A stretch of DNA of 51,307 bases from Saprospiraceae bacterium (GTDB lineage Bacteria > Bacteroidota > Bacteroidia > Chitinophagales > Saprospiraceae). The position numbers were made by a program, and so were the translations under genes. The notes beneath the pieces were generated by a model. That model had not been told where the DNA came from. It was given only the letters and a program-made list of their open reading frames with translations, and ran no database searches. Shown here one piece after another: positions 1 to 51,307 of the stretch (position 1 is the first letter of the stretch; each line of letters begins with the position of its first letter). The DNA is taken from positions 1 to 51,307 of the forward strand of contig JAHDGC010000001.1 of the NCBI GenBank assembly GCA_020627865.1, given 5' to 3'.

Positions 1-6
1 TTATAA

Positions 7-459
7 ATGAGAGTAGTTATTCAAAGAGCATCGGAAGCTTCGGTGACGATTGCGGGAAAAGTGAAGTCGGCGATTCCGCAGGGATTAGTTATTTTATTGG
101 GTATAGAAAATGAAGATAGCACGGAGGATATTGACTGGTTATGTAGGAAGATTTCAAACCTTCGTATTTTTAATGATGATAATGGTGTGATGAATAAGTC
201 AGTGGTTGATGTCGAAGGGGCGTTTTTGGTTATCAGCCAATTCACTTTACATGCTTCTACCAAAAAGGGGAATCGGCCATCTTATATAAAGGCGGCTCGT
301 CCCGAGATTGCTATTCCGTTGTATGAACAATTTGTCAAAACCCTAGGGGGTGTTTCTGGGCTTGATGTCGGCACTGGGGAATTTGGTGCAGATATGAAAG
401 TGGCTTTGATTAACGATGGGCCAGTGACGATCATGATGGATAGTAAAAGAAAGGAGTAG
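7..459 (+). CDS. dtd: D-aminoacyl-tRNA deacylase (DTD)
   Basis: This enzyme hydrolyses D-amino acids (classically D-Tyr) mischarged on tRNA, a cytosolic proofreading step in translation. The 150-residue length is that of bacterial DTD. It begins MRVVIQRAS as the family does, carries the SQFTL motif near residues 77-81, followed by KGNRPSY, and ends with the cross-subunit NDGPVT motif that contains the Gly-Pro pair responsible for chiral rejection. The start lies only 6 bases into the window, so its promoter and any upstream partner are not visible. A Uma2-family gene follows 38 bp downstream on the same strand. Identity is secure from the motifs. Confidence 0.96.
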   Translation: MRVVIQRASEASVTIAGKVKSAIPQGLVILLGIENEDSTEDIDWLCRKISNLRIFNDDNGVMNKSVVDVEGAFLVISQFTLHASTKKGNRPSYIKAARPEIAIPLYEQFVKTLGGVSGLDVGTGEFGADMKVALINDGPVTIMMDSKRKE

Positions 460-497
460 TATTTTTATGCTTAAAACCGTATTTTTGTAGAAAGAGT

Positions 498-1118
498 ATG
501 ATTATGATTACCGATATAAATCAATTAGATCTTAGTAAGCGATATACTTATGCGGATTATCTGACTTGGCGATTTGATGAAACCATTGAATTGATCCGGG
601 GGAAAATATATCGGATGTCACCTGCACCAACAGGTTCTCATCAGGAAATATCAGGGAATATTCATGGTTTGATATGGACTCATTTACTAGATAAACGATG
701 CAAAGTCTTTTCTGCCCCTTATGATGTGCGTTTGCCTTTGCCTCCCGATATGCAGACCAAAGCAAAAATTGATACGGTTGTCCAACCAGATATCTGTGTG
801 ATATGTGATTTGAATAAATTAGATGAGCGGGGTTGCTTAGGTGCGCCTGATTGGATTATTGAAATCTTATCCAAAGCAAGTTCTAAAAAAGACTTGAACG
901 AAAAGTTTGATTTGTATCAACATGCTGGGGTAAAAGAGTATTGGATTGTACATCCTTATGAGGGAACAATTTTGGTTTATCACATGGATGAAGCACAACA
1001 ATATAAATTGGTTCGCCAAAGACCTTTTGTTAGGGGAGAAAATCCCTCCTCTCTTGTTTTCCCAGATTTTCAATTGGATACGAATAGGGTTTTTCCTGAA
1101 GTAAATCCTTGGTTATAG
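498..1118 (+). CDS. Uma2 family protein (DUF820, PD-(D/E)XK nuclease fold)
   Basis: A 206-residue protein of the Uma2/DUF820 family, which adopts a restriction-endonuclease-like PD-(D/E)XK fold. The function of these proteins is largely unknown, and they are abundant in Cyanobacteria and Bacteroidota. Visible family features are the N-terminal YTYADYL segment, the ELIRGKIYRMSPAP strand-turn, the VQPDICVICD segment with the putative catalytic Asp (about residue 95), and the IIEILSKAS segment with the Glu and Lys of the nuclease core (about residues 120-128). An in-frame ATG six bases downstream (504) could equally be the start. It follows dtd by 38 bp and converges on the symporter gene. Whether it cleaves DNA in vivo is unknown. 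Confidence 0.85.
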   Translation: MIMITDINQLDLSKRYTYADYLTWRFDETIELIRGKIYRMSPAPTGSHQEISGNIHGLIWTHLLDKRCKVFSAPYDVRLPLPPDMQTKAKIDTVVQPDICVICDLNKLDERGCLGAPDWIIEILSKASSKKDLNEKFDLYQHAGVKEYWIVHPYEGTILVYHMDEAQQYKLVRQRPFVRGENPSSLVFPDFQLDTNRVFPEVNPWL

Positions 1119-1147
1119 GATCGTGATGTTTGCGGCATTTTCATTTG

Positions 1148-2854
1148 TTAAGTTTTGTCTTTCCCAAATAGCTCTTCAAAAATCCCAGCCAAAATCATCA
1201 CCAAAATACAGCCAATCAGATTTAGCCAAAGATATGCAATACTGACGATCTCCATTTTATCCAAGATAAAAACCGCAATAACGATCAACTCTGCGAGCAA
1301 AGCAGCAAGAAAAACGGCCTTTCCGCCTACTCTTTTCATAAAGAAAGCCACCATAAAAATCCCGAGAATGGTTCCGTAAAAAACAGAACCAATAATATTG
1401 ACTGCCTCGATGAGGTTATCAAATAGAGAAGCCACAAGGGCAAAGCCTAAGGCGAGCAACCCCCAAAAGATGGTCAACCACTTGGATGCCTTTAAATAAT
1501 GCTGATCCGTCTTGTCCGTAACAATAGATCTTCTGTAGATGTCAATAACACTGGTCGTGGCAAGGGCATTCAGTTCAGAAGCTGTGGTAGACATGGCAGC
1601 AGAAAAGATAACGGCTAGCAATAATCCAACCATGCCAATAGGCAAATACTGGGTAACAAAAGTGATGAAAACATAATCGCTGTCCTTGACTTCAGCACTA
1701 TCATCTGCTTGCAAAATTAACCCCTTTACATCTGCCCTGATCTGACTGTCTTGTTGCATTAAGGCGTCAATGTTGGATTTTGCCGCTAGGATTTCGTTTT
1801 GATTTTTGTTGTCGATTGCGGTGATGAGGCTTCGCATACTGGTTTGCTTCAGCTCGAAGGTTTCCTTATGTTTCTGCTGAAGTTTTGCCAATTCAGTTTC
1901 ATAAACGGTATTTTCCAGTTTGTTTAAATTTGCTTTGTTAAAATGAATCGGTGGCTGAATAAATTGAAAGAAAATGAAAACCAACACCCCGATAAAAAGT
2001 ACTAGAAATTGCATCGGAACTTTAATAATACCATTGAATAGCAGACCTAGGCGACTTTCCGATAAGGTTTTTCCAGAAAGGTAACGCTGCACCTGCGATT
2101 GATCCGTCCCGAAATAGGATACAAAAAGGAAGACACCACCGATCATGCCCGACCAAAAGTTATAGCGATTGGATAAATCAAATTCAAAATCAACCACTTC
2201 CAATTTGCCCATTTTCCCAGCAATGCTAACGGCATCCGAAAACTGAATATCAGGTGGCAGTTTGAAAACCAAAATAATAGCAGCCAGCACCATGCCTGTC
2301 AAAATGATGATCATCTGTTGCTTTTGGGTGACAGAAACGGCTTTTGTACCACCAAAAACAGTGTAGAAAATCACGACGATGCCGATAAATAGAATCGTAA
2401 GATTTAAATCCCATCCCAGAATGTTAGACAGTATGATTCCCGGTGCAAAAATGGTGATGCCGGCAGCCAAGCCTCTTTGTATCAAAAACAAAATAGCTGT
2501 CAGCGTTCGGGTTTTCAGATCAAAGCGACCTTCGAGATATTCATATGCTGTAAAGACGTTGAGCCTATAATATATGGGTAGGACGAAAATGCAAAGAAAT
2601 ACCATCGCCACAGGAAGACCAAAGTAGAATTGTGCAAAGCCCAAACCATCATCATAAGCCTTTCCGGGCGTGGATAAAAATGTGATCGCACTGGCCTGGG
2701 TTGCCATGACGGATAAGCCAATAGTCCACCAAGGTAAATCTTTATCGCCCAACAAGTAGCTTTTTACATTGTCTACATTTCTGGTTTTATAAACACCGTA
2801 AGCGACGATAAGGGACAAGGTTCCCAGCATGATGATCCAATCTATTGTACTCAT
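1148..2854 (-). CDS. Sodium:solute symporter family transporter
   Basis: An inner-membrane secondary transporter of the SSS family (SGLT/PutP fold) that uses the sodium gradient to import a small solute such as a sugar, inositol or sialic acid; the substrate cannot be read from sequence. It has 568 residues and about 13 predicted helices. Family motifs include GDKDLPWWTIGLSVMATQ (residues 36-53), the FGGTKAVSVTQKQQ stretch (168-180), GTDQSQVQRYLSGK (249-262) and AAMSTTASELNALAT. A hydrophilic, largely helical insertion of about 90 residues (about 303-393) sits between two membrane helices before YVFITFVTQYLP. The PIG-L gene lies 315 bp upstream on the same strand, so joint transcription is possible but not shown. 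Confidence 0.92.
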   Translation of the reverse strand: MSTIDWIIMLGTLSLIVAYGVYKTRNVDNVKSYLLGDKDLPWWTIGLSVMATQASAITFLSTPGKAYDDGLGFAQFYFGLPVAMVFLCIFVLPIYYRLNVFTAYEYLEGRFDLKTRTLTAILFLIQRGLAAGITIFAPGIILSNILGWDLNLTILFIGIVVIFYTVFGGTKAVSVTQKQQMIIILTGMVLAAIILVFKLPPDIQFSDAVSIAGKMGKLEVVDFEFDLSNRYNFWSGMIGGVFLFVSYFGTDQSQVQRYLSGKTLSESRLGLLFNGIIKVPMQFLVLFIGVLVFIFFQFIQPPIHFNKANLNKLENTVYETELAKLQQKHKETFELKQTSMRSLITAIDNKNQNEILAAKSNIDALMQQDSQIRADVKGLILQADDSAEVKDSDYVFITFVTQYLPIGMVGLLLAVIFSAAMSTTASELNALATTSVIDIYRRSIVTDKTDQHYLKASKWLTIFWGLLALGFALVASLFDNLIEAVNIIGSVFYGTILGIFMVAFFMKRVGGKAVFLAALLAELIVIAVFILDKMEIVSIAYLWLNLIGCILVMILAGIFEELFGKDKT

Positions 2855-2895
2855 AATCTGATAGTGAATGTTATTCTATATATATCCTAATTGGG

Positions 2896-2945
2896 ATGAG
2901 TTTCGTAGGAACGACATATCCTTGCCAGAGATGTCAATCTCTGGA
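2896..2945 (+). repeat. Copy 1 of a 50-bp dispersed intergenic palindromic element
   Basis: A 50-bp element matching 12108-12157 at 44 of 50 positions with no gap. Its right half contains a perfect stem-loop at 2925-2944: arms CCAGAGAT and ATCTCTGG around a GTCA loop. It lies just upstream of the symporter start. Both copies are intergenic and in the same orientation, as expected for a REP/MITE-like repeat family. The rest of the 315-bp gap 2855-3169 is AT-rich with no gene visible. Confidence 0.75.
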
Positions 2946-3169
2946 GTATTGAAGATAATTATCAGGAATAATATTTTGCAAAAAAGTAAAAAACAGTAAT
3001 TAGAAATGCATGGAAAACCAATACGATAAGGTATAGATTTTTCCAACTTCCGAAAAATGCTGGAGCTTCGTCTGTATCTTGTTGTATATTTTTATTGTTT
3101 TCCATAAGATCGCTTTTACAAAATATGTATGTGTTGCTTTTGTTTTTACAAAAACTGTGAAAATGATAT

Positions 3170-5644
3170 TTATTTCCCTACCGAAATCAAATTCGCAAAA
3201 ATCCGATACGCGCCCGGAACACCAGCGGGTAATTCCCGAAACCACGAATATCCCGTATAGATGTAATGTCCCTTTCCATATTTTGTAAACAATAAACCTC
3301 CGTTCTTGGCATCTTCGCCGGGATCGTTGCCGGATAGTAATGCTTCGTACTGTTCATCCCATTCATTTGGAAAATACAACCCCCTTTCCTGAACCCATCC
3401 TTCAAAGTCCTTTGCGGTTATTTTGTTGGGAGAATTTAACAATTCGTGATCTGGATTCAATAAACGAATCTCGGCCTCCTCTACCGTTATTCTATCACGA
3501 GAAATCTGAAAGGGATAAGGCCCGATTTCTGCAGAAGGCATTACCAGATGGTGACCAGTATTGTATTGAACGATAAGTGTTCCGCCCTCTTGAACGTATT
3601 TCAGCAGGATTTTATTTTGAAATTTAAGTTTATCTTTGGTATTATATGCACGTATGCCTAGAATTACAGCATCATATTGATGAAGATTACTTTTTGAAAT
3701 ATCTTTGTCTTCTAGTAAATCAACTTGATAATCAATTTGCCGAAGGCTTGTTGGTATGTCATCCCCTGCTCCCATGATATAACCGACGCGCTCTCCCCTT
3801 TTTTTAATATCCAATTTTACAACTTTTGCAACTGCTGGTAACAGCACAGTTTGTGTAGGAATATGATCGTAATCAATTAGGTTTAAGGATTTATCATGAA
3901 CCTTTCCAGCAATTTCTGCGATAGGAATAATTGTTCCTTCACTAGCTTTTTCCGGAGGAAAAACTGTAAAGCTAAATTGTTTTTCTGCACCTTTTATTTT
4001 TAGATCAAAATCAAAGAATGCAGGCTCTACCCGCCAATACTTTGGATGTTTCAAGGATAACTTTCCTTTGATGTTGTCTTTTCCTGATTTTAAAATAACA
4101 TTAAATACCCGATTTTGATCATTCGGAAAAATATGTACTTGCTCTTCATTGTTTATAAATACTGGAGGTATGATTTCCAGTCTTCTGATAACATCTCCTT
4201 TTACTGGATCAGTATCTTTATAAACGACATCTTCTGAAAATTCTAACAATGTATTTTCTATTTTTAGATTATATTTGATTTTGAAAATAGGAACTGTTTC
4301 TGGGAACCCACGCAGCAATTGATTGGCTACTTTATATGTTCCCAATGTTGCTGCTTCGTTTAGCCAATAAGGATTTGTTCGATTAATGTTGTTGGGTACT
4401 TTTATTTTTTTATAAAATTTTTGTGGCTCATTTTGTGGTAAAACTAAACTCAAAGCACTATCTGTTTTTATCGGGAGATAAGTAATTTTTTCTAGTTGTA
4501 CTTTGAGTGGAGAGCGGTTTACAAACTCCATGGCAAGCTCAATGGTTTCTCCTTTGGTTACCCAATAATCATCTGCAATGGCTTCGGTATAAAAACCGAG
4601 GCAAGCCTTAATGATGTTTTTTGTTTCAGCCAATTTGATTTGTTGCCAATGAGATTTAGGTAATGTGTTTATTTTGTTATAAATTTTTAGTAAATCAGAA
4701 ACACTTGCAGATGGATCGTCATGGCGGAAATTACGTTCCACATTTTCTACCATTTCAGCAATACCGGAACTACCCTTGATCCTTGACCACGAAATATTAA
4801 CCCCTTCAAAAATATCATCCTTAGATTGCATTTCCTTTCCCTTAATAACTTCGAGATATTCGTTTCTCGCTCCCCGTGTTTTTGCCGTTCCCATTCCTTG
4901 GCATTTGTGTTGACTTCTACTTTCGGCGGCAATCTCCGTGTTAGATTTTCCCTTGTGGGGAAAGTAAACGCCAACATCTACAGGTAAGAGTTTGCTTTTA
5001 TTTCCTTCAAAATTTCTTAAAAAAACATTATAGTATAATCTAGTGGGTTGCCATACATCAACGTGTTTTAATTGTTCGGGAAATGCGTTTGGGTCGGCTG
5101 CCAAATCAAAAGCTTCTACAGAAAGCAAGGCAGAGGCAGTGTGATGCCCATGCGTTTTTCCAGCAGATAGATGGCCCCAGCGATTGATGATAACATCTGG
5201 GCGGAATTTCCGGATGATCCAGACCACATCAGCCAATATTTTTTCCTTATCCCAGATTTTCAAGGTCTCATCTGGGTGCTTGGAAAAGCCGAAATCATTG
5301 GCACGGGAGAAAAACTGCTGGCCGCCATCAATTTTACGAGCTTCCAACAGTTCTTGTGTGCGGATAACACCGAGTAATTCTCGGATTTCTGGTCCGATAA
5401 GGTTTTGTCCCCCATCACCTCTGGTTAGGGAAAGGTAAGCAGTTTCCGCTTGGATGTGGTTAGCCAAATAAGAAATCATACGCGTATTTTCATCATCTGG
5501 GTGAGCGGCTAGATAGAGTACGGAACCCAAAACATTGAGTTTTTTGATGGCTTGATGGATTTCGCTGGCTGTTTTCGGGGCTTTATTTTGGCTAAACCCT
5601 AAAAAAGGAATGCATAATAAAAAGAGGATAAAACGGGAGATCAT
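3170..5644 (-). CDS. Secreted PIG-L family deacetylase with GATase-like C-terminal domain
   Basis: An 824-residue exported protein. Residues 1-19 form a signal peptide ending LGFSQ. Residues 40-300 are a PIG-L/LmbE-like zinc deacetylase domain, with the metal site AHPDDE at residues 47-52 and a second histidine cluster in GKTHGHHTAS. The family removes acetyl groups from N-acetylglucosamine-type amino sugars in glycolipids, thiols or polysaccharides. The middle part is beta-rich and unrecognised. The C-terminal about 210 residues (VGYIMGAGDD onward, with GGTLIVQYNTGHH) resemble a class I glutamine-amidotransferase-like or ThuA-like Rossmann domain, without an evident catalytic Cys. It probably acts in the periplasm on a glycan. 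The substrate is unknown. A symporter gene lies downstream. Confidence 0.88.
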   Translation of the reverse strand: MISRFILFLLCIPFLGFSQNKAPKTASEIHQAIKKLNVLGSVLYLAAHPDDENTRMISYLANHIQAETAYLSLTRGDGGQNLIGPEIRELLGVIRTQELLEARKIDGGQQFFSRANDFGFSKHPDETLKIWDKEKILADVVWIIRKFRPDVIINRWGHLSAGKTHGHHTASALLSVEAFDLAADPNAFPEQLKHVDVWQPTRLYYNVFLRNFEGNKSKLLPVDVGVYFPHKGKSNTEIAAESRSQHKCQGMGTAKTRGARNEYLEVIKGKEMQSKDDIFEGVNISWSRIKGSSGIAEMVENVERNFRHDDPSASVSDLLKIYNKINTLPKSHWQQIKLAETKNIIKACLGFYTEAIADDYWVTKGETIELAMEFVNRSPLKVQLEKITYLPIKTDSALSLVLPQNEPQKFYKKIKVPNNINRTNPYWLNEAATLGTYKVANQLLRGFPETVPIFKIKYNLKIENTLLEFSEDVVYKDTDPVKGDVIRRLEIIPPVFINNEEQVHIFPNDQNRVFNVILKSGKDNIKGKLSLKHPKYWRVEPAFFDFDLKIKGAEKQFSFTVFPPEKASEGTIIPIAEIAGKVHDKSLNLIDYDHIPTQTVLLPAVAKVVKLDIKKRGERVGYIMGAGDDIPTSLRQIDYQVDLLEDKDISKSNLHQYDAVILGIRAYNTKDKLKFQNKILLKYVQEGGTLIVQYNTGHHLVMPSAEIGPYPFQISRDRITVEEAEIRLLNPDHELLNSPNKITAKDFEGWVQERGLYFPNEWDEQYEALLSGNDPGEDAKNGGLLFTKYGKGHYIYTGYSWFRELPAGVPGAYRIFANLISVGK

Positions 5645-5887
5645 AGAGGATGTTTTTAGTTTAATCGCTTTAAAGGTATAGTTTTGTTGGTAATTTTTTA
5701 AATTTTAGGCCTGTTTGTAGCATGATTATGGGTATTAACCTGATATAATGTTACCGATTTAATATGGTAGAATTTGTTATTTATCGAGAATAGTTTAATA
5801 TTTGACTTTAAATCATGTCTGTTTTTGGCAAGATCAAGAGATTCAGGGGCATAAGTAATCATATTTTCCATCTGTTTATTTTTAACC

Positions 5888-7378
5888 ATGCAAGCGAAAT
5901 ACCTGATTTGTGTAATACTTCCCTTCTTTTTGCTACAATGCAAACCGTCAGATAATGCAATTATCCCAAAGTTTTCCACAGGACTTGTTAACATCTGTGG
6001 AAAAGTAAAAAATTATAAAAAAAGTGTAAATAGTGAGCAGGTAAAGATTGCGGTGAATGATCTCGCTACCAACGAACAACATATCTTTGAAAGCAAGATT
6101 ATAGATGAAAAATTTTCCATAGATATTACCCTAGATCATCCGCAAGAGTTTTTTTTCTATTACGGAAATGAATTGTTGAAAATGTTTGCTGCTCCGGGTG
6201 ATACTTTAAAAATGGAGTTGGAATATGCCGATTTTTTTGATGATAAAAAAAATTATCCGAACATTGTTTTTTCAAAAGATGCTTCTGGTGTCAATAATAT
6301 TTTGGTAGATTACTTACCAAAATTTCACACTGCTTTTTTTAATAAAAACGATGCTGAAAATCGGAAAAAATATGCTTTAAGTTTTTATGAAAATTCCCGT
6401 TTAGAAACGATGGAGAAACAGCTTGACTTTTTGAGCAACTACATCAAAGAAAATAAACTTAAAAACAATACTTTCAAAAAATGGGCAGAAAATACCATCC
6501 GTTATAATGCCGGGAAAGATGTGTTGAGCAAGGCGCTTTTGTCTAAAAAAGAAATACATACATATGACGTAGGCAAATTGTTGAGTGAAATTAATTTGAA
6601 TGATAATTTTGCCATTATCACGGCAGCGTATGATTACTTTTTGCAGTATTACCAGATGTTTGTGCTTGAAAGTAAAAGTGAAAATAACAAAGGCATTACA
6701 AAGCTGCTCGGGAGCGACCAGTTATCCACAGGTGTGGATAACATTGTGGAGAAAACCACTGGATTGGCCCGTGAAATTTCCTTGTCAAAATACTACTATG
6801 ACCATATCGGAAAAGGACAAAATCCCTTCCCAGAATCCCTGATGCAAAGTTTTGGTAGTTTGGTGACAAACCCGATTTATAAAAACAAAATACAAGAAAA
6901 ATATAAGGTACTTTATCAGGAAGGGGAAGTGCAACTGGATGGCGATATTGTTATCAACAATGTTACCAACAGTGTGGAAAAAATCTTGCCTTATTTGCTC
7001 AAACGCCATAAAGGAAAAGTAGTGTATATGGACATTTGGGCGACCTGGTGCCAGCCTTGTTTGAAGGAAATGGTTATCTATCCAAAGCTACATAAACAAC
7101 TAGGCGAAGACATCCAATACATTTTTTTGGCGACAGATTCGCCACCCAGTTTGTGGTATAAAAAAATCAAAAAGCTCAAGCTCAAAGGAGAACATTATCT
7201 CCTAACCAAAGATCAATATCTGGAACTCCAACATAAATTTTACATAGACGGCATTCCACATTATGCCCTTGTCAATAAACAAGGAAAAATCGTAGATGAC
7301 ATGGCGCCACGCCCGTCCATTCACGAAGGAAAATCCATCAACCCAAAACTATTGGAAAGCATAAAACCTTTATTATGA
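5888..7378 (+). CDS. TlpA-like thiol-disulfide oxidoreductase lipoprotein
   Basis: A 496-residue lipoprotein. The signal peptide ends in a lipobox LLQC with Cys18 as the lipidation site. The N-terminal and middle parts (about 30-345) resemble the DUF4369-like beta region and helical spacer common in Bacteroidota thioredoxin-like proteins. The C-terminal domain is a thioredoxin fold of the TlpA/ResA type, with the redox motif WCQPC (Cys388 and Cys391) in DIWATWCQPCLKEM and a cis-Pro region GIPHYALV. It probably reduces or isomerises disulfides on the periplasmic side. The stop overlaps the start of the MazG-like gene (ATGA), implying translational coupling. Two perfect inverted repeats resembling DnaA boxes lie inside it (see separate entry and findings). 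Confidence 0.88.
   Translation: MQAKYLICVILPFFLLQCKPSDNAIIPKFSTGLVNICGKVKNYKKSVNSEQVKIAVNDLATNEQHIFESKIIDEKFSIDITLDHPQEFFFYYGNELLKMFAAPGDTLKMELEYADFFDDKKNYPNIVFSKDASGVNNILVDYLPKFHTAFFNKNDAENRKKYALSFYENSRLETMEKQLDFLSNYIKENKLKNNTFKKWAENTIRYNAGKDVLSKALLSKKEIHTYDVGKLLSEINLNDNFAIITAAYDYFLQYYQMFVLESKSENNKGITKLLGSDQLSTGVDNIVEKTTGLAREISLSKYYYDHIGKGQNPFPESLMQSFGSLVTNPIYKNKIQEKYKVLYQEGEVQLDGDIVINNVTNSVEKILPYLLKRHKGKVVYMDIWATWCQPCLKEMVIYPKLHKQLGEDIQYIFLATDSPPSLWYKKIKKLKLKGEHYLLTKDQYLELQHKFYIDGIPHYALVNKQGKIVDDMAPRPSIHEGKSINPKLLESIKPLL
6721..6742. repeat. Intragenic palindrome made of two inverted DnaA-box sequences
   Basis: GTTATCCACA, a 2-base GG spacer, then TGTGGATAAC: a perfect 10-bp inverted repeat. 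Each arm contains the consensus DnaA box TTATCCACA. It lies inside the TlpA-like gene. A weaker cousin, TTTTCCACAG...CTGTGGAAAA, lies at 5972-6004 in the same gene. Binding is not shown. Confidence 0.5.
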
Positions 7379-7719
7379 GTTTAACGATCAAAAAAGCCCA
7401 GCAAATTGTTGATGAATGGATTACGACCATCGGTGTTCGTTATTATAACGAATTGACTAACACTGCTATCCTCACTGAAGAGGTTGGTGAAGTCGCCCGC
7501 TTGATGGCCAGAATATATGGTGAACAATCCTTCAAAAATAAGGAGCAAGAAAGAACGGCAAAGACAGATTTACCGGATGAAATGGCCGACGTGCTTTTCG
7601 TGTTAATCTGTTTGGCTAATCAAACAGGAATTGATTTAGAAGAGGCATTGAAGAAAAATCTGGATAAGAAAACGAAGCGGGATGCGGAAAGGCATGCGAA
7701 TAATGAGAAGTTGAAGTAA
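7375..7719 (+). CDS. MazG-like nucleotide pyrophosphohydrolase
   Basis: A 114-residue all-alpha NTP pyrophosphohydrolase of the MazG-like superfamily, expected to hydrolyse (d)NTPs or related nucleotides to the monophosphate and PPi. The metal-binding signature is present as the helix pair EEVGEVARLMAR (ExxE, about residues 32-43) and DEMADVLFVLICLAN (ExxD, about residues 67-81). The short single-domain form is common in Bacteroidota. The ATG overlaps the stop codon of the TlpA-like lipoprotein gene by four bases, so the two are co-translated, although no shared function is obvious. The reading frame ends in a lysine-rich helix. Confidence 0.88.
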   Translation: MSLTIKKAQQIVDEWITTIGVRYYNELTNTAILTEEVGEVARLMARIYGEQSFKNKEQERTAKTDLPDEMADVLFVLICLANQTGIDLEEALKKNLDKKTKRDAERHANNEKLK

Positions 7720-7916
7720 GTAAACTTATAGGTAAAAGTTAAATGGGGATTTTATATGATTTGTCATGTAGGTCACAATTATAGTTGGCGAAATCTACAT
7801 CGAATAAAATACATTCCGCCAAATATAAAGTAGTTTATATTTATGTATAAATTTTGTTGTGGCATAAAAATCCATTCAAACTCTAATATTTGTCACAAAA
7901 GTCCCCTACCCAAATC

Positions 7917-8708
7917 CTACTCATCTCCATCACCGGCCAGCTCATCCAAAATCGCATCCTCGATATCATTCGCTTCTTTTTTCGTTGGAGATGTGGTCGT
8001 TACAACATCAGCCAATGCCCTTTGGCGACTTGCTTCCGAACTTAAATTCAGATGCTCCAGAAAGAGTTTCCTTGCAAAATACAAACTAATTAATAACACA
8101 ACGCACGCAAGAATGATCAAGGCATCAAAATATAGTTGAAGGATGAAAAAATCATAGAGGCCATGCACGAGGACAGCAAAACCTAAACCCTGGAGCAAGT
8201 ACCGATTTCGGAGCTTCCGGTTGAAGCGAGCTAGCCCGATGTAGTAACCAGAAATCACTGCGAAGGCGGCATGTGCAGGGACTGCCGTAAATGCCCTGAC
8301 CACTAATGTTGCGGCATCGAATTGTTGGGCATACCAGAGGTTTTCCACCGTAGCGAAGCCCATGCCTACCATAATGGCATACACAATACCATCTAAAGGC
8401 TCGTTGAAAAACTTCTGTGGATAGGCATAAAAAATAACGCAAAAGAATTTAGCCACTTCCTCCACCAAGGCTACTGCCACAAAAGCTGTTGCCAGCAATA
8501 CAAAAAAGTTAAGGGATTCCTGAAAGCCAATGGCATCAAAGTAACCCTCAATGGCTTGGGCAGGTATCGTGATAACACAGCCCAATGCAAAAGAAAGGAG
8601 CAGGGGAAGCACGGGTTCCTTATCAAATTTATCCAGTTTATAAATGAAAAACGCGATAAGCAAGCCCGGGATGATGGCCAATATGCTGAGGGGGATATTC
8701 ATCGACAA
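7917..8708 (-). CDS. prsW: PrsW family intramembrane metalloprotease
   Basis: A 263-residue polytopic membrane protein of the PrsW/CPBP (ABI) glutamic-metalloprotease superfamily. Diagnostic motifs: EEVAKFF with the catalytic Glu pair, GFATVENLWY, a PAHAAFAV segment with a metal-binding His, and HGLYDFF with another. PrsW in Bacillus cleaves an anti-sigma factor; here the substrate is unknown. The C-terminal about 40 residues are soluble and acidic, ending LAGDGDE. It is the last gene of a three-gene minus-strand unit, 37 bp downstream of the alpha/beta hydrolase gene. It converges on the MazG-like gene across about 200 bp of AT-rich sequence in which I see no gene. Confidence 0.9.
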   Translation of the reverse strand: MSMNIPLSILAIIPGLLIAFFIYKLDKFDKEPVLPLLLSFALGCVITIPAQAIEGYFDAIGFQESLNFFVLLATAFVAVALVEEVAKFFCVIFYAYPQKFFNEPLDGIVYAIMVGMGFATVENLWYAQQFDAATLVVRAFTAVPAHAAFAVISGYYIGLARFNRKLRNRYLLQGLGFAVLVHGLYDFFILQLYFDALIILACVVLLISLYFARKLFLEHLNLSSEASRQRALADVVTTTSPTKKEANDIEDAILDELAGDGDE

Positions 8709-8745
8709 TTTATTGGCTTTTTGGTGGTGTATGTACTTTTTTTAT

Positions 8746-9567
8746 TCAAGTGACTTTAGCGTTTTCTTTAATATGATAAACTTTACAAAATTCAAGGAAA
8801 TCTTTCAATACCTTGGTACATTTTTTAGGATGTTCGAACATACCCATATGACCCACTTTTTCTAACAAGGCAATGGAAGAAATGTTCGGGTAATTTATGG
8901 CACCCATACTTTGCTTTTTGCCCACAATTTGATCTGCTGCTCCAACAATAAAAAGCACAGGAATATCTAAATTCTTTAACAAAACTGACCTATCCTTTCT
9001 TTGCATCATGGCCTTCAGGGCAGCTATAATATTTTCAGAAGGCAGTTTATTAGCAGCATGCGTGAGTTTTTCTATTAAGAAAGCATTGCTTCCCGCAAAG
9101 TTTTTGGTAAAAAGTGCGGGAAAAAGCTGTTTTAGATAAAGCTGAGGTCTATGTCTTTGGATAAAATCCATACTCTTTTGCCGATAAATCTTATTCTGAG
9201 GTTCATCAGCGTAAGGATGAGAATGGAATAAAACCAAGCTTTCTACATAAGCTTTATATCGCTCTAGAAAAGCAAGGGCCACATATCCACCCATAGAATG
9301 CCCGATGATAGTGGCATTTTTTACATCTAATTCATCCAATACGGCTTTTACAGCATCTGCCATATGCGCTATAGATAAACTTTCTGGCAAAGTAGATTGT
9401 CCAAAACCGGGTAAGTCTATTCGTATGGTTTTGTAACCGTCGAATCTTTTGACAAAATCGTCCCAAACATGTAGGTTTTCACAAAAGCCATGAAGAAAAA
9501 CCAATGTTTTCCCTTTTCCGGTAGTTTCAAAAGCGATTTCTCCTTGATTGTAATTGATAAAGCTCAT
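8746..9567 (-). CDS. Alpha/beta fold hydrolase
   Basis: A 273-residue soluble serine hydrolase of the alpha/beta fold. The oxyanion region is FLHGFCEN (about residues 24-31), the nucleophile elbow GHSMGG places Ser91, and the rest of the triad is probably Asp212 (GAADQIVG) and His240 (VGHMGMFEHP). The cap region spans about 120-195. Members of this subgroup include esterases, epoxide hydrolases and MenH-like enzymes, and the substrate cannot be assigned. It sits between the QTMAN-like glycosyltransferase (20 bp upstream) and PrsW (37 bp downstream), so the three are almost certainly one transcript. Confidence 0.9.
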   Translation of the reverse strand: MSFINYNQGEIAFETTGKGKTLVFLHGFCENLHVWDDFVKRFDGYKTIRIDLPGFGQSTLPESLSIAHMADAVKAVLDELDVKNATIIGHSMGGYVALAFLERYKAYVESLVLFHSHPYADEPQNKIYRQKSMDFIQRHRPQLYLKQLFPALFTKNFAGSNAFLIEKLTHAANKLPSENIIAALKAMMQRKDRSVLLKNLDIPVLFIVGAADQIVGKKQSMGAINYPNISSIALLEKVGHMGMFEHPKKCTKVLKDFLEFCKVYHIKENAKVT

Positions 9568-9587
9568 TTAGGTATATTTGTTTATGG

Positions 9588-10709
9588 TTACAAGTTCGTG
9601 GGGCTGTACACAAGTTCTTCTAGTGTATGATCATATATGGCGGCTAAATTACTCCAATCATATCGGCTAACAAAATGATAACAGGATTTATAACGAATTT
9701 TTTCAATATTTAAAATTACATTTTTTAAAATCTGGTAGCATTGTTCATCTGTTTGATAAAGATGATTTTTGTGCAGATCATAGGGAATATGCTCTGGATA
9801 AGCCAACCTTTCCGGTAAAATCGGGTAACAACCTGCGGCAATAGCTTCAACAATACTGCCACCAAAAAAATCCTGAATGGAACAGACTGGAAGAATATCA
9901 GCTTGGCAAATCAAGCTTTCGTAGGCTTGTTTGCTTTCTGCAAAGCCAAAATGCAACACTTTATTACCCAATTTCTCCCTCGCCAGATCAAAAACGGGTG
10001 GTTGTTTAGCGTAAGCTTTTCCCAATATAATAACCTTAAAATCAATAGCTTCATCTTGCAGTCTAAACAGGTGATGGAAAAAAGTATCCGGATTTTTATC
10101 GTATTCCCATCGGTGGTTCCAGAATAAAACTGCCGAACCTTCTTTTTTCAGTTTGGGCATTTCGGAAAGGTGTTTCAAGTGCATGCCTAATGGAAGTACT
10201 TTACTTTTTCGGGTTATTTGATCTATGGTATGCAGTTCTTGGTGATCCGGGAATTGTTTTAAAAATTGGGGAAGGGCAGAGAGAAAAGAATTTTTATGGT
10301 AATGAGAATTAAATAACACCAAATTTGCCGCCAAAGCTGAACTATAGTTGATAAAAGCATAATGGTTGTCCCGCTTCAAGCGGGTATCTTTATCGGTCGG
10401 AGACCAAGGGTAGGTGAGCTGGTTTTCGTGACAGTAAAGCGCAAGCCTACATTTTGGAGACAAATGGTTTCTAGTGAGGCCAAGAAATACATTAAGATCT
10501 AGCATGTCGGTGGCTAGGATCAGATCAGGCTGATACTTTTTTGAGGTAAATAAGTTGGCTAAACGAACAGCTCCGCCATGCATTCGCCATTTCCAGTGCC
10601 GACCTTCCAACGATAGGATATGGACATCATGTTTGGAAGATTGTTGGAATCCATCAGCCCAAAGTTTGTGGCTACCTGTATAAAAAGGTTCCAAAAGGAG
10701 GATTTGCAT
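9588..10709 (-). CDS. tRNA-queuosine alpha-mannosyltransferase-like (QTMAN/GTDC1) glycosyltransferase
   Basis: A 373-residue GT4-type glycosyltransferase. The N-terminal about 165 residues match the DUF3524/GTDC1 signature as I know it from the animal enzyme: LLEPFYTGSHKLWADG, GRHWKWRM, then CHENQLTYPW and LVLFNSHYHKNSFL. The C-terminal nucleotide-sugar half has HRWEYDKNPDTFF and GGSIVEAIAAGCYP with the conserved Glu. Animal QTMAN transfers mannose from GDP-mannose to queuosine-34 of tRNA-Asp. Bacterial members share the fold and motifs, but their acceptor is less established. It is the first gene of the minus-strand unit with an alpha/beta hydrolase and PrsW. A TATATTTG -7 box precedes it. 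Confidence 0.85.
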   Translation of the reverse strand: MQILLLEPFYTGSHKLWADGFQQSSKHDVHILSLEGRHWKWRMHGGAVRLANLFTSKKYQPDLILATDMLDLNVFLGLTRNHLSPKCRLALYCHENQLTYPWSPTDKDTRLKRDNHYAFINYSSALAANLVLFNSHYHKNSFLSALPQFLKQFPDHQELHTIDQITRKSKVLPLGMHLKHLSEMPKLKKEGSAVLFWNHRWEYDKNPDTFFHHLFRLQDEAIDFKVIILGKAYAKQPPVFDLAREKLGNKVLHFGFAESKQAYESLICQADILPVCSIQDFFGGSIVEAIAAGCYPILPERLAYPEHIPYDLHKNHLYQTDEQCYQILKNVILNIEKIRYKSCYHFVSRYDWSNLAAIYDHTLEELVYSPTNL

Positions 10710-10749
10710 GGTTTTTGAATAATATTTTTAAATAATTTAATATTTACTT

Positions 10750-10757
10750 CAAATATA
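10750..10757 (-). promoter_or_regulatory. Candidate -7 box for the glycosyltransferase operon
   Basis: On the minus strand this reads TATATTTG, a perfect match to the Bacteroidota -7 consensus TAnnTTTG. It lies 40 bp upstream of the ATG at 10709. No clear TTG -33 element is found at the usual spacing, so this is a partial promoter call. Confidence 0.4.
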
Positions 10758-10842
10758 CGAAGTGAATTTAAATAGCTTTTCTATCTTTATTGCAAAACCT
10801 GTTTTAACTGGGGCTGCGTATTGAAATTTAATTCAAAAACAA

Positions 10843-12066
10843 ATGGAAATCGAGCAATCTGGGCTTTCGCCCAATCAAAAGGCCATAAAACGATTACTAA
10901 AGAATAAGTCGGCACTCTTTGGACTGGTTTTTATCCTTGCTGCTGTTTTTGTGGCGATATCTGGTTATTTGATTACGCCAGATTCCACTCCGGATGTGAA
11001 TGATCAGATTACAGAAATCGCCTTGCAGCCTCCGGGTTTTCAAAGTGAATTTTTGGCTATACGAAAAAATAGGAAACTGGAAGAGGTTTCCTTTTTAGAA
11101 AAAATGATATTTGGAGCGGTCAATCCATATTATTATGTACCGATAACGGGTTATAAACTGCGTGGAGATTCTATATATGTATCTGTGGTATCAGCAGGAG
11201 AACAGAGCGGCCCAAGTATAGAAAAGAGATACAATGCTGCCGATGTGGTGTATCCGATTTCTGCGGAAAAGCGAGAGGTGGTGAGGCGAGGCGATCAGCT
11301 ATCTTTTTATAATGTTGATGAGAAGTTACAGTTAGAAAGTTTGACGAATATCAGCAAAACGATCGCGGAAAAACAAATTTATAATCGTTCCTTTTTACTA
11401 GGAACGGATCATTTGGGACGTTGTATGTTCAGTAGATTGATTATTGGTGTGCGGATTTCTTTGTTGGTTGGATTAATCGCGGTTATCATTTCTTTGACCA
11501 TTGGTATAATATTAGGCGCTGTAGCGGGTTATTATGGTGGGAGAATAGATGATATGATTATGCTTTTGATCAATACGATTTGGTCTATCCCTACACTATT
11601 AATGGTATTTGCTATAGTGTTGGCCTTAAATAATAGAGGAGTAAGTATTATTTTTATCGCTGTCGGGTTAACGATGTGGGTAGATGTCGCGAGAATTGTC
11701 CGAGGGCAGGTGCTGGCCCTGAAAAATGTCTCTTTTGTAGAAGCAGCACAAAGTATGGGCTTTGGCGGTTGGAGAATCATCAGTAAGCATATCCTGCCCA
11801 ATGTATTGGGGCCAGTGATGGTGATAGCTGCCGCTAATTTTGCAACGGCCATCTTACTGGAAGCAGGTTTGAGTTATCTAGGATTCGGTATCCAACCCCC
11901 TACACCATCTTGGGGGAATATGCTGAACGAGAATTACGGTTATGCCATCAGCGGAAAACCGTTTTTAGCCTTTATTCCTGCTTTCGCAATCATGTTGTTG
12001 GTCTTGGCCTTCAATCTTGTCGGGAATGGCTTCAGGGATGCTCTTGATGTGAAATCTAAAATTTAG
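10843..12066 (+). CDS. ABC transporter permease, OppC/DppC family
   Basis: A 407-residue inner-membrane permease of the peptide/nickel importer type. It has an N-terminal membrane helix at about residues 24-46, then the GTDHLGR motif that opens the permease domain near residue 185. The remaining helices include the cytoplasmic EAA loop (EAAQSMGFGGWRIISKHILPN), which contacts the ATPase, and the LSYLGFGIQPPTPSWG signature. The family imports oligopeptides. The stretch between helix 1 and GTDHLGR is about 135 residues, longer than the roughly 50 of typical OppC. No OppB, ATPase or binding-protein gene is adjacent, as is common in Bacteroidota where the subunits are scattered. Confidence 0.92.
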   Translation: MEIEQSGLSPNQKAIKRLLKNKSALFGLVFILAAVFVAISGYLITPDSTPDVNDQITEIALQPPGFQSEFLAIRKNRKLEEVSFLEKMIFGAVNPYYYVPITGYKLRGDSIYVSVVSAGEQSGPSIEKRYNAADVVYPISAEKREVVRRGDQLSFYNVDEKLQLESLTNISKTIAEKQIYNRSFLLGTDHLGRCMFSRLIIGVRISLLVGLIAVIISLTIGIILGAVAGYYGGRIDDMIMLLINTIWSIPTLLMVFAIVLALNNRGVSIIFIAVGLTMWVDVARIVRGQVLALKNVSFVEAAQSMGFGGWRIISKHILPNVLGPVMVIAAANFATAILLEAGLSYLGFGIQPPTPSWGNMLNENYGYAISGKPFLAFIPAFAIMLLVLAFNLVGNGFRDALDVKSKI

Positions 12067-12107
12067 TGCTTCGTAAGCAAGTTCTTTCCCAACGTGTTCT
12101 TAATAAA

Positions 12108-12157
12108 ATGAGTTCCATAGGAAAGACATGTTATTGCCAGAGATGTCAATCTCTGGA
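12108..12157 (+). repeat. Copy 2 of the 50-bp dispersed intergenic palindromic element
   Basis: Partner of 2896-2945 (44 of 50 identical). The stem-loop CCAGAGAT-GTCA-ATCTCTGG lies at 12137-12156, identical to copy 1. It sits in the 140-bp gap between the permease gene and the PP2C gene, so it could fold in the 3' end of one message or the leader of the other. Confidence 0.75.
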
Positions 12158-12206
12158 ACGTTTAAATGAAATCGAAGTCTTAATTTAAAACCAATGAAAT
12201 AATGTA

Positions 12207-13460
12207 ATGTCAGATTTTTCAGAAATAAAAAAGGATTTGTCTATAAAGAAACAACTTGAACGAGAAGTAAGTCTGAAACAGTTGCAGATCAACTGTTTGC
12301 TTACCATTACGCAAGCCATCAACGACAATGTGTCGGCTGAAGGGCTATATAAAATGTATAATTCTTTTTTGAGTTGGGAAATGGGCGTGAAAAAAATGGC
12401 ACTTTATATCAATGAGGAAGACAAGTGGATCTGTACTTCCTCCATCGGTATTTCTGAAGAGTTGGAAAAAATTGATATTAGCAATCGCTTGCATAAGTAT
12501 AATCGCCTAAAAAAACTGGAAGACGATAAGGATAGCCTGCTTTTTCAAGAGTTTGATCTTATCATCCCTGTTTTACACAAAGATATTCCGATAACCTATG
12601 CCTTTATCGGTGGTTTTGACGAGGAAGAAGATATGTATAATAAGGTCAGGTTTATCACAACCATCACTAATATCGTTGCCGTTGCGATTGAAAATAAACG
12701 ATTGTTCCGGAAACAGGTCGAGCAGGAAAAGTTGAAACATGAAATGGGGCTTGCCAGCGAAATGCAGCAGACTATGGTGCCAACCGTGTTGCCAAAAAAT
12801 GCGCATTATGAACTATCCAGTATTTACAAGCCGCATCTTGGTGGCGTCGGAGGAGATTATTTTGATTGTATCGAGTTGAGTGAGGATAAATTCACCTTTT
12901 GTGTGGCGGATATTTCCGGTAAAGGATTGGCTGCGGCTTTATTAATGGCCAATTTTCAAGCTTGTTTCCATACCTTGATTACCAAAAAATCTGCAATGGA
13001 TGTATTTGTCATGGATTTGAATGAAGCCCTTTTCCGGATCACGAAAGGGGATCGCTTCCTGACATTTTTTGTTGCGGAATATGATCGGAAAACAAGGGAA
13101 CTAAGCTACGTCAATTCTGGGCATAACCCACCAGTTATGGCGATGGGCAATAAAATCTATAATCTGGATAAAGGCAGTACAATTTTAGGTTCCTTTGAAC
13201 AATTACCGGCAGTGGAAGTTGGTAAAATCATATTGGATGAAAACGCTATCTTATTATCTTTTACAGACGGATTGACAGATATTCAAAATGATAAATCAGA
13301 ATACCTCCAAGAGAGCCTGCTTTATGAATTCACTTTGAAAAATTACGAATTGTCAACCGATGAATTTAACAAGAAACTCGAAAAGTACATCGTTGATTTT
13401 AAAGGAGAAGGAGATTACCCGGATGATTTAACCGTTTTGACTTGTAAAATTTATGTATGA
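12207..13460 (+). CDS. GAF-PP2C (SpoIIE/RsbU-type) serine phosphatase
   Basis: A 417-residue cytosolic signalling protein. Residues about 20-165 form a GAF-like sensor, linked by a helix (EQEKLKHEMGLASEMQQTMV) to a C-terminal SpoIIE-type PP2C domain. The metal-binding residues are visible as VGGDYFD (Asp217), ADISGKG (Asp235) and SFTDGLTD, plus the NSGHNPP motif. Such phosphatases usually dephosphorylate an anti-sigma-factor antagonist (STAS protein) in a partner-switching pathway. No STAS or HATPase anti-sigma gene is next to it, so the partner must lie elsewhere. The gene is flanked by the 50-bp repeat upstream and an AT-rich 448-bp gap downstream. Confidence 0.92.
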   Translation: MSDFSEIKKDLSIKKQLEREVSLKQLQINCLLTITQAINDNVSAEGLYKMYNSFLSWEMGVKKMALYINEEDKWICTSSIGISEELEKIDISNRLHKYNRLKKLEDDKDSLLFQEFDLIIPVLHKDIPITYAFIGGFDEEEDMYNKVRFITTITNIVAVAIENKRLFRKQVEQEKLKHEMGLASEMQQTMVPTVLPKNAHYELSSIYKPHLGGVGGDYFDCIELSEDKFTFCVADISGKGLAAALLMANFQACFHTLITKKSAMDVFVMDLNEALFRITKGDRFLTFFVAEYDRKTRELSYVNSGHNPPVMAMGNKIYNLDKGSTILGSFEQLPAVEVGKIILDENAILLSFTDGLTDIQNDKSEYLQESLLYEFTLKNYELSTDEFNKKLEKYIVDFKGEGDYPDDLTVLTCKIYV

Positions 13461-13908
13461 TGAAATAAATGCATTATTGTGGAAAGTCTAATAATTCAGA
13501 AGTTGAATATTATTCTTTGAAATAATTAGCTATAATATTCAAGCTTTCACCCTTTAGGGTCAGGGCAAAAAAGTTTGAAAACTATTAACCTTACTTCACT
13601 CGTATTAAAAATTACGTATTTGGTAGAACATTATTATTGGTTATTTGTATTTTCTATACCTTTGTATTACAAAACAGTAAAATATTCTTTATATAATTAT
13701 TAAAAGTATAAATATATTTGTATATACATTTGTTCAATCTCAGACGTTCTTCTCTAGTATTGTATTGTTTATGACTGGTAATCCTTACAATCTTTAATCG
13801 TTTAGCGTCTGAATATTTCCTATAAGGCAAAATAAAGTTAATAAATGCGCATTTATTATTTTAATTTGCCTAGAATCGGGCTTTCAAGTCTTTTACACTA
13901 AATAATTC
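13461..13908. other. Long intergenic region without a gene
   Basis: 448 bp, strongly AT-rich. I see no reading frame or RNA gene. It holds the small palindrome ACCCTTTAGGGT near 13549, a candidate promoter at 13637-13664 and two further TAnnTTTG matches (TATATTTG at 13713-13720 and TACATTTG at 13725-13732), so several transcription starts for the downstream TPR-SHOCT gene are possible. Confidence 0.5.
13637..13664 (+). promoter_or_regulatory. Candidate Bacteroidota promoter
   Basis: TTG at 13637-13639, a 17-base spacer, then TACCTTTG at 13657-13664, fitting the TTG/TAnnTTTG pattern of Bacteroidota primary sigma factors. It would give a leader of about 240 bases before the ATG at 13909. Confidence 0.35.
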
Positions 13909-14646
13909 ATGAATAGAACAGGTTTTCCAAATTGGCTTGTATTTGTATTGTTTGCTTTTTTTGCAATGTCTTTTGGTGGTGGTTGGGTTATCCCAGCTAT
14001 AATTATTTATATGGTGGCAAGGTATGGATTTATGCAGCCGCGTGGCCGAGATCGTGCCGAAGAAGAACAGAGAAGAAGTAGCCGGAGGGATGAGCGGTAC
14101 GGGAGAAGGCAAAGACCCCAAGAAAGGACAAGGGAATCAGATACACGCAGGGATTGGGAATATAGGCGGCAGCAGGAGCGCCAGAAAAGCAGGCAGATGA
14201 AAAAGCCTAAAAATAATCCTTTCAAATTGAGCGGTATCGAAAAGTATAAGGATTATGATTTCAATGGAGCCATCGCGGATTTCAAGAAAGCATTGGCCAT
14301 TGATGGCTCAGATGTTGCGGTTCATTTTAATATGGCATGTGCCTACTCTATTAACGAGGAACCAGATAATTCTTTTTTCCACCTGAGTAAAGCGGTGGAA
14401 TATGGCTTCAGTGATTTTGAAAAAATTAAATCGCATGATGCCTTGGCTTACCTGCGCATTCAACCGGAATTTGAAAATTTTGTCAAAAGAGGGTATAAGT
14501 TAGCCGGTAATGGAGATGGTGCTCCAAAAAATACCACAGAAAACAACAATTTACTTGAACAATTGAATAAATTGGCCGAACTTAGAGAAAAAGGATTATT
14601 GACCGAAGAGGAATTTGCCCAGCAAAAGAAAAAACTACTCGGATAA
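13909..14646 (+). CDS. Membrane protein with TPR repeat and C-terminal SHOCT domain
   Basis: A 245-residue protein. Residues about 8-42 form one long or two short membrane helices (WLVFVLFAFFAM and VIPAIIIYMVARYG). A very basic, Arg/Glu-rich low-complexity stretch follows (about 43-105). A TPR-like region comes next (about 110-195, with FNGAIADFKKALAIDG and VHFNMACAYSI), and the last 30 residues form a SHOCT motif (LAELREKGLLTEEEFAQQKKKLL). SHOCT is thought to be an oligomerisation or targeting module. No enzymatic motif is present. A cytoplasm-facing scaffold anchored in the inner membrane is a reasonable inference. It stands alone between two intergenic gaps. Confidence 0.82.
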   Translation: MNRTGFPNWLVFVLFAFFAMSFGGGWVIPAIIIYMVARYGFMQPRGRDRAEEEQRRSSRRDERYGRRQRPQERTRESDTRRDWEYRRQQERQKSRQMKKPKNNPFKLSGIEKYKDYDFNGAIADFKKALAIDGSDVAVHFNMACAYSINEEPDNSFFHLSKAVEYGFSDFEKIKSHDALAYLRIQPEFENFVKRGYKLAGNGDGAPKNTTENNNLLEQLNKLAELREKGLLTEEEFAQQKKKLLG

Positions 14647-14669
14647 ACAACCTTGCTCTAGTAAAAGGA

Positions 14670-14698
14670 TAAAGTTAAAAGTTCTTAAAGTTAAAAGT
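14670..14698 (+). repeat. Short direct repeat downstream of the TPR-SHOCT gene
   Basis: TAAAGTTAAAAGT occurs twice (14670-14682 and 14686-14698), separated by 3 bases. It is simple AT-rich sequence in a 199-bp gap, with no assigned function. Confidence 0.5.
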
Positions 14699-14845
14699 AC
14701 GTGCTTGCCAATCTTCCTGACCAGTAACAAACTGACTGGAAAAATTTAGCTAGAAGAACTTAATTGTACTCTTTTTACCTATTAATTTTTTATCAGTTCA
14801 AAACGATGCCATGTTTATTAAACTGTATAAAAAACATACTGGATT

Positions 14846-15505
14846 ATGATTGCAGGGAAATTAATATCGAAAACTATCGTTCCGCTACGTACATCGGATA
14901 CTGGACATGAGGCACTGGCGGTTATGAACGATTTTTATATAAGACATCTACCTATTGTTAATAATAAGCAGCTTCTGGGCCTGATCTCGGAAGATGATAT
15001 CCTCAATAATATCGTTGAGGAACCTGTCGGTTCTTATCACCTGACTATTAACAAACCTTATGTGAAAGAATCTGACCATGTCTTCGAGGTGATGAGATTG
15101 GTTGGAGAATATCAGTTGTCCGTTATTCCAGTCGTGGATGTCGAGAATAATTATATAGGATTGATCACGCAAGATAGGCTCATCCAATATTTTGCAAAAT
15201 CGGCTTCTTTTACGGAAACGGGAAGCATCATCGTATTGGAAATGGGCCGGCAAGATTATTCCTTAACGGAAATAACCCGTTTGGTGGAATCTGAAAATGC
15301 TGTCGTGTTGAGTAGCTTCGTTGTAACCAATCCAGATTCTACCCGTGTAGAGGTAAGCCTGAAAGTGAACCGCCAAGAAATTAGAGATATCCTAGCTACT
15401 CTCGAACGTTTCAATTATACCATAAAAGGTTCTTATCAAGAAACAAACTATTATGATGATCTGCGTGAGCGTTTTGATTCGCTAATGTCTTATCTGAATA
15501 TCTGA
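14846..15505 (+). CDS. Tandem CBS domain protein
   Basis: A 219-residue cytosolic protein with two consecutive CBS domains (about residues 1-62 and 65-125; FYIRHLPIVNNKQLLGLISEDDIL and YQLSVIPVVDVENNYIGLITQDRLI). CBS pairs bind adenine nucleotides and act as energy or ligand sensors. The C-terminal about 85 residues look like an ACT-type beta-alpha-beta segment (GSIIVLEMGRQDYSLTEI, then VVLSSFVVTNPD). It begins a cluster with an Omp85-like gene (34 bp downstream) and NAD kinase. CBS protein next to NAD kinase is an arrangement I recognise from other Bacteroidota, but the mechanistic link is unproven. Confidence 0.9.
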   Translation: MIAGKLISKTIVPLRTSDTGHEALAVMNDFYIRHLPIVNNKQLLGLISEDDILNNIVEEPVGSYHLTINKPYVKESDHVFEVMRLVGEYQLSVIPVVDVENNYIGLITQDRLIQYFAKSASFTETGSIIVLEMGRQDYSLTEITRLVESENAVVLSSFVVTNPDSTRVEVSLKVNRQEIRDILATLERFNYTIKGSYQETNYYDDLRERFDSLMSYLNI

Positions 15506-15539
15506 TGAATGTTTTTATAAAATGAATGCAGAACATTGA

Positions 15540-17000
15540 ATGTTGATATTTGGTTCCCCTAGAATAAACGCTGGATCAAGGAGCAGATGCTCCTTCTCTA
15601 TATGCTTTTCTTTTTTTTTTATACTCTTATTTTGCTACCCGACATCCTTTCTTTACGCCGTAGATAAGGTCTTGGTTAAGAATATCTTTGTTGAAGGGAA
15701 TAGAAAAACCAAAGAAAGTATCATTACCCGAGAACTGGACTTCAGGGTTGGAGATAGTGTTAGCGTGCATGCTGTTATGCAGCAGTTGGAAGAAAACCGA
15801 CTCTTGCTCATGAACACGGGTTTGTTTACACTTGTGAAAATGAATATCAAAGACTGGGATGACAGCAAAAAGGCAATAACGGTGCACATCCAAGTAGCGG
15901 AAAATTGGTATATTTATCCATTCCCGATATTTGAATTGGCCGATCGGAATTTTAATGTTTGGTGGGTTGAGCAGGAACGCGATTTCAGACGGCTGAATCT
16001 GGGAGTCCGGCTATATTATGTTAATCTCACCGGGCGGAAAGATCTACTCAAAACAATTATCCAAGTTGGTTATGCCCAAAAGCTGGAAGTTCGGTATACT
16101 TTACCGTTTTTCAATCAGGCACAGACTTTAGGTTTTACGACAAATATTATGTTAAATAGGAGTAAGGAGATTACCTATAAAACAGAAGGAAATAAGCAAA
16201 TATTTTTCAGGGATGATGAGCGTTTTTTATTGAAAAGGTTTCGTGCAGGAATGGGGTTGAGCTATAGACCCAAGCAAAGGGGAATTTTCCGAGTAGGACT
16301 GAATTTTTATAGTAATAAAGTTCCGGCGGATTTCATCCAAGAATACAATCCTAATTTTTTCCTAGATGGGAAATCATTGCAACAGTATATTTCCATTGCT
16401 GCAAATTATAGCTATGACTTCAGAAATATTAAAGCCTATCCAACTAAAGGTTTTTTCGCGAAGGCAGGAGTTCAAAAAGATGGCATAGGTATTTTTTCGG
16501 ATAGGAACAGTTTGAAAGCCAACATCTATCTGGCAAAGTATTTTTCTTTAAGCAAACGCCTAAGTCTGGAATTTAAATTCAAGGCCGGAACAGAATTGAT
16601 TAGAAAGCAGCAGGATTATTACAATTATAGGGCTTTAGGATATGGGGATGATTATGTGAGAGCTTATGAGTATTATGTCATTGATGGACAGGATTATGTT
16701 TATACCAAATCAAGTATGCGGTTCGAGTTTTTCAGCAAGAGTTTTGACTGGGGGAAGGCCATGCCTATAAAAGCATTTAAAAAAATGCCATATAAGTTTT
16801 ATCTTACCCTCAATACAGACGTTGCTTATGTAAATGATAATTATTATACTGCGGGAAATGAATTGAACAACAGGCCACTTTATGGCGGCGGATTGGGTAT
16901 TGATCTGGTTATTTATTATGATAAAATTATACAATTTGAATATAGTATGAATCATTTACAGGAAAAGGCCTTATTTTTACACTACAATATTTCGTTTTAA
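15540..17000 (+). CDS. Omp85/BamA-TamA family outer-membrane protein with one POTRA domain
   Basis: A 486-residue exported protein. After a long hydrophobic signal (residues about 18-40, ending near FLYA) comes a single POTRA domain (VKNIFVEGNRKTKESIITREL ... VHIQVAENWYIYPFPIFELAD, about 45-130). The rest forms a predicted 16-strand beta-barrel with alternating aromatic strands, ending in a terminal aromatic residue (HYNISF). BamA and TamA insert outer-membrane proteins, but this short one-POTRA form is too small to be the housekeeping BamA (about 800 residues). It may be an accessory assembly factor. The ATG at 15540 is the only upstream start in frame that covers the signal. The stop overlaps the NAD kinase ATG by one base. 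Confidence 0.85.
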   Translation: MLIFGSPRINAGSRSRCSFSICFSFFFILLFCYPTSFLYAVDKVLVKNIFVEGNRKTKESIITRELDFRVGDSVSVHAVMQQLEENRLLLMNTGLFTLVKMNIKDWDDSKKAITVHIQVAENWYIYPFPIFELADRNFNVWWVEQERDFRRLNLGVRLYYVNLTGRKDLLKTIIQVGYAQKLEVRYTLPFFNQAQTLGFTTNIMLNRSKEITYKTEGNKQIFFRDDERFLLKRFRAGMGLSYRPKQRGIFRVGLNFYSNKVPADFIQEYNPNFFLDGKSLQQYISIAANYSYDFRNIKAYPTKGFFAKAGVQKDGIGIFSDRNSLKANIYLAKYFSLSKRLSLEFKFKAGTELIRKQQDYYNYRALGYGDDYVRAYEYYVIDGQDYVYTKSSMRFEFFSKSFDWGKAMPIKAFKKMPYKFYLTLNTDVAYVNDNYYTAGNELNNRPLYGGGLGIDLVIYYDKIIQFEYSMNHLQEKALFLHYNISF

Positions 17001-17881
17001 TGCAAATTGTAGTCTACGGTAGATATTTTAAGGACAAGGATACTCCCTACGTGCAGGAGTTCTTTGATATTATTCATGATATGGGTATTACCACTTATAT
17101 CTTTGCACCTTATTTTGAGCAAATTCAAGGTAAAATAAAGTTCAAAAAAGATGTAGCTCCTTTTGATGGATACCGAGAATTTAGAACCCGAAGAATTGAT
17201 TATGTCATAGCATTAGGGGGCGACGGAACCATCCTCAATGCCGTAACGATGGTAAGGGAAAGCAATATCCCGATTTTGGGATTGAATCTTGGGCGGCTCG
17301 GATTTCTGGCGAGCGTCGACAAGAGTCGTATAAAGGAGGCACTGAACTCTTTACAAAGGGGCATGTTTTCACTGGATGAAAGAACCCTACTCTACCTAGA
17401 AAGCAACGAACATATTTTTAATGATCTTCCCTTTGCCCTCAATGATTGTACCTTGCTCAAGCGAGATACCTCCTCCATGATTACGATTCATACTTATATC
17501 AATGGTTCCTATCTGAATTCCTATTGGGCAGACGGAATTATTATTGCTACGCCAACGGGTTCAACGGGCTACTCGCTGAGTTGTGGTGGGCCGATTATTT
17601 TCCCCAATTCCGGAAACTTTGTCATTACGCCTGTATCTCCACATAACCTCAATGTCAGGCCGATTGTGATTTCTGACAGCTCTATTATTTCCTTCGAAGT
17701 AGAAGGTCGTGCCGACAATTTTCTTTGCACCCTAGATTCTCGCTTTGAAACCATCACCTCAGAAACCCAGCTTGCCGTAAGGAAATGTGATTTTACCATA
17801 AAACTGGTTTCCTTAGATGGTGTTAGTTTCCATAAAACCATCCGGAATAAACTCACTTGGGGGAAAGATTCTCGGAATTAA
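17000..17881 (+). CDS. nadK: NAD kinase
   Basis: This 293-residue cytosolic enzyme phosphorylates NAD to NADP using ATP (or polyphosphate). The diagnostic GGDGT motif is at residues 73-77 (ALGGDGTILNAV), followed by NLGRLGFLA and the second conserved block PTGSTGYSLSCGGPII that forms the NAD site. The C-terminal Omp85-independent fold ends FHKTIRNKLTWGKD as in Bacteroidota homologues. The start codon overlaps the last base of the upstream outer-membrane gene stop (TAATG), which indicates translational coupling. Nothing is unusual about the active site. Confidence 0.97.
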   Translation: MQIVVYGRYFKDKDTPYVQEFFDIIHDMGITTYIFAPYFEQIQGKIKFKKDVAPFDGYREFRTRRIDYVIALGGDGTILNAVTMVRESNIPILGLNLGRLGFLASVDKSRIKEALNSLQRGMFSLDERTLLYLESNEHIFNDLPFALNDCTLLKRDTSSMITIHTYINGSYLNSYWADGIIIATPTGSTGYSLSCGGPIIFPNSGNFVITPVSPHNLNVRPIVISDSSIISFEVEGRADNFLCTLDSRFETITSETQLAVRKCDFTIKLVSLDGVSFHKTIRNKLTWGKDSRN

Positions 17882-18009
17882 GGAGTTTGGAAATTACATA
17901 ATGTGTGCAGGAGACCGGACTGGTTTGTTTAAAATAAGCGATCAATGTGTAGCTTATTATTAGTCTTGATTCTCTGTTCGTGATGCTGGTTTTTCACACT
18001 TTCTTGGTG

Positions 18010-18017
18010 TATCTTTG
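18010..18017 (+). promoter_or_regulatory. Candidate -7 box for the toxin-antitoxin locus
   Basis: TATCTTTG matches TAnnTTTG and lies 32 bp upstream of the ATG at 18050 and 59 bp upstream of the alternative ATG at 18077. No convincing -33 element is visible. Confidence 0.4.
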
Positions 18018-18049
18018 TAGATATTGTCACCTTAAATAAGGACAACATT

Positions 18050-18292
18050 ATGCAGAATTTAGAAAGACAGGAACCCATGAGTAATTTACAGCTTGAATTA
18101 TTGAAGCTGTATTCACAAAAAGTATCTGATATTGATTTGTTGAATATAAAACAAATGATAGCGGAATATTTTGCTCAGAAAGCAATGGATCTTGCGGATC
18201 AAATATGGGAAGAAAAGGGCTGGACAAAGGAAGACAGTGAAAGACTAGCAAAAACCAGAATGAGGACACCTTATAAGCCTGATCATAAATGA
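18050..18292 (+). CDS. Putative antitoxin of a PIN toxin pair
   Basis: A small protein of 80 residues, or 71 if translation starts at the in-frame ATG at 18077 (MSNLQLELL...), which has a better-placed AGGA ribosome site and which I prefer. The content is helical and charged: LLKLYSQKVSDIDLLNIKQM, then a segment with AMDLADQIWEEKGWT. In Bacteroidota, proteins of this size and shape sit directly upstream of PIN-domain ribonucleases and act as their antitoxins. Here the stop overlaps the start of a PIN-like frame by four bases (ATGA), the usual arrangement. The PIN frame is broken (next entry). Family assignment is from pattern and context only. Confidence 0.65.
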   Translation: MQNLERQEPMSNLQLELLKLYSQKVSDIDLLNIKQMIAEYFAQKAMDLADQIWEEKGWTKEDSERLAKTRMRTPYKPDHK

Positions 18293-18694
18293 GAGTTGTT
18301 ATTGATACCAATCTTATATTGACGTGTATCTCTCGGAAATCTCATATCAATTGGATATTTCAAAGTATGGTTTGAGTTGTGTGTGACGACTGAAATATTA
18401 AATGAGTACGCAGAGATAATTGAGCGTCATATGGGGAGGGAACTCTCCGATTATGTTTTGAAGACAATAATGAATCTGTCCTCTTTACACCGGGTTGAAA
18501 TTTACTACAAATGGAATCTTATAGAACGAGACCCTGATGACAATAAATTTGTAGACTGTGCAATTGCTTCAAATGCTAGATTTCTTGTAAGTCATGATAA
18601 GCATTTCAAAGTATTAAAAAACATTGCTTTTCCAAAAGTTGAAGTTATAAGCACGAATGGATTTAAAGAAGAGTTAAAAATAGCAAATAGTTAA
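18289..18694 (+). pseudogene. Frameshifted PIN-domain toxin
   Basis: Two adjacent frames together spell a PIN-domain ribonuclease. The first runs from the ATG at 18289 (overlapping the antitoxin stop) and reads MRVVIDTNLILTCISRKS...FQSMV before a TGA at 18373-18375. It contains the first catalytic Asp in VIDTN. The remainder continues one frame over as FELCVTTEILNEYAEIIE... and ends at 18694, with the central Glu in TTEIL and the late acidic cluster DDNKFVDCAIASNA. Near the junction a few residues normally found before FELCVT seem to be missing, so a small deletion or a one-base shift is likely. An in-frame ATG at 18377 could yield a fragment lacking the first Asp, which should be inactive. 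A sequencing error cannot be excluded. Confidence 0.75.
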
Positions 18695-18744
18695 ACTAGA
18701 ATATACATCAAATAATATCAAAGCTAACATCCCAGTACTAAACT

Positions 18745-19593
18745 ATGCATTTCTCCATTATTATACCCACTTGGAACAATCTCGAATATTTGCAACTTTG
18801 CATCAAAGGGATCCGAGAAAACTCTGCTTTCAATCATCAGATTATTGTTCATGTGAATGAAGGAAAAGATGGGAGCAAAAAATGGGTTGATATGCAAAAA
18901 ATTGATTATACTTGTAGCCCCGAAAATATTGGTATTTGTAAGGCGGTAAATCTCGCATTTACAAAAGCAAAGCAAGATTTCATTGTTTACATGAATGATG
19001 ATATGTATCCGCTTCCGGGCTGGGATGTTGCCTTGATAAAGGCCATTCAACAAGCAGGGGAAGATACTTTCATGATTTCCGCAACCATGATCGAACCGAA
19101 AGCAAGCGGAAATGATTGTGTCATCGTAGCAGATTTTGGACAAAGTACAACAACATTCCGAAAAGCAGATTTACTAAAAAAATATACAGATTTCGAAAAA
19201 AATGATTGGAATGGAGCATCGTGGCCGCCTGTTATGCTCAGCAGAGCATCTTGGGAAAAGGTAGGTGGTTTTAGTGAGGCTTTCAGCCCAGGGATGTATT
19301 CTGATCCTGATTTGTCGATGAAACTTTGGGAAACGGGTTGCCGGATTTTTAGAGGCGTTGGAGAGAGTCGAGTGTATCACTTTCAGGCAAAGTCTACTGG
19401 AAAAGTGCTGCGAAATGATGGCCGGATGCAATTTATCCACAAGTGGGGGATTAGCGCCAATGCCTTTTATAAACATTATCTAAAAATGGGAACAACATTC
19501 GAGGGAAAGCTCGAACACAATACGAATACATTAGCCGTTAAACTGCAAAGAGCAAAAGCTTGGTTTTTAAAATACTTAAAAAATAAAAAATGA
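18745..19593 (+). CDS. Glycosyltransferase family 2
   Basis: A 282-residue GT-A fold glycosyltransferase. It opens with the nucleotide-binding strand FSIIIPTWNNLEYLQLC, has the SPENIGICKAVNLAF segment and the DxD-type metal motif MNDDMYPLPGWD (about residues 90-101). Acceptor-side residues follow in WGGFSE-like KVGGFSEAFSPGMYSDPDLSMKLWETG. Family 2 enzymes transfer sugars to cell-surface polysaccharides, lipids or proteins; donor and acceptor cannot be read. There is no membrane helix. Its stop overlaps the ATG of the following lipoprotein gene by four bases, so the two are coupled. Confidence 0.9.
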   Translation: MHFSIIIPTWNNLEYLQLCIKGIRENSAFNHQIIVHVNEGKDGSKKWVDMQKIDYTCSPENIGICKAVNLAFTKAKQDFIVYMNDDMYPLPGWDVALIKAIQQAGEDTFMISATMIEPKASGNDCVIVADFGQSTTTFRKADLLKKYTDFEKNDWNGASWPPVMLSRASWEKVGGFSEAFSPGMYSDPDLSMKLWETGCRIFRGVGESRVYHFQAKSTGKVLRNDGRMQFIHKWGISANAFYKHYLKMGTTFEGKLEHNTNTLAVKLQRAKAWFLKYLKNKK

Positions 19594-20156
19594 TCAGAGC
19601 AACTTTATTTATGGTAGCAACACTACTCTGTTTTTCTTGTGCAAAAACAAAAAAATTATCCAACTCAGATTTGGCATGGAATCCTTATGAGGTTGGAGAT
19701 AAGTTGATATTCCAGTCCAATAATGGGGATGAGCACACCCTAGAAATTAAAACCATCGAAAGATCCGATGATAAAACCAATCCCTACGCGGGAGATTTTT
19801 CCGGTAAGTTGGAGCAAGAAATTATCTATTGTAGTAGCTCGGAAGATCCGACCAATGATGAAAGAATTCTCACGGCAATAGGCAAAACTTCCAGTGATGA
19901 TACTTTCATTCATTTGAACTTAGATATACCGAACACGCAATTTCCAGGCGGTCTTTATTTGTTGAGCGATTTAGAGAATCGGCAGGTAGAAAGCCTTACG
20001 ATTGAAGGAAATAGTTACTCCGATGTTTTGGTCTTGACTCCAGAAAATGTAGAGATGGAAATACAGGGCATCACGGTAGAAAAAGTTTATTGGAGCAAGT
20101 CTAGTGGCTATATTCGTTATGATATGTCGGATGGGACGGTTTGGAGTTTGAAGTAG
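19590..20156 (+). CDS. Predicted lipoprotein of unknown function
   Basis: 188 residues beginning MIRATLFMVATLLCFSCAK, a signal peptide with a lipobox (FSC) and a lipidated Cys at residue 17. The mature part is beta-rich and acidic (YEVGDKLIFQSNNGDE ... GDFSGKLEQEIIYC ...), and I do not recognise a family. It overlaps the upstream glycosyltransferase gene by four bases (ATGA). Export to the inner or outer membrane as a lipoprotein is the only supportable statement. Confidence 0.75.
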   Translation: MIRATLFMVATLLCFSCAKTKKLSNSDLAWNPYEVGDKLIFQSNNGDEHTLEIKTIERSDDKTNPYAGDFSGKLEQEIIYCSSSEDPTNDERILTAIGKTSSDDTFIHLNLDIPNTQFPGGLYLLSDLENRQVESLTIEGNSYSDVLVLTPENVEMEIQGITVEKVYWSKSSGYIRYDMSDGTVWSLK

Positions 20157-20226
20157 ATTTTAGATCGTTCGCTTTTAGATTTTAGACCATTCGCGTAGCT
20201 CATTGTTAGATTTTAGACCGCTTCGC
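20154..20226 (+). repeat. Three imperfect direct repeats TTAGATTTTAGACCnnTCGC
   Basis: Copies at 20154-20172, 20175-20194 and 20206-20226, starting at the lipoprotein stop codon. Each reads roughly TAGATTTTAGAC plus a TTCGC tail. They lie in the 414-bp gap 20157-20570, which otherwise holds only a REP-like hairpin and no gene that I can support. No function is known. Confidence 0.6.
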
Positions 20227-20455
20227 TGTCAGAAGTCAGACGGTTTTGTGGGAGATCTTGTAATTGTATTGTTGTATGGCGGTATGATTTATTTTTTTGG
20301 AGGAGATAGCTGGTTTTTGATAGAGTACCGTAGCTTAAAGAGAGGTCAAGTGCTAAGAAAATAGGCACTAAAGGAACAAATGTGAGTAAAGGCTTTTGGT
20401 CATTTGTAATGAAAAGGTTGCCGATAGAAAATCCTGTAAATTAACTAATCCAGAG

Positions 20456-20486
20456 AACCTGCCTGGCGAGGTCACGCAGACAGGTT
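20456..20486. repeat. REP-like hairpin, copy A (CCTGCCTG/CAGACAGG family)
   Basis: Arms AACCTGCCTG and CAGACAGGTT (one mismatch) around an 11-base loop. The same arm pair recurs at 26621-26657 (opposite orientation) and 33565-33592. It is upstream of the cyclase-family gene. Confidence 0.6.
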
Positions 20487-20570
20487 CAGCTTCAGACTTT
20501 TATGGAATTACCACTAAGGAATATTGTCCCATCATTTTTCCCATAGTCCCTAACAAATCACTACATTCAC

Positions 20571-21344
20571 ATGCAGACAACAATAACACACAGAGGAACA
20601 AGCTACCAATGTGACCTAAGTAAACCACTCGATATTTCTATCCCATTACGAGAGGGAATAGAAAATGTCAACTGCTTCTATGCGCCATTGGTGGAGGTGT
20701 GGCCTGTTGTTGCTGGCGACTTTGTCGGTTCAACGGCACAAGGAGGACTTTTGAACTTCATGAATATCAAGTTGAATCCACATGGCAATGGAACCCACAC
20801 GGAATGTGTCGGGCATATTGCGAAGGATAAATATACCATCAATCAATGCCTGAAACAGTTTAACTTTGTAGCACGGTTGATAAGTGTTTATCCACAGAAA
20901 CAATCTAATGGTGACCGTGTTATCTTAAAAGAGCAGTTGGAACAACTGATTTCACCAGAGGAGTTGCGTTCTTGCGAAGCCCTAATTGTAAGAACGCTTC
21001 CCAATGATGAACTAAAACTGAATCAAAATTATTCCGGAGCCAATCCTGCTTACTTGCATCATGAAGCATGTGCGTATATTGTTGAAAATAATATCGAACA
21101 CTTATTGATTGATCTACCTTCAGTGGATAGGGAGGAAGACGGCGGTCAATTGCTTTCGCATAAAGCATTTTGGAAATATCCAGAAGCTATTAGAAAAAAT
21201 GCGACCATTTCAGAGTTAATTTTTGTTAACAATGGAATCAAAGATGGACTTTTTTTGTTGAATATACAGATTGCCTCATTTGAACTTGATGTAAGCCCTA
21301 GCAAACCCGTGCTTTATGAGTTAAGAAAACAATACAATATGTGA
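20571..21344 (+). CDS. Cyclase family protein (kynurenine formamidase-like)
   Basis: A 257-residue metal-dependent hydrolase of the cyclase/KynB family. The signature HGNGTHTECVGH (about residues 65-76) supplies the His and acidic metal ligands in the family pattern HxGTHxD, with Glu in place of the usual Asp. A second motif, DLPSVDREEDGG, is near residue 182. KynB members hydrolyse N-formylkynurenine, and others act on isatin or other amides. No tryptophan-degradation genes are nearby, so the substrate is not assigned. The start at 20571 has no strong Shine-Dalgarno sequence, which is normal for Bacteroidota. Confidence 0.88.
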   Translation: MQTTITHRGTSYQCDLSKPLDISIPLREGIENVNCFYAPLVEVWPVVAGDFVGSTAQGGLLNFMNIKLNPHGNGTHTECVGHIAKDKYTINQCLKQFNFVARLISVYPQKQSNGDRVILKEQLEQLISPEELRSCEALIVRTLPNDELKLNQNYSGANPAYLHHEACAYIVENNIEHLLIDLPSVDREEDGGQLLSHKAFWKYPEAIRKNATISELIFVNNGIKDGLFLLNIQIASFELDVSPSKPVLYELRKQYNM

Positions 21345-21372
21345 TACACTAAACAAAAACTGCTTTTTAACC

Positions 21373-22068
21373 ATGACAGATTCTCGTACATATCAATCGA
21401 AACTATACTTAGAATTTCTTGAAATTGCACCCAATGAATATCGGGAGACCGTTACTTTTGTGGAAGAAAATCTGGAAGGGTTGAAAAGAATACCTTTCAA
21501 TGAATACTTTGAAATTCTGCTAGCTTACCTGAATGCCTTATTCGAGATTGGGCATTATCATGATTATCTTCGCAGGGTGGATGTTGCGATAGAAGCGAGT
21601 ATCTTAAAAAACATCAAAGAATATAATGGTTGTAATGTATATGAGCAGCTATTGTTCCGGAAAGCCGCTTCCAATTACAACATCATGGAGTATAGGAAGG
21701 CAGAATATATTATCAAAGAACTCATCAAAATTAATCCCTTAAATAAAGGATATAGTGCTTTTCTAAAAAGGGCCTTACAGAAAAATGTTCCGGATTATGT
21801 GATGAATCTCCGAGCTGCCGGAATGTTTACATTTATGCTTTCTGCCTTCTTGATCAGTATAGAACTGCTGATTATTCGTACTTTTTTCGAGATTTATGCC
21901 GATAGAGTTGAACTGGGGCGTAATACTATCTTTATGATTGGCTGGGCTTTTTTGCTGGGAGGAGAGTTATTCTTCCGATATGGTGTCCACAAGAAAGTCA
22001 TGAAGTTTGTGGAGCAGGTGAAGCGTAAGAAACATATCACTAAAATTGAGGTGAAGGAGTTGGTTTAG
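21373..22068 (+). CDS. TPR-like helical protein with two C-terminal membrane helices
   Basis: 231 residues. The first about 145 are helical repeats of TPR-like spacing (YFEILLAYLNALFEIGHYHD ... LLFRKAASNYNIMEYRKAEY ... LIKINPLNKGYSAFLKRAL). Two hydrophobic segments follow: FTFMLSAFLISIELLII and IFMIGWAFLLGGELFF. It ends in a lysine-rich tail. I do not recognise a named family. The soluble helical domain probably faces the cytoplasm as a scaffold. It lies 28 bp after the cyclase gene, likely co-transcribed, and converges on the lipoprotein gene across a 54-bp gap holding two DnaA boxes. Confidence 0.75.
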   Translation: MTDSRTYQSKLYLEFLEIAPNEYRETVTFVEENLEGLKRIPFNEYFEILLAYLNALFEIGHYHDYLRRVDVAIEASILKNIKEYNGCNVYEQLLFRKAASNYNIMEYRKAEYIIKELIKINPLNKGYSAFLKRALQKNVPDYVMNLRAAGMFTFMLSAFLISIELLIIRTFFEIYADRVELGRNTIFMIGWAFLLGGELFFRYGVHKKVMKFVEQVKRKKHITKIEVKELV

Positions 22069-22083
22069 GGAATAAATCGAAAG

Positions 22084-22104
22084 TTATCCACAAAGTTATC
22101 CACA
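22084..22104 (+). promoter_or_regulatory. Two tandem perfect DnaA boxes
   Basis: TTATCCACA at 22084-22092 and again at 22096-22104, same orientation, 12 bp apart, within the 54-bp gap between convergent genes. The sequence that follows is AT-rich. Two boxes are too few to call an origin; a DnaA-binding or titration site is possible. Confidence 0.45.
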
Positions 22105-22122
22105 TTAATGTTAATAACTTCG

Positions 22123-22902
22123 CTATTTTGCCAACATTTCCCTGAATTTTTCCTCTAATTGTTCCATTTCGTAGGTATCGTGCAGCTCATATTCCAAGGA
22201 AAGCTCTTCTGAAATTATTTTTTTGTAATAAACTAAGCCAATTCCTTTGGCATATAGCTCGATTCCTTGAATTTCGTTTTCCAAATGGCCTTCGTTGTAC
22301 TGATCTACCAATTCCCGAACCTGAAACTGGATACATGGAATGCTTTTTCCCTTATAAGTATAGGTCGTTTCCCCTGAATATCTCCGATTTTTAATAATCT
22401 CATAATAGATAGGCGGCTCCTTGGATTCATACCATTTGATTTTATAGAGATATACGATGGTTGAATCCTTGACAGAAAACGGAAAAACATTTCCGGCCAG
22501 CACTTCAACGGCTACAGGAGATTGATAACCCGTGGAATCTGTCTGATACAGGCGAGTATCTCCTAGTACTACCCCATCATCAAGAATCATTTCTCTAGAA
22601 AATTGTTCCGGTATAAAATCCTGATTATAACTTTGTCCTGTAAGGTAGAGCATACTATCTGTTTCGATGGTTCGGTAGTACCAATACTGTGGGGCAAGGC
22701 TATCATTCCCAATACTCCGGTATTCATAGACCTTTGGGGATTTTAACTTTTCAACTGGAAAATAGAAGTCTTTAACGGATTGGCGATCTTTACTGCAAGC
22801 TCCTAGCAGAAGCAATACCATTACAAAAAATGGCAGTATTCGGCGATGTTGTATAGCGTAAATAGGTAATGATTTCATATATAAAGGATGGAAACATGAC
22901 AT
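22123..22902 (-). CDS. Predicted lipoprotein of unknown function
   Basis: The full frame has 259 residues; an internal ATG at 22878 (MKSLPIYAIQHRR) is the more likely start. From there a hydrophobic stretch FFVMVLLLLGAC gives a lipobox with lipidated Cys. The mature domain is beta-rich with alternating aromatic residues (YYRTIETDSMLYLTG, VVYLYKIKWY-like strands, YTYKGKSIPCIQF), and I do not recognise its family. It is monocistronic on the minus strand, between convergent and divergent neighbours. Outer-membrane or periplasmic location is inferred from the lipobox only. Confidence 0.75.
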   Translation of the reverse strand: MSCFHPLYMKSLPIYAIQHRRILPFFVMVLLLLGACSKDRQSVKDFYFPVEKLKSPKVYEYRSIGNDSLAPQYWYYRTIETDSMLYLTGQSYNQDFIPEQFSREMILDDGVVLGDTRLYQTDSTGYQSPVAVEVLAGNVFPFSVKDSTIVYLYKIKWYESKEPPIYYEIIKNRRYSGETTYTYKGKSIPCIQFQVRELVDQYNEGHLENEIQGIELYAKGIGLVYYKKIISEELSLEYELHDTYEMEQLEEKFREMLAK

Positions 22903-22979
22903 TTTGACATAAAAACAAATCTTTTTTCGTCTGGTATAAAATCTGATAGTATTAGAAATAGTGAATAATTTTAATGTAG

Positions 22980-22998
22980 CGTCGTAATGCTTACGACG
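22980..22998. repeat. Perfect 8-bp stem-loop upstream of secA
   Basis: CGTCGTAA, loop TGC, TTACGACG. It lies about 200 bp before secA, in the 292-bp divergent gap. It may be another small intergenic repeat or a terminator-like or regulatory hairpin; no T-run follows. Confidence 0.5.
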
Positions 22999-23123
22999 TT
23001 TCCGTAATGTTTATAATTTTCATTAGGAAGTCATATCTTAACAATCATTATTCAGAATTAGTTGATAATAATCAACTAATATTTTAAGGTAGCAATTTAA
23101 TACTAGCTTCTTAAAGATATGTT

Positions 23124-23147
23124 TATATTTGCACATATTTATCTTTG
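23124..23147 (+). promoter_or_regulatory. Candidate secA promoter (-7 boxes)
   Basis: Two perfect TAnnTTTG matches, TATATTTG at 23124-23131 and TATCTTTG at 23140-23147, lie 63 and 47 bp before the secA ATG. No clear TTG -33 element is at standard spacing, so which one is used is open. Confidence 0.45.
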
Positions 23148-23194
23148 TATAAACAAAAAAACGAGTTTAACACACAAGGCTAATAAAATTTACC

Positions 23195-26100
23195 ATGTTT
23201 AAATTTATAACAAATTCAATAGGCAAACTGTTTGGTACCAAGTTCGACCGAGATGCAGCAGAGTATATGCCGATAGTAGATCGCATAAATGAGATTTATT
23301 CGGGCTTGTCTAGTTTGTCAGATGACCAGTTGAGAAATAAAACCCTAGAGTTTCGAGCAAAAATTGCCGAACATCTAAAAGGGGTAGATGAAGATATCAA
23401 ATCTTTTGAAGAGCGTGCCGCAACAGAGGAAGATCTTCTGGAAAAAGAAAATCTCTTCGCAGAGGTGGACAAGTTGAAGGAGGAGCGAGACAAACATCTG
23501 GAGGAGGTCTTGAAAGAAATTTTACCTGATGCCTTTGCTGTCGTTAAAGAAACTGCTCGTCGATTTAAAGAAAATGATACCATTACCGTTACGGCTACAC
23601 AGCATGACCGGGATTTGGCTGCAACTTCAGAGTATGTGACCATTGAAGGAGAGCAAGCCATCTGGAAAAACCAATGGATTGCTGCCGGAGGAGACATTAC
23701 TTGGAACATGGTGCATTATGATGTTCAGCTTATTGGTGGGATGGTGCTTCATGATGGTAAGATTGCGGAGATGGCAACGGGGGAAGGAAAAACTTTGGTC
23801 GCTACCCTACCGGCATACCTCAACGGGCTTTCTGGTTTAGGGGTTCATGTGATTACGGTGAATAATTATCTGGCACGACGGGACTGCGAGTGGGTCGGGC
23901 CGATCTTTGAGTTCTTATTCCTTACCATAGATTGTATTGACAAATATAAACCCCATTCTGATGAAAGAAAAAAGGCTTATAGATGCGATATCGTTTACGG
24001 TACCAACAATGAATTTGGTTTTGATTACCTGCGGGATAATATGGTGCGTTCTGAAGATGAAAAAGTACAGGCCAAGCACCATTTTACGATGATAGATGAG
24101 GTGGATTCTGTATTGATTGATGATGCCCGTACACCACTTATTATTTCCGGACCAATTCCGCAAGGAGCAGAGGAACAGGAATATATTGCCTTGAAGCCTT
24201 CTATCGAACGATTGATTGCTGCCCAGCGAAAACTGGCCACAGGTTATTTGGCGGAAGCCAAGAAACTTTTTAAAGATGGGCTTGACGGACACGAAGAAGG
24301 CGAAGCAGGAATGGCATTGTTGCGTTGTCATCGTGCCTTACCGAAAAATAGACCATTAATCAAGTTTTTGAGTGAAGAAGGGGTAAAGGTGATGATGCAA
24401 AAATCGGAGAATTATTACATGCAGGAGCAATCCAAGCACATGCATCTCGTAGATGAACCATTGTTATTTACCATAGAAGAAAAAACGAGAAGTGTAGAAC
24501 TAACGGAACGAGGAGCAGAGTTTCTGGCCAAAGGTGGAGAAGATCCCAACTTTTTCGTGATGCCGGATATGGCGACCGAAATGCACAGTATTGAGGAAAG
24601 TACGGAAATGGGCGAGGAAGAAAAAAGGGAAGCTAGAGAGAATTTGGTACAGGATTTTTCCATAAAATCTCGTCGGTTACATTCTGTTAGCCAATTGTTG
24701 AAGGCTTATACCCTTTTCGAGAAAGATGAGGAATACATTGTGATGGATGGGCAGGTAAAAATTGTGGATGAGCAAACTGGCCGTATGATGGAAGGTCGTC
24801 GGTATTCCGATGGGCTACATCAGGCACTTGAGGCCAAGGAGGATGTAAAAGTAGGGGATATTACCCAGACTTATGCGACGATTACCTTGCAGAATTATTT
24901 TCGGATGTATCACAAACTTTGTGGGATGACCGGTACTGCAGAGACCGAAGCTTCAGAGTTCTGGGAAATTTATAAGCTGGATGTTGTTGTTATTCCGACG
25001 AATAGGCCTATTGTTAGGGATGACCGTGAAGACTTTGTTTTCAAGACGGAACGGGAGAAGTTTAATGCTGTTATAGATGAGATTGTGAAAATGAGTAACG
25101 CAGGCCGCCCGATTCTGGTGGGTACAACTTCGGTTGATATTTCGGAGAAGCTAAGTCGGATGTTGAATATGAAAGGCATTAGCCATAATGTCCTGAATGC
25201 GAAGCAGCACCAGCGAGAAGCGGAAGTCGTTACGGAAGCGGGTATTGCAGGTAATGTAACCATTGCAACGAATATGGCAGGTCGTGGAACCGATATTAAA
25301 ATTAGTGACGAGGTGAAAAATGCGGGCGGTTTGGCTATTATCGGTACGGAGCGACATGATTCTCGTCGGGTAGATCGGCAGTTAAGAGGACGTGCTGGTC
25401 GTCAAGGAGATCCTGGATCATCACAGTTTTATGTTTCCTTAGAGGATAACTTGATGCGTTTGTTCCAATCGGAGCGTATTGCGAAATTGATGGATAAAAT
25501 GGGGCATCAGGATGGAGAGGTGATCCAACATTCTATGGTTACGAAATCTATCGAAAGGGCACAGAAGAAGGTAGAGGAAAACAACTTCGGGATAAGAAAA
25601 CGACTTTTGGAGTACGATGATGTGATGAATATTCAGCGTGGTGCTATTTATAAGAAGAGAAATAATGCCTTGTCTGGGGAGCGACTTGCGGTGGATTTGA
25701 ACACGATGTTTACCTCGCTTATCGAAAGTATCGTTATCGGTAGCAAGCAAGCAGAAAGTTATGAAGCATTTCTAGAAGAATCTCGTCGTATTTTAGGGAT
25801 TGATCCTAAAATTACGGAAGAAGAGTTTGAAGGTTGGAGCGAAGATAAAATCATAGACGAATTCCAGCCACAGTTTTACGATTTCTATGCTCGTAAATCT
25901 GAAAAAATCAAGGAAATTTTGCTACCAACCATTCAGCGGGTTTATGAAAACCAAGGGCATCAGTATAAACGAATCGCCATTCCGTATACGGATGGACGTT
26001 CAAAGCCATTGCCGATAGCAGCAGATTTGGAAACGGCAGTAAATTCCGAAGGTAAAACGATTATAAAAGATATTGAAAAGGCTATTGCATTGGCCATTAT

Positions 26101-26524
26101 AGATGACGAGTGGAAAGAGCATCTGCGTTCGATGGATGAGTTGAAGGAAGCGGTTCAGGCGGCATCTTTTGAGCAAAAAGATCCATTGGTGATTTATAAA
26201 ATGGAAGCCTATAATCTTTTTGAAGATTTGATCTATCGGATTAATGAAAAAGTAACTTCCTACTTGGTGAATGGAAAGCTGTTGTTGCAAGAGGATCGCG
26301 GTTTGCAAGAAGCTCGGGAACAGAAAACGGATTTGAGTAAAATTCAGACTTCCCGCCAAGAAATGACCCAAACGCAGGCAGCAGCAAAGCAAGCCGCCGC
26401 TGCCGCCGGTCAGGCAGAAAGAGCGAAACCGGAAACCTTCGTCAGAACGGAACGGAAGATCGGTCGGAATGAGTCTTGTCCTTGTGGCAGTGGCAAAAAG
26501 TATAAGCATTGTCATGGCAAATAG
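23195..26524 (+). CDS. secA: Preprotein translocase ATPase SecA
   Basis: The cytosolic motor that drives unfolded precursor proteins through SecYEG. At 1109 residues it is longer than the 901-residue E. coli protein, as is typical for Bacteroidota. The extra length includes a charged helical insertion near residues 60-130. Walker A is MATGEGKT (193-200) and the DEAD-like box lies in [18 protein letters not shown]. The second nucleotide-binding half shows [12 protein letters not shown] and [14 protein letters not shown]. The extreme C-terminus is a zinc-binding SEC-C motif ([13 protein letters not shown]), preceded by an Ala/Gln-rich linker. The gene is monocistronic by spacing. The giant exported protein and the lipoproteins in this window depend on this pathway. 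Confidence 0.99.
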
Positions 26525-26620
26525 GGCATAAACTGATTTTAATACGGCTTTTTTATAGGAGAAGCTCAAGAAAAATTGATACCTTCGCATAAGAGCATGT
26601 TGGAGATTTAATAATTGGCC

Positions 26621-26657
26621 ATTTTCGCCTGTCTGCCACAGGCAGGCTCTTGAAAAT
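26621..26657. repeat. REP-like hairpin, copy B (inverted orientation)
   Basis: Core CCTGTCTG-CCA-CAGGCAGG at 26628-26646, extended by outer arms ATTTTC and GAAAAT. Read on the other strand it is the CCTGCCTG...CAGACAGG element of 20456 and 33565. It sits between secA and the DeoC-like gene and may act as a 3' hairpin of secA, but has no T-run. Confidence 0.6.
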
Positions 26658-26810
26658 CAATTCTCTAACAGGCTCTAAGTAGAAACGAATTATAGAGAAA
26701 AGAAGATTTGATTGGAATATTTGGTATGATGATCACGACAGAAAGTGTTTAAATATACCAGATTAAGGCATCAAAGATTCCTAAAGAAAACCAGGAGAAT
26801 AAAATACTAA

Positions 26811-27452
26811 ATGGAAATAGCGAGAATAATAGACTACACACTGTTGAAAGCAGATTGTACAGAAGGGGACATTAAAAGTTTGTGTGAAGAAGCCTTGAAA
26901 CATAATTATAAGGCGATTTGTATACCTCCATATTTTGTGAAATATGCTTCGAGCATACTTAGTGAATCGGAAACGATTATTGCGACAGTAGTGGGTTATC
27001 CCTTTGGCTACTCCGCCACACCTGCGAAAGTTGAAGAGATAAAAAGAGCCATAGATGAAGGTGCGCATGAGTTAGATGTTGTAGTGAATGCCAGTGCTAT
27101 AAAAAGTGGAGATTGGTATTATGTGAAGAATGATATTAATTCCATGACCCTTGCCGCACATTTGAAAGGAAAGGCGATCAAAATAGTCTTGGAATCTTGT
27201 TTTTTGACCAAAGCGGAATTACTTCGGGGATGCGAAATCTGTAAAGAAGTAGGGGTTAATTATGTGCAGGTGGCTACAGGCCGGAACGAAGCCCCGAAAA
27301 TAGAGACGATACAGTTTCTCAAGGCAAATCTTGGGGATAAGATTAAAATAAAGGTATTTGGCGGCATTCAATCTTTGGCGGATGTTGAAAAATATATTGC
27401 AGCAGGTGCTGCTCGTGTGGGCTGCCATGTTGATGTTAAATTAATGGAATAA
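26811..27452 (+). CDS. Deoxyribose-phosphate aldolase homologue lacking the Schiff-base lysine
   Basis: 213 residues with the DeoC TIM-barrel signature: DYTLLKADCT at the start, AICIPP with Cys37, ELDVVVNASAIKSGDW with Asp89 (E. coli Asp102), and KIKVFGGIQS with Lys181 (E. coli Lys201). DeoC cleaves 2-deoxyribose-5-phosphate to glyceraldehyde-3-phosphate and acetaldehyde through a lysine imine. In E. coli that lysine sits in FIKTSTG; here the aligned block reads YVQVATG, so the lysine is Gln153. Two bases separate it from the SPOR gene, so they are co-transcribed. It may be inactive, use another lysine, or have a different reaction. I therefore withhold the symbol deoC. Confidence 0.82.
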   Translation: MEIARIIDYTLLKADCTEGDIKSLCEEALKHNYKAICIPPYFVKYASSILSESETIIATVVGYPFGYSATPAKVEEIKRAIDEGAHELDVVVNASAIKSGDWYYVKNDINSMTLAAHLKGKAIKIVLESCFLTKAELLRGCEICKEVGVNYVQVATGRNEAPKIETIQFLKANLGDKIKIKVFGGIQSLADVEKYIAAGAARVGCHVDVKLME

Positions 27453-27453
27453 T

Positions 27454-27855
27454 ATGAAATCGTTCAAATTTATCTTGTTGGCATTATTCATAATATTTAG
27501 CCTGCCTACGCTATTTGGGCAAGCAAATTTGTTGGAAGATTATGAGATCAGCCAGATGATGGATAAATTTACGTTTGATAATAAAACAACCCAGAGAGTT
27601 TCTGGTTGGCGTATTCAAATTCTGGCAACGACGGATAGAAGAAAGATGGAAGACGAACAGCGAAAGTTTATGGCCAAGTATCCTGAAATAGCCGTCGATT
27701 GGATACATGCAAAACCTTATTATAAACTAAAAGCCGGTGCATTCGCAACAAAAAGTCAGGCATTGCCAGTACTACATAGGATTAAAGCGGATTTTCCCGG
27801 CGCCTTTCCCACCAAGGATAACTCGATCAGCCCCAGAGAATTAGTAGGATTATAA
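27454..27855 (+). CDS. Secreted SPOR-domain protein
   Basis: 133 residues with a signal peptide (MKSFKFILLALFIIFSLPTLFGQ). The domain that follows resembles SPOR (SGWRIQILATTDRRKMEDE ... YYKLKAGAFATKSQALPVLHRIK, about residues 48-120). SPOR domains bind denuded peptidoglycan strands at sites of wall remodelling. It starts two bases after the DeoC-like gene and lies about 100 bp before rodA, which fits a cell-wall role. The match is to the fold pattern GWRIQI/LxxGxFxxxxxA, not to a named protein. Confidence 0.8.
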   Translation: MKSFKFILLALFIIFSLPTLFGQANLLEDYEISQMMDKFTFDNKTTQRVSGWRIQILATTDRRKMEDEQRKFMAKYPEIAVDWIHAKPYYKLKAGAFATKSQALPVLHRIKADFPGAFPTKDNSISPRELVGL

Positions 27856-27960
27856 TGTAGGAACTTGTAACTAGTTAGTTATGATCTCTTATTATGCCTA
27901 AGTTACCTGTTCCTATAGGCACGTATAGTTTCCAAACATTTACCTTAGTTATTTGAGCCA

Positions 27961-29367
27961 ATGAGCAGAAGAGAAGTAGCCGGATTCCGGAACATAGATT
28001 GGATGACATTTTCGCTGTACATCAGTATGGTGATTATCGGTTGGATGATGATTTATGCGGCAGGCTATGAAGATGGTGGTTCTTACGGTATTTTCAACTT
28101 GGATACGCCAGTGGGCAAGCAAACGATGTGGATCAGTCTTTCTATTTTGATCCTATTGATAACGACTGTCGTAGATTGGAAATTTTGGCGTACATTTTCC
28201 TACTTTATATATGCTTTTGCCCTCGTCCTTCTGGTTGGCGTACTCTTTTTTGGGGTAAAGGTTAAGGGGGCTACCTCTTGGATCAGGCTTGGCGGTTTTA
28301 CTTTACAGCCATCAGAGTTTGCAAAATTTGCAACTTGTCTTGCAATGGCGTCCTATCTTTCCGCATTTAATACAAATTTAAGTCGGTTTCGGCATCAGAT
28401 TGTTGCCAGTCTACTGTTCCTTTTACCCGTTGGACTAATTTTAATGCAACCAGATGCAGGTTCCGCAATTGTCTTCTTCGGCTTCATGGTCGTCTTATAT
28501 AGAGAAGGGATGCCGTCCATTTTATATGTTATCCTTTTTGCAACTATCGCATTATTTATTCTTGCCTTAATGTATAATCCCTCCCATGTGGTTATTGCGC
28601 TTTTCTTTTTGGGGATACTGTTACTGATCAATGGATTCAAAGACAAGATGTATTACCTGATGGGCTTTCTATCTTGGTCTGCCTTATCATTCTTGGGCGT
28701 GTATTACGGTTATACACGATACGTTTTGATTGCATATGCCATAGCGTTGATCGTTTTTTCCGGGTTACATTGGAGAAAAGGCCGATATCGGCTGGTAAAA
28801 TCATTGGTTCCCTTAATTATATTAGGTAGTGTGTTTACTTACTCGGCTAATTATGGTTTCCACAATTATCTAAAGTCCCACCAGCAAGATCGACTCAATG
28901 TTTGGCTACGACCAGAATTATGTGATCCACATGGTTCTCTATATAATGTGCTACAATCGAAGTTGGCTATTGGTTCCGGAGGACTTCAGGGAAAGGGTTT
29001 CCTTGAGGGTACTATGACGAAATTGAATTATGTTCCCGAGCAATCTACAGATTTCATCTTTTGCACGATAGGAGAAGAACAAGGATTTATAGGAAGCTTC
29101 GGTATCATTATCCTTTTCTTTTTGTTGGTATCGAGGATTATATTTTTGGCCGAACGGCAGAAATCTGATTTCTCCCGCCTTTATGCTTACGGTATAGCTG
29201 GGATTTTATTCGTACATTTCTTTGTCAATATTGGAATGACGATGGGACTAGTTCCTATCATAGGGATTCCCCTGCCTTTTATTAGCTATGGAGGGTCGTC
29301 GTTGATGAGCTTTACCCTAATGTTAGGAGTATTGTTAAAACTGGATGCGAATCATTTGAATTATTAG
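27961..29367 (+). CDS. rodA: Rod-shape peptidoglycan polymerase RodA (SEDS family)
   Basis: A 468-residue polytopic SEDS protein that polymerises lipid II into glycan strands, normally with a class B penicillin-binding protein. Family blocks are visible: GATSWIRLGGFTLQPSEFAKF, NVWLRPELCDPHGSLYNVLQ followed by SKLAIGSGGLQGKGF (including the conserved catalytic-site Asp of the PELxDPxG loop), PEQSTDFIFCTIGEEQGFIG and IPLPFISYGGSS near the C-terminus. RodA rather than FtsW is suggested by the QSKLAIGSGG block. No PBP2 gene is visible in the window. A good intrinsic terminator follows. Confidence 0.93.
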   Translation: MSRREVAGFRNIDWMTFSLYISMVIIGWMMIYAAGYEDGGSYGIFNLDTPVGKQTMWISLSILILLITTVVDWKFWRTFSYFIYAFALVLLVGVLFFGVKVKGATSWIRLGGFTLQPSEFAKFATCLAMASYLSAFNTNLSRFRHQIVASLLFLLPVGLILMQPDAGSAIVFFGFMVVLYREGMPSILYVILFATIALFILALMYNPSHVVIALFFLGILLLINGFKDKMYYLMGFLSWSALSFLGVYYGYTRYVLIAYAIALIVFSGLHWRKGRYRLVKSLVPLIILGSVFTYSANYGFHNYLKSHQQDRLNVWLRPELCDPHGSLYNVLQSKLAIGSGGLQGKGFLEGTMTKLNYVPEQSTDFIFCTIGEEQGFIGSFGIIILFFLLVSRIIFLAERQKSDFSRLYAYGIAGILFVHFFVNIGMTMGLVPIIGIPLPFISYGGSSLMSFTLMLGVLLKLDANHLNY

Positions 29368-29405
29368 ACAAATTAGTTTTGTTTAACATTTCTTAAAAAT
29401 ATATT

Positions 29406-29443
29406 AAAGAGGAACTACACTAACAATAGTTACCTCTTTTTTT
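29406..29443 (+). terminator. Rho-independent terminator after rodA
   Basis: Stem AAAGAGG (29406-29412) plus AACTA pairs with TAGTT and CCTCTTT (29433-29439) with one bulged base, followed by a run of seven T. It lies 39 bp after the rodA stop. Confidence 0.75.
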
Positions 29444-29549
29444 GTAAATTTATAGGTCAAGAGATTTTGGAATAATCGATTTTAAAACAAATGCACCTCC
29501 CTGAATTAGATTTTAATGTATAAACCAAGAAATATTATAGGATAATAAT

Positions 29550-32525
29550 ATGGGACTTAAAGGCCATTTAATACTGTTTTTTTTATGGATAGCCTTATCT
29601 ATAAAGGCACAGCATGTACAGTGGGCATCTGAAGTAGTAGCATTTTCCAGCCAATATAGCAATAAAGATTGGTCGGCAGAACAGGCACTCGGAGTGCCAA
29701 ATGCTTTGGGAAATTTAGAACTATACCGACTAGCTTGGTCACCTAAAAAAGAGGAGAATGCTGTGAACGAATATATTCGAGTTAGGTTTGAAGAACCGAT
29801 GCGTATCCAGCAAGTAGCCGTAGCCGAAAGTGCTGGGCCAGGTGCCATTCATAAAATATACGCTTTTGATAAAAATGGTAAAAAACACCTGCTTTACGAA
29901 AATAAATCTCCTCGCCCGATTGGGATACCACAGCGATTGTTCCGGTACAAATGTTCTAGGACGGATTTTTATGTGCAAGATATACGGGTGGAATTAAAAA
30001 CAAAAGCTGTAAAAGGCCCGAATCAGATAGATGCTATTGCGATTTCTAATAGTAAAGAAGATATTAAGTTGAAAGTAGAGGAGGCCGTATTTGAAACTTC
30101 ATTGGGTGCTATAGAAAATCTTGGTCCTGATATTAATTCAGAATATGCTGAGCGCTTACCTATTATTTCTCCCGACGGGCAAACTTTATTTTTCGCAAGA
30201 AAATACCATCCACAAAATATAGGGGAGGACAATATGGATGATATATGGGTTTCTCGCCGGATGGCTAACGGGCAATGGAGTCGGGCAGTGAATGTTGGGG
30301 CACCGTTGAATAATAAGACCCATAACTTTGTCATTGCGACGAATCCCACTGGGAATATTCTTTATCTTGCAAATGATTATAATAGTAAGGCCAAAGATGG
30401 AGTTTCTCAGAGTAAGCGAAGGGGCAGAACTTGGTCGAGACCCAGAACATTAGAAATCAAAAATCATTACAATGATAATATTTTTGTAGGATATCATATT
30501 AATATGGAGGGCAATGTCTTACTTATGGCAGTGGAAAGGGATGATAGTCGTGGCGATCGGGATCTTTACATTTCCTTTAAAGCTGCTGATGGAGAATGGA
30601 CAGAACCGCGAAGTCTTGGGGCAACCATAAATACGGTAGGTCGGGAAAGTAGTGTTTTTCTAGCGGCAGATAATAAAACTATTTACTTTTCAAGTGACGG
30701 GCATCAGGGGTATGGTGGCTTAGATATGTATATGAGTAAGCGATTGGATAATAGTTGGACAAAATGGAGTAAGCCGCTAAATCTAGGAAAACAGATCAAC
30801 TCTATTGGGAATGATTATAATTATACGATTCCAGCATCTGGGGAATATGCTTATTTTTCAAGAGACAATAACAATGGAATGTCTGATATCTATAGGATAA
30901 AGTTACCAGAAGAAGTCCGGCCCGAACCCGTTATTCTATTGGTAGGAAACATTATAGATGCTGAGACGCAAACACCCGTGAATGGCAAAATAAAGTATCA
31001 ACGGCTGACTAGGAAGAATGAAAAAGCAGAACTGACTCCATTAGAAGATGGTAGTTTTCAGGTTGTTTTGCCCTATGGGAATCACGTTGGGATACATGCT
31101 GAAGTAGAAGGTTATTTTGCCGTGGCAGAGCATATGGAACTGGGAGAGGATTGGTTAGAAGAAGAGGATTTTGATACCAAGATTCAACCTTCTGCAAATA
31201 TGGAAACTATTCAAAAACTGGAAGAGCAGTTAAGTGAACTAAACGAGGAGTTGGAATATCTAAGTTCGGAGCAGGAACCGGAATTTACCCGTAAGGGTGT
31301 TGATGTAGAACGGGAGGAAGATGACGAGTTAAGGAGGATGAAAGAAAAGTTTAATAAAAGGACGGAAAGTATCGGGGCACCTCGAATGACGAAAAAAGGG
31401 CAAGGACAATCCAATGATGCAGAATTAGAAGCTTTGAAGCGGAAATTCATGAATCATAATGCAACGGCTAAGGGCATTGAAAAAACAAAAACAGAACGGG
31501 AAAAGGACGAGGACAAATTGGCTGCCTTAAAAGAACGTTTCAACCGTCATCATGGTAAAGATCAGGAAACAGGACAGGAGGTAGAACCGTTAGAGGTAGC
31601 CGAGGAAGATCAAGAACGCTTGCAAGCTTTTGAGCAATTGAGAAGAGATGTAAGAATGGAATTGGAGAGTCAAATTGCACCGCAACTAACATTTGAATTA
31701 CGGGAAGAGCTAATAGAAGAAGTACGCCCAGAAGTTGAAGAAAGTACTGGAAAAGGGATGAGTGAAGCACAAAAAGAAGCATTAAATGATGAGGTGGAGG
31801 CACAGTTGAGGGATGAACTGGAAGAAGATGTGCGCAGTTCACTTCGGGAGAAACGGGAAATAGAGGAGGAGGAAGCGGATGACCTCGACGAAATTGAAGA
31901 AGGGTTAAAAACTATCATGGAGGAAGAAGTCAGGGCAGAGTTAACAGAAACCCTTCGGGAACCCATGAAAGAAAAAATACGTCGGGAGATGGAATATCGG
32001 GTGAAGAAAGAGTTGGAAGTCCAGTTGAAAACAGAATTAGAAGCAGAACGAGCAAAACTAACCACTACTGAAATTCCTGTAATCACGGAAGTCCCAACAA
32101 AGGAAATTCCCCAGAAAGAAGAACGGGAGTATAGAAAAGTGGAGAAAGATATATTGGTCGTTCCCATAAAAGTTGGTCAGATTATTCCAATGAATAATGT
32201 ATTTTTTGATGCGAATCAATCGTCACTCAAGGAGGTTTCATTCGCAGAACTAGATCGGGTTGTCGCTTTTCTTGAGCAAAACAGCAATCTGATTGTTGAA
32301 GTTGGGGGGCATACAAATGGTTGGTGTAGTCATGAATTTGCGAGTGAACTTTCCAGAAACCGAGCAGCATCTGTAACCGATTACTTTAAATCAAAGGGTA
32401 TTTCGGAAAATCATATCCAGTTTAAGGGCTATGGTAAAACGAACCCAATTGCAGATAACAATACTTTATCGGGGAGAAAAAAGAACCAACGGGTAGAGTT
32501 GAAAATATTGGAGATATTAGATTAA
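29550..32525 (+). CDS. PD40 beta-propeller / coiled-coil / OmpA-domain envelope protein
   Basis: 991 residues. A signal peptide (to about residue 21) is followed by a beta-sandwich-like region (about 25-170). Next come WD40-like PD40 repeats (about 195-455; RLPIISPDGQTLFFARKY, SSVFLAADNKTIYFSSDG) and a short CarboxypepD-reg-like domain (GNIIDAETQTPVNGKIKY, about 465-540). A 320-residue Glu/Arg-rich coiled coil (about 550-870) leads to a C-terminal OmpA domain (FFDANQSSL, VGGHTNG, LSRNRAASVTDY) that should bind peptidoglycan. The usual Asp of GHTD is Asn here. Similar architectures occur in Bacteroidota envelope and gliding/secretion proteins. The coiled coil could span the periplasm. The downstream unknown gene is 31 bp away. 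Confidence 0.9.
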   Translation: MGLKGHLILFFLWIALSIKAQHVQWASEVVAFSSQYSNKDWSAEQALGVPNALGNLELYRLAWSPKKEENAVNEYIRVRFEEPMRIQQVAVAESAGPGAIHKIYAFDKNGKKHLLYENKSPRPIGIPQRLFRYKCSRTDFYVQDIRVELKTKAVKGPNQIDAIAISNSKEDIKLKVEEAVFETSLGAIENLGPDINSEYAERLPIISPDGQTLFFARKYHPQNIGEDNMDDIWVSRRMANGQWSRAVNVGAPLNNKTHNFVIATNPTGNILYLANDYNSKAKDGVSQSKRRGRTWSRPRTLEIKNHYNDNIFVGYHINMEGNVLLMAVERDDSRGDRDLYISFKAADGEWTEPRSLGATINTVGRESSVFLAADNKTIYFSSDGHQGYGGLDMYMSKRLDNSWTKWSKPLNLGKQINSIGNDYNYTIPASGEYAYFSRDNNNGMSDIYRIKLPEEVRPEPVILLVGNIIDAETQTPVNGKIKYQRLTRKNEKAELTPLEDGSFQVVLPYGNHVGIHAEVEGYFAVAEHMELGEDWLEEEDFDTKIQPSANMETIQKLEEQLSELNEELEYLSSEQEPEFTRKGVDVEREEDDELRRMKEKFNKRTESIGAPRMTKKGQGQSNDAELEALKRKFMNHNATAKGIEKTKTEREKDEDKLAALKERFNRHHGKDQETGQEVEPLEVAEEDQERLQAFEQLRRDVRMELESQIAPQLTFELREELIEEVRPEVEESTGKGMSEAQKEALNDEVEAQLRDELEEDVRSSLREKREIEEEEADDLDEIEEGLKTIMEEEVRAELTETLREPMKEKIRREMEYRVKKELEVQLKTELEAERAKLTTTEIPVITEVPTKEIPQKEEREYRKVEKDILVVPIKVGQIIPMNNVFFDANQSSLKEVSFAELDRVVAFLEQNSNLIVEVGGHTNGWCSHEFASELSRNRAASVTDYFKSKGISENHIQFKGYGKTNPIADNNTLSGRKKNQRVELKILEILD

Positions 32526-32556
32526 AAAAGAACTCGAACCACTTAAATCAAACACT

Positions 32557-33018
32557 ATGAATTTTATTCCAGAGCATATTATTAATGAAAATTGTACGAT
32601 TTCTGAAGAGACTGATATCATGCTTTTGGGAAAAGAGCATCCTGTAATTATGGGATATTTGTTTTCTGAAACTTTTCATTTTTTTACCGAAAAAGAGAAA
32701 GATTATTTTCTATATCTGGGAATGGTTTTGATAAAATCATTTAAAGCTTTACATCCCGAATTCAGGCCACTGAAGAAAGAATTCATAGCGCAAGCTGAAG
32801 AACAGAACTGGGTGTTACTTAATGAATCTGTAGGCACAAAATTTAGAGATCGAATCACTATTTTTTTTAAAGATTTTCCCCAAGAAGATTTACTTGCATT
32901 TGTTGAAGATTCTCTGATCCCAGATGAAAACGATGACGGTTTTGTGAGTAAAGAAGGCCGTGATTTGATGTTTGTCGGCTTGAAAACTATTCTGGATGGC
33001 TTGATAAATTGTGTCTGA
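32557..33018 (+). CDS. Conserved-looking protein of unknown function
   Basis: 153 residues, acidic, mostly helical, with no signal peptide or membrane helix (FSETFHFFTEKEKDYFLYLG, then FKDFPQEDLLAFVEDSLIPD). I do not recognise a family. It starts 31 bp after the OmpA-domain gene and is likely co-transcribed with it. A perfect 24-bp inverted repeat lies 60 bp downstream. The reading frame looks genuine from its ordinary codon and amino-acid composition. Confidence 0.7.
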   Translation: MNFIPEHIINENCTISEETDIMLLGKEHPVIMGYLFSETFHFFTEKEKDYFLYLGMVLIKSFKALHPEFRPLKKEFIAQAEEQNWVLLNESVGTKFRDRITIFFKDFPQEDLLAFVEDSLIPDENDDGFVSKEGRDLMFVGLKTILDGLINCV

Positions 33019-33077
33019 ATACAGACTAGAAAATTTTTTGATGTTCATAAATGTATTCCTTCTTCTCTTTGTTTTTA

Positions 33078-33101
33078 GTTTTCAAATTATTATTTGAAAA
33101 C
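33078..33101. promoter_or_regulatory. Perfect inverted repeat, possible operator
   Basis: GTTTTCAAAT, four-base TATT loop, ATTTGAAAAC. The 10-bp arms are perfect and lie 2 bp before TATCTTTT, a near match to the -7 consensus. It could be a repressor site or a 3' hairpin of the preceding message. Confidence 0.45.
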
Positions 33102-33564
33102 CCTATCTTTTTATATGTATTTGTAATGTTACTTTAGTGCAAATATCATACAGTATTTCACTCCATTATATATTTATTTCTGTTACTTTTTTTTGAGAAA
33201 TCATGAGATTAATAGCATAAATCTGATAGATACTATTCAAAAGCAAATCATTTTACCTGCAGTTCAATACAAATTCTATACATAATCGGAAGGGAGTGTC
33301 CTGCTCTTTACATTCCTAAATCGTCATAAGAAAATGATCCTATCTAACAATAATATGTATAGCAAAAGAAGTCTTGCAAAATAATTACCATACAAATTAA
33401 GTACAGTTTTGAAGTTTGAATATAACATTGTTTATACAAGTTTTTGAGTGGCATTGTATTTGGTATTTCTGGAATAAGATTAAAAAAAGAAACCCTGTGG
33501 CTGATTCTGCAAACACTAAGCAACAATAGCTTAACATTATCCAGCCGTTAATTGAATGATTACA

Positions 33565-33592
33565 TCCTGCCTGACAAGTAACGCAGACAGGA
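33565..33592. repeat. REP-like hairpin, copy C
   Basis: Arms TCCTGCCTG and CAGACAGGA with the same single mismatch as copy A, around a 10-base loop. It lies 61 bp before the giant gene. Confidence 0.6.
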
Positions 33593-33653
33593 ATTTTGCT
33601 GTGTATTTAAGACATGGGTGTCTTAGTATTTATTCAGATCGAAATAATGAAAC

Positions 33654-36600
33654 ATGAAATTTAATGTTTATTCTCCAATGTTAAAAGGTTTATTCCGATG
33701 CAAAAAAGTAGGCAGATATTTTGCCTGGCTTTTGTTGTTTCTCACCTTTATGGAAGCTGAAACACTTTTTGCGAACACAATGTTGTGTGACTCTGAAAAT
33801 GAGTTTCTTGTTGATACAAAAAGTAGGGATTTAGAGCGATGGTGCTGGAGTAATAAAAACGATTATAGTAGTGAAAAAATGACTTCCTCTGTTGGTCCTC
33901 CCTTAATTATTACTGGGAATACCCTCGTGATTCTTGAGAATTCTTCGGGGGTTATCCATAATGTGGAAACTATTGATGAGGATAGCGAAGGGGCTGGAAC
34001 ATTACTCTACAGTCTTATTGGTTCTATAGATGATGCGTTATTCACTATAGAGCCTAATTCCGGTCAGATCACTTTTATTACGCCTCCGAACTATGAAGAT
34101 CCGCAGGATGTTGGTTTGGATAATGTGTACAACTTTGAAGTAGAGGTTTGTGATACGGAATCACTCTGTGCACAACAATCTATTCAGATCACTATTTTTG
34201 ATGTGGATGAAGATCAGGATGGCGTCAAGGGGGCTGGAGAGCCGGATGATGAAGATCCGTGTGTTCCGGGTCTTTACAATGTATCCTCAGTTGATTGTGA
34301 TGGGGATGGATTGACAAATGGAGAAGAGGATACCAATGGTGACCAGTCTTGTAGTGTGGGAGAAACCTGTGCTGACAACCCTGATATGGATAACGATGGG
34401 TTTAATGATGGTCTAGAGGTACTAGGGCCAGATGGAGATGCTGCAACAACGGCAGATAATTCTGACCCATTTGATCCATGTGATCCGAGTCCTTATGCTG
34501 TTGCTACTGGTGATTGTGATGGAGATGGTTTAACGAATGGGGATGAGGATGCGAATGGAAATGGTATTTGTGATGCAGGAGAAACTTGTGCTGATAATCC
34601 GGATACAGATGGCGATGGCATTAATGATGGGACAGAAGTCACAAATGGAACTAATCCACTTGATCCTTGTGACCCAAGTGCATATGCAGTTGCTACAGGT
34701 GATTGTGATGGAGACGGCTTAAGTAATGCAGAAGAAGATGTGGATGGCAATGGTATTTGTAATGGAACAGAAACCTGCGCCGATAATCCAGATATGGATA
34801 ATGATGGTTTTAATGACGGATTAGAGATAAATGGTGCGGATGGTATACCAAACTCTGGAGATGAGTCTGACCCACTTGATCCTTGTGATCCGAGTTTGCT
34901 ATCCAATCCTGGTGGGGATTGTGATAATGATGGTTTGACAAATGGTACTGAAGATGCTAACAACAATGGTATCTGCGATGCAGGAGAAACCTGTGCGAAT
35001 AATCCAGATACGGATGGTGATGGCATTAACGATGGATTAGAGGTCGGTAATGGAACTGACCCGCTTGATCCTTGCGATCCAAATCCATACGCAATAGGAG
35101 CGAATGACTGTGATGGAGATGGTTTGACAAATGCAGAGGAAGATACGGATGGTAATGGCATTTGTAATGGAACAGAAACTTGTGCGGATAATCCCGATAT
35201 GGATGGCGATGGCTTTTTAGATGGAAATGAAGCCACCAATGGAAGCGATCCTTACGATCCTTGTGATCCTGATCCATATGCTGTTGGTAGTAATGATTGT
35301 GATAATGATGGTTTGACCAATGCTCAAGAAGATGCTAATAATAGTGGCTTTTGTGATGGCACAGAAACCTGTGCCAATAATCCAGATATGGACAACGATG
35401 GTATTAATGACGGTACTGAAGTAGGTAATTTTACCGATCCACTTGATCCTTGTGATCCGAATCCTTATGCAATAGGGACAAATGATTGCGATGGTGATGG
35501 CTTGACAAATGCACAAGAAGATACCAATGGAAATGGTATTTGTGACGGCACGGAAACCTGTGCAAATAATCCAGATATGGATGGGGATGGTTTTAATGAT
35601 GGAAACGAGGTTACTAATGGTACTGATCCTTTTGATCCTTGTGATCCGAATCCTTATGCTTTACCATCAGGCGATTGTGATGGAGATGGTTTGACAAATA
35701 GTATAGAGGATGCAAATGGTAATAATTTTTGTGATCCATTAGAAACCTGCGTTGATAATCCAGATACGGATGGCGATGGTGTGCAAGATGGAGCTGAAGT
35801 CGGGAGTGGAACTGATCCACTTGATCCTTGTGATCCAAGCCCTTATGCTATAGGTACTGGGGATTGTGATAATGACGGTTTGACAAACGCGGAGGAAGAT
35901 ACGAATGGAAACGGTATTTGTGATGGTTCAGAAACCTGTGCTGGTATACCTGATATGGATGGTGATGGTATTTTGGATGGTGTAGAGGTTGCCGATGGTA
36001 GCGATCCGCTAGATTCTTGTGATCCGAACCCTTATGCAATAGCAACAGATGATTGTGATAACGATGGTTTGACAGGTGCCGAGGAGGATACAAATGGTAA
36101 TGGTGTTTGTGATCCATTAGAAACTTGTGTGGATAATCCAGACATGGATGGTGATGGCTTTTTCGATGGTTTGGAAGTAAATGGCCAAGATGGCAACCCT
36201 GCTACTACAGCCGATAATTCAGATCCTTTCGATCCTTGTGATCCAAGCCCGTATGCAATCCCTAATAATGATTGTGACGGTGATGGTCTTACAAATGGCG
36301 AAGAGCTTGCTGCTGGGACTGATCCCCTAGATCCTGATACGGATGACGATGGTTTTGGGGATGAAATAGAAGTAGAAGGCCCGGATGGTGATCCTGCTAC
36401 TACTGCTGATAATACCGATCCTCTTAATCCTTGCGATCCCGATCCTTATGCTGTTCCGGGTGGTGATTGTGATAACGATGGCTTAACAAATGATGAGGAA
36501 GATGTCAATAACAATGGTATTTGTGATGGGACAGAAACCTGCGCAAATAACCCAGATATGGATGGTGATGGATATAATGACGGCCTTGAAGTTGGAGGAA

Positions 36601-39600
36601 TAGATGGAATTCCAGGTACATCAGCAGACAATTCAAACCCTTTGAATGCTTGTGATCCTGATCCTTATGCTATACCGGGGGGCGATTGTGATGGAGATGG
36701 CCTGACGAACGCAGAAGAGGATACCAATAACAATGGTAGTTGTAATTTGGGAGAAACTTGTGCGGATAATCCGGATATGGATGGCGATGGTTACAATGAT
36801 GGGGATGAAGTTAATAATATTGGTTCCAACCCTTTGAACCCCTGTGATCCAGATGTATATGCAGTTCCTACAAATGATTGTGATAACGATGGTATTCCAA
36901 ATGGCCTAGAGGATTTAAATAGTAATGGAACCTGTGATGTCAATGAAACTTGTGCAAATGATCCGGATACCGATGATGATGGTATCCCTGATGGAACAGA
37001 GGTAAACAATGGAACTGATCCACTTGATCCTTGTGATCCTAATCCGCTGGCTATCCCGACGAATGATTGTGATGGCGATGGCATGACAAACGAGGAGGAA
37101 GACTTGGCAGGAACTGATCCAACAAGTGCGGATACAGACGGTGATGGTATTGATGATATAGATGAAATAAATACTGGAACTGATCCCCTAGATGCTTGTG
37201 AGCCTAATGTTTATGCAATTCCGACAGGCGATTGTGATAACGACGGTATTCCAAATAGTATAGAGGATATTAACAACAATGGCGTTTGTGACGCCAATGA
37301 AACCTGTGCTGATAATCCAGATACAGATATGGATGGTTTGAGTGATGGTACAGAGTCTAATAATGGTAGTGATCCACTCGACCCTTGTGATCCGAATCCA
37401 AATGCTATACCTACAAATGATTGTGATAATGATGGCTTAACAAATGGAGAGGAAACGGCTATAGGAACCGACCCGCTCGATCCAGATACGGATAATGATG
37501 GCGTACCGGATGGTACTGAAGCTACCAATGGCAGCGATCCTTTAGACCCTTGTGATCCAGACCCTACTGCTATTGCCTCTGGGGATTGTGATAGTGATGG
37601 TTTGAGCAATGGTGATGAAGTTATTGCTGGCACAGATCCCGCAAATCCGGATACAGATGGCGATGGTATCTCTGACGGAATAGAAGTACCAAATGGTAGT
37701 AATCCGCTTGATCCTTGTAGTCCAAACCCAACAGCAATAGCCTCAAATGATTGTGATAATGATGGCTTACCCAATGGTGATGAAACCACTGCGGGTACTG
37801 ATCCTACTAATCCGGATACAGATGGAGATGGTGTCAATGATGGCGATGAGGTAACCAATGGCTCCGATCCATTAGATGCTTGTGACCCAGATGTATACGC
37901 TATTCCTTCTGCCGATTGTGATAATGATGGTATCATTAATGGACTGGAAGATTTGAATGGCAATGGAACCTGTGATGCGAATGAAACCTGTGCAGACGAT
38001 CCAGATACAGATGACGATGGTATCAATGATGGTGCGGAATCAAACAATGGAACCAATCCACTCGATCCTTGTGATCCAAATCCAGCAGCTATCGCAACCA
38101 ATGATTGCGATAATGATGGTTTAACCAATGGAGAGGAAACTACCGCTGGTACTGATCCAACAAATCCAGATACGGATGATGATGGTATTAACGATGGTGA
38201 TGAAGTAACGAATGGCAGTGATCCGCTTGATCCTTGTGACCCAGATGCTACGGCTATTGCGACAAATGATTGCGATAATGATGGTTTAACCAATGGAGAG
38301 GAAGTTACGGAAGGTACCGATCCTACCGTTCCAGATACGGATGGTGATGGTATTAGCGATGGGGATGAAGTAACCAATGGCAGTGATCCGCTCAATCCTT
38401 GTGATCCGAATCCAGCTGCTATTTCATCAAATGATTGTGATAACGACGGTATCATAAACGGTCTAGAAGACCTGAATGGCAATGGAACTTGTGATGCGAA
38501 TGAAACCTGTGCCGATGATCCCGATACGGATGATGATGGCCTCAACGATGGTTTAGAAGTTAGTAGTGGTAGCGATCCACTTGATCCTTGTGATCCGAAT
38601 CCAACAGCTATACCGACTAACGATTGTGATAATGATGGCCTTACCAATGGTGAGGAAGTCGTCGCAGGTACTGATCCCTCGGTACCGGATACGGACGGCG
38701 ATGGCATTAATGATAGTGATGAAATAACCAATGGTAGTGATCCGCTTGATTCTTGTGACCCAGATGCGTATGCTATAAGTTCAGAAGATTGTGATAATGA
38801 TGGTCTTACCAATGGTGCGGAAGACTTGAATGGTGATGGTCTCTGCGGTGCGAATGAAACTTGCGCAGACAATCCTGATACGGATGGTGATGGCATTAAT
38901 GATGGCTTGGAAGTTGCTAATGGTACTGATCCCCTCGATCCTTGTGATCCCAATCCGAATGCTATTCCAACCAACGATTGTGACGGTGATGGATTGACCA
39001 ATGGTGAAGAAATAACCAACGGTACCGATCCTACTGTTTCTGATACGGATGGAGATGGTATAGATGATAGTGACGAGATTGCAAATGGTTCCGATCCGCT
39101 TGATGCTTGTGATCCAGACCCAACAACAGTAGCTACAGCTGACTGTGATAATGATGGGCTGACTAATGGCGAGGAGATCACCGAAGGTACTGACCCAACG
39201 AATCCCGATACAGATGGAGACGGTGTTCCTGATGGTACAGAGGTGACAAATGGCTCCGATCCGTTAGATGCTTGTGATCCAGACCCAACAGCAATCGCTA
39301 CAGCCGATTGTGATAATGATGGTTTAACCAATGGAGAAGAAATTACCAACGGTACTGATCCAACGGACTCAGATTCAGATGATGACGGTATTCCTGATGG
39401 TACAGAAGTAACAAATGGCAGTGATCCATTAGATGCTTGTGATCCAGATGTATATGCAGTTGCCACAGGCGATTGTGATAATGATGGTATCATCAATGGT
39501 TTAGAAGATTTAAACGGTAATGGCGTTTGTGATGCCAATGAAACCTGTGCCGACGATCCAGATACAGATGATGACGGTATCCCTGATGGCACGGAAGTCG

Positions 39601-42600
39601 CAACGGGTACTAATCCACTCGATCCTTGTGATCCAAACCCAACTGCAATCGCCACAGGGGATTGTGATAATGACGGTTTGACAAATGGTGATGAAACAAC
39701 CGCCGGTACCGATCCTGATAATCCGGATACGGATGGAGATGGCCTGAATGATGGCTTTGAGGTAACAAATGGCAGTGATCCATTAGATCCTTGTGACCCG
39801 AATGTGTATGCATCAAGTACAGGAGATTGTGATAACGATGGCCTGACGAATGGAGCAGAGGACTTAAATGCAAATGGTACTTGTGATGCCATAGAAACCT
39901 GTGCTGATAATCCAGATACCGATAGTGATGGTATTAATGATGGATTAGAAGTGACTAATGGTTCTGATCCGCTCGATCCTTGTGATCCGAATCCGAATGC
40001 CATTCCAACAAATGATTGTGATAATGATGGCCTGACGAATGGCGAAGAAGTAACCAATGGTACTGATCCAACTGTTGCCGATACCGATGGAGATGGTATC
40101 CCTGATGGTGATGAAATAACAAATGGTTCTGATCCGCTTGATGCTTGTGATCCTGTTCCAACGGTTGCAACAGCCGATTGTGATAATGATGGTTTGACCA
40201 ATGGCGAAGAAATAACCAACGGTACTGACCCAACTGTTCCAGATACCGACGGCGATGGTATTAATGATGGAATAGAAGTAACTAATGGCAGTGATCCATT
40301 GGATGCTTGTGATCCAAATCCTACAGCAATAGCTTCCAATGATTGTGATAATGATGGTTTGACCAATGGCGAAGAAGTAACCAACGGTACCGACCCAACT
40401 ATGGATGATACCGATGGTGATGGTATCTTGGATGGAGCAGAGGTTACCAATGGAACGGATCCTCTAGATGCTTGTGATCCGGATGTCTATGCAGTTTCTA
40501 CAGGAGATTGTGATAATGATGGAATCATTAATGGCTTGGAAGATTTGAATGGGAATGGCGTTTGTGATGCCGATGAGACTTGTGCCGATGATCCAGATAC
40601 GGATAACGATGGTATCAATGATGGCCTAGAGTTAGCAAATGGTAGTGATCCGCTTGATCCTTGTGATCCAGATGTTACCGCTGTTGCTACAGCCGATTGT
40701 GATAATGATGGCCTGAATAATGGTGACGAAACTACAAATGGTACAGACCCAACAACTCCCGATACGGATGGAGATGGTATCAATGATGGAACAGAAGTTG
40801 CCAACGGCAGCGATCCGCTAAATCCATGTGATCCAGATGTATATGCCGTTGCGAATGGAGATTGTGATAATGATGGTTTGATCAATGGCCTGGAAGATTT
40901 AAATGGTAATGGTGTTTGTGATGCTAATGAAACCTGTGCTGATGATCCAGATACGGATGATGATGGCGTTTCTGATGGAACAGAAAACAACATAGGTAGC
41001 GATCCATTGAACCCTTGTGACCCAGATGCCTCTGGAGATTTAGCAGGTGATTGCGATGGTGACGGTATTACAAATGGCGACGAGATCGTAGGGCCAGATG
41101 GCTTGCCAAATACCGGAGATGAATCTGATCCAAATAATCCTTGTGACCCAAGCGCATCTGGCCTTCCATTCGGAGATTGTGATGGCGATGGTATTACCAA
41201 CGGTGTTGAAATTACCAACGGTACTGATCCGGGCGACTCTTGCGATCCAAATCCAACAGCCTTATCAACCAATGATTGTGATAATGATGGCCTCACAACA
41301 AATGAGGAAGCAATCGCAGGTACTGATCCAACAAATCCAGATACGGATGGTGATGGACTTGGCGATGGTTCTGAAGTTGCTAACGGCAGCGATCCGCTCG
41401 ATCCTTGTGATCCGAATCCTAATGCTATAGCTACCGCTGATTGTGATAATGATGGCTTGACCAATGGAGAAGAAATCACTATAGGTTCTGATCCATTAAC
41501 ACCTGACACAGACGGAGATGGTTTGTTAGATGGGACGGAGGTAACAAATGGCAGCGATCCACTGAATCCTTGTGACCCAGATGTGTATGCTATTGGCACC
41601 AATGATTGTGATAACGACGGTATTATAAATAGCCTAGAGGATTTGAATAGCAATGGGGTCTGCGATGCTAACGAAACCTGTGCTGGCGACCCAGATACTG
41701 ATGACGATGGTATTAGTGATGGCCTTGAAGTTGCTAACGGAACTAATCCATTAAATCCTTGTGATCCGAATCCATATGCTATTCCAACCAACGATTGTGA
41801 TAATGATGGATTGACCAACGGGGATGAACTTACTGCCGGTACCAATCCTACTATACCGGATACAGATGGAGACGGCCTCCTTGATGGGGAGGAAGTTATC
41901 AACGGAAGTGATCCGCTTGATCCTTGCGACCCTGATGCTACAGCTATTGCTTCAAATGATTGTGACGGTGACGGCCTGACCAATGGTAATGAAATCATAA
42001 CAGGTACTGATCCGGGTAATCCAGATACTGATGGCGACGGTTTACTTGATGGAAACGAGGTCAATAACGGTACTAATCCACTGAACCCTTGTGATCCAAA
42101 CCCGAACGCCGTACCAGGGAATGATTGTGACAATGACGGTTTGACCAACAGTGAAGAAGTTACTACGGGTACTGATCCTACGGTTGCCGATACGGATGGC
42201 GATGGTATTAATGATGGGACAGAGATAAGTGATGGAAGTGATCCATTGGATAGTTGTGACCCAGATGCTTATGCTATCGCAACCAATGATTGTGATAATG
42301 ACGGTATCATTAGCGGCCTTGAAGATCTAAATGGAAATGGCGTATGTGATGCTAATGAAACCTGTGCCAATGATCCGGATACCGATGATGATGGTATCAA
42401 TGATGGCACGGAGATAGCCAATAATACAAATCCCCTAGATCCTTGTGACCCGAATCCTAATGCTATTCCTACCAATGATTGTGATAATGATGGGCTTACA
42501 AATGGTGATGAAATAGCCAATGGTACCATCCCTACAGACCCAGATACGGATAATGATGGTATCAATGATGGTACAGAAGTGGTAAATGGTAGTGACCCGC

Positions 42601-45600
42601 TTGATCCTTGCGATCCAGATCCAACATCACTGGCCAGCAATGATTGTGATAACGATGGGCTTACGAATACAGAAGAAATTATTGCAGGAACAGACCCAAC
42701 CGTGACGGATACGGATGGTGACGGCATCCCTGATGGTGTAGAAATTAATAATGGCAGCGATCCTTTAAATCCTTGTGATCCGAATGTGAGCGGAATTTCT
42801 ACTAATGATTGTGATAACGATGGCCTGACCAATGGAGAAGAAGTAACAATAGGTACTGATCCTGCCGTAGCAGATACGGATGGAGATGGATTGTTAGATG
42901 GCGTAGAGGTCGATAATGGTAGTAATCCGCTCAATGCTTGTGATCCCAATGTATATGCAGTTTCTACGGGCGATTGTGATAATGATGGAATCATCAATGG
43001 GCTAGAAGACCTCAACGGGAATGGAGCCTGTGATGCAGGAGAAACCTGTGCAAATGATCCAGATACCGATGATGATGGCATTTCTGATGGTTCTGAATTG
43101 AATAATGATAGCGATCCGCTCGATCCTTGCGATCCAAGTGTACTCGCAGTTCCCACTGGGGATTGTGATAATGACGGCCTCTCAAACGGGGATGAAGTGA
43201 TTGCAGGTACAGACCCAACTATAAGGGATACGGATGGCGATGGCTTATATGATGGCGTGGAGGTTACCAACGGTTCCGATCCGCTCGATCCTTGTGACCC
43301 AGATGTATATGCTACTAATAATGGTGATTGTGATAACGATGGTATTACAAATGGACTAGAAGACTTGAACGGTAACGGCATGTGCGATGCTAATGAAACC
43401 TGTGCTGACGATCCAGATACCGATGACGATGGTATTTCGGATGGATCTGAAACCACTGCCGGCAGTGATCCGCTCAATGCTTGCGACCCGAATGCTTCTG
43501 GCGATCCAACAGGAGACTGCGACGGGGATGGCCTAACCAATCAAGAGGAAATCTTAGGAACGGATGGCGTTGCCAATACTGGGGATGAATCTGATCCAAA
43601 CGATCCTTGTGACCCAAGTGCTATCGGCCTCCCATTCGGAGATTGTGACGGTGATGGTATTCCTAATGGTGTTGAAATAACAAATGGCACCGATCCTGGA
43701 GATTCCTGCGATCCGAATCCTATTGCTTTGCCGACCAATGATTGTGATAATGACGGTTTAACAACTACGGAGGAAAATATTGCAGGAACAGACCCGACAA
43801 ATCCAGATACCGATGGAGATGGCTTGGGGGATGGCTCAGAAGCTCTTAATGGATATGATCCTCTTGATCCTTGTGACCCGAACCCCGGAGCAATTCCTAC
43901 AGGTGATTGTGATAATGATGGATTATTGAATGGGGAGGAAATCACTAACGGTACTGATCCGAGTGTGCCGGATACAGACGGAGATGGACTGTTGGACGGA
44001 GAAGAGGTTGCTAATGGAAGTAATCCGTTAAATGCTTGCGATCCGGATGTATATGCAGTTGCTACAGGCGATTGTGATAATGATGGCCTTATCAACGGTC
44101 TGGAGGATTTAAATGGAGACGGCTCTTGCGATGCTAACGAAACCTGTGCCAATGATCCTGATTCTGATGATGATGGCCGCTCGGATGGGGTGGAAATCAG
44201 CAATGGAACCGACCCGCTTGATCCCTGCGACCCGAATCCTAATGCTATTGCAACCAACGATTGCGATAATGATGGACTTACCAATGGGGATGAAAACATT
44301 GTAGGCACAGACCCAACCGACGCAGATACAGATGGAGATGGCCTGTTAGATGGGGCAGAGGTGGCCAATGGTAGCGATCCACTAAATTCTTGTGATCCCA
44401 ACCCTGTTGCGATAATCAGCAATGATTGTGATAACGATGGCCTGACCAATGGTACAGAGATTAATGTAGGAACTGACCCAACTGATCCAGATACGGATGG
44501 GGATGGTTTGTCTGATGGTATAGAAGTCAATAATGGTACGGAGCCATTAGATCCCTGTGATCCGAATCCGCTCGCTATTGCTGGAAATGATTGTGATAAT
44601 GACGGCTTGACTAATGGCGATGAAGTAACGGAGGGAACTAATCCCACCGTAGCTGATACAGATGGGGATGGCATTCCTGATGGTGCAGAAGTAACCAATG
44701 GTACTGATCCGCTTGATGCTTGCGATCCGGATGTATATGCTGTTGCTACAGCAGATTGCGACAATGATGGTATCATTAATGGCTTGGAAGATTTGAATGG
44801 TAATGGCATCTGCGATGGTGCAGAGACCTGTGCGGATGATCCAGATACGGATGATGATGGTAGAAATGACGGTCTGGAAGTGAATAATGGTACGAATCCG
44901 CTTGATCCTTGTGATCCGAATCCGGCCGCTATCCCAACCAATGACTGCGATAACGATGGCTTGAACAATGGCGATGAAGTTGCCACAGGCACAAATCCAC
45001 TAGATCCAGATACAGACAACGACGGTATCAATGATGGTACTGAAGTCGCTACTGGAAGCGATCCGCTTGATCCTTGTAGCCCGAATCCTAACTCATTACC
45101 TACCAACGATTGTGATGTTGACGGTCTGGTGAATAGCGATGAAATTATCATTGGAACCAATCCTTCCAATCCTGATACGGATGGTGATGGCATTACAGAT
45201 GGGAATGAAGTGGCTACTGGTAGTGATCCGCTCGATCCATGTGATCCTGATCCTACAGCTATCTTGACCACTGATTGTGATAATGATGGCTTGACCAATG
45301 GTGAGGAAATTGCTATTGGTACTGATCCGACCGATCCAGATTCCGATAATGATGGTGTCAATGATGGTGAGGAGATTATTGCTGGAACGGATCCGCTGAA
45401 TCCTTGTGGGCCTGATGTATATGCTGTGGCCACCAATGATTGTGATAATGATGGTATCATCAACGGTCTGGAAGATTTGAATGGTAATGGTCTTTGTGAT
45501 CCTGGGGAAACCTGTGCAGATGATCCAGATACCGATGATGACGGATTAAGTGATGGACTAGAAATTAATACTGGAACTGATCCTTTAGACCCATGTGATC

Positions 45601-48600
45601 CGAATCCAACAGCCATTTTGACTGGCGATTGTGATAATGATGGTCTTACAAATGGGGATGAACTCGTGGAAGGAACCGATCCACTAAATCCAGATACGGA
45701 TGGCGATGGTTTCAATGATGGTACAGAGGTTACCAATGGAACTAATCCTTTGGATTGTTGTGATCCGGATGTTTATGCTGTAGATGCGGCAGATTGTGAT
45801 AATGATGGTATCATCAATGGTTTAGAGGACTTAAACGGAAATGGTATTTGTGACGCCGGTGAAACTTGTGCAGGAAATCCGGATACGGATGGTGATGGCA
45901 TCAGTGATGGAGCAGAGGTAGCAGCCGGTAGTGATCCTTTGGATTCTTGTGATCCAAATTCTTCTGGTGATCCTCAAGGCGATTGTGACGGTGACGGACT
46001 GACAAATGAGGAGGAGATCCTAGGAACGGATGGTATTGCCAATACGGGAGATGAATCTGATCCAAACGATCCTTGTGATCCAAGTGCTATCGGTCTTCCT
46101 TTTGGAGATTGTGACGGTGACGGTATTACCAATGGTGATGAAATCGCTAATAATACTGATCCGGGTGATTCTTGTGATCCAAATCCAACAGCATTAGCGA
46201 CGGATGATTGTGATGGCGATGGCCTAGATACATCTGAGGAGGCAATTGCGGGCACTGACCCAACAGACCCTGATACTGATGGTGATGACTTAGGGGATGG
46301 TGCAGAAGTTGTTAGTGGAAGTGATCCTTTAGATCCATGTGATCCGAATCCAAATGCAATACCGACGAATGACTGTGATAACGATGGATTAATCAACGGT
46401 GATGAGGTTATGGCTGGCACCGATCCAATGAATCCAGATACGGATGGAGATGGCTTATCTGATAATACAGAGGTAATGGATGGTAGCAACCCGCTTGATC
46501 CATGTGACCCAGATGCTTATGCAATTCCTACTGGAGATTGTGATAACGATGGCATCATCAATGACTTGGAAGACCTGAATGGCAATGGCGTTTGTGATGC
46601 TGGTGAGACGTGTGCGGATGATCCAGATTCTGATGATGATGGTTTGAGTGATGGCCTTGAAATTACAGATGGTACTAATCCACTTGATCCTTGTGATCCA
46701 AATGTAACAGCCGTTCCGACGGATGACTGTGATAATGATGGCCTTTCTAATGGTGATGAGCTTACAGCCGGAACCGATCCGACTTCCCCCGATACGGATG
46801 GAGATGGTTTAACGGATGGTGAGGAAGTTGCCAATGGCTCTGATCCTTTGAATCCATGTGATCCAAATGCAACAGGCATCGCTACTGGAGATTGTGATAA
46901 TGACGGCTTGACTAACGGCACAGAAATCTTGATCGGAACGGATCCAACTGTGGCCGATACAGATCAGGATGGATTGCTAGATGGTACCGAGGTGAATGGT
47001 AATACTGATCCGCTTGACCCTTGTGATCCAGACCCGAATGCTATTCCTACAAACGATTGCGATGGTGATGGCTTGACTAATGGCGAGGAAGTAATCAATG
47101 GTACTGATCCTACAGAACCCGATACGGATGGCGATGGTGTTACGGATAGCGAAGAAGTTACTGATGGTAGCAATCCATTGAATCCTTGTGACCCGGATGC
47201 GTATGCTGTACCGACAGGCGATTGCGATAATGATGGTATTATCAATGGTCTTGAGGACTTGAACAGTAATGGTGTGTGTGATGCAACGGAAACTTGTGCT
47301 AATGATCCGGATACCGATGATGATGGCCTAAACGATGGTTTAGAAGTTAATAATGGTAGCGATCCGCTCGATCCTTGTGATCCGAATCCGGTTGCTATCC
47401 CAACCAACGATTGTGATAATGATGGTTTAGCCAATGGCGATGAAATAGATGAAGGTACTGATCCGACTGAACCCGATACGGATGGTGACGGCATCTCTGA
47501 TGGTGCGGAAATAATCAATGGTAGTGATCCATTGGATTCTTGTGATCCAAATGGTGTTGCTGTTGCCTCAGATGATTGCGATGATGACGGGCTTACAAAC
47601 GGTGATGAAATTGCTATCGGAACTGACCCTTCCGTAGCAGATACAGATGGAGATGGTATTTCCGATGGTGTGGAAAACACAAATGGAAGCGATCCGCTTG
47701 ATCCATGCGATCCGAATCCAGCCGCAATAGCCACCAATGATTGTGATAATGATGGACTTTCAAACGGTGATGAAGTAACTGCTGGTACCGATCCTACAGT
47801 ACAGGATACGGATGGAGATGGCTTGTTAGATGGTACGGAAGTTACCAATGGTAGTAATCCGCTAAATGCTTGTGATCCGGATGTATATGCTGTCGCAACA
47901 GGCGATTGTGATAACGATGGTATTATCAATGGCTTGGAAGATTTGAATGGTAATGGTGTCTGTGATACTGGTGAAACTTGTGCTGACGATCCAGATTCTG
48001 ACGACGATGGATTGAGTGATGGACTTGAACTCGATACGGGTAGTGATCCATTAGATCCATGTGATCCAGATATTACTGCTGTACCAACAAATGATTGTGA
48101 TAATGACGGCCTAGCAAATGGAGACGAAGTAGATGAAGGATCCGATCCAACTAATCCAGATACGGATGGAGATGGATTGTTGGATGGAACCGAAGTTAAC
48201 AATGGTAGTGATCCACTAAATCCTTGCGATCCGGATGCTTATGCGGTTGATGCGGTTGATTGTGATAATGATGGTATCATAAACGGGCTTGAGGATTTAA
48301 ATGGTAATGGCATCTGTGATGCAGGTGAAACTTGTGCCGACGATCCAGATACCGATGATGATGGCCTTTCTGACGGTATGGAAGTTGCCACAGGTAGTGA
48401 TCCACTTAACCCGTGTGATCCAAATGCAACAGGTGATCTGCTTGGAGATTGCGATGGTGATGGCCTTAACAATGGAGATGAAATCTTAGGGCCTGATGGT
48501 ATTGCCAACACCGGAGATGAATCTGATCCAAATGATCCTTGTGATCCAAGTGCAACAGGATTACCGCTTGGCGATTGTGATGGAGATGGCCTAACCAACG

Positions 48601-51307
48601 GAGAGGAAATTGCAAATGGTTCTGATCCGGGTGATCCTTGTGATCCTGATCCAGCCGCAATTGCTACAAATGATTGTGATAATGATGGCCTTAATGCCAC
48701 CGAAGAAATACTGTTAGGAACAGACTTGTTAAATCCAGATACGGACGGCGATGGTATCGGTGATGGCGCAGAGGTCATCATTGAAAGCGATCCGCTTGAT
48801 CCATGTGATCCAAATACTACAGCGATTGCCACAGGCGATTGTGATAATGATGGATTAAGTAATGGGGATGAAATCGACGAAGGTACCGATCCTGCCGTAG
48901 CAGATACAGACGGAGATGGCCTTTTGGATGGTCTAGAAGTGAACAACGGTTCCGATCCACTTGATCCATGTGATCCAAATGTTGGAGCTGTTGCTACGGG
49001 CGATTGTGATAACGACGGTATCATCAATGGCTTAGAGGACTTGAATGGTAATGGATTCTGTGATCTTGGTGAAACTTGCGCAGATGATCCAGATACGGAC
49101 GATGATGGCTTGAGCGATGGTCTTGAGATTAATAATAATACTGATCCGCTTGATCCATGTGATCCGAATCCTGCAGCCATTCCAACGAATGATTGTGATG
49201 GAGACGGCCTGACCAATGGTGAAGAAATCACCCAAGGAACAGACCTGACTTCGCCGGATACAGATGGTGACGGCGTATCAGATGGAATAGAAGTGACCAA
49301 CGGTACTGATCCGTTAAGTCCTTGCGACCCAGATCCAATGGCGCTAGGAACGAATGACTGCGATCAAGACGGTTTGACCAATGATGAAGAACTTGTCAAT
49401 GGTACTGACCCTGTAGTTTCCGATACCGATGGTGATGGTATCCTAGATGGTACGGAAGTATTAACAGGATCAGATCCGCTGAATCCATGTGATCCGAATG
49501 TTACAGGTTCTGCTACAGCAGATTGTGACGGTGATGGTATTACCAATGGAGACGAGATCGCAACTGGTAGTGATCCTGCCGATCCATGTGATCCTAACCC
49601 AATGGCATTGGCAACAAGCGATTGTGACAATGATGGCTTGACCAATAGTGATGAGATTGGCCTTGGTACAGACCCAATTAATGAAGATACAGATGGTGAT
49701 GGTATTAATGATGGAACAGAAGTGACGAATGGTAGCGACCCACTCGATCCTTGTGATCCTAACATTACCGCTGTCCTTACGGCAGATTGTGATAATGATG
49801 GACTTACGAACGGTACGGAAATCGTTATCGGTTCCGATCCAGATAATCCAGATACGGATGGTGACGGTATTGATGACGGCGACGAAATCGATAACGAAAG
49901 TAACCCGCTTGATCCATGTGATCCACTTGATGTTGAGATATCAGTGTTAAACGACGGTGTCGAGTGTACAGAACCATTCTCTAATATTAACCTTGTCGTG
50001 GTACATGTTGGAGGAGATACCAATCCTGACTCATACACTTACGAATGGACGGGACCAAATGGATTTACTTCCAGTATCCCGAATCCTGTCTTGGTGAATG
50101 TAGGAGAGGAAGATTCTGGCAACTATACCGTAACGGTTTACAATGTTCATGGATGTGAAGCGACACAGAATACGGTTGTAGATGTCAGGGAAGTTCCGGC
50201 TACTCCATTTGTTGCTTCCGATGGCGACAATTGTATCGGAGAAGAAGTCACCTTATCGACAGCAGTGTATGCAGGTACGGCAGTTACCTATGAGTGGATT
50301 GGACCGAATGGGACTTCTACTTCAAACGGTGATTACACGAATGGTCCGGAGCTGAGCATTGATAACTTAAGTATGGCTGATGCAGGGATGTATCAAGTAT
50401 ATGTTACGGTTGATGGATGTGCTTCTTCGACATCTTCTGTTTTCCCACTAGCGATAAATCAAGTTCCTAGTGTGACGCCAACCAATACGGGAGCGGTTTG
50501 TGCAGAAGAGTTGATTGATCTTGAATTGTCATCGAACCCTACTGGTGGTATGCCACCTTATACTTACCAGTGGAATGGGCCGAATGGATTTAGTTCCGTT
50601 GCGCAACAACCTATGATCTTGAATGCAAGCGAGGCAAACTCCGGAGTATATACGGTTAAGATTACGGATGCTAATGGTTGTGAATCTGAGACCGTTTCAA
50701 CGGTTGTTCAAGTATCCTACATGCCAGATACACCGATAGCTTCTAACAGTGGTAATGCTTGTGACGGAGATGCTGTACAGTTATTTACAAGTGAGGTTAC
50801 AAACGCAGTTTACAGATGGTATGATGATGATCCTTACGCGGCACCTTCTAACGCTGAATTGGTTTCTACCCTCCAGAATCCAGTCATTAGCGGATTAGCA
50901 CCGGGTATATATCGTTACTACGTGACGGTTGAGGTGAGTGGTTGTTTGACTCCTCAAGCGGCTATGACCGAGTTTATGATAAGTGAAGTACCGCAATTGA
51001 GTGCTGTTGATATTGCGAATACCGGTCCTTATTGTGAAGGCGAGACAATAGAGTTACTCGCTCCAACAATTCCTGGAGCATCGTATCAATGGGTTGGCCC
51101 AGGTGGATTTGGAGTTTCCGGTGAAGATCCAATCTTGGTTAATGCTAGCCAATCTAACTCGGGTATTTATACCCTTGTGGTGAACATCAATGGTTGTGCT
51201 TCTGCGGCTGCAACAACACAAGTTGTCGTAAACGAACAGCCTGTTACCCCGACGATTCTGAATAGTGGTACTGTCTGTGAAGGTGGTCAAGTTAACTTGT
51301 CGCCTAG
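33654..51307 (+). CDS. Giant secreted TSP3-repeat / Ig-like surface protein (3' end beyond window)
   Basis: A single frame of 5884 codons, open at the right edge, with no internal stop. Residues about 1-41 form a signal peptide with a basic n-region and hydrophobic core (AWLLLFLTFM, cleavage near LFA). Residues about 82-187 are cadherin-like (NYEDPQDVG, FEVEVCDTE). Residues 214-5424 hold 92 consecutive thrombospondin type 3-type units, each with calcium loops of the form DCDNDGLTNGEE and DTDGDGINDGTE and paired cysteines. From 5425 there are at least five Ig/PKD-like domains (YEWTGPNGF, SGNYTVTV), then a sixth begins. Such proteins are usually adhesins or stalks. A type IX secretion signal, if present, would lie outside the window. 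The start ATG at 33654 is the first in frame before the signal. Confidence 0.93.
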   Translation, partial: MKFNVYSPMLKGLFRCKKVGRYFAWLLLFLTFMEAETLFANTMLCDSENEFLVDTKSRDLERWCWSNKNDYSSEKMTSSVGPPLIITGNTLVILENSSGVIHNVETIDEDSEGAGTLLYSLIGSIDDALFTIEPNSGQITFITPPNYEDPQDVGLDNVYNFEVEVCDTESLCAQQSIQITIFDVDEDQDGVKGAGEPDDEDPCVPGLYNVSSVDCDGDGLTNGEEDTNGDQSCSVGETCADNPDMDNDGFNDGLEVLGPDGDAATTADNSDPFDPCDPSPYAVATGDCDGDGLTNGDEDANGNGICDAGETCADNPDTDGDGINDGTEVTNGTNPLDPCDPSAYAVATGDCDGDGLSNAEEDVDGNGICNGTETCADNPDMDNDGFNDGLEINGADGIPNSGDESDPLDPCDPSLLSNPGGDCDNDGLTNGTEDANNNGICDAGETCANNPDTDGDGINDGLEVGNGTDPLDPCDPNPYAIGANDCDGDGLTNAEEDTDGNGICNGTETCADNPDMDGDGFLDGNEATNGSDPYDPCDPDPYAVGSNDCDNDGLTNAQEDANNSGFCDGTETCANNPDMDNDGINDGTEVGNFTDPLDPCDPNPYAIGTNDCDGDGLTNAQEDTNGNGICDGTETCANNPDMDGDGFNDGNEVTNGTDPFDPCDPNPYALPSGDCDGDGLTNSIEDANGNNFCDPLETCVDNPDTDGDGVQDGAEVGSGTDPLDPCDPSPYAIGTGDCDNDGLTNAEEDTNGNGICDGSETCAGIPDMDGDGILDGVEVADGSDPLDSCDPNPYAIATDDCDNDGLTGAEEDTNGNGVCDPLETCVDNPDMDGDGFFDGLEVNGQDGNPATTADNSDPFDPCDPSPYAIPNNDCDGDGLTNGEELAAGTDPLDPDTDDDGFGDEIEVEGPDGDPATTADNTDPLNPCDPDPYAVPGGDCDNDGLTNDEEDVNNNGICDGTETCANNPDMDGDGYNDGLEVGGIDGIPGTSADNSNPLNACDPDPYAIPGGDCDGDGLTNAEEDTNNNGSCNLGETCADNPDMDGDGYNDGDEVNNIGSNPLNPCDPDVYAVPTNDCDNDGIPNGLEDLNSNGTCDVNETCANDPDTDDDGIPDGTEVNNGTDPLDPCDPNPLAIPTNDCDGDGMTNEEEDLAGTDPTSADTDGDGIDDIDEINTGTDPLDACEPNVYAIPTGDCDNDGIPNSIEDINNNGVCDANETCADNPDTDMDGLSDGTESNNGSDPLDPCDPNPNAIPTNDCDNDGLTNGEETAIGTDPLDPDTDNDGVPDGTEATNGSDPLDPCDPDPTAIASGDCDSDGLSNGDEVIAGTDPANPDTDGDGISDGIEVPNGSNPLDPCSPNPTAIASNDCDNDGLPNGDETTAGTDPTNPDTDGDGVNDGDEVTNGSDPLDACDPDVYAIPSADCDNDGIINGLEDLNGNGTCDANETCADDPDTDDDGINDGAESNNGTNPLDPCDPNPAAIATNDCDNDGLTNGEETTAGTDPTNPDTDDDGINDGDEVTNGSDPLDPCDPDATAIATNDCDNDGLTNGEEVTEGTDPTVPDTDGDGISDGDEVTNGSDPLNPCDPNPAAISSNDCDNDGIINGLEDLNGNGTCDANETCADDPDTDDDGLNDGLEVSSGSDPLDPCDPNPTAIPTNDCDNDGLTNGEEVVAGTDPSVPDTDGDGINDSDEITNGSDPLDSCDPDAYAISSEDCDNDGLTNGAEDLNGDGLCGANETCADNPDTDGDGINDGLEVANGTDPLDPCDPNPNAIPTNDCDGDGLTNGEEITNGTDPTVSDTDGDGIDDSDEIANGSDPLDACDPDPTTVATADCDNDGLTNGEEITEGTDPTNPDTDGDGVPDGTEVTNGSDPLDACDPDPTAIATADCDNDGLTNGEEITNGTDPTDSDSDDDGIPDGTEVTNGSDPLDACDPDVYAVATGDCDNDGIINGLEDLNGNGVCDANETCADDPDTDDDGIPDGTEVATGTNPLDPCDPNPTAIATGDCDNDGLTNGDETTAGTDPDNPDTDGDGLNDGFEVTNGSDPLDPCDPNVYASSTGDCDNDGLTNGAEDLNANGTCDAIETCADNPDTDSDGINDGLEVTNGSDPLDPCDPNPNAIPTNDCDNDGLTNGEEVTNGTDPTVADTDGDGIPDGDEITNGSDPLDACDPVPTVATADCDNDGLTNGEEITNGTDPTVPDTDGDGINDGIEVTNGSDPLDACDPNPTAIASNDCDNDGLTNGEEVTNGTDPTMDDTDGDGILDGAEVTNGTDPLDACDPDVYAVSTGDCDNDGIINGLEDLNGNGVCDADETCADDPDTDNDGINDGLELANGSDPLDPCDPDVTAVATADCDNDGLNNGDETTNGTDPTTPDTDGDGINDGTEVANGSDPLNPCDPDVYAVANGDCDNDGLINGLEDLNGNGVCDANETCADDPDTDDDGVSDGTENNIGSDPLNPCDPDASGDLAGDCDGDGITNGDEIVGPDGLPNTGDESDPNNPCDPSASGLPFGDCDGDGITNGVEITNGTDPGDSCDPNPTALSTNDCDNDGLTTNEEAIAGTDPTNPDTDGDGLGDGSEVANGSDPLDPCDPNPNAIATADCDNDGLTNGEEITIGSDPLTPDTDGDGLLDGTEVTNGSDPLNPCDPDVYAIGTNDCDNDGIINSLEDLNSNGVCDANETCAGDPDTDDDGISDGLEVANGTNPLNPCDPNPYAIPTNDCDNDGLTNGDELTAGTNPTIPDTDGDGLLDGEEVINGSDPLDPCDPDATAIASNDCDGDGLTNGNEIITGTDPGNPDTDGDGLLDGNEVNNGTNPLNPCDPNPNAVPGNDCDNDGLTNSEEVTTGTDPTVADTDGDGINDGTEISDGSDPLDSCDPDAYAIATNDCDNDGIISGLEDLNGNGVCDANETCANDPDTDDDGINDGTEIANNTNPLDPCDPNPNAIPTNDCDNDGLTNGDEIANGTIPTDPDTDNDGINDGTEVVNGSDPLDPCDPDPTSLASNDCDNDGLTNTEEIIAGTDPTVTDTDGDGIPDGVEINNGSDPLNPCDPNVSGISTNDCDNDGLTNGEEVTIGTDPAVADTDGDGLLDGVEVDNGSNPLNACDPNVYAVSTGDCDNDGIINGLEDLNGNGACDAGETCANDPDTDDDGISDGSELNNDSDPLDPCDPSVLAVPTGDCDNDGLSNGDEVIAGTDPTIRDTDGDGLYDGVEVTNGSDPLDPCDPDVYATNNGDCDNDGITNGLEDLNGNGMCDANETCADDPDTDDDGISDGSETTAGSDPLNACDPNASGDPTGDCDGDGLTNQEEILGTDGVANTGDESDPNDPCDPSAIGLPFGDCDGDGIPNGVEITNGTDPGDSCDPNPIALPTNDCDNDGLTTTEENIAGTDPTNPDTDGDGLGDGSEALNGYDPLDPCDPNPGAIPTGDCDNDGLLNGEEITNGTDPSVPDTDGDGLLDGEEVANGSNPLNACDPDVYAVATGDCDNDGLINGLEDLNGDGSCDANETCANDPDSDDDGRSDGVEISNGTDPLDPCDPNPNAIATNDCDNDGLTNGDENIVGTDPTDADTDGDGLLDGAEVANGSDPLNSCDPNPVAIISNDCDNDGLTNGTEINVGTDPTDPDTDGDGLSDGIEVNNGTEPLDPCDPNPLAIAGNDCDNDGLTNGDEVTEGTNPTVADTDGDGIPDGAEVTNGTDPLDACDPDVYAVATADCDNDGIINGLEDLNGNGICDGAETCADDPDTDDDGRNDGLEVNNGTNPLDPCDPNPAAIPTNDCDNDGLNNGDEVATGTNPLDPDTDNDGINDGTEVATGSDPLDPCSPNPNSLPTNDCDVDGLVNSDEIIIGTNPSNPDTDGDGITDGNEVATGSDPLDPCDPDPTAILTTDCDNDGLTNGEEIAIGTDPTDPDSDNDGVNDGEEIIAGTDPLNPCGPDVYAVATNDCDNDGIINGLEDLNGNGLCDPGETCADDPDTDDDGLSDGLEINTGTDPLDPCDPNPTAILTGDCDNDGLTNGDELVEGTDPLNPDTDGDGFNDGTEVTNGTNPLDCCDPDVYAVDAADCDNDGIINGLEDLNGNGICDAGETCAGNPDTDGDGISDGAEVAAGSDPLDSCDPNSSGDPQGDCDGDGLTNEEEILGTDGIANTGDESDPNDPCDPSAIGLPFGDCDGDGITNGDEIANNTDPGDSCDPNPTALATDDCDGDGLDTSEEAIAGTDPTDPDTDGDDLGDGAEVVSGSDPLDPCDPNPNAIPTNDCDNDGLINGDEVMAGTDPMNPDTDGDGLSDNTEVMDGSNPLDPCDPDAYAIPTGDCDNDGIINDLEDLNGNGVCDAGETCADDPDSDDDGLSDGLEITDGTNPLDPCDPNVTAVPTDDCDNDGLSNGDELTAGTDPTSPDTDGDGLTDGEEVANGSDPLNPCDPNATGIATGDCDNDGLTNGTEILIGTDPTVADTDQDGLLDGTEVNGNTDPLDPCDPDPNAIPTNDCDGDGLTNGEEVINGTDPTEPDTDGDGVTDSEEVTDGSNPLNPCDPDAYAVPTGDCDNDGIINGLEDLNSNGVCDATETCANDPDTDDDGLNDGLEVNNGSDPLDPCDPNPVAIPTNDCDNDGLANGDEIDEGTDPTEPDTDGDGISDGAEIINGSDPLDSCDPNGVAVASDDCDDDGLTNGDEIAIGTDPSVADTDGDGISDGVENTNGSDPLDPCDPNPAAIATNDCDNDGLSNGDEVTAGTDPTVQDTDGDGLLDGTEVTNGSNPLNACDPDVYAVATGDCDNDGIINGLEDLNGNGVCDTGETCADDPDSDDDGLSDGLELDTGSDPLDPCDPDITAVPTNDCDNDGLANGDEVDEGSDPTNPDTDGDGLLDGTEVNNGSDPLNPCDPDAYAVDAVDCDNDGIINGLEDLNGNGICDAGETCADDPDTDDDGLSDGMEVATGSDPLNPCDPNATGDLLGDCDGDGLNNGDEILGPDGIANTGDESDPNDPCDPSATGLPLGDCDGDGLTNGEEIANGSDPGDPCDPDPAAIATNDCDNDGLNATEEILLGTDLLNPDTDGDGIGDGAEVIIESDPLDPCDPNTTAIATGDCDNDGLSNGDEIDEGTDPAVADTDGDGLLDGLEVNNGSDPLDPCDPNVGAVATGDCDNDGIINGLEDLNGNGFCDLGETCADDPDTDDDGLSDGLEINNNTDPLDPCDPNPAAIPTNDCDGDGLTNGEEITQGTDLTSPDTDGDGVSDGIEVTNGTDPLSPCDPDPMALGTNDCDQDGLTNDEELVNGTDPVVSDTDGDGILDGTEVLTGSDPLNPCDPNVTGSATADCDGDGITNGDEIATGSDPADPCDPNPMALATSDCDNDGLTNSDEIGLGTDPINEDTDGDGINDGTEVTNGSDPLDPCDPNITAVLTADCDNDGLTNGTEIVIGSDPDNPDTDGDGIDDGDEIDNESNPLDPCDPLDVEISVLNDGVECTEPFSNINLVVVHVGGDTNPDSYTYEWTGPNGFTSSIPNPVLVNVGEEDSGNYTVTVYNVHGCEATQNTVVDVREVPATPFVASDGDNCIGEEVTLSTAVYAGTAVTYEWIGPNGTSTSNGDYTNGPELSIDNLSMADAGMYQVYVTVDGCASSTSSVFPLAINQVPSVTPTNTGAVCAEELIDLELSSNPTGGMPPYTYQWNGPNGFSSVAQQPMILNASEANSGVYTVKITDANGCESETVSTVVQVSYMPDTPIASNSGNACDGDAVQLFTSEVTNAVYRWYDDDPYAAPSNAELVSTLQNPVISGLAPGIYRYYVTVEVSGCLTPQAAMTEFMISEVPQLSAVDIANTGPYCEGETIELLAPTIPGASYQWVGPGGFGVSGEDPILVNASQSNSGIYTLVVNINGCASAAATTQVVVNEQPVTPTILNSGTVCEGGQVNLSP
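34293..36875 (+). repeat. TSP3 array block A: 13 heterogeneous long units
   Basis: Thirteen units of 63-73 residues (861 residues in all), mostly of the four-cysteine form DCDGDGLTNxEED-NGNGICDGTETCADNPDMDGDG. Units 1, 10, 11 and 12 carry extra ADNSDP- or ADNTDP-type insertions and unit 3 carries GDESDP. Linkers are mostly PYA(I/V). This block is more varied than the rest and lacks the higher-order period seen downstream. Confidence 0.85.
36876..41048 (+). repeat. TSP3 array block B: 1038-bp L-S-L-S-S-S periodicity
   Basis: Twenty-four units, 9 long (L, 63 residues, IINGLEDLNGNG type) and 15 short (S, 55 residues). The order is LSLSSS (36876-37913), LSS (37914-38432), LSLSSS (38433-39470), LSLSSS (39471-40505) and LSL (40506-41048). 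Full six-unit blocks are 1038 bp; one is 1035 because one linker lacks a residue (CDPVPTVATA). Confidence 0.85.
41049..43514 (+). repeat. TSP3 superunit copy 1 (2466 bp)
   Basis: Fifteen units in the order Xa Xb S S L S S S L S S S L S L, where Xa (42 residues, GDESDP) and Xb (33 residues, TDPGDS) are short special units. The sum is 42+33+9x55+4x63 = 822 residues, exactly 2466 bp. Confidence 0.88.
43515..45980 (+). repeat. TSP3 superunit copy 2 (2466 bp)
   Basis: Same fifteen-unit order and exactly the same length as copy 1. In the Xa units I compared by eye, most differences are at third codon positions. Confidence 0.88.
45981..48446 (+). repeat. TSP3 superunit copy 3 (2466 bp)
   Basis: Same fifteen-unit order and same length again. 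Small residue changes occur, such as DCDDDG for DCDNDG in one S unit. Confidence 0.88.
48447..49925 (+). repeat. TSP3 superunit copy 4, truncated and altered
   Basis: Order Xa Xb S S L S S, then a second Xb-like unit (TGSDPADPCDP) and two S units, the last shortened. It spans 1479 bp (493 residues) and ends the array at CDPLDVEI, where the Ig-like region begins. Confidence 0.82.
49926..51307 (+). other. Ig/PKD-like repeat region of the giant protein
   Basis: Five complete domains of about 80-90 residues and the start of a sixth. Most share a strand pattern with YxWxGPNGF, then SGxYTVxV and a late Cys. This type is common in Bacteroidota adhesins and gliding proteins. The frame continues past the window. 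Confidence 0.8.

Follow-up and report, generated by a model that had tools for sequence, protein, structure and literature searches.

What would a bacterium do with a relative of the animal enzyme that decorates queuosine with a sugar? The question is raised by one gene of the window, the 51,307-nucleotide stretch of Saprospiraceae DNA analysed here. In animals, QTMAN puts alpha-mannose on the allylic hydroxyl of queuosine in tRNA-Asp, according to the available part of PMC12518689, where the purpose of the sugar on queuosine in animal tRNAs is described as unknown; the available part of PMC11705514, citing Zhao et al. 2023, equates QTMAN with GTDC1. The window gene and the domains and motifs that it encodes are as follows.

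9588..10709, (-) strand: QTMAN-family glycosyltransferase gene, intact ORF with an ATG start, 373 aa
10182..10706, (-) strand: QTMAN_N domain (PF12038), residues 2-176, 203 bits, 168/168 profile positions
9816..10151, (-) strand: Glycosyl transferases group 1 domain (PF00534), residues 187-298, 34.6 bits against a cut-off of 26.4
9846..9872, (-) strand: D280-x7-E288 in the place of the E-x7-E motif, from alignment conservation
10665..10691, (-) strand: motif EPFYTGSHK, residues 7-15, with S13 and H14 conserved
10407..10433, (-) strand: motif CHENQLTYP, residues 93-101, with H94 and E95 conserved
10284..10313, (-) strand: motif FNSHYHKNSF, residues 133-142, with F133, N134 and S135 invariant in alignment A2

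Family membership, active-site motifs and predicted fold

The three motifs that the original prediction had read in this open reading frame are all present in its translation, and the GTDC1/QTMAN signature that it placed in the N-terminal half is borne out by the full-length match to PF12038, whose score lies far above the cut-off of 25 bits. A profile search recovers the same domain in 50/50 rows of alignment A2, which comprises the window protein and 49 homologues from named genomes. Both S13 and H14 are conserved in 50/50 rows of A2, as are H94 and E95 and, in the C-terminal half, R200 and K205. In the more diverse alignment A1 (15 rows), S13 is retained in 15/15, H14 in 12/15, H94 in 14/15 and E95 in 12/15. 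Alignment position 280 is occupied by D or E in every row, while residue 288 is E in 15/15 rows of A1 and, in A2, E in 37/50, Q in 12/50 and G in 1/50.

We take R..K and E-x7-E to be the active-site motifs of GT4 and retaining GT-B enzymes, and R200, K205, D280 and E288 of the window protein fit them. Motif comparison on the sequence alignment finds the active-site residues of a GT4 enzyme, and the protein combines QTMAN_N with a C-terminal GT4-type domain. Judged by its sequence, the product of 9588-10709 is a member of the QTMAN family. We note that this family label is not new for a bacterial protein, since the Pfam domain is already named after QTMAN. The likeness to eukaryotic QTMAN (GTDC1), compared via the Pfam model, consists in a full-length PF12038 together with the GT4-type C-terminal domain; the window protein differs in its bacterial host, mannose on tRNA-Asp queuosine being a feature of the animal enzyme in the available part of PMC12518689.

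The rows of A2 with Q at the position of E288 are L138, L141, L142, L151, L157, L159, L160, L163, L168, L171, L173 and L191, and eight of these 12 come from Desulfuromonas or Geobacter kin. In these homologues, the replacement of E288 by Q could possibly go with a changed donor or rate. An Rfam and tRNA scan of the whole window returned no matches. Elsewhere in the window, 33654-51305 on the (+) strand is one uninterrupted open reading frame of at least 5884 aa that continues past the window's edge; it consists of degenerate repeats, with periods such as 165, 189, 354 and 378 bases, and thus encodes a giant repeat protein.

An AlphaFold2 model of the protein, built on 50 sequences, has a mean pLDDT of 93.3 and, in a structure search, matches GT-B/GT4 enzymes over residues 1-370. 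The best structural match is sucrose-phosphate synthase (Z 30.9, rmsd 3.2, 340 aligned), and the others include MshA (Z 30.0, rmsd 3.1, 333 aligned), BshA (Z 29.2, rmsd 2.9, 327 aligned), methylmannose mannosyltransferase (Z 29.2, rmsd 3.0, 327 aligned) and PimB' with GDP-Man (Z 26.9, rmsd 3.1, 325 aligned); tetrahydrobiopterin glucosyltransferase and PimA are also among the 50 structural matches listed. By prediction, the protein adopts a GT-B/GT4 fold. In the model, this GT-B fold is shared with MshA, BshA, PimA/PimB' and GlgM (Z 24.9-30.0, rmsd 2.9-4.1, 320-336 residues), enzymes that differ from the window protein in having other acceptors and are only 11-17% identical to it. Fold matches of such low identity leave the acceptor of the modelled protein unnamed. 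A sequence search with the single window sequence matched no PDB chain, and a profile search of the PDB found generic glycosyltransferases, with a best E of 4e-9 and covering the C-terminal half only; neither search found a solved structure of the QTMAN family itself.

Distribution and gene neighbourhoods

The QTMAN family is widespread in bacteria. PF12038 is found in 66/247 genomes sampled from the window's phylum and in 58/100 genomes sampled from its family, the host genome being included in both counts, and in 0/14 control genomes. A scan of named genomes yielded at least 573 stretches encoding a QTMAN relative, the best 80 of which include Saprospiraceae, Balneolaceae, Desulfuromonas and Geobacter kin, Marinimicrobia and KSB1, as well as a Calditrichota, Chloroflexi, an anammox planctomycete, Opitutales and Thermohalobacter. 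Among phages we found no full-length homologue, four phage records giving partial matches at 28% identity, and plasmids gave no QTMAN match.

Among the 66 genomes with QTMAN in the phylum sample, 15 carry two copies of the gene. All 15 belong to one family, assigned to Balneolaceae because the QueA place of G163 coincides with that of a named Balneola genome, and each of them has one copy scoring ~208-226 bits and another scoring ~164-176 bits against PF12038. The two kinds of copy, taken from different genomes, occupy different parts of the QTMAN tree, which was built by a quick method with SH-aLRT supports only and without L236 and L237. In several of the two-copy genomes, among them G026, G054, G163 and G191, the contig of the second copy also carries QueG, at a distance of 12-16 kb.

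In the window, the glycosyltransferase gene has the following neighbours.

8746..9567, (-) strand: alpha/beta hydrolase, 273 aa, PF00561 at 93.8 bits, 20 bp downstream of the glycosyltransferase gene
7917..8708, (-) strand: PrsW-like intramembrane protease, 263 aa, TTG start as listed, PF13367 at 125.1 bits, 37 bp past the hydrolase gene
from 10843, (+) strand, opposite to the glycosyltransferase gene: OppC-like peptide-transport permease, the upstream neighbour

The coupling to a hydrolase and a membrane protease that the original prediction described holds up, as the three genes share a strand, are separated by gaps of 20 and 37 bp, and encode proteins matching PF00561 and PF13367. Against the NCBIfam PrsW equivalog NF033739, the product of 7917-8708 scores 133.6 bits, below the cut-off of 225; the predicted protein is PrsW-like, not PrsW proper. 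The hydrolase of 8746-9567 reaches no curated NCBIfam cut-off among the 25 listed of 38 families, and BioH, MenH and PcaD were rejected as identities for it (92.6 vs 206.95, 87.8 vs 208.55 and 93.2 vs 255.85 bits, respectively).

The original prediction went further and suggested that the three genes serve an unrecognised pathway, to be checked by the conservation of their order. We compared 56 loci, one per genome, of which 42 belong to the window's family and 14 do not; three of 59 long loci (L077, L078 and L081) were left out, their glycosyltransferase ORF not having been recovered. The hydrolase stands at the +1 position in 17/42 loci of the window's family and in 0/14 of the others, and in L082, of the window's family, the contig ends where the +1 gene would stand. 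In a larger set of 139 loci, in which some genomes are represented twice, the hydrolase is at +1 in 33, with L156 as the single case outside the window's group. A common pathway would agree with the shared strand and narrow gaps, and with the recurrence of the complete order of glycosyltransferase, hydrolase and PrsW-like protease in 9/56 loci and in 17 of the 139 partly redundant ones. However, all nine loci belong to the window's family, 25/42 loci of that family and 14/14 of the others are without the hydrolase at +1, and other phyla give the QTMAN gene other partners; the suggested pathway is not supported by this distribution, and we consider it most improbable. The window's operon partners appear incidental because elsewhere the QTMAN gene stands with different ones, and the genes for the hydrolase and the PrsW-like protease probably just travel along in an operon particular to the lineage, incidental to the function of the glycosyltransferase.

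Across the loci, the recurrent neighbours of QTMAN vary with the lineage, and many of them are housekeeping genes. In L138, ispG lies upstream of the QTMAN gene, and downstream of it both L138 and L145 have a gene for a class II aminoacyl-tRNA synthetase with an editing domain, probably ProS. ORFs that we read by eye as smpB and tyrS recur near the gene in Marinimicrobia loci, mutL (read by eye) recurs beside it in Balneolaceae and is found again at L185, and nadB (also read by eye) is among the neighbours. In the loci examined, we saw no gene of an acceptor pathway that recurs next to QTMAN.

These neighbourhoods bear on whether the gene could belong to a surface polysaccharide or glycoprotein pathway, in which GT4 enzymes are common. 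Such an assignment, which we regard as very unlikely, can draw on a second GT4-like gene (identified by eye) that adjoins in cluster C13, at 5/56 loci, all of the window's family. Against it, no glycosyltransferase family appears among the 25 commonest of 124 Pfam families found in 115 neighbours at 39 loci, and the neighbours that do occur include ispG, the class II aminoacyl-tRNA synthetase and the smpB, tyrS, nadB and mutL read by eye. The neighbourhoods of QTMAN are more in keeping with a housekeeping role than with one in surface glycans.

Queuosine genes in genomes that carry QTMAN

Within the window's phylum sample, QueA is present in 245/247 genomes (65/66 of those with QTMAN), QueG in 233/247 (62/66) and QueH in 3/247, none of which has QTMAN; in G147, G195 and G199, QTMAN is present while QueG and QueH were not found. 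Because QueA and QueG are nearly universal there, their co-occurrence with QTMAN signifies compatibility, not association, and we discarded it as uninformative. Among 50 named QTMAN genomes of many phyla, picked for diversity among the best 80, QueA is found in 48, one of these matches being a 35-position fragment and one being broken by stops.

Queuosine genes do not cluster with QTMAN. A tblastn search of the flanks of the 139 loci for QueA, QueG, QueH, Tgt, QueD and a second TGT-like protein (described below) found a single case: in L067, QueG lies about 13 kb from QTMAN, many of the flanks searched being short. Queuosine genes were accordingly rejected as operon evidence.

Among the Chloroflexota, the queuosine pathway is variable. 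Here, QTMAN is present in 31/301 genomes (two of them with weak matches) and QueA in 189/301, and the two are anticorrelated, QueA occurring in 10/31 QTMAN genomes vs 179/270 others (Fisher p 3e-4). A plain correlation of QTMAN with QueA, reversed in this phylum, was consequently rejected as proof. In contrast, TGT, which inserts the base of queuosine or a precursor of it into tRNA, is present in 31/31 QTMAN genomes, the 21 QueA-less ones among them, vs 23/49 genomes with neither QueA nor QTMAN (49 of 91 such genomes were examined; Fisher p 6e-6, uncorrected for kinship). This p-value overstates the evidence, because the 21 QueA-less cases reduce to about two lineages when placed in the Tgt tree, one of 19 together with the QTMAN-less G403, and the other of G479 with G519. 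Two PF12038 matches, in G599 and G667, are weak (43-48 bits) and are possibly not genuine QTMANs; with both excluded, QueA is present in 8/29 and TGT in 29/29. In Chloroflexota, QTMAN thus tracks TGT and not QueA, on evidence that is correlational.

The specificity loops of these Tgts divide along the same line. According to the available part of PMC11570991, preQ1 TGTs carry GGLAVG, and queuine-salvaging TGTs typically GG[LS][AS]G. All ten Tgts from Chloroflexota QTMAN genomes with QueA have the loop GGL[AS]VGE, and eight of the ten have DEC, with DHV in G537 and G617. In the QTMAN genomes without QueA, the loop is shortened to GGSLG in all 21 Tgts, 19 of which have DEL for DEC and HGG for QGG. 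An insert of 18-32 residues follows DSGGFQVFSL in 21/21 of the QueA-less group (e.g., L255, L260 and L264) and in 0/10 of the QueA-bearing group. The likeness to Chlamydia-type queuine-salvaging TGTs lies in the altered specificity loop; GGSLG matches the motif GG[LS][AS]G given in the available part of PMC11570991 only partly, in an alignment that depends on gap placement, and the Chloroflexota proteins further differ in their DEL (19/21) and in their insert (21/21).

For comparison, 14 of the 23 Tgts from Chloroflexota genomes with neither QTMAN nor QueA were read: the loop is GGLAGDE in six, GGLSVGE-like in five, GIGDCLG in two and GGSLG in one, and the GIGDCLG and GGSLG proteins also have the insert. 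Since GGLAGDE fits the salvage motif, these six genomes indicate that queuine salvage is possible without QTMAN. In the QueA-less QTMAN genomes, the Tgt loop suggests the uptake of ready-made queuine, and the GGSLG Tgts with the insert possibly represent a new queuine-type Tgt or another 7-deazaguanine-type Tgt.

Putative function and the host genome

We think it rather probable that the window gene encodes a queuosine-tRNA glycosyltransferase, a retaining GT4-type enzyme of the QTMAN family. Its donor would be an activated sugar (GDP-mannose, if the analogy holds), which it would join by an alpha linkage to the cyclopentene-diol of the queuosine found at position 34 in at least one tRNA whose anticodon is GUN. 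Queuosine in tRNA is a moderately likely acceptor; we are less sure that the sugar is mannose, as the analogy with the animal enzyme suggests. The queuosine reading gains support from the Chloroflexota, because TGT occurs in every one of their QTMAN genomes and the loop types match. It is the best available reading, and it rests on co-occurrence in a few lineages. The original prediction of glycosylated queuosine in bacteria stands to the extent that QTMAN keeps company with queuosine machinery elsewhere; in the host itself the evidence is divided, with Tgt and QueD present while QueA, QueG and QueH were not found.

An unlikely alternative is that bacterial QTMANs glycosylate a small molecule or lipid (e.g., an MshA/BshA-like thiol precursor, a pterin or a phospholipid) and that only the eukaryotic branch acts on tRNA. 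It would account for nearest folds with other acceptors (sucrose-phosphate synthase, MshA, BshA, PimA/PimB' and tetrahydrobiopterin glucosyltransferase), for queuosine genes that are not adjacent to QTMAN, and for a host genome with no detectable QueA, QueG or QueH. Yet the 31/31 occurrence of TGT and the accompanying loop types are hard to explain with an unrelated acceptor, and the neighbours of QTMAN are lineage-specific, with no recurring acceptor-pathway gene seen among them.

Our literature search, which left most subscription journals outside its reach, found no report of a bacterial QTMAN enzyme or of a glycosylated-queuosine product, nor any of a coupling between QTMAN and Tgt; in PMC11703503, the phrase 'glycosylated queuosine' occurs in the reference list only. 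Beyond the window gene, it is conceivable, though we would stop short of calling it probable, that glycosyl-queuosine is widespread in bacteria and no peculiarity of animals, made in many phyla on queuosine synthesized de novo and, in some Chloroflexota, on queuine salvaged by a new subtype of Tgt with an altered pocket, and that the two Balneolaceae paralogs mark two tRNAs or use two sugars. If so, simple knock-outs in culturable bacteria would give access to the role of the sugar on queuosine, the modification would have to be added to tables of bacterial tRNA modifications, and one could ask where the animal enzyme came from. The association of QTMAN with Tgt instead of QueA also draws attention to bacteria that may depend on queuine obtained by salvage.

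The host genome itself complicates the queuosine reading. The original prediction had named the presence of tgt, queA and queG as a check, and the outcome is mixed. The host Tgt is canonical (TIGR00430, 503.6 bits against a cut-off of 306.75) with a preQ1-type loop, and QueD is present (TIGR03367, 105 bits against a cut-off of 89.25), while profile searches did not find QueA (two models), QueG or QueH in the assembly, which is 87.6% complete at 7.3 Mb in 997 contigs. With a preQ1-type Tgt and no QueA, the pathway would stop at preQ1, without a diol to glycosylate. The gene might then be a relic in this host, a transferase left without its acceptor after queuosine maturation was lost; we regard this as rather improbable. 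At this completeness, QueA and QueG would both be missed by chance with a probability of about 1.5% if the two are independent, but both genes are present in 5/5 other family members within the phylum sample, the assembly is incomplete and fragmented, and the QTMAN ORF is intact with its active-site residues conserved. Assembly gaps are the simplest explanation for the missing QueA and QueG.

We also note some peculiarities among the Tgt proteins. The host Tgt (L111:135-1268) has a serine at the third cysteine of the zinc-site motif (CSCRTS), where the other aligned Tgts have cysteine, and the Tgt of G631 is without the zinc-site motif. On contig C317 of the host genome, L110:3898-4956 encodes a short archaeosine-type TGT-like protein (TIGR00432, 240 bits vs a cut-off of 350), whose best PDB match is the archaeosine TGT 1iq8; a QueD (1831-2205) lies on the same contig.
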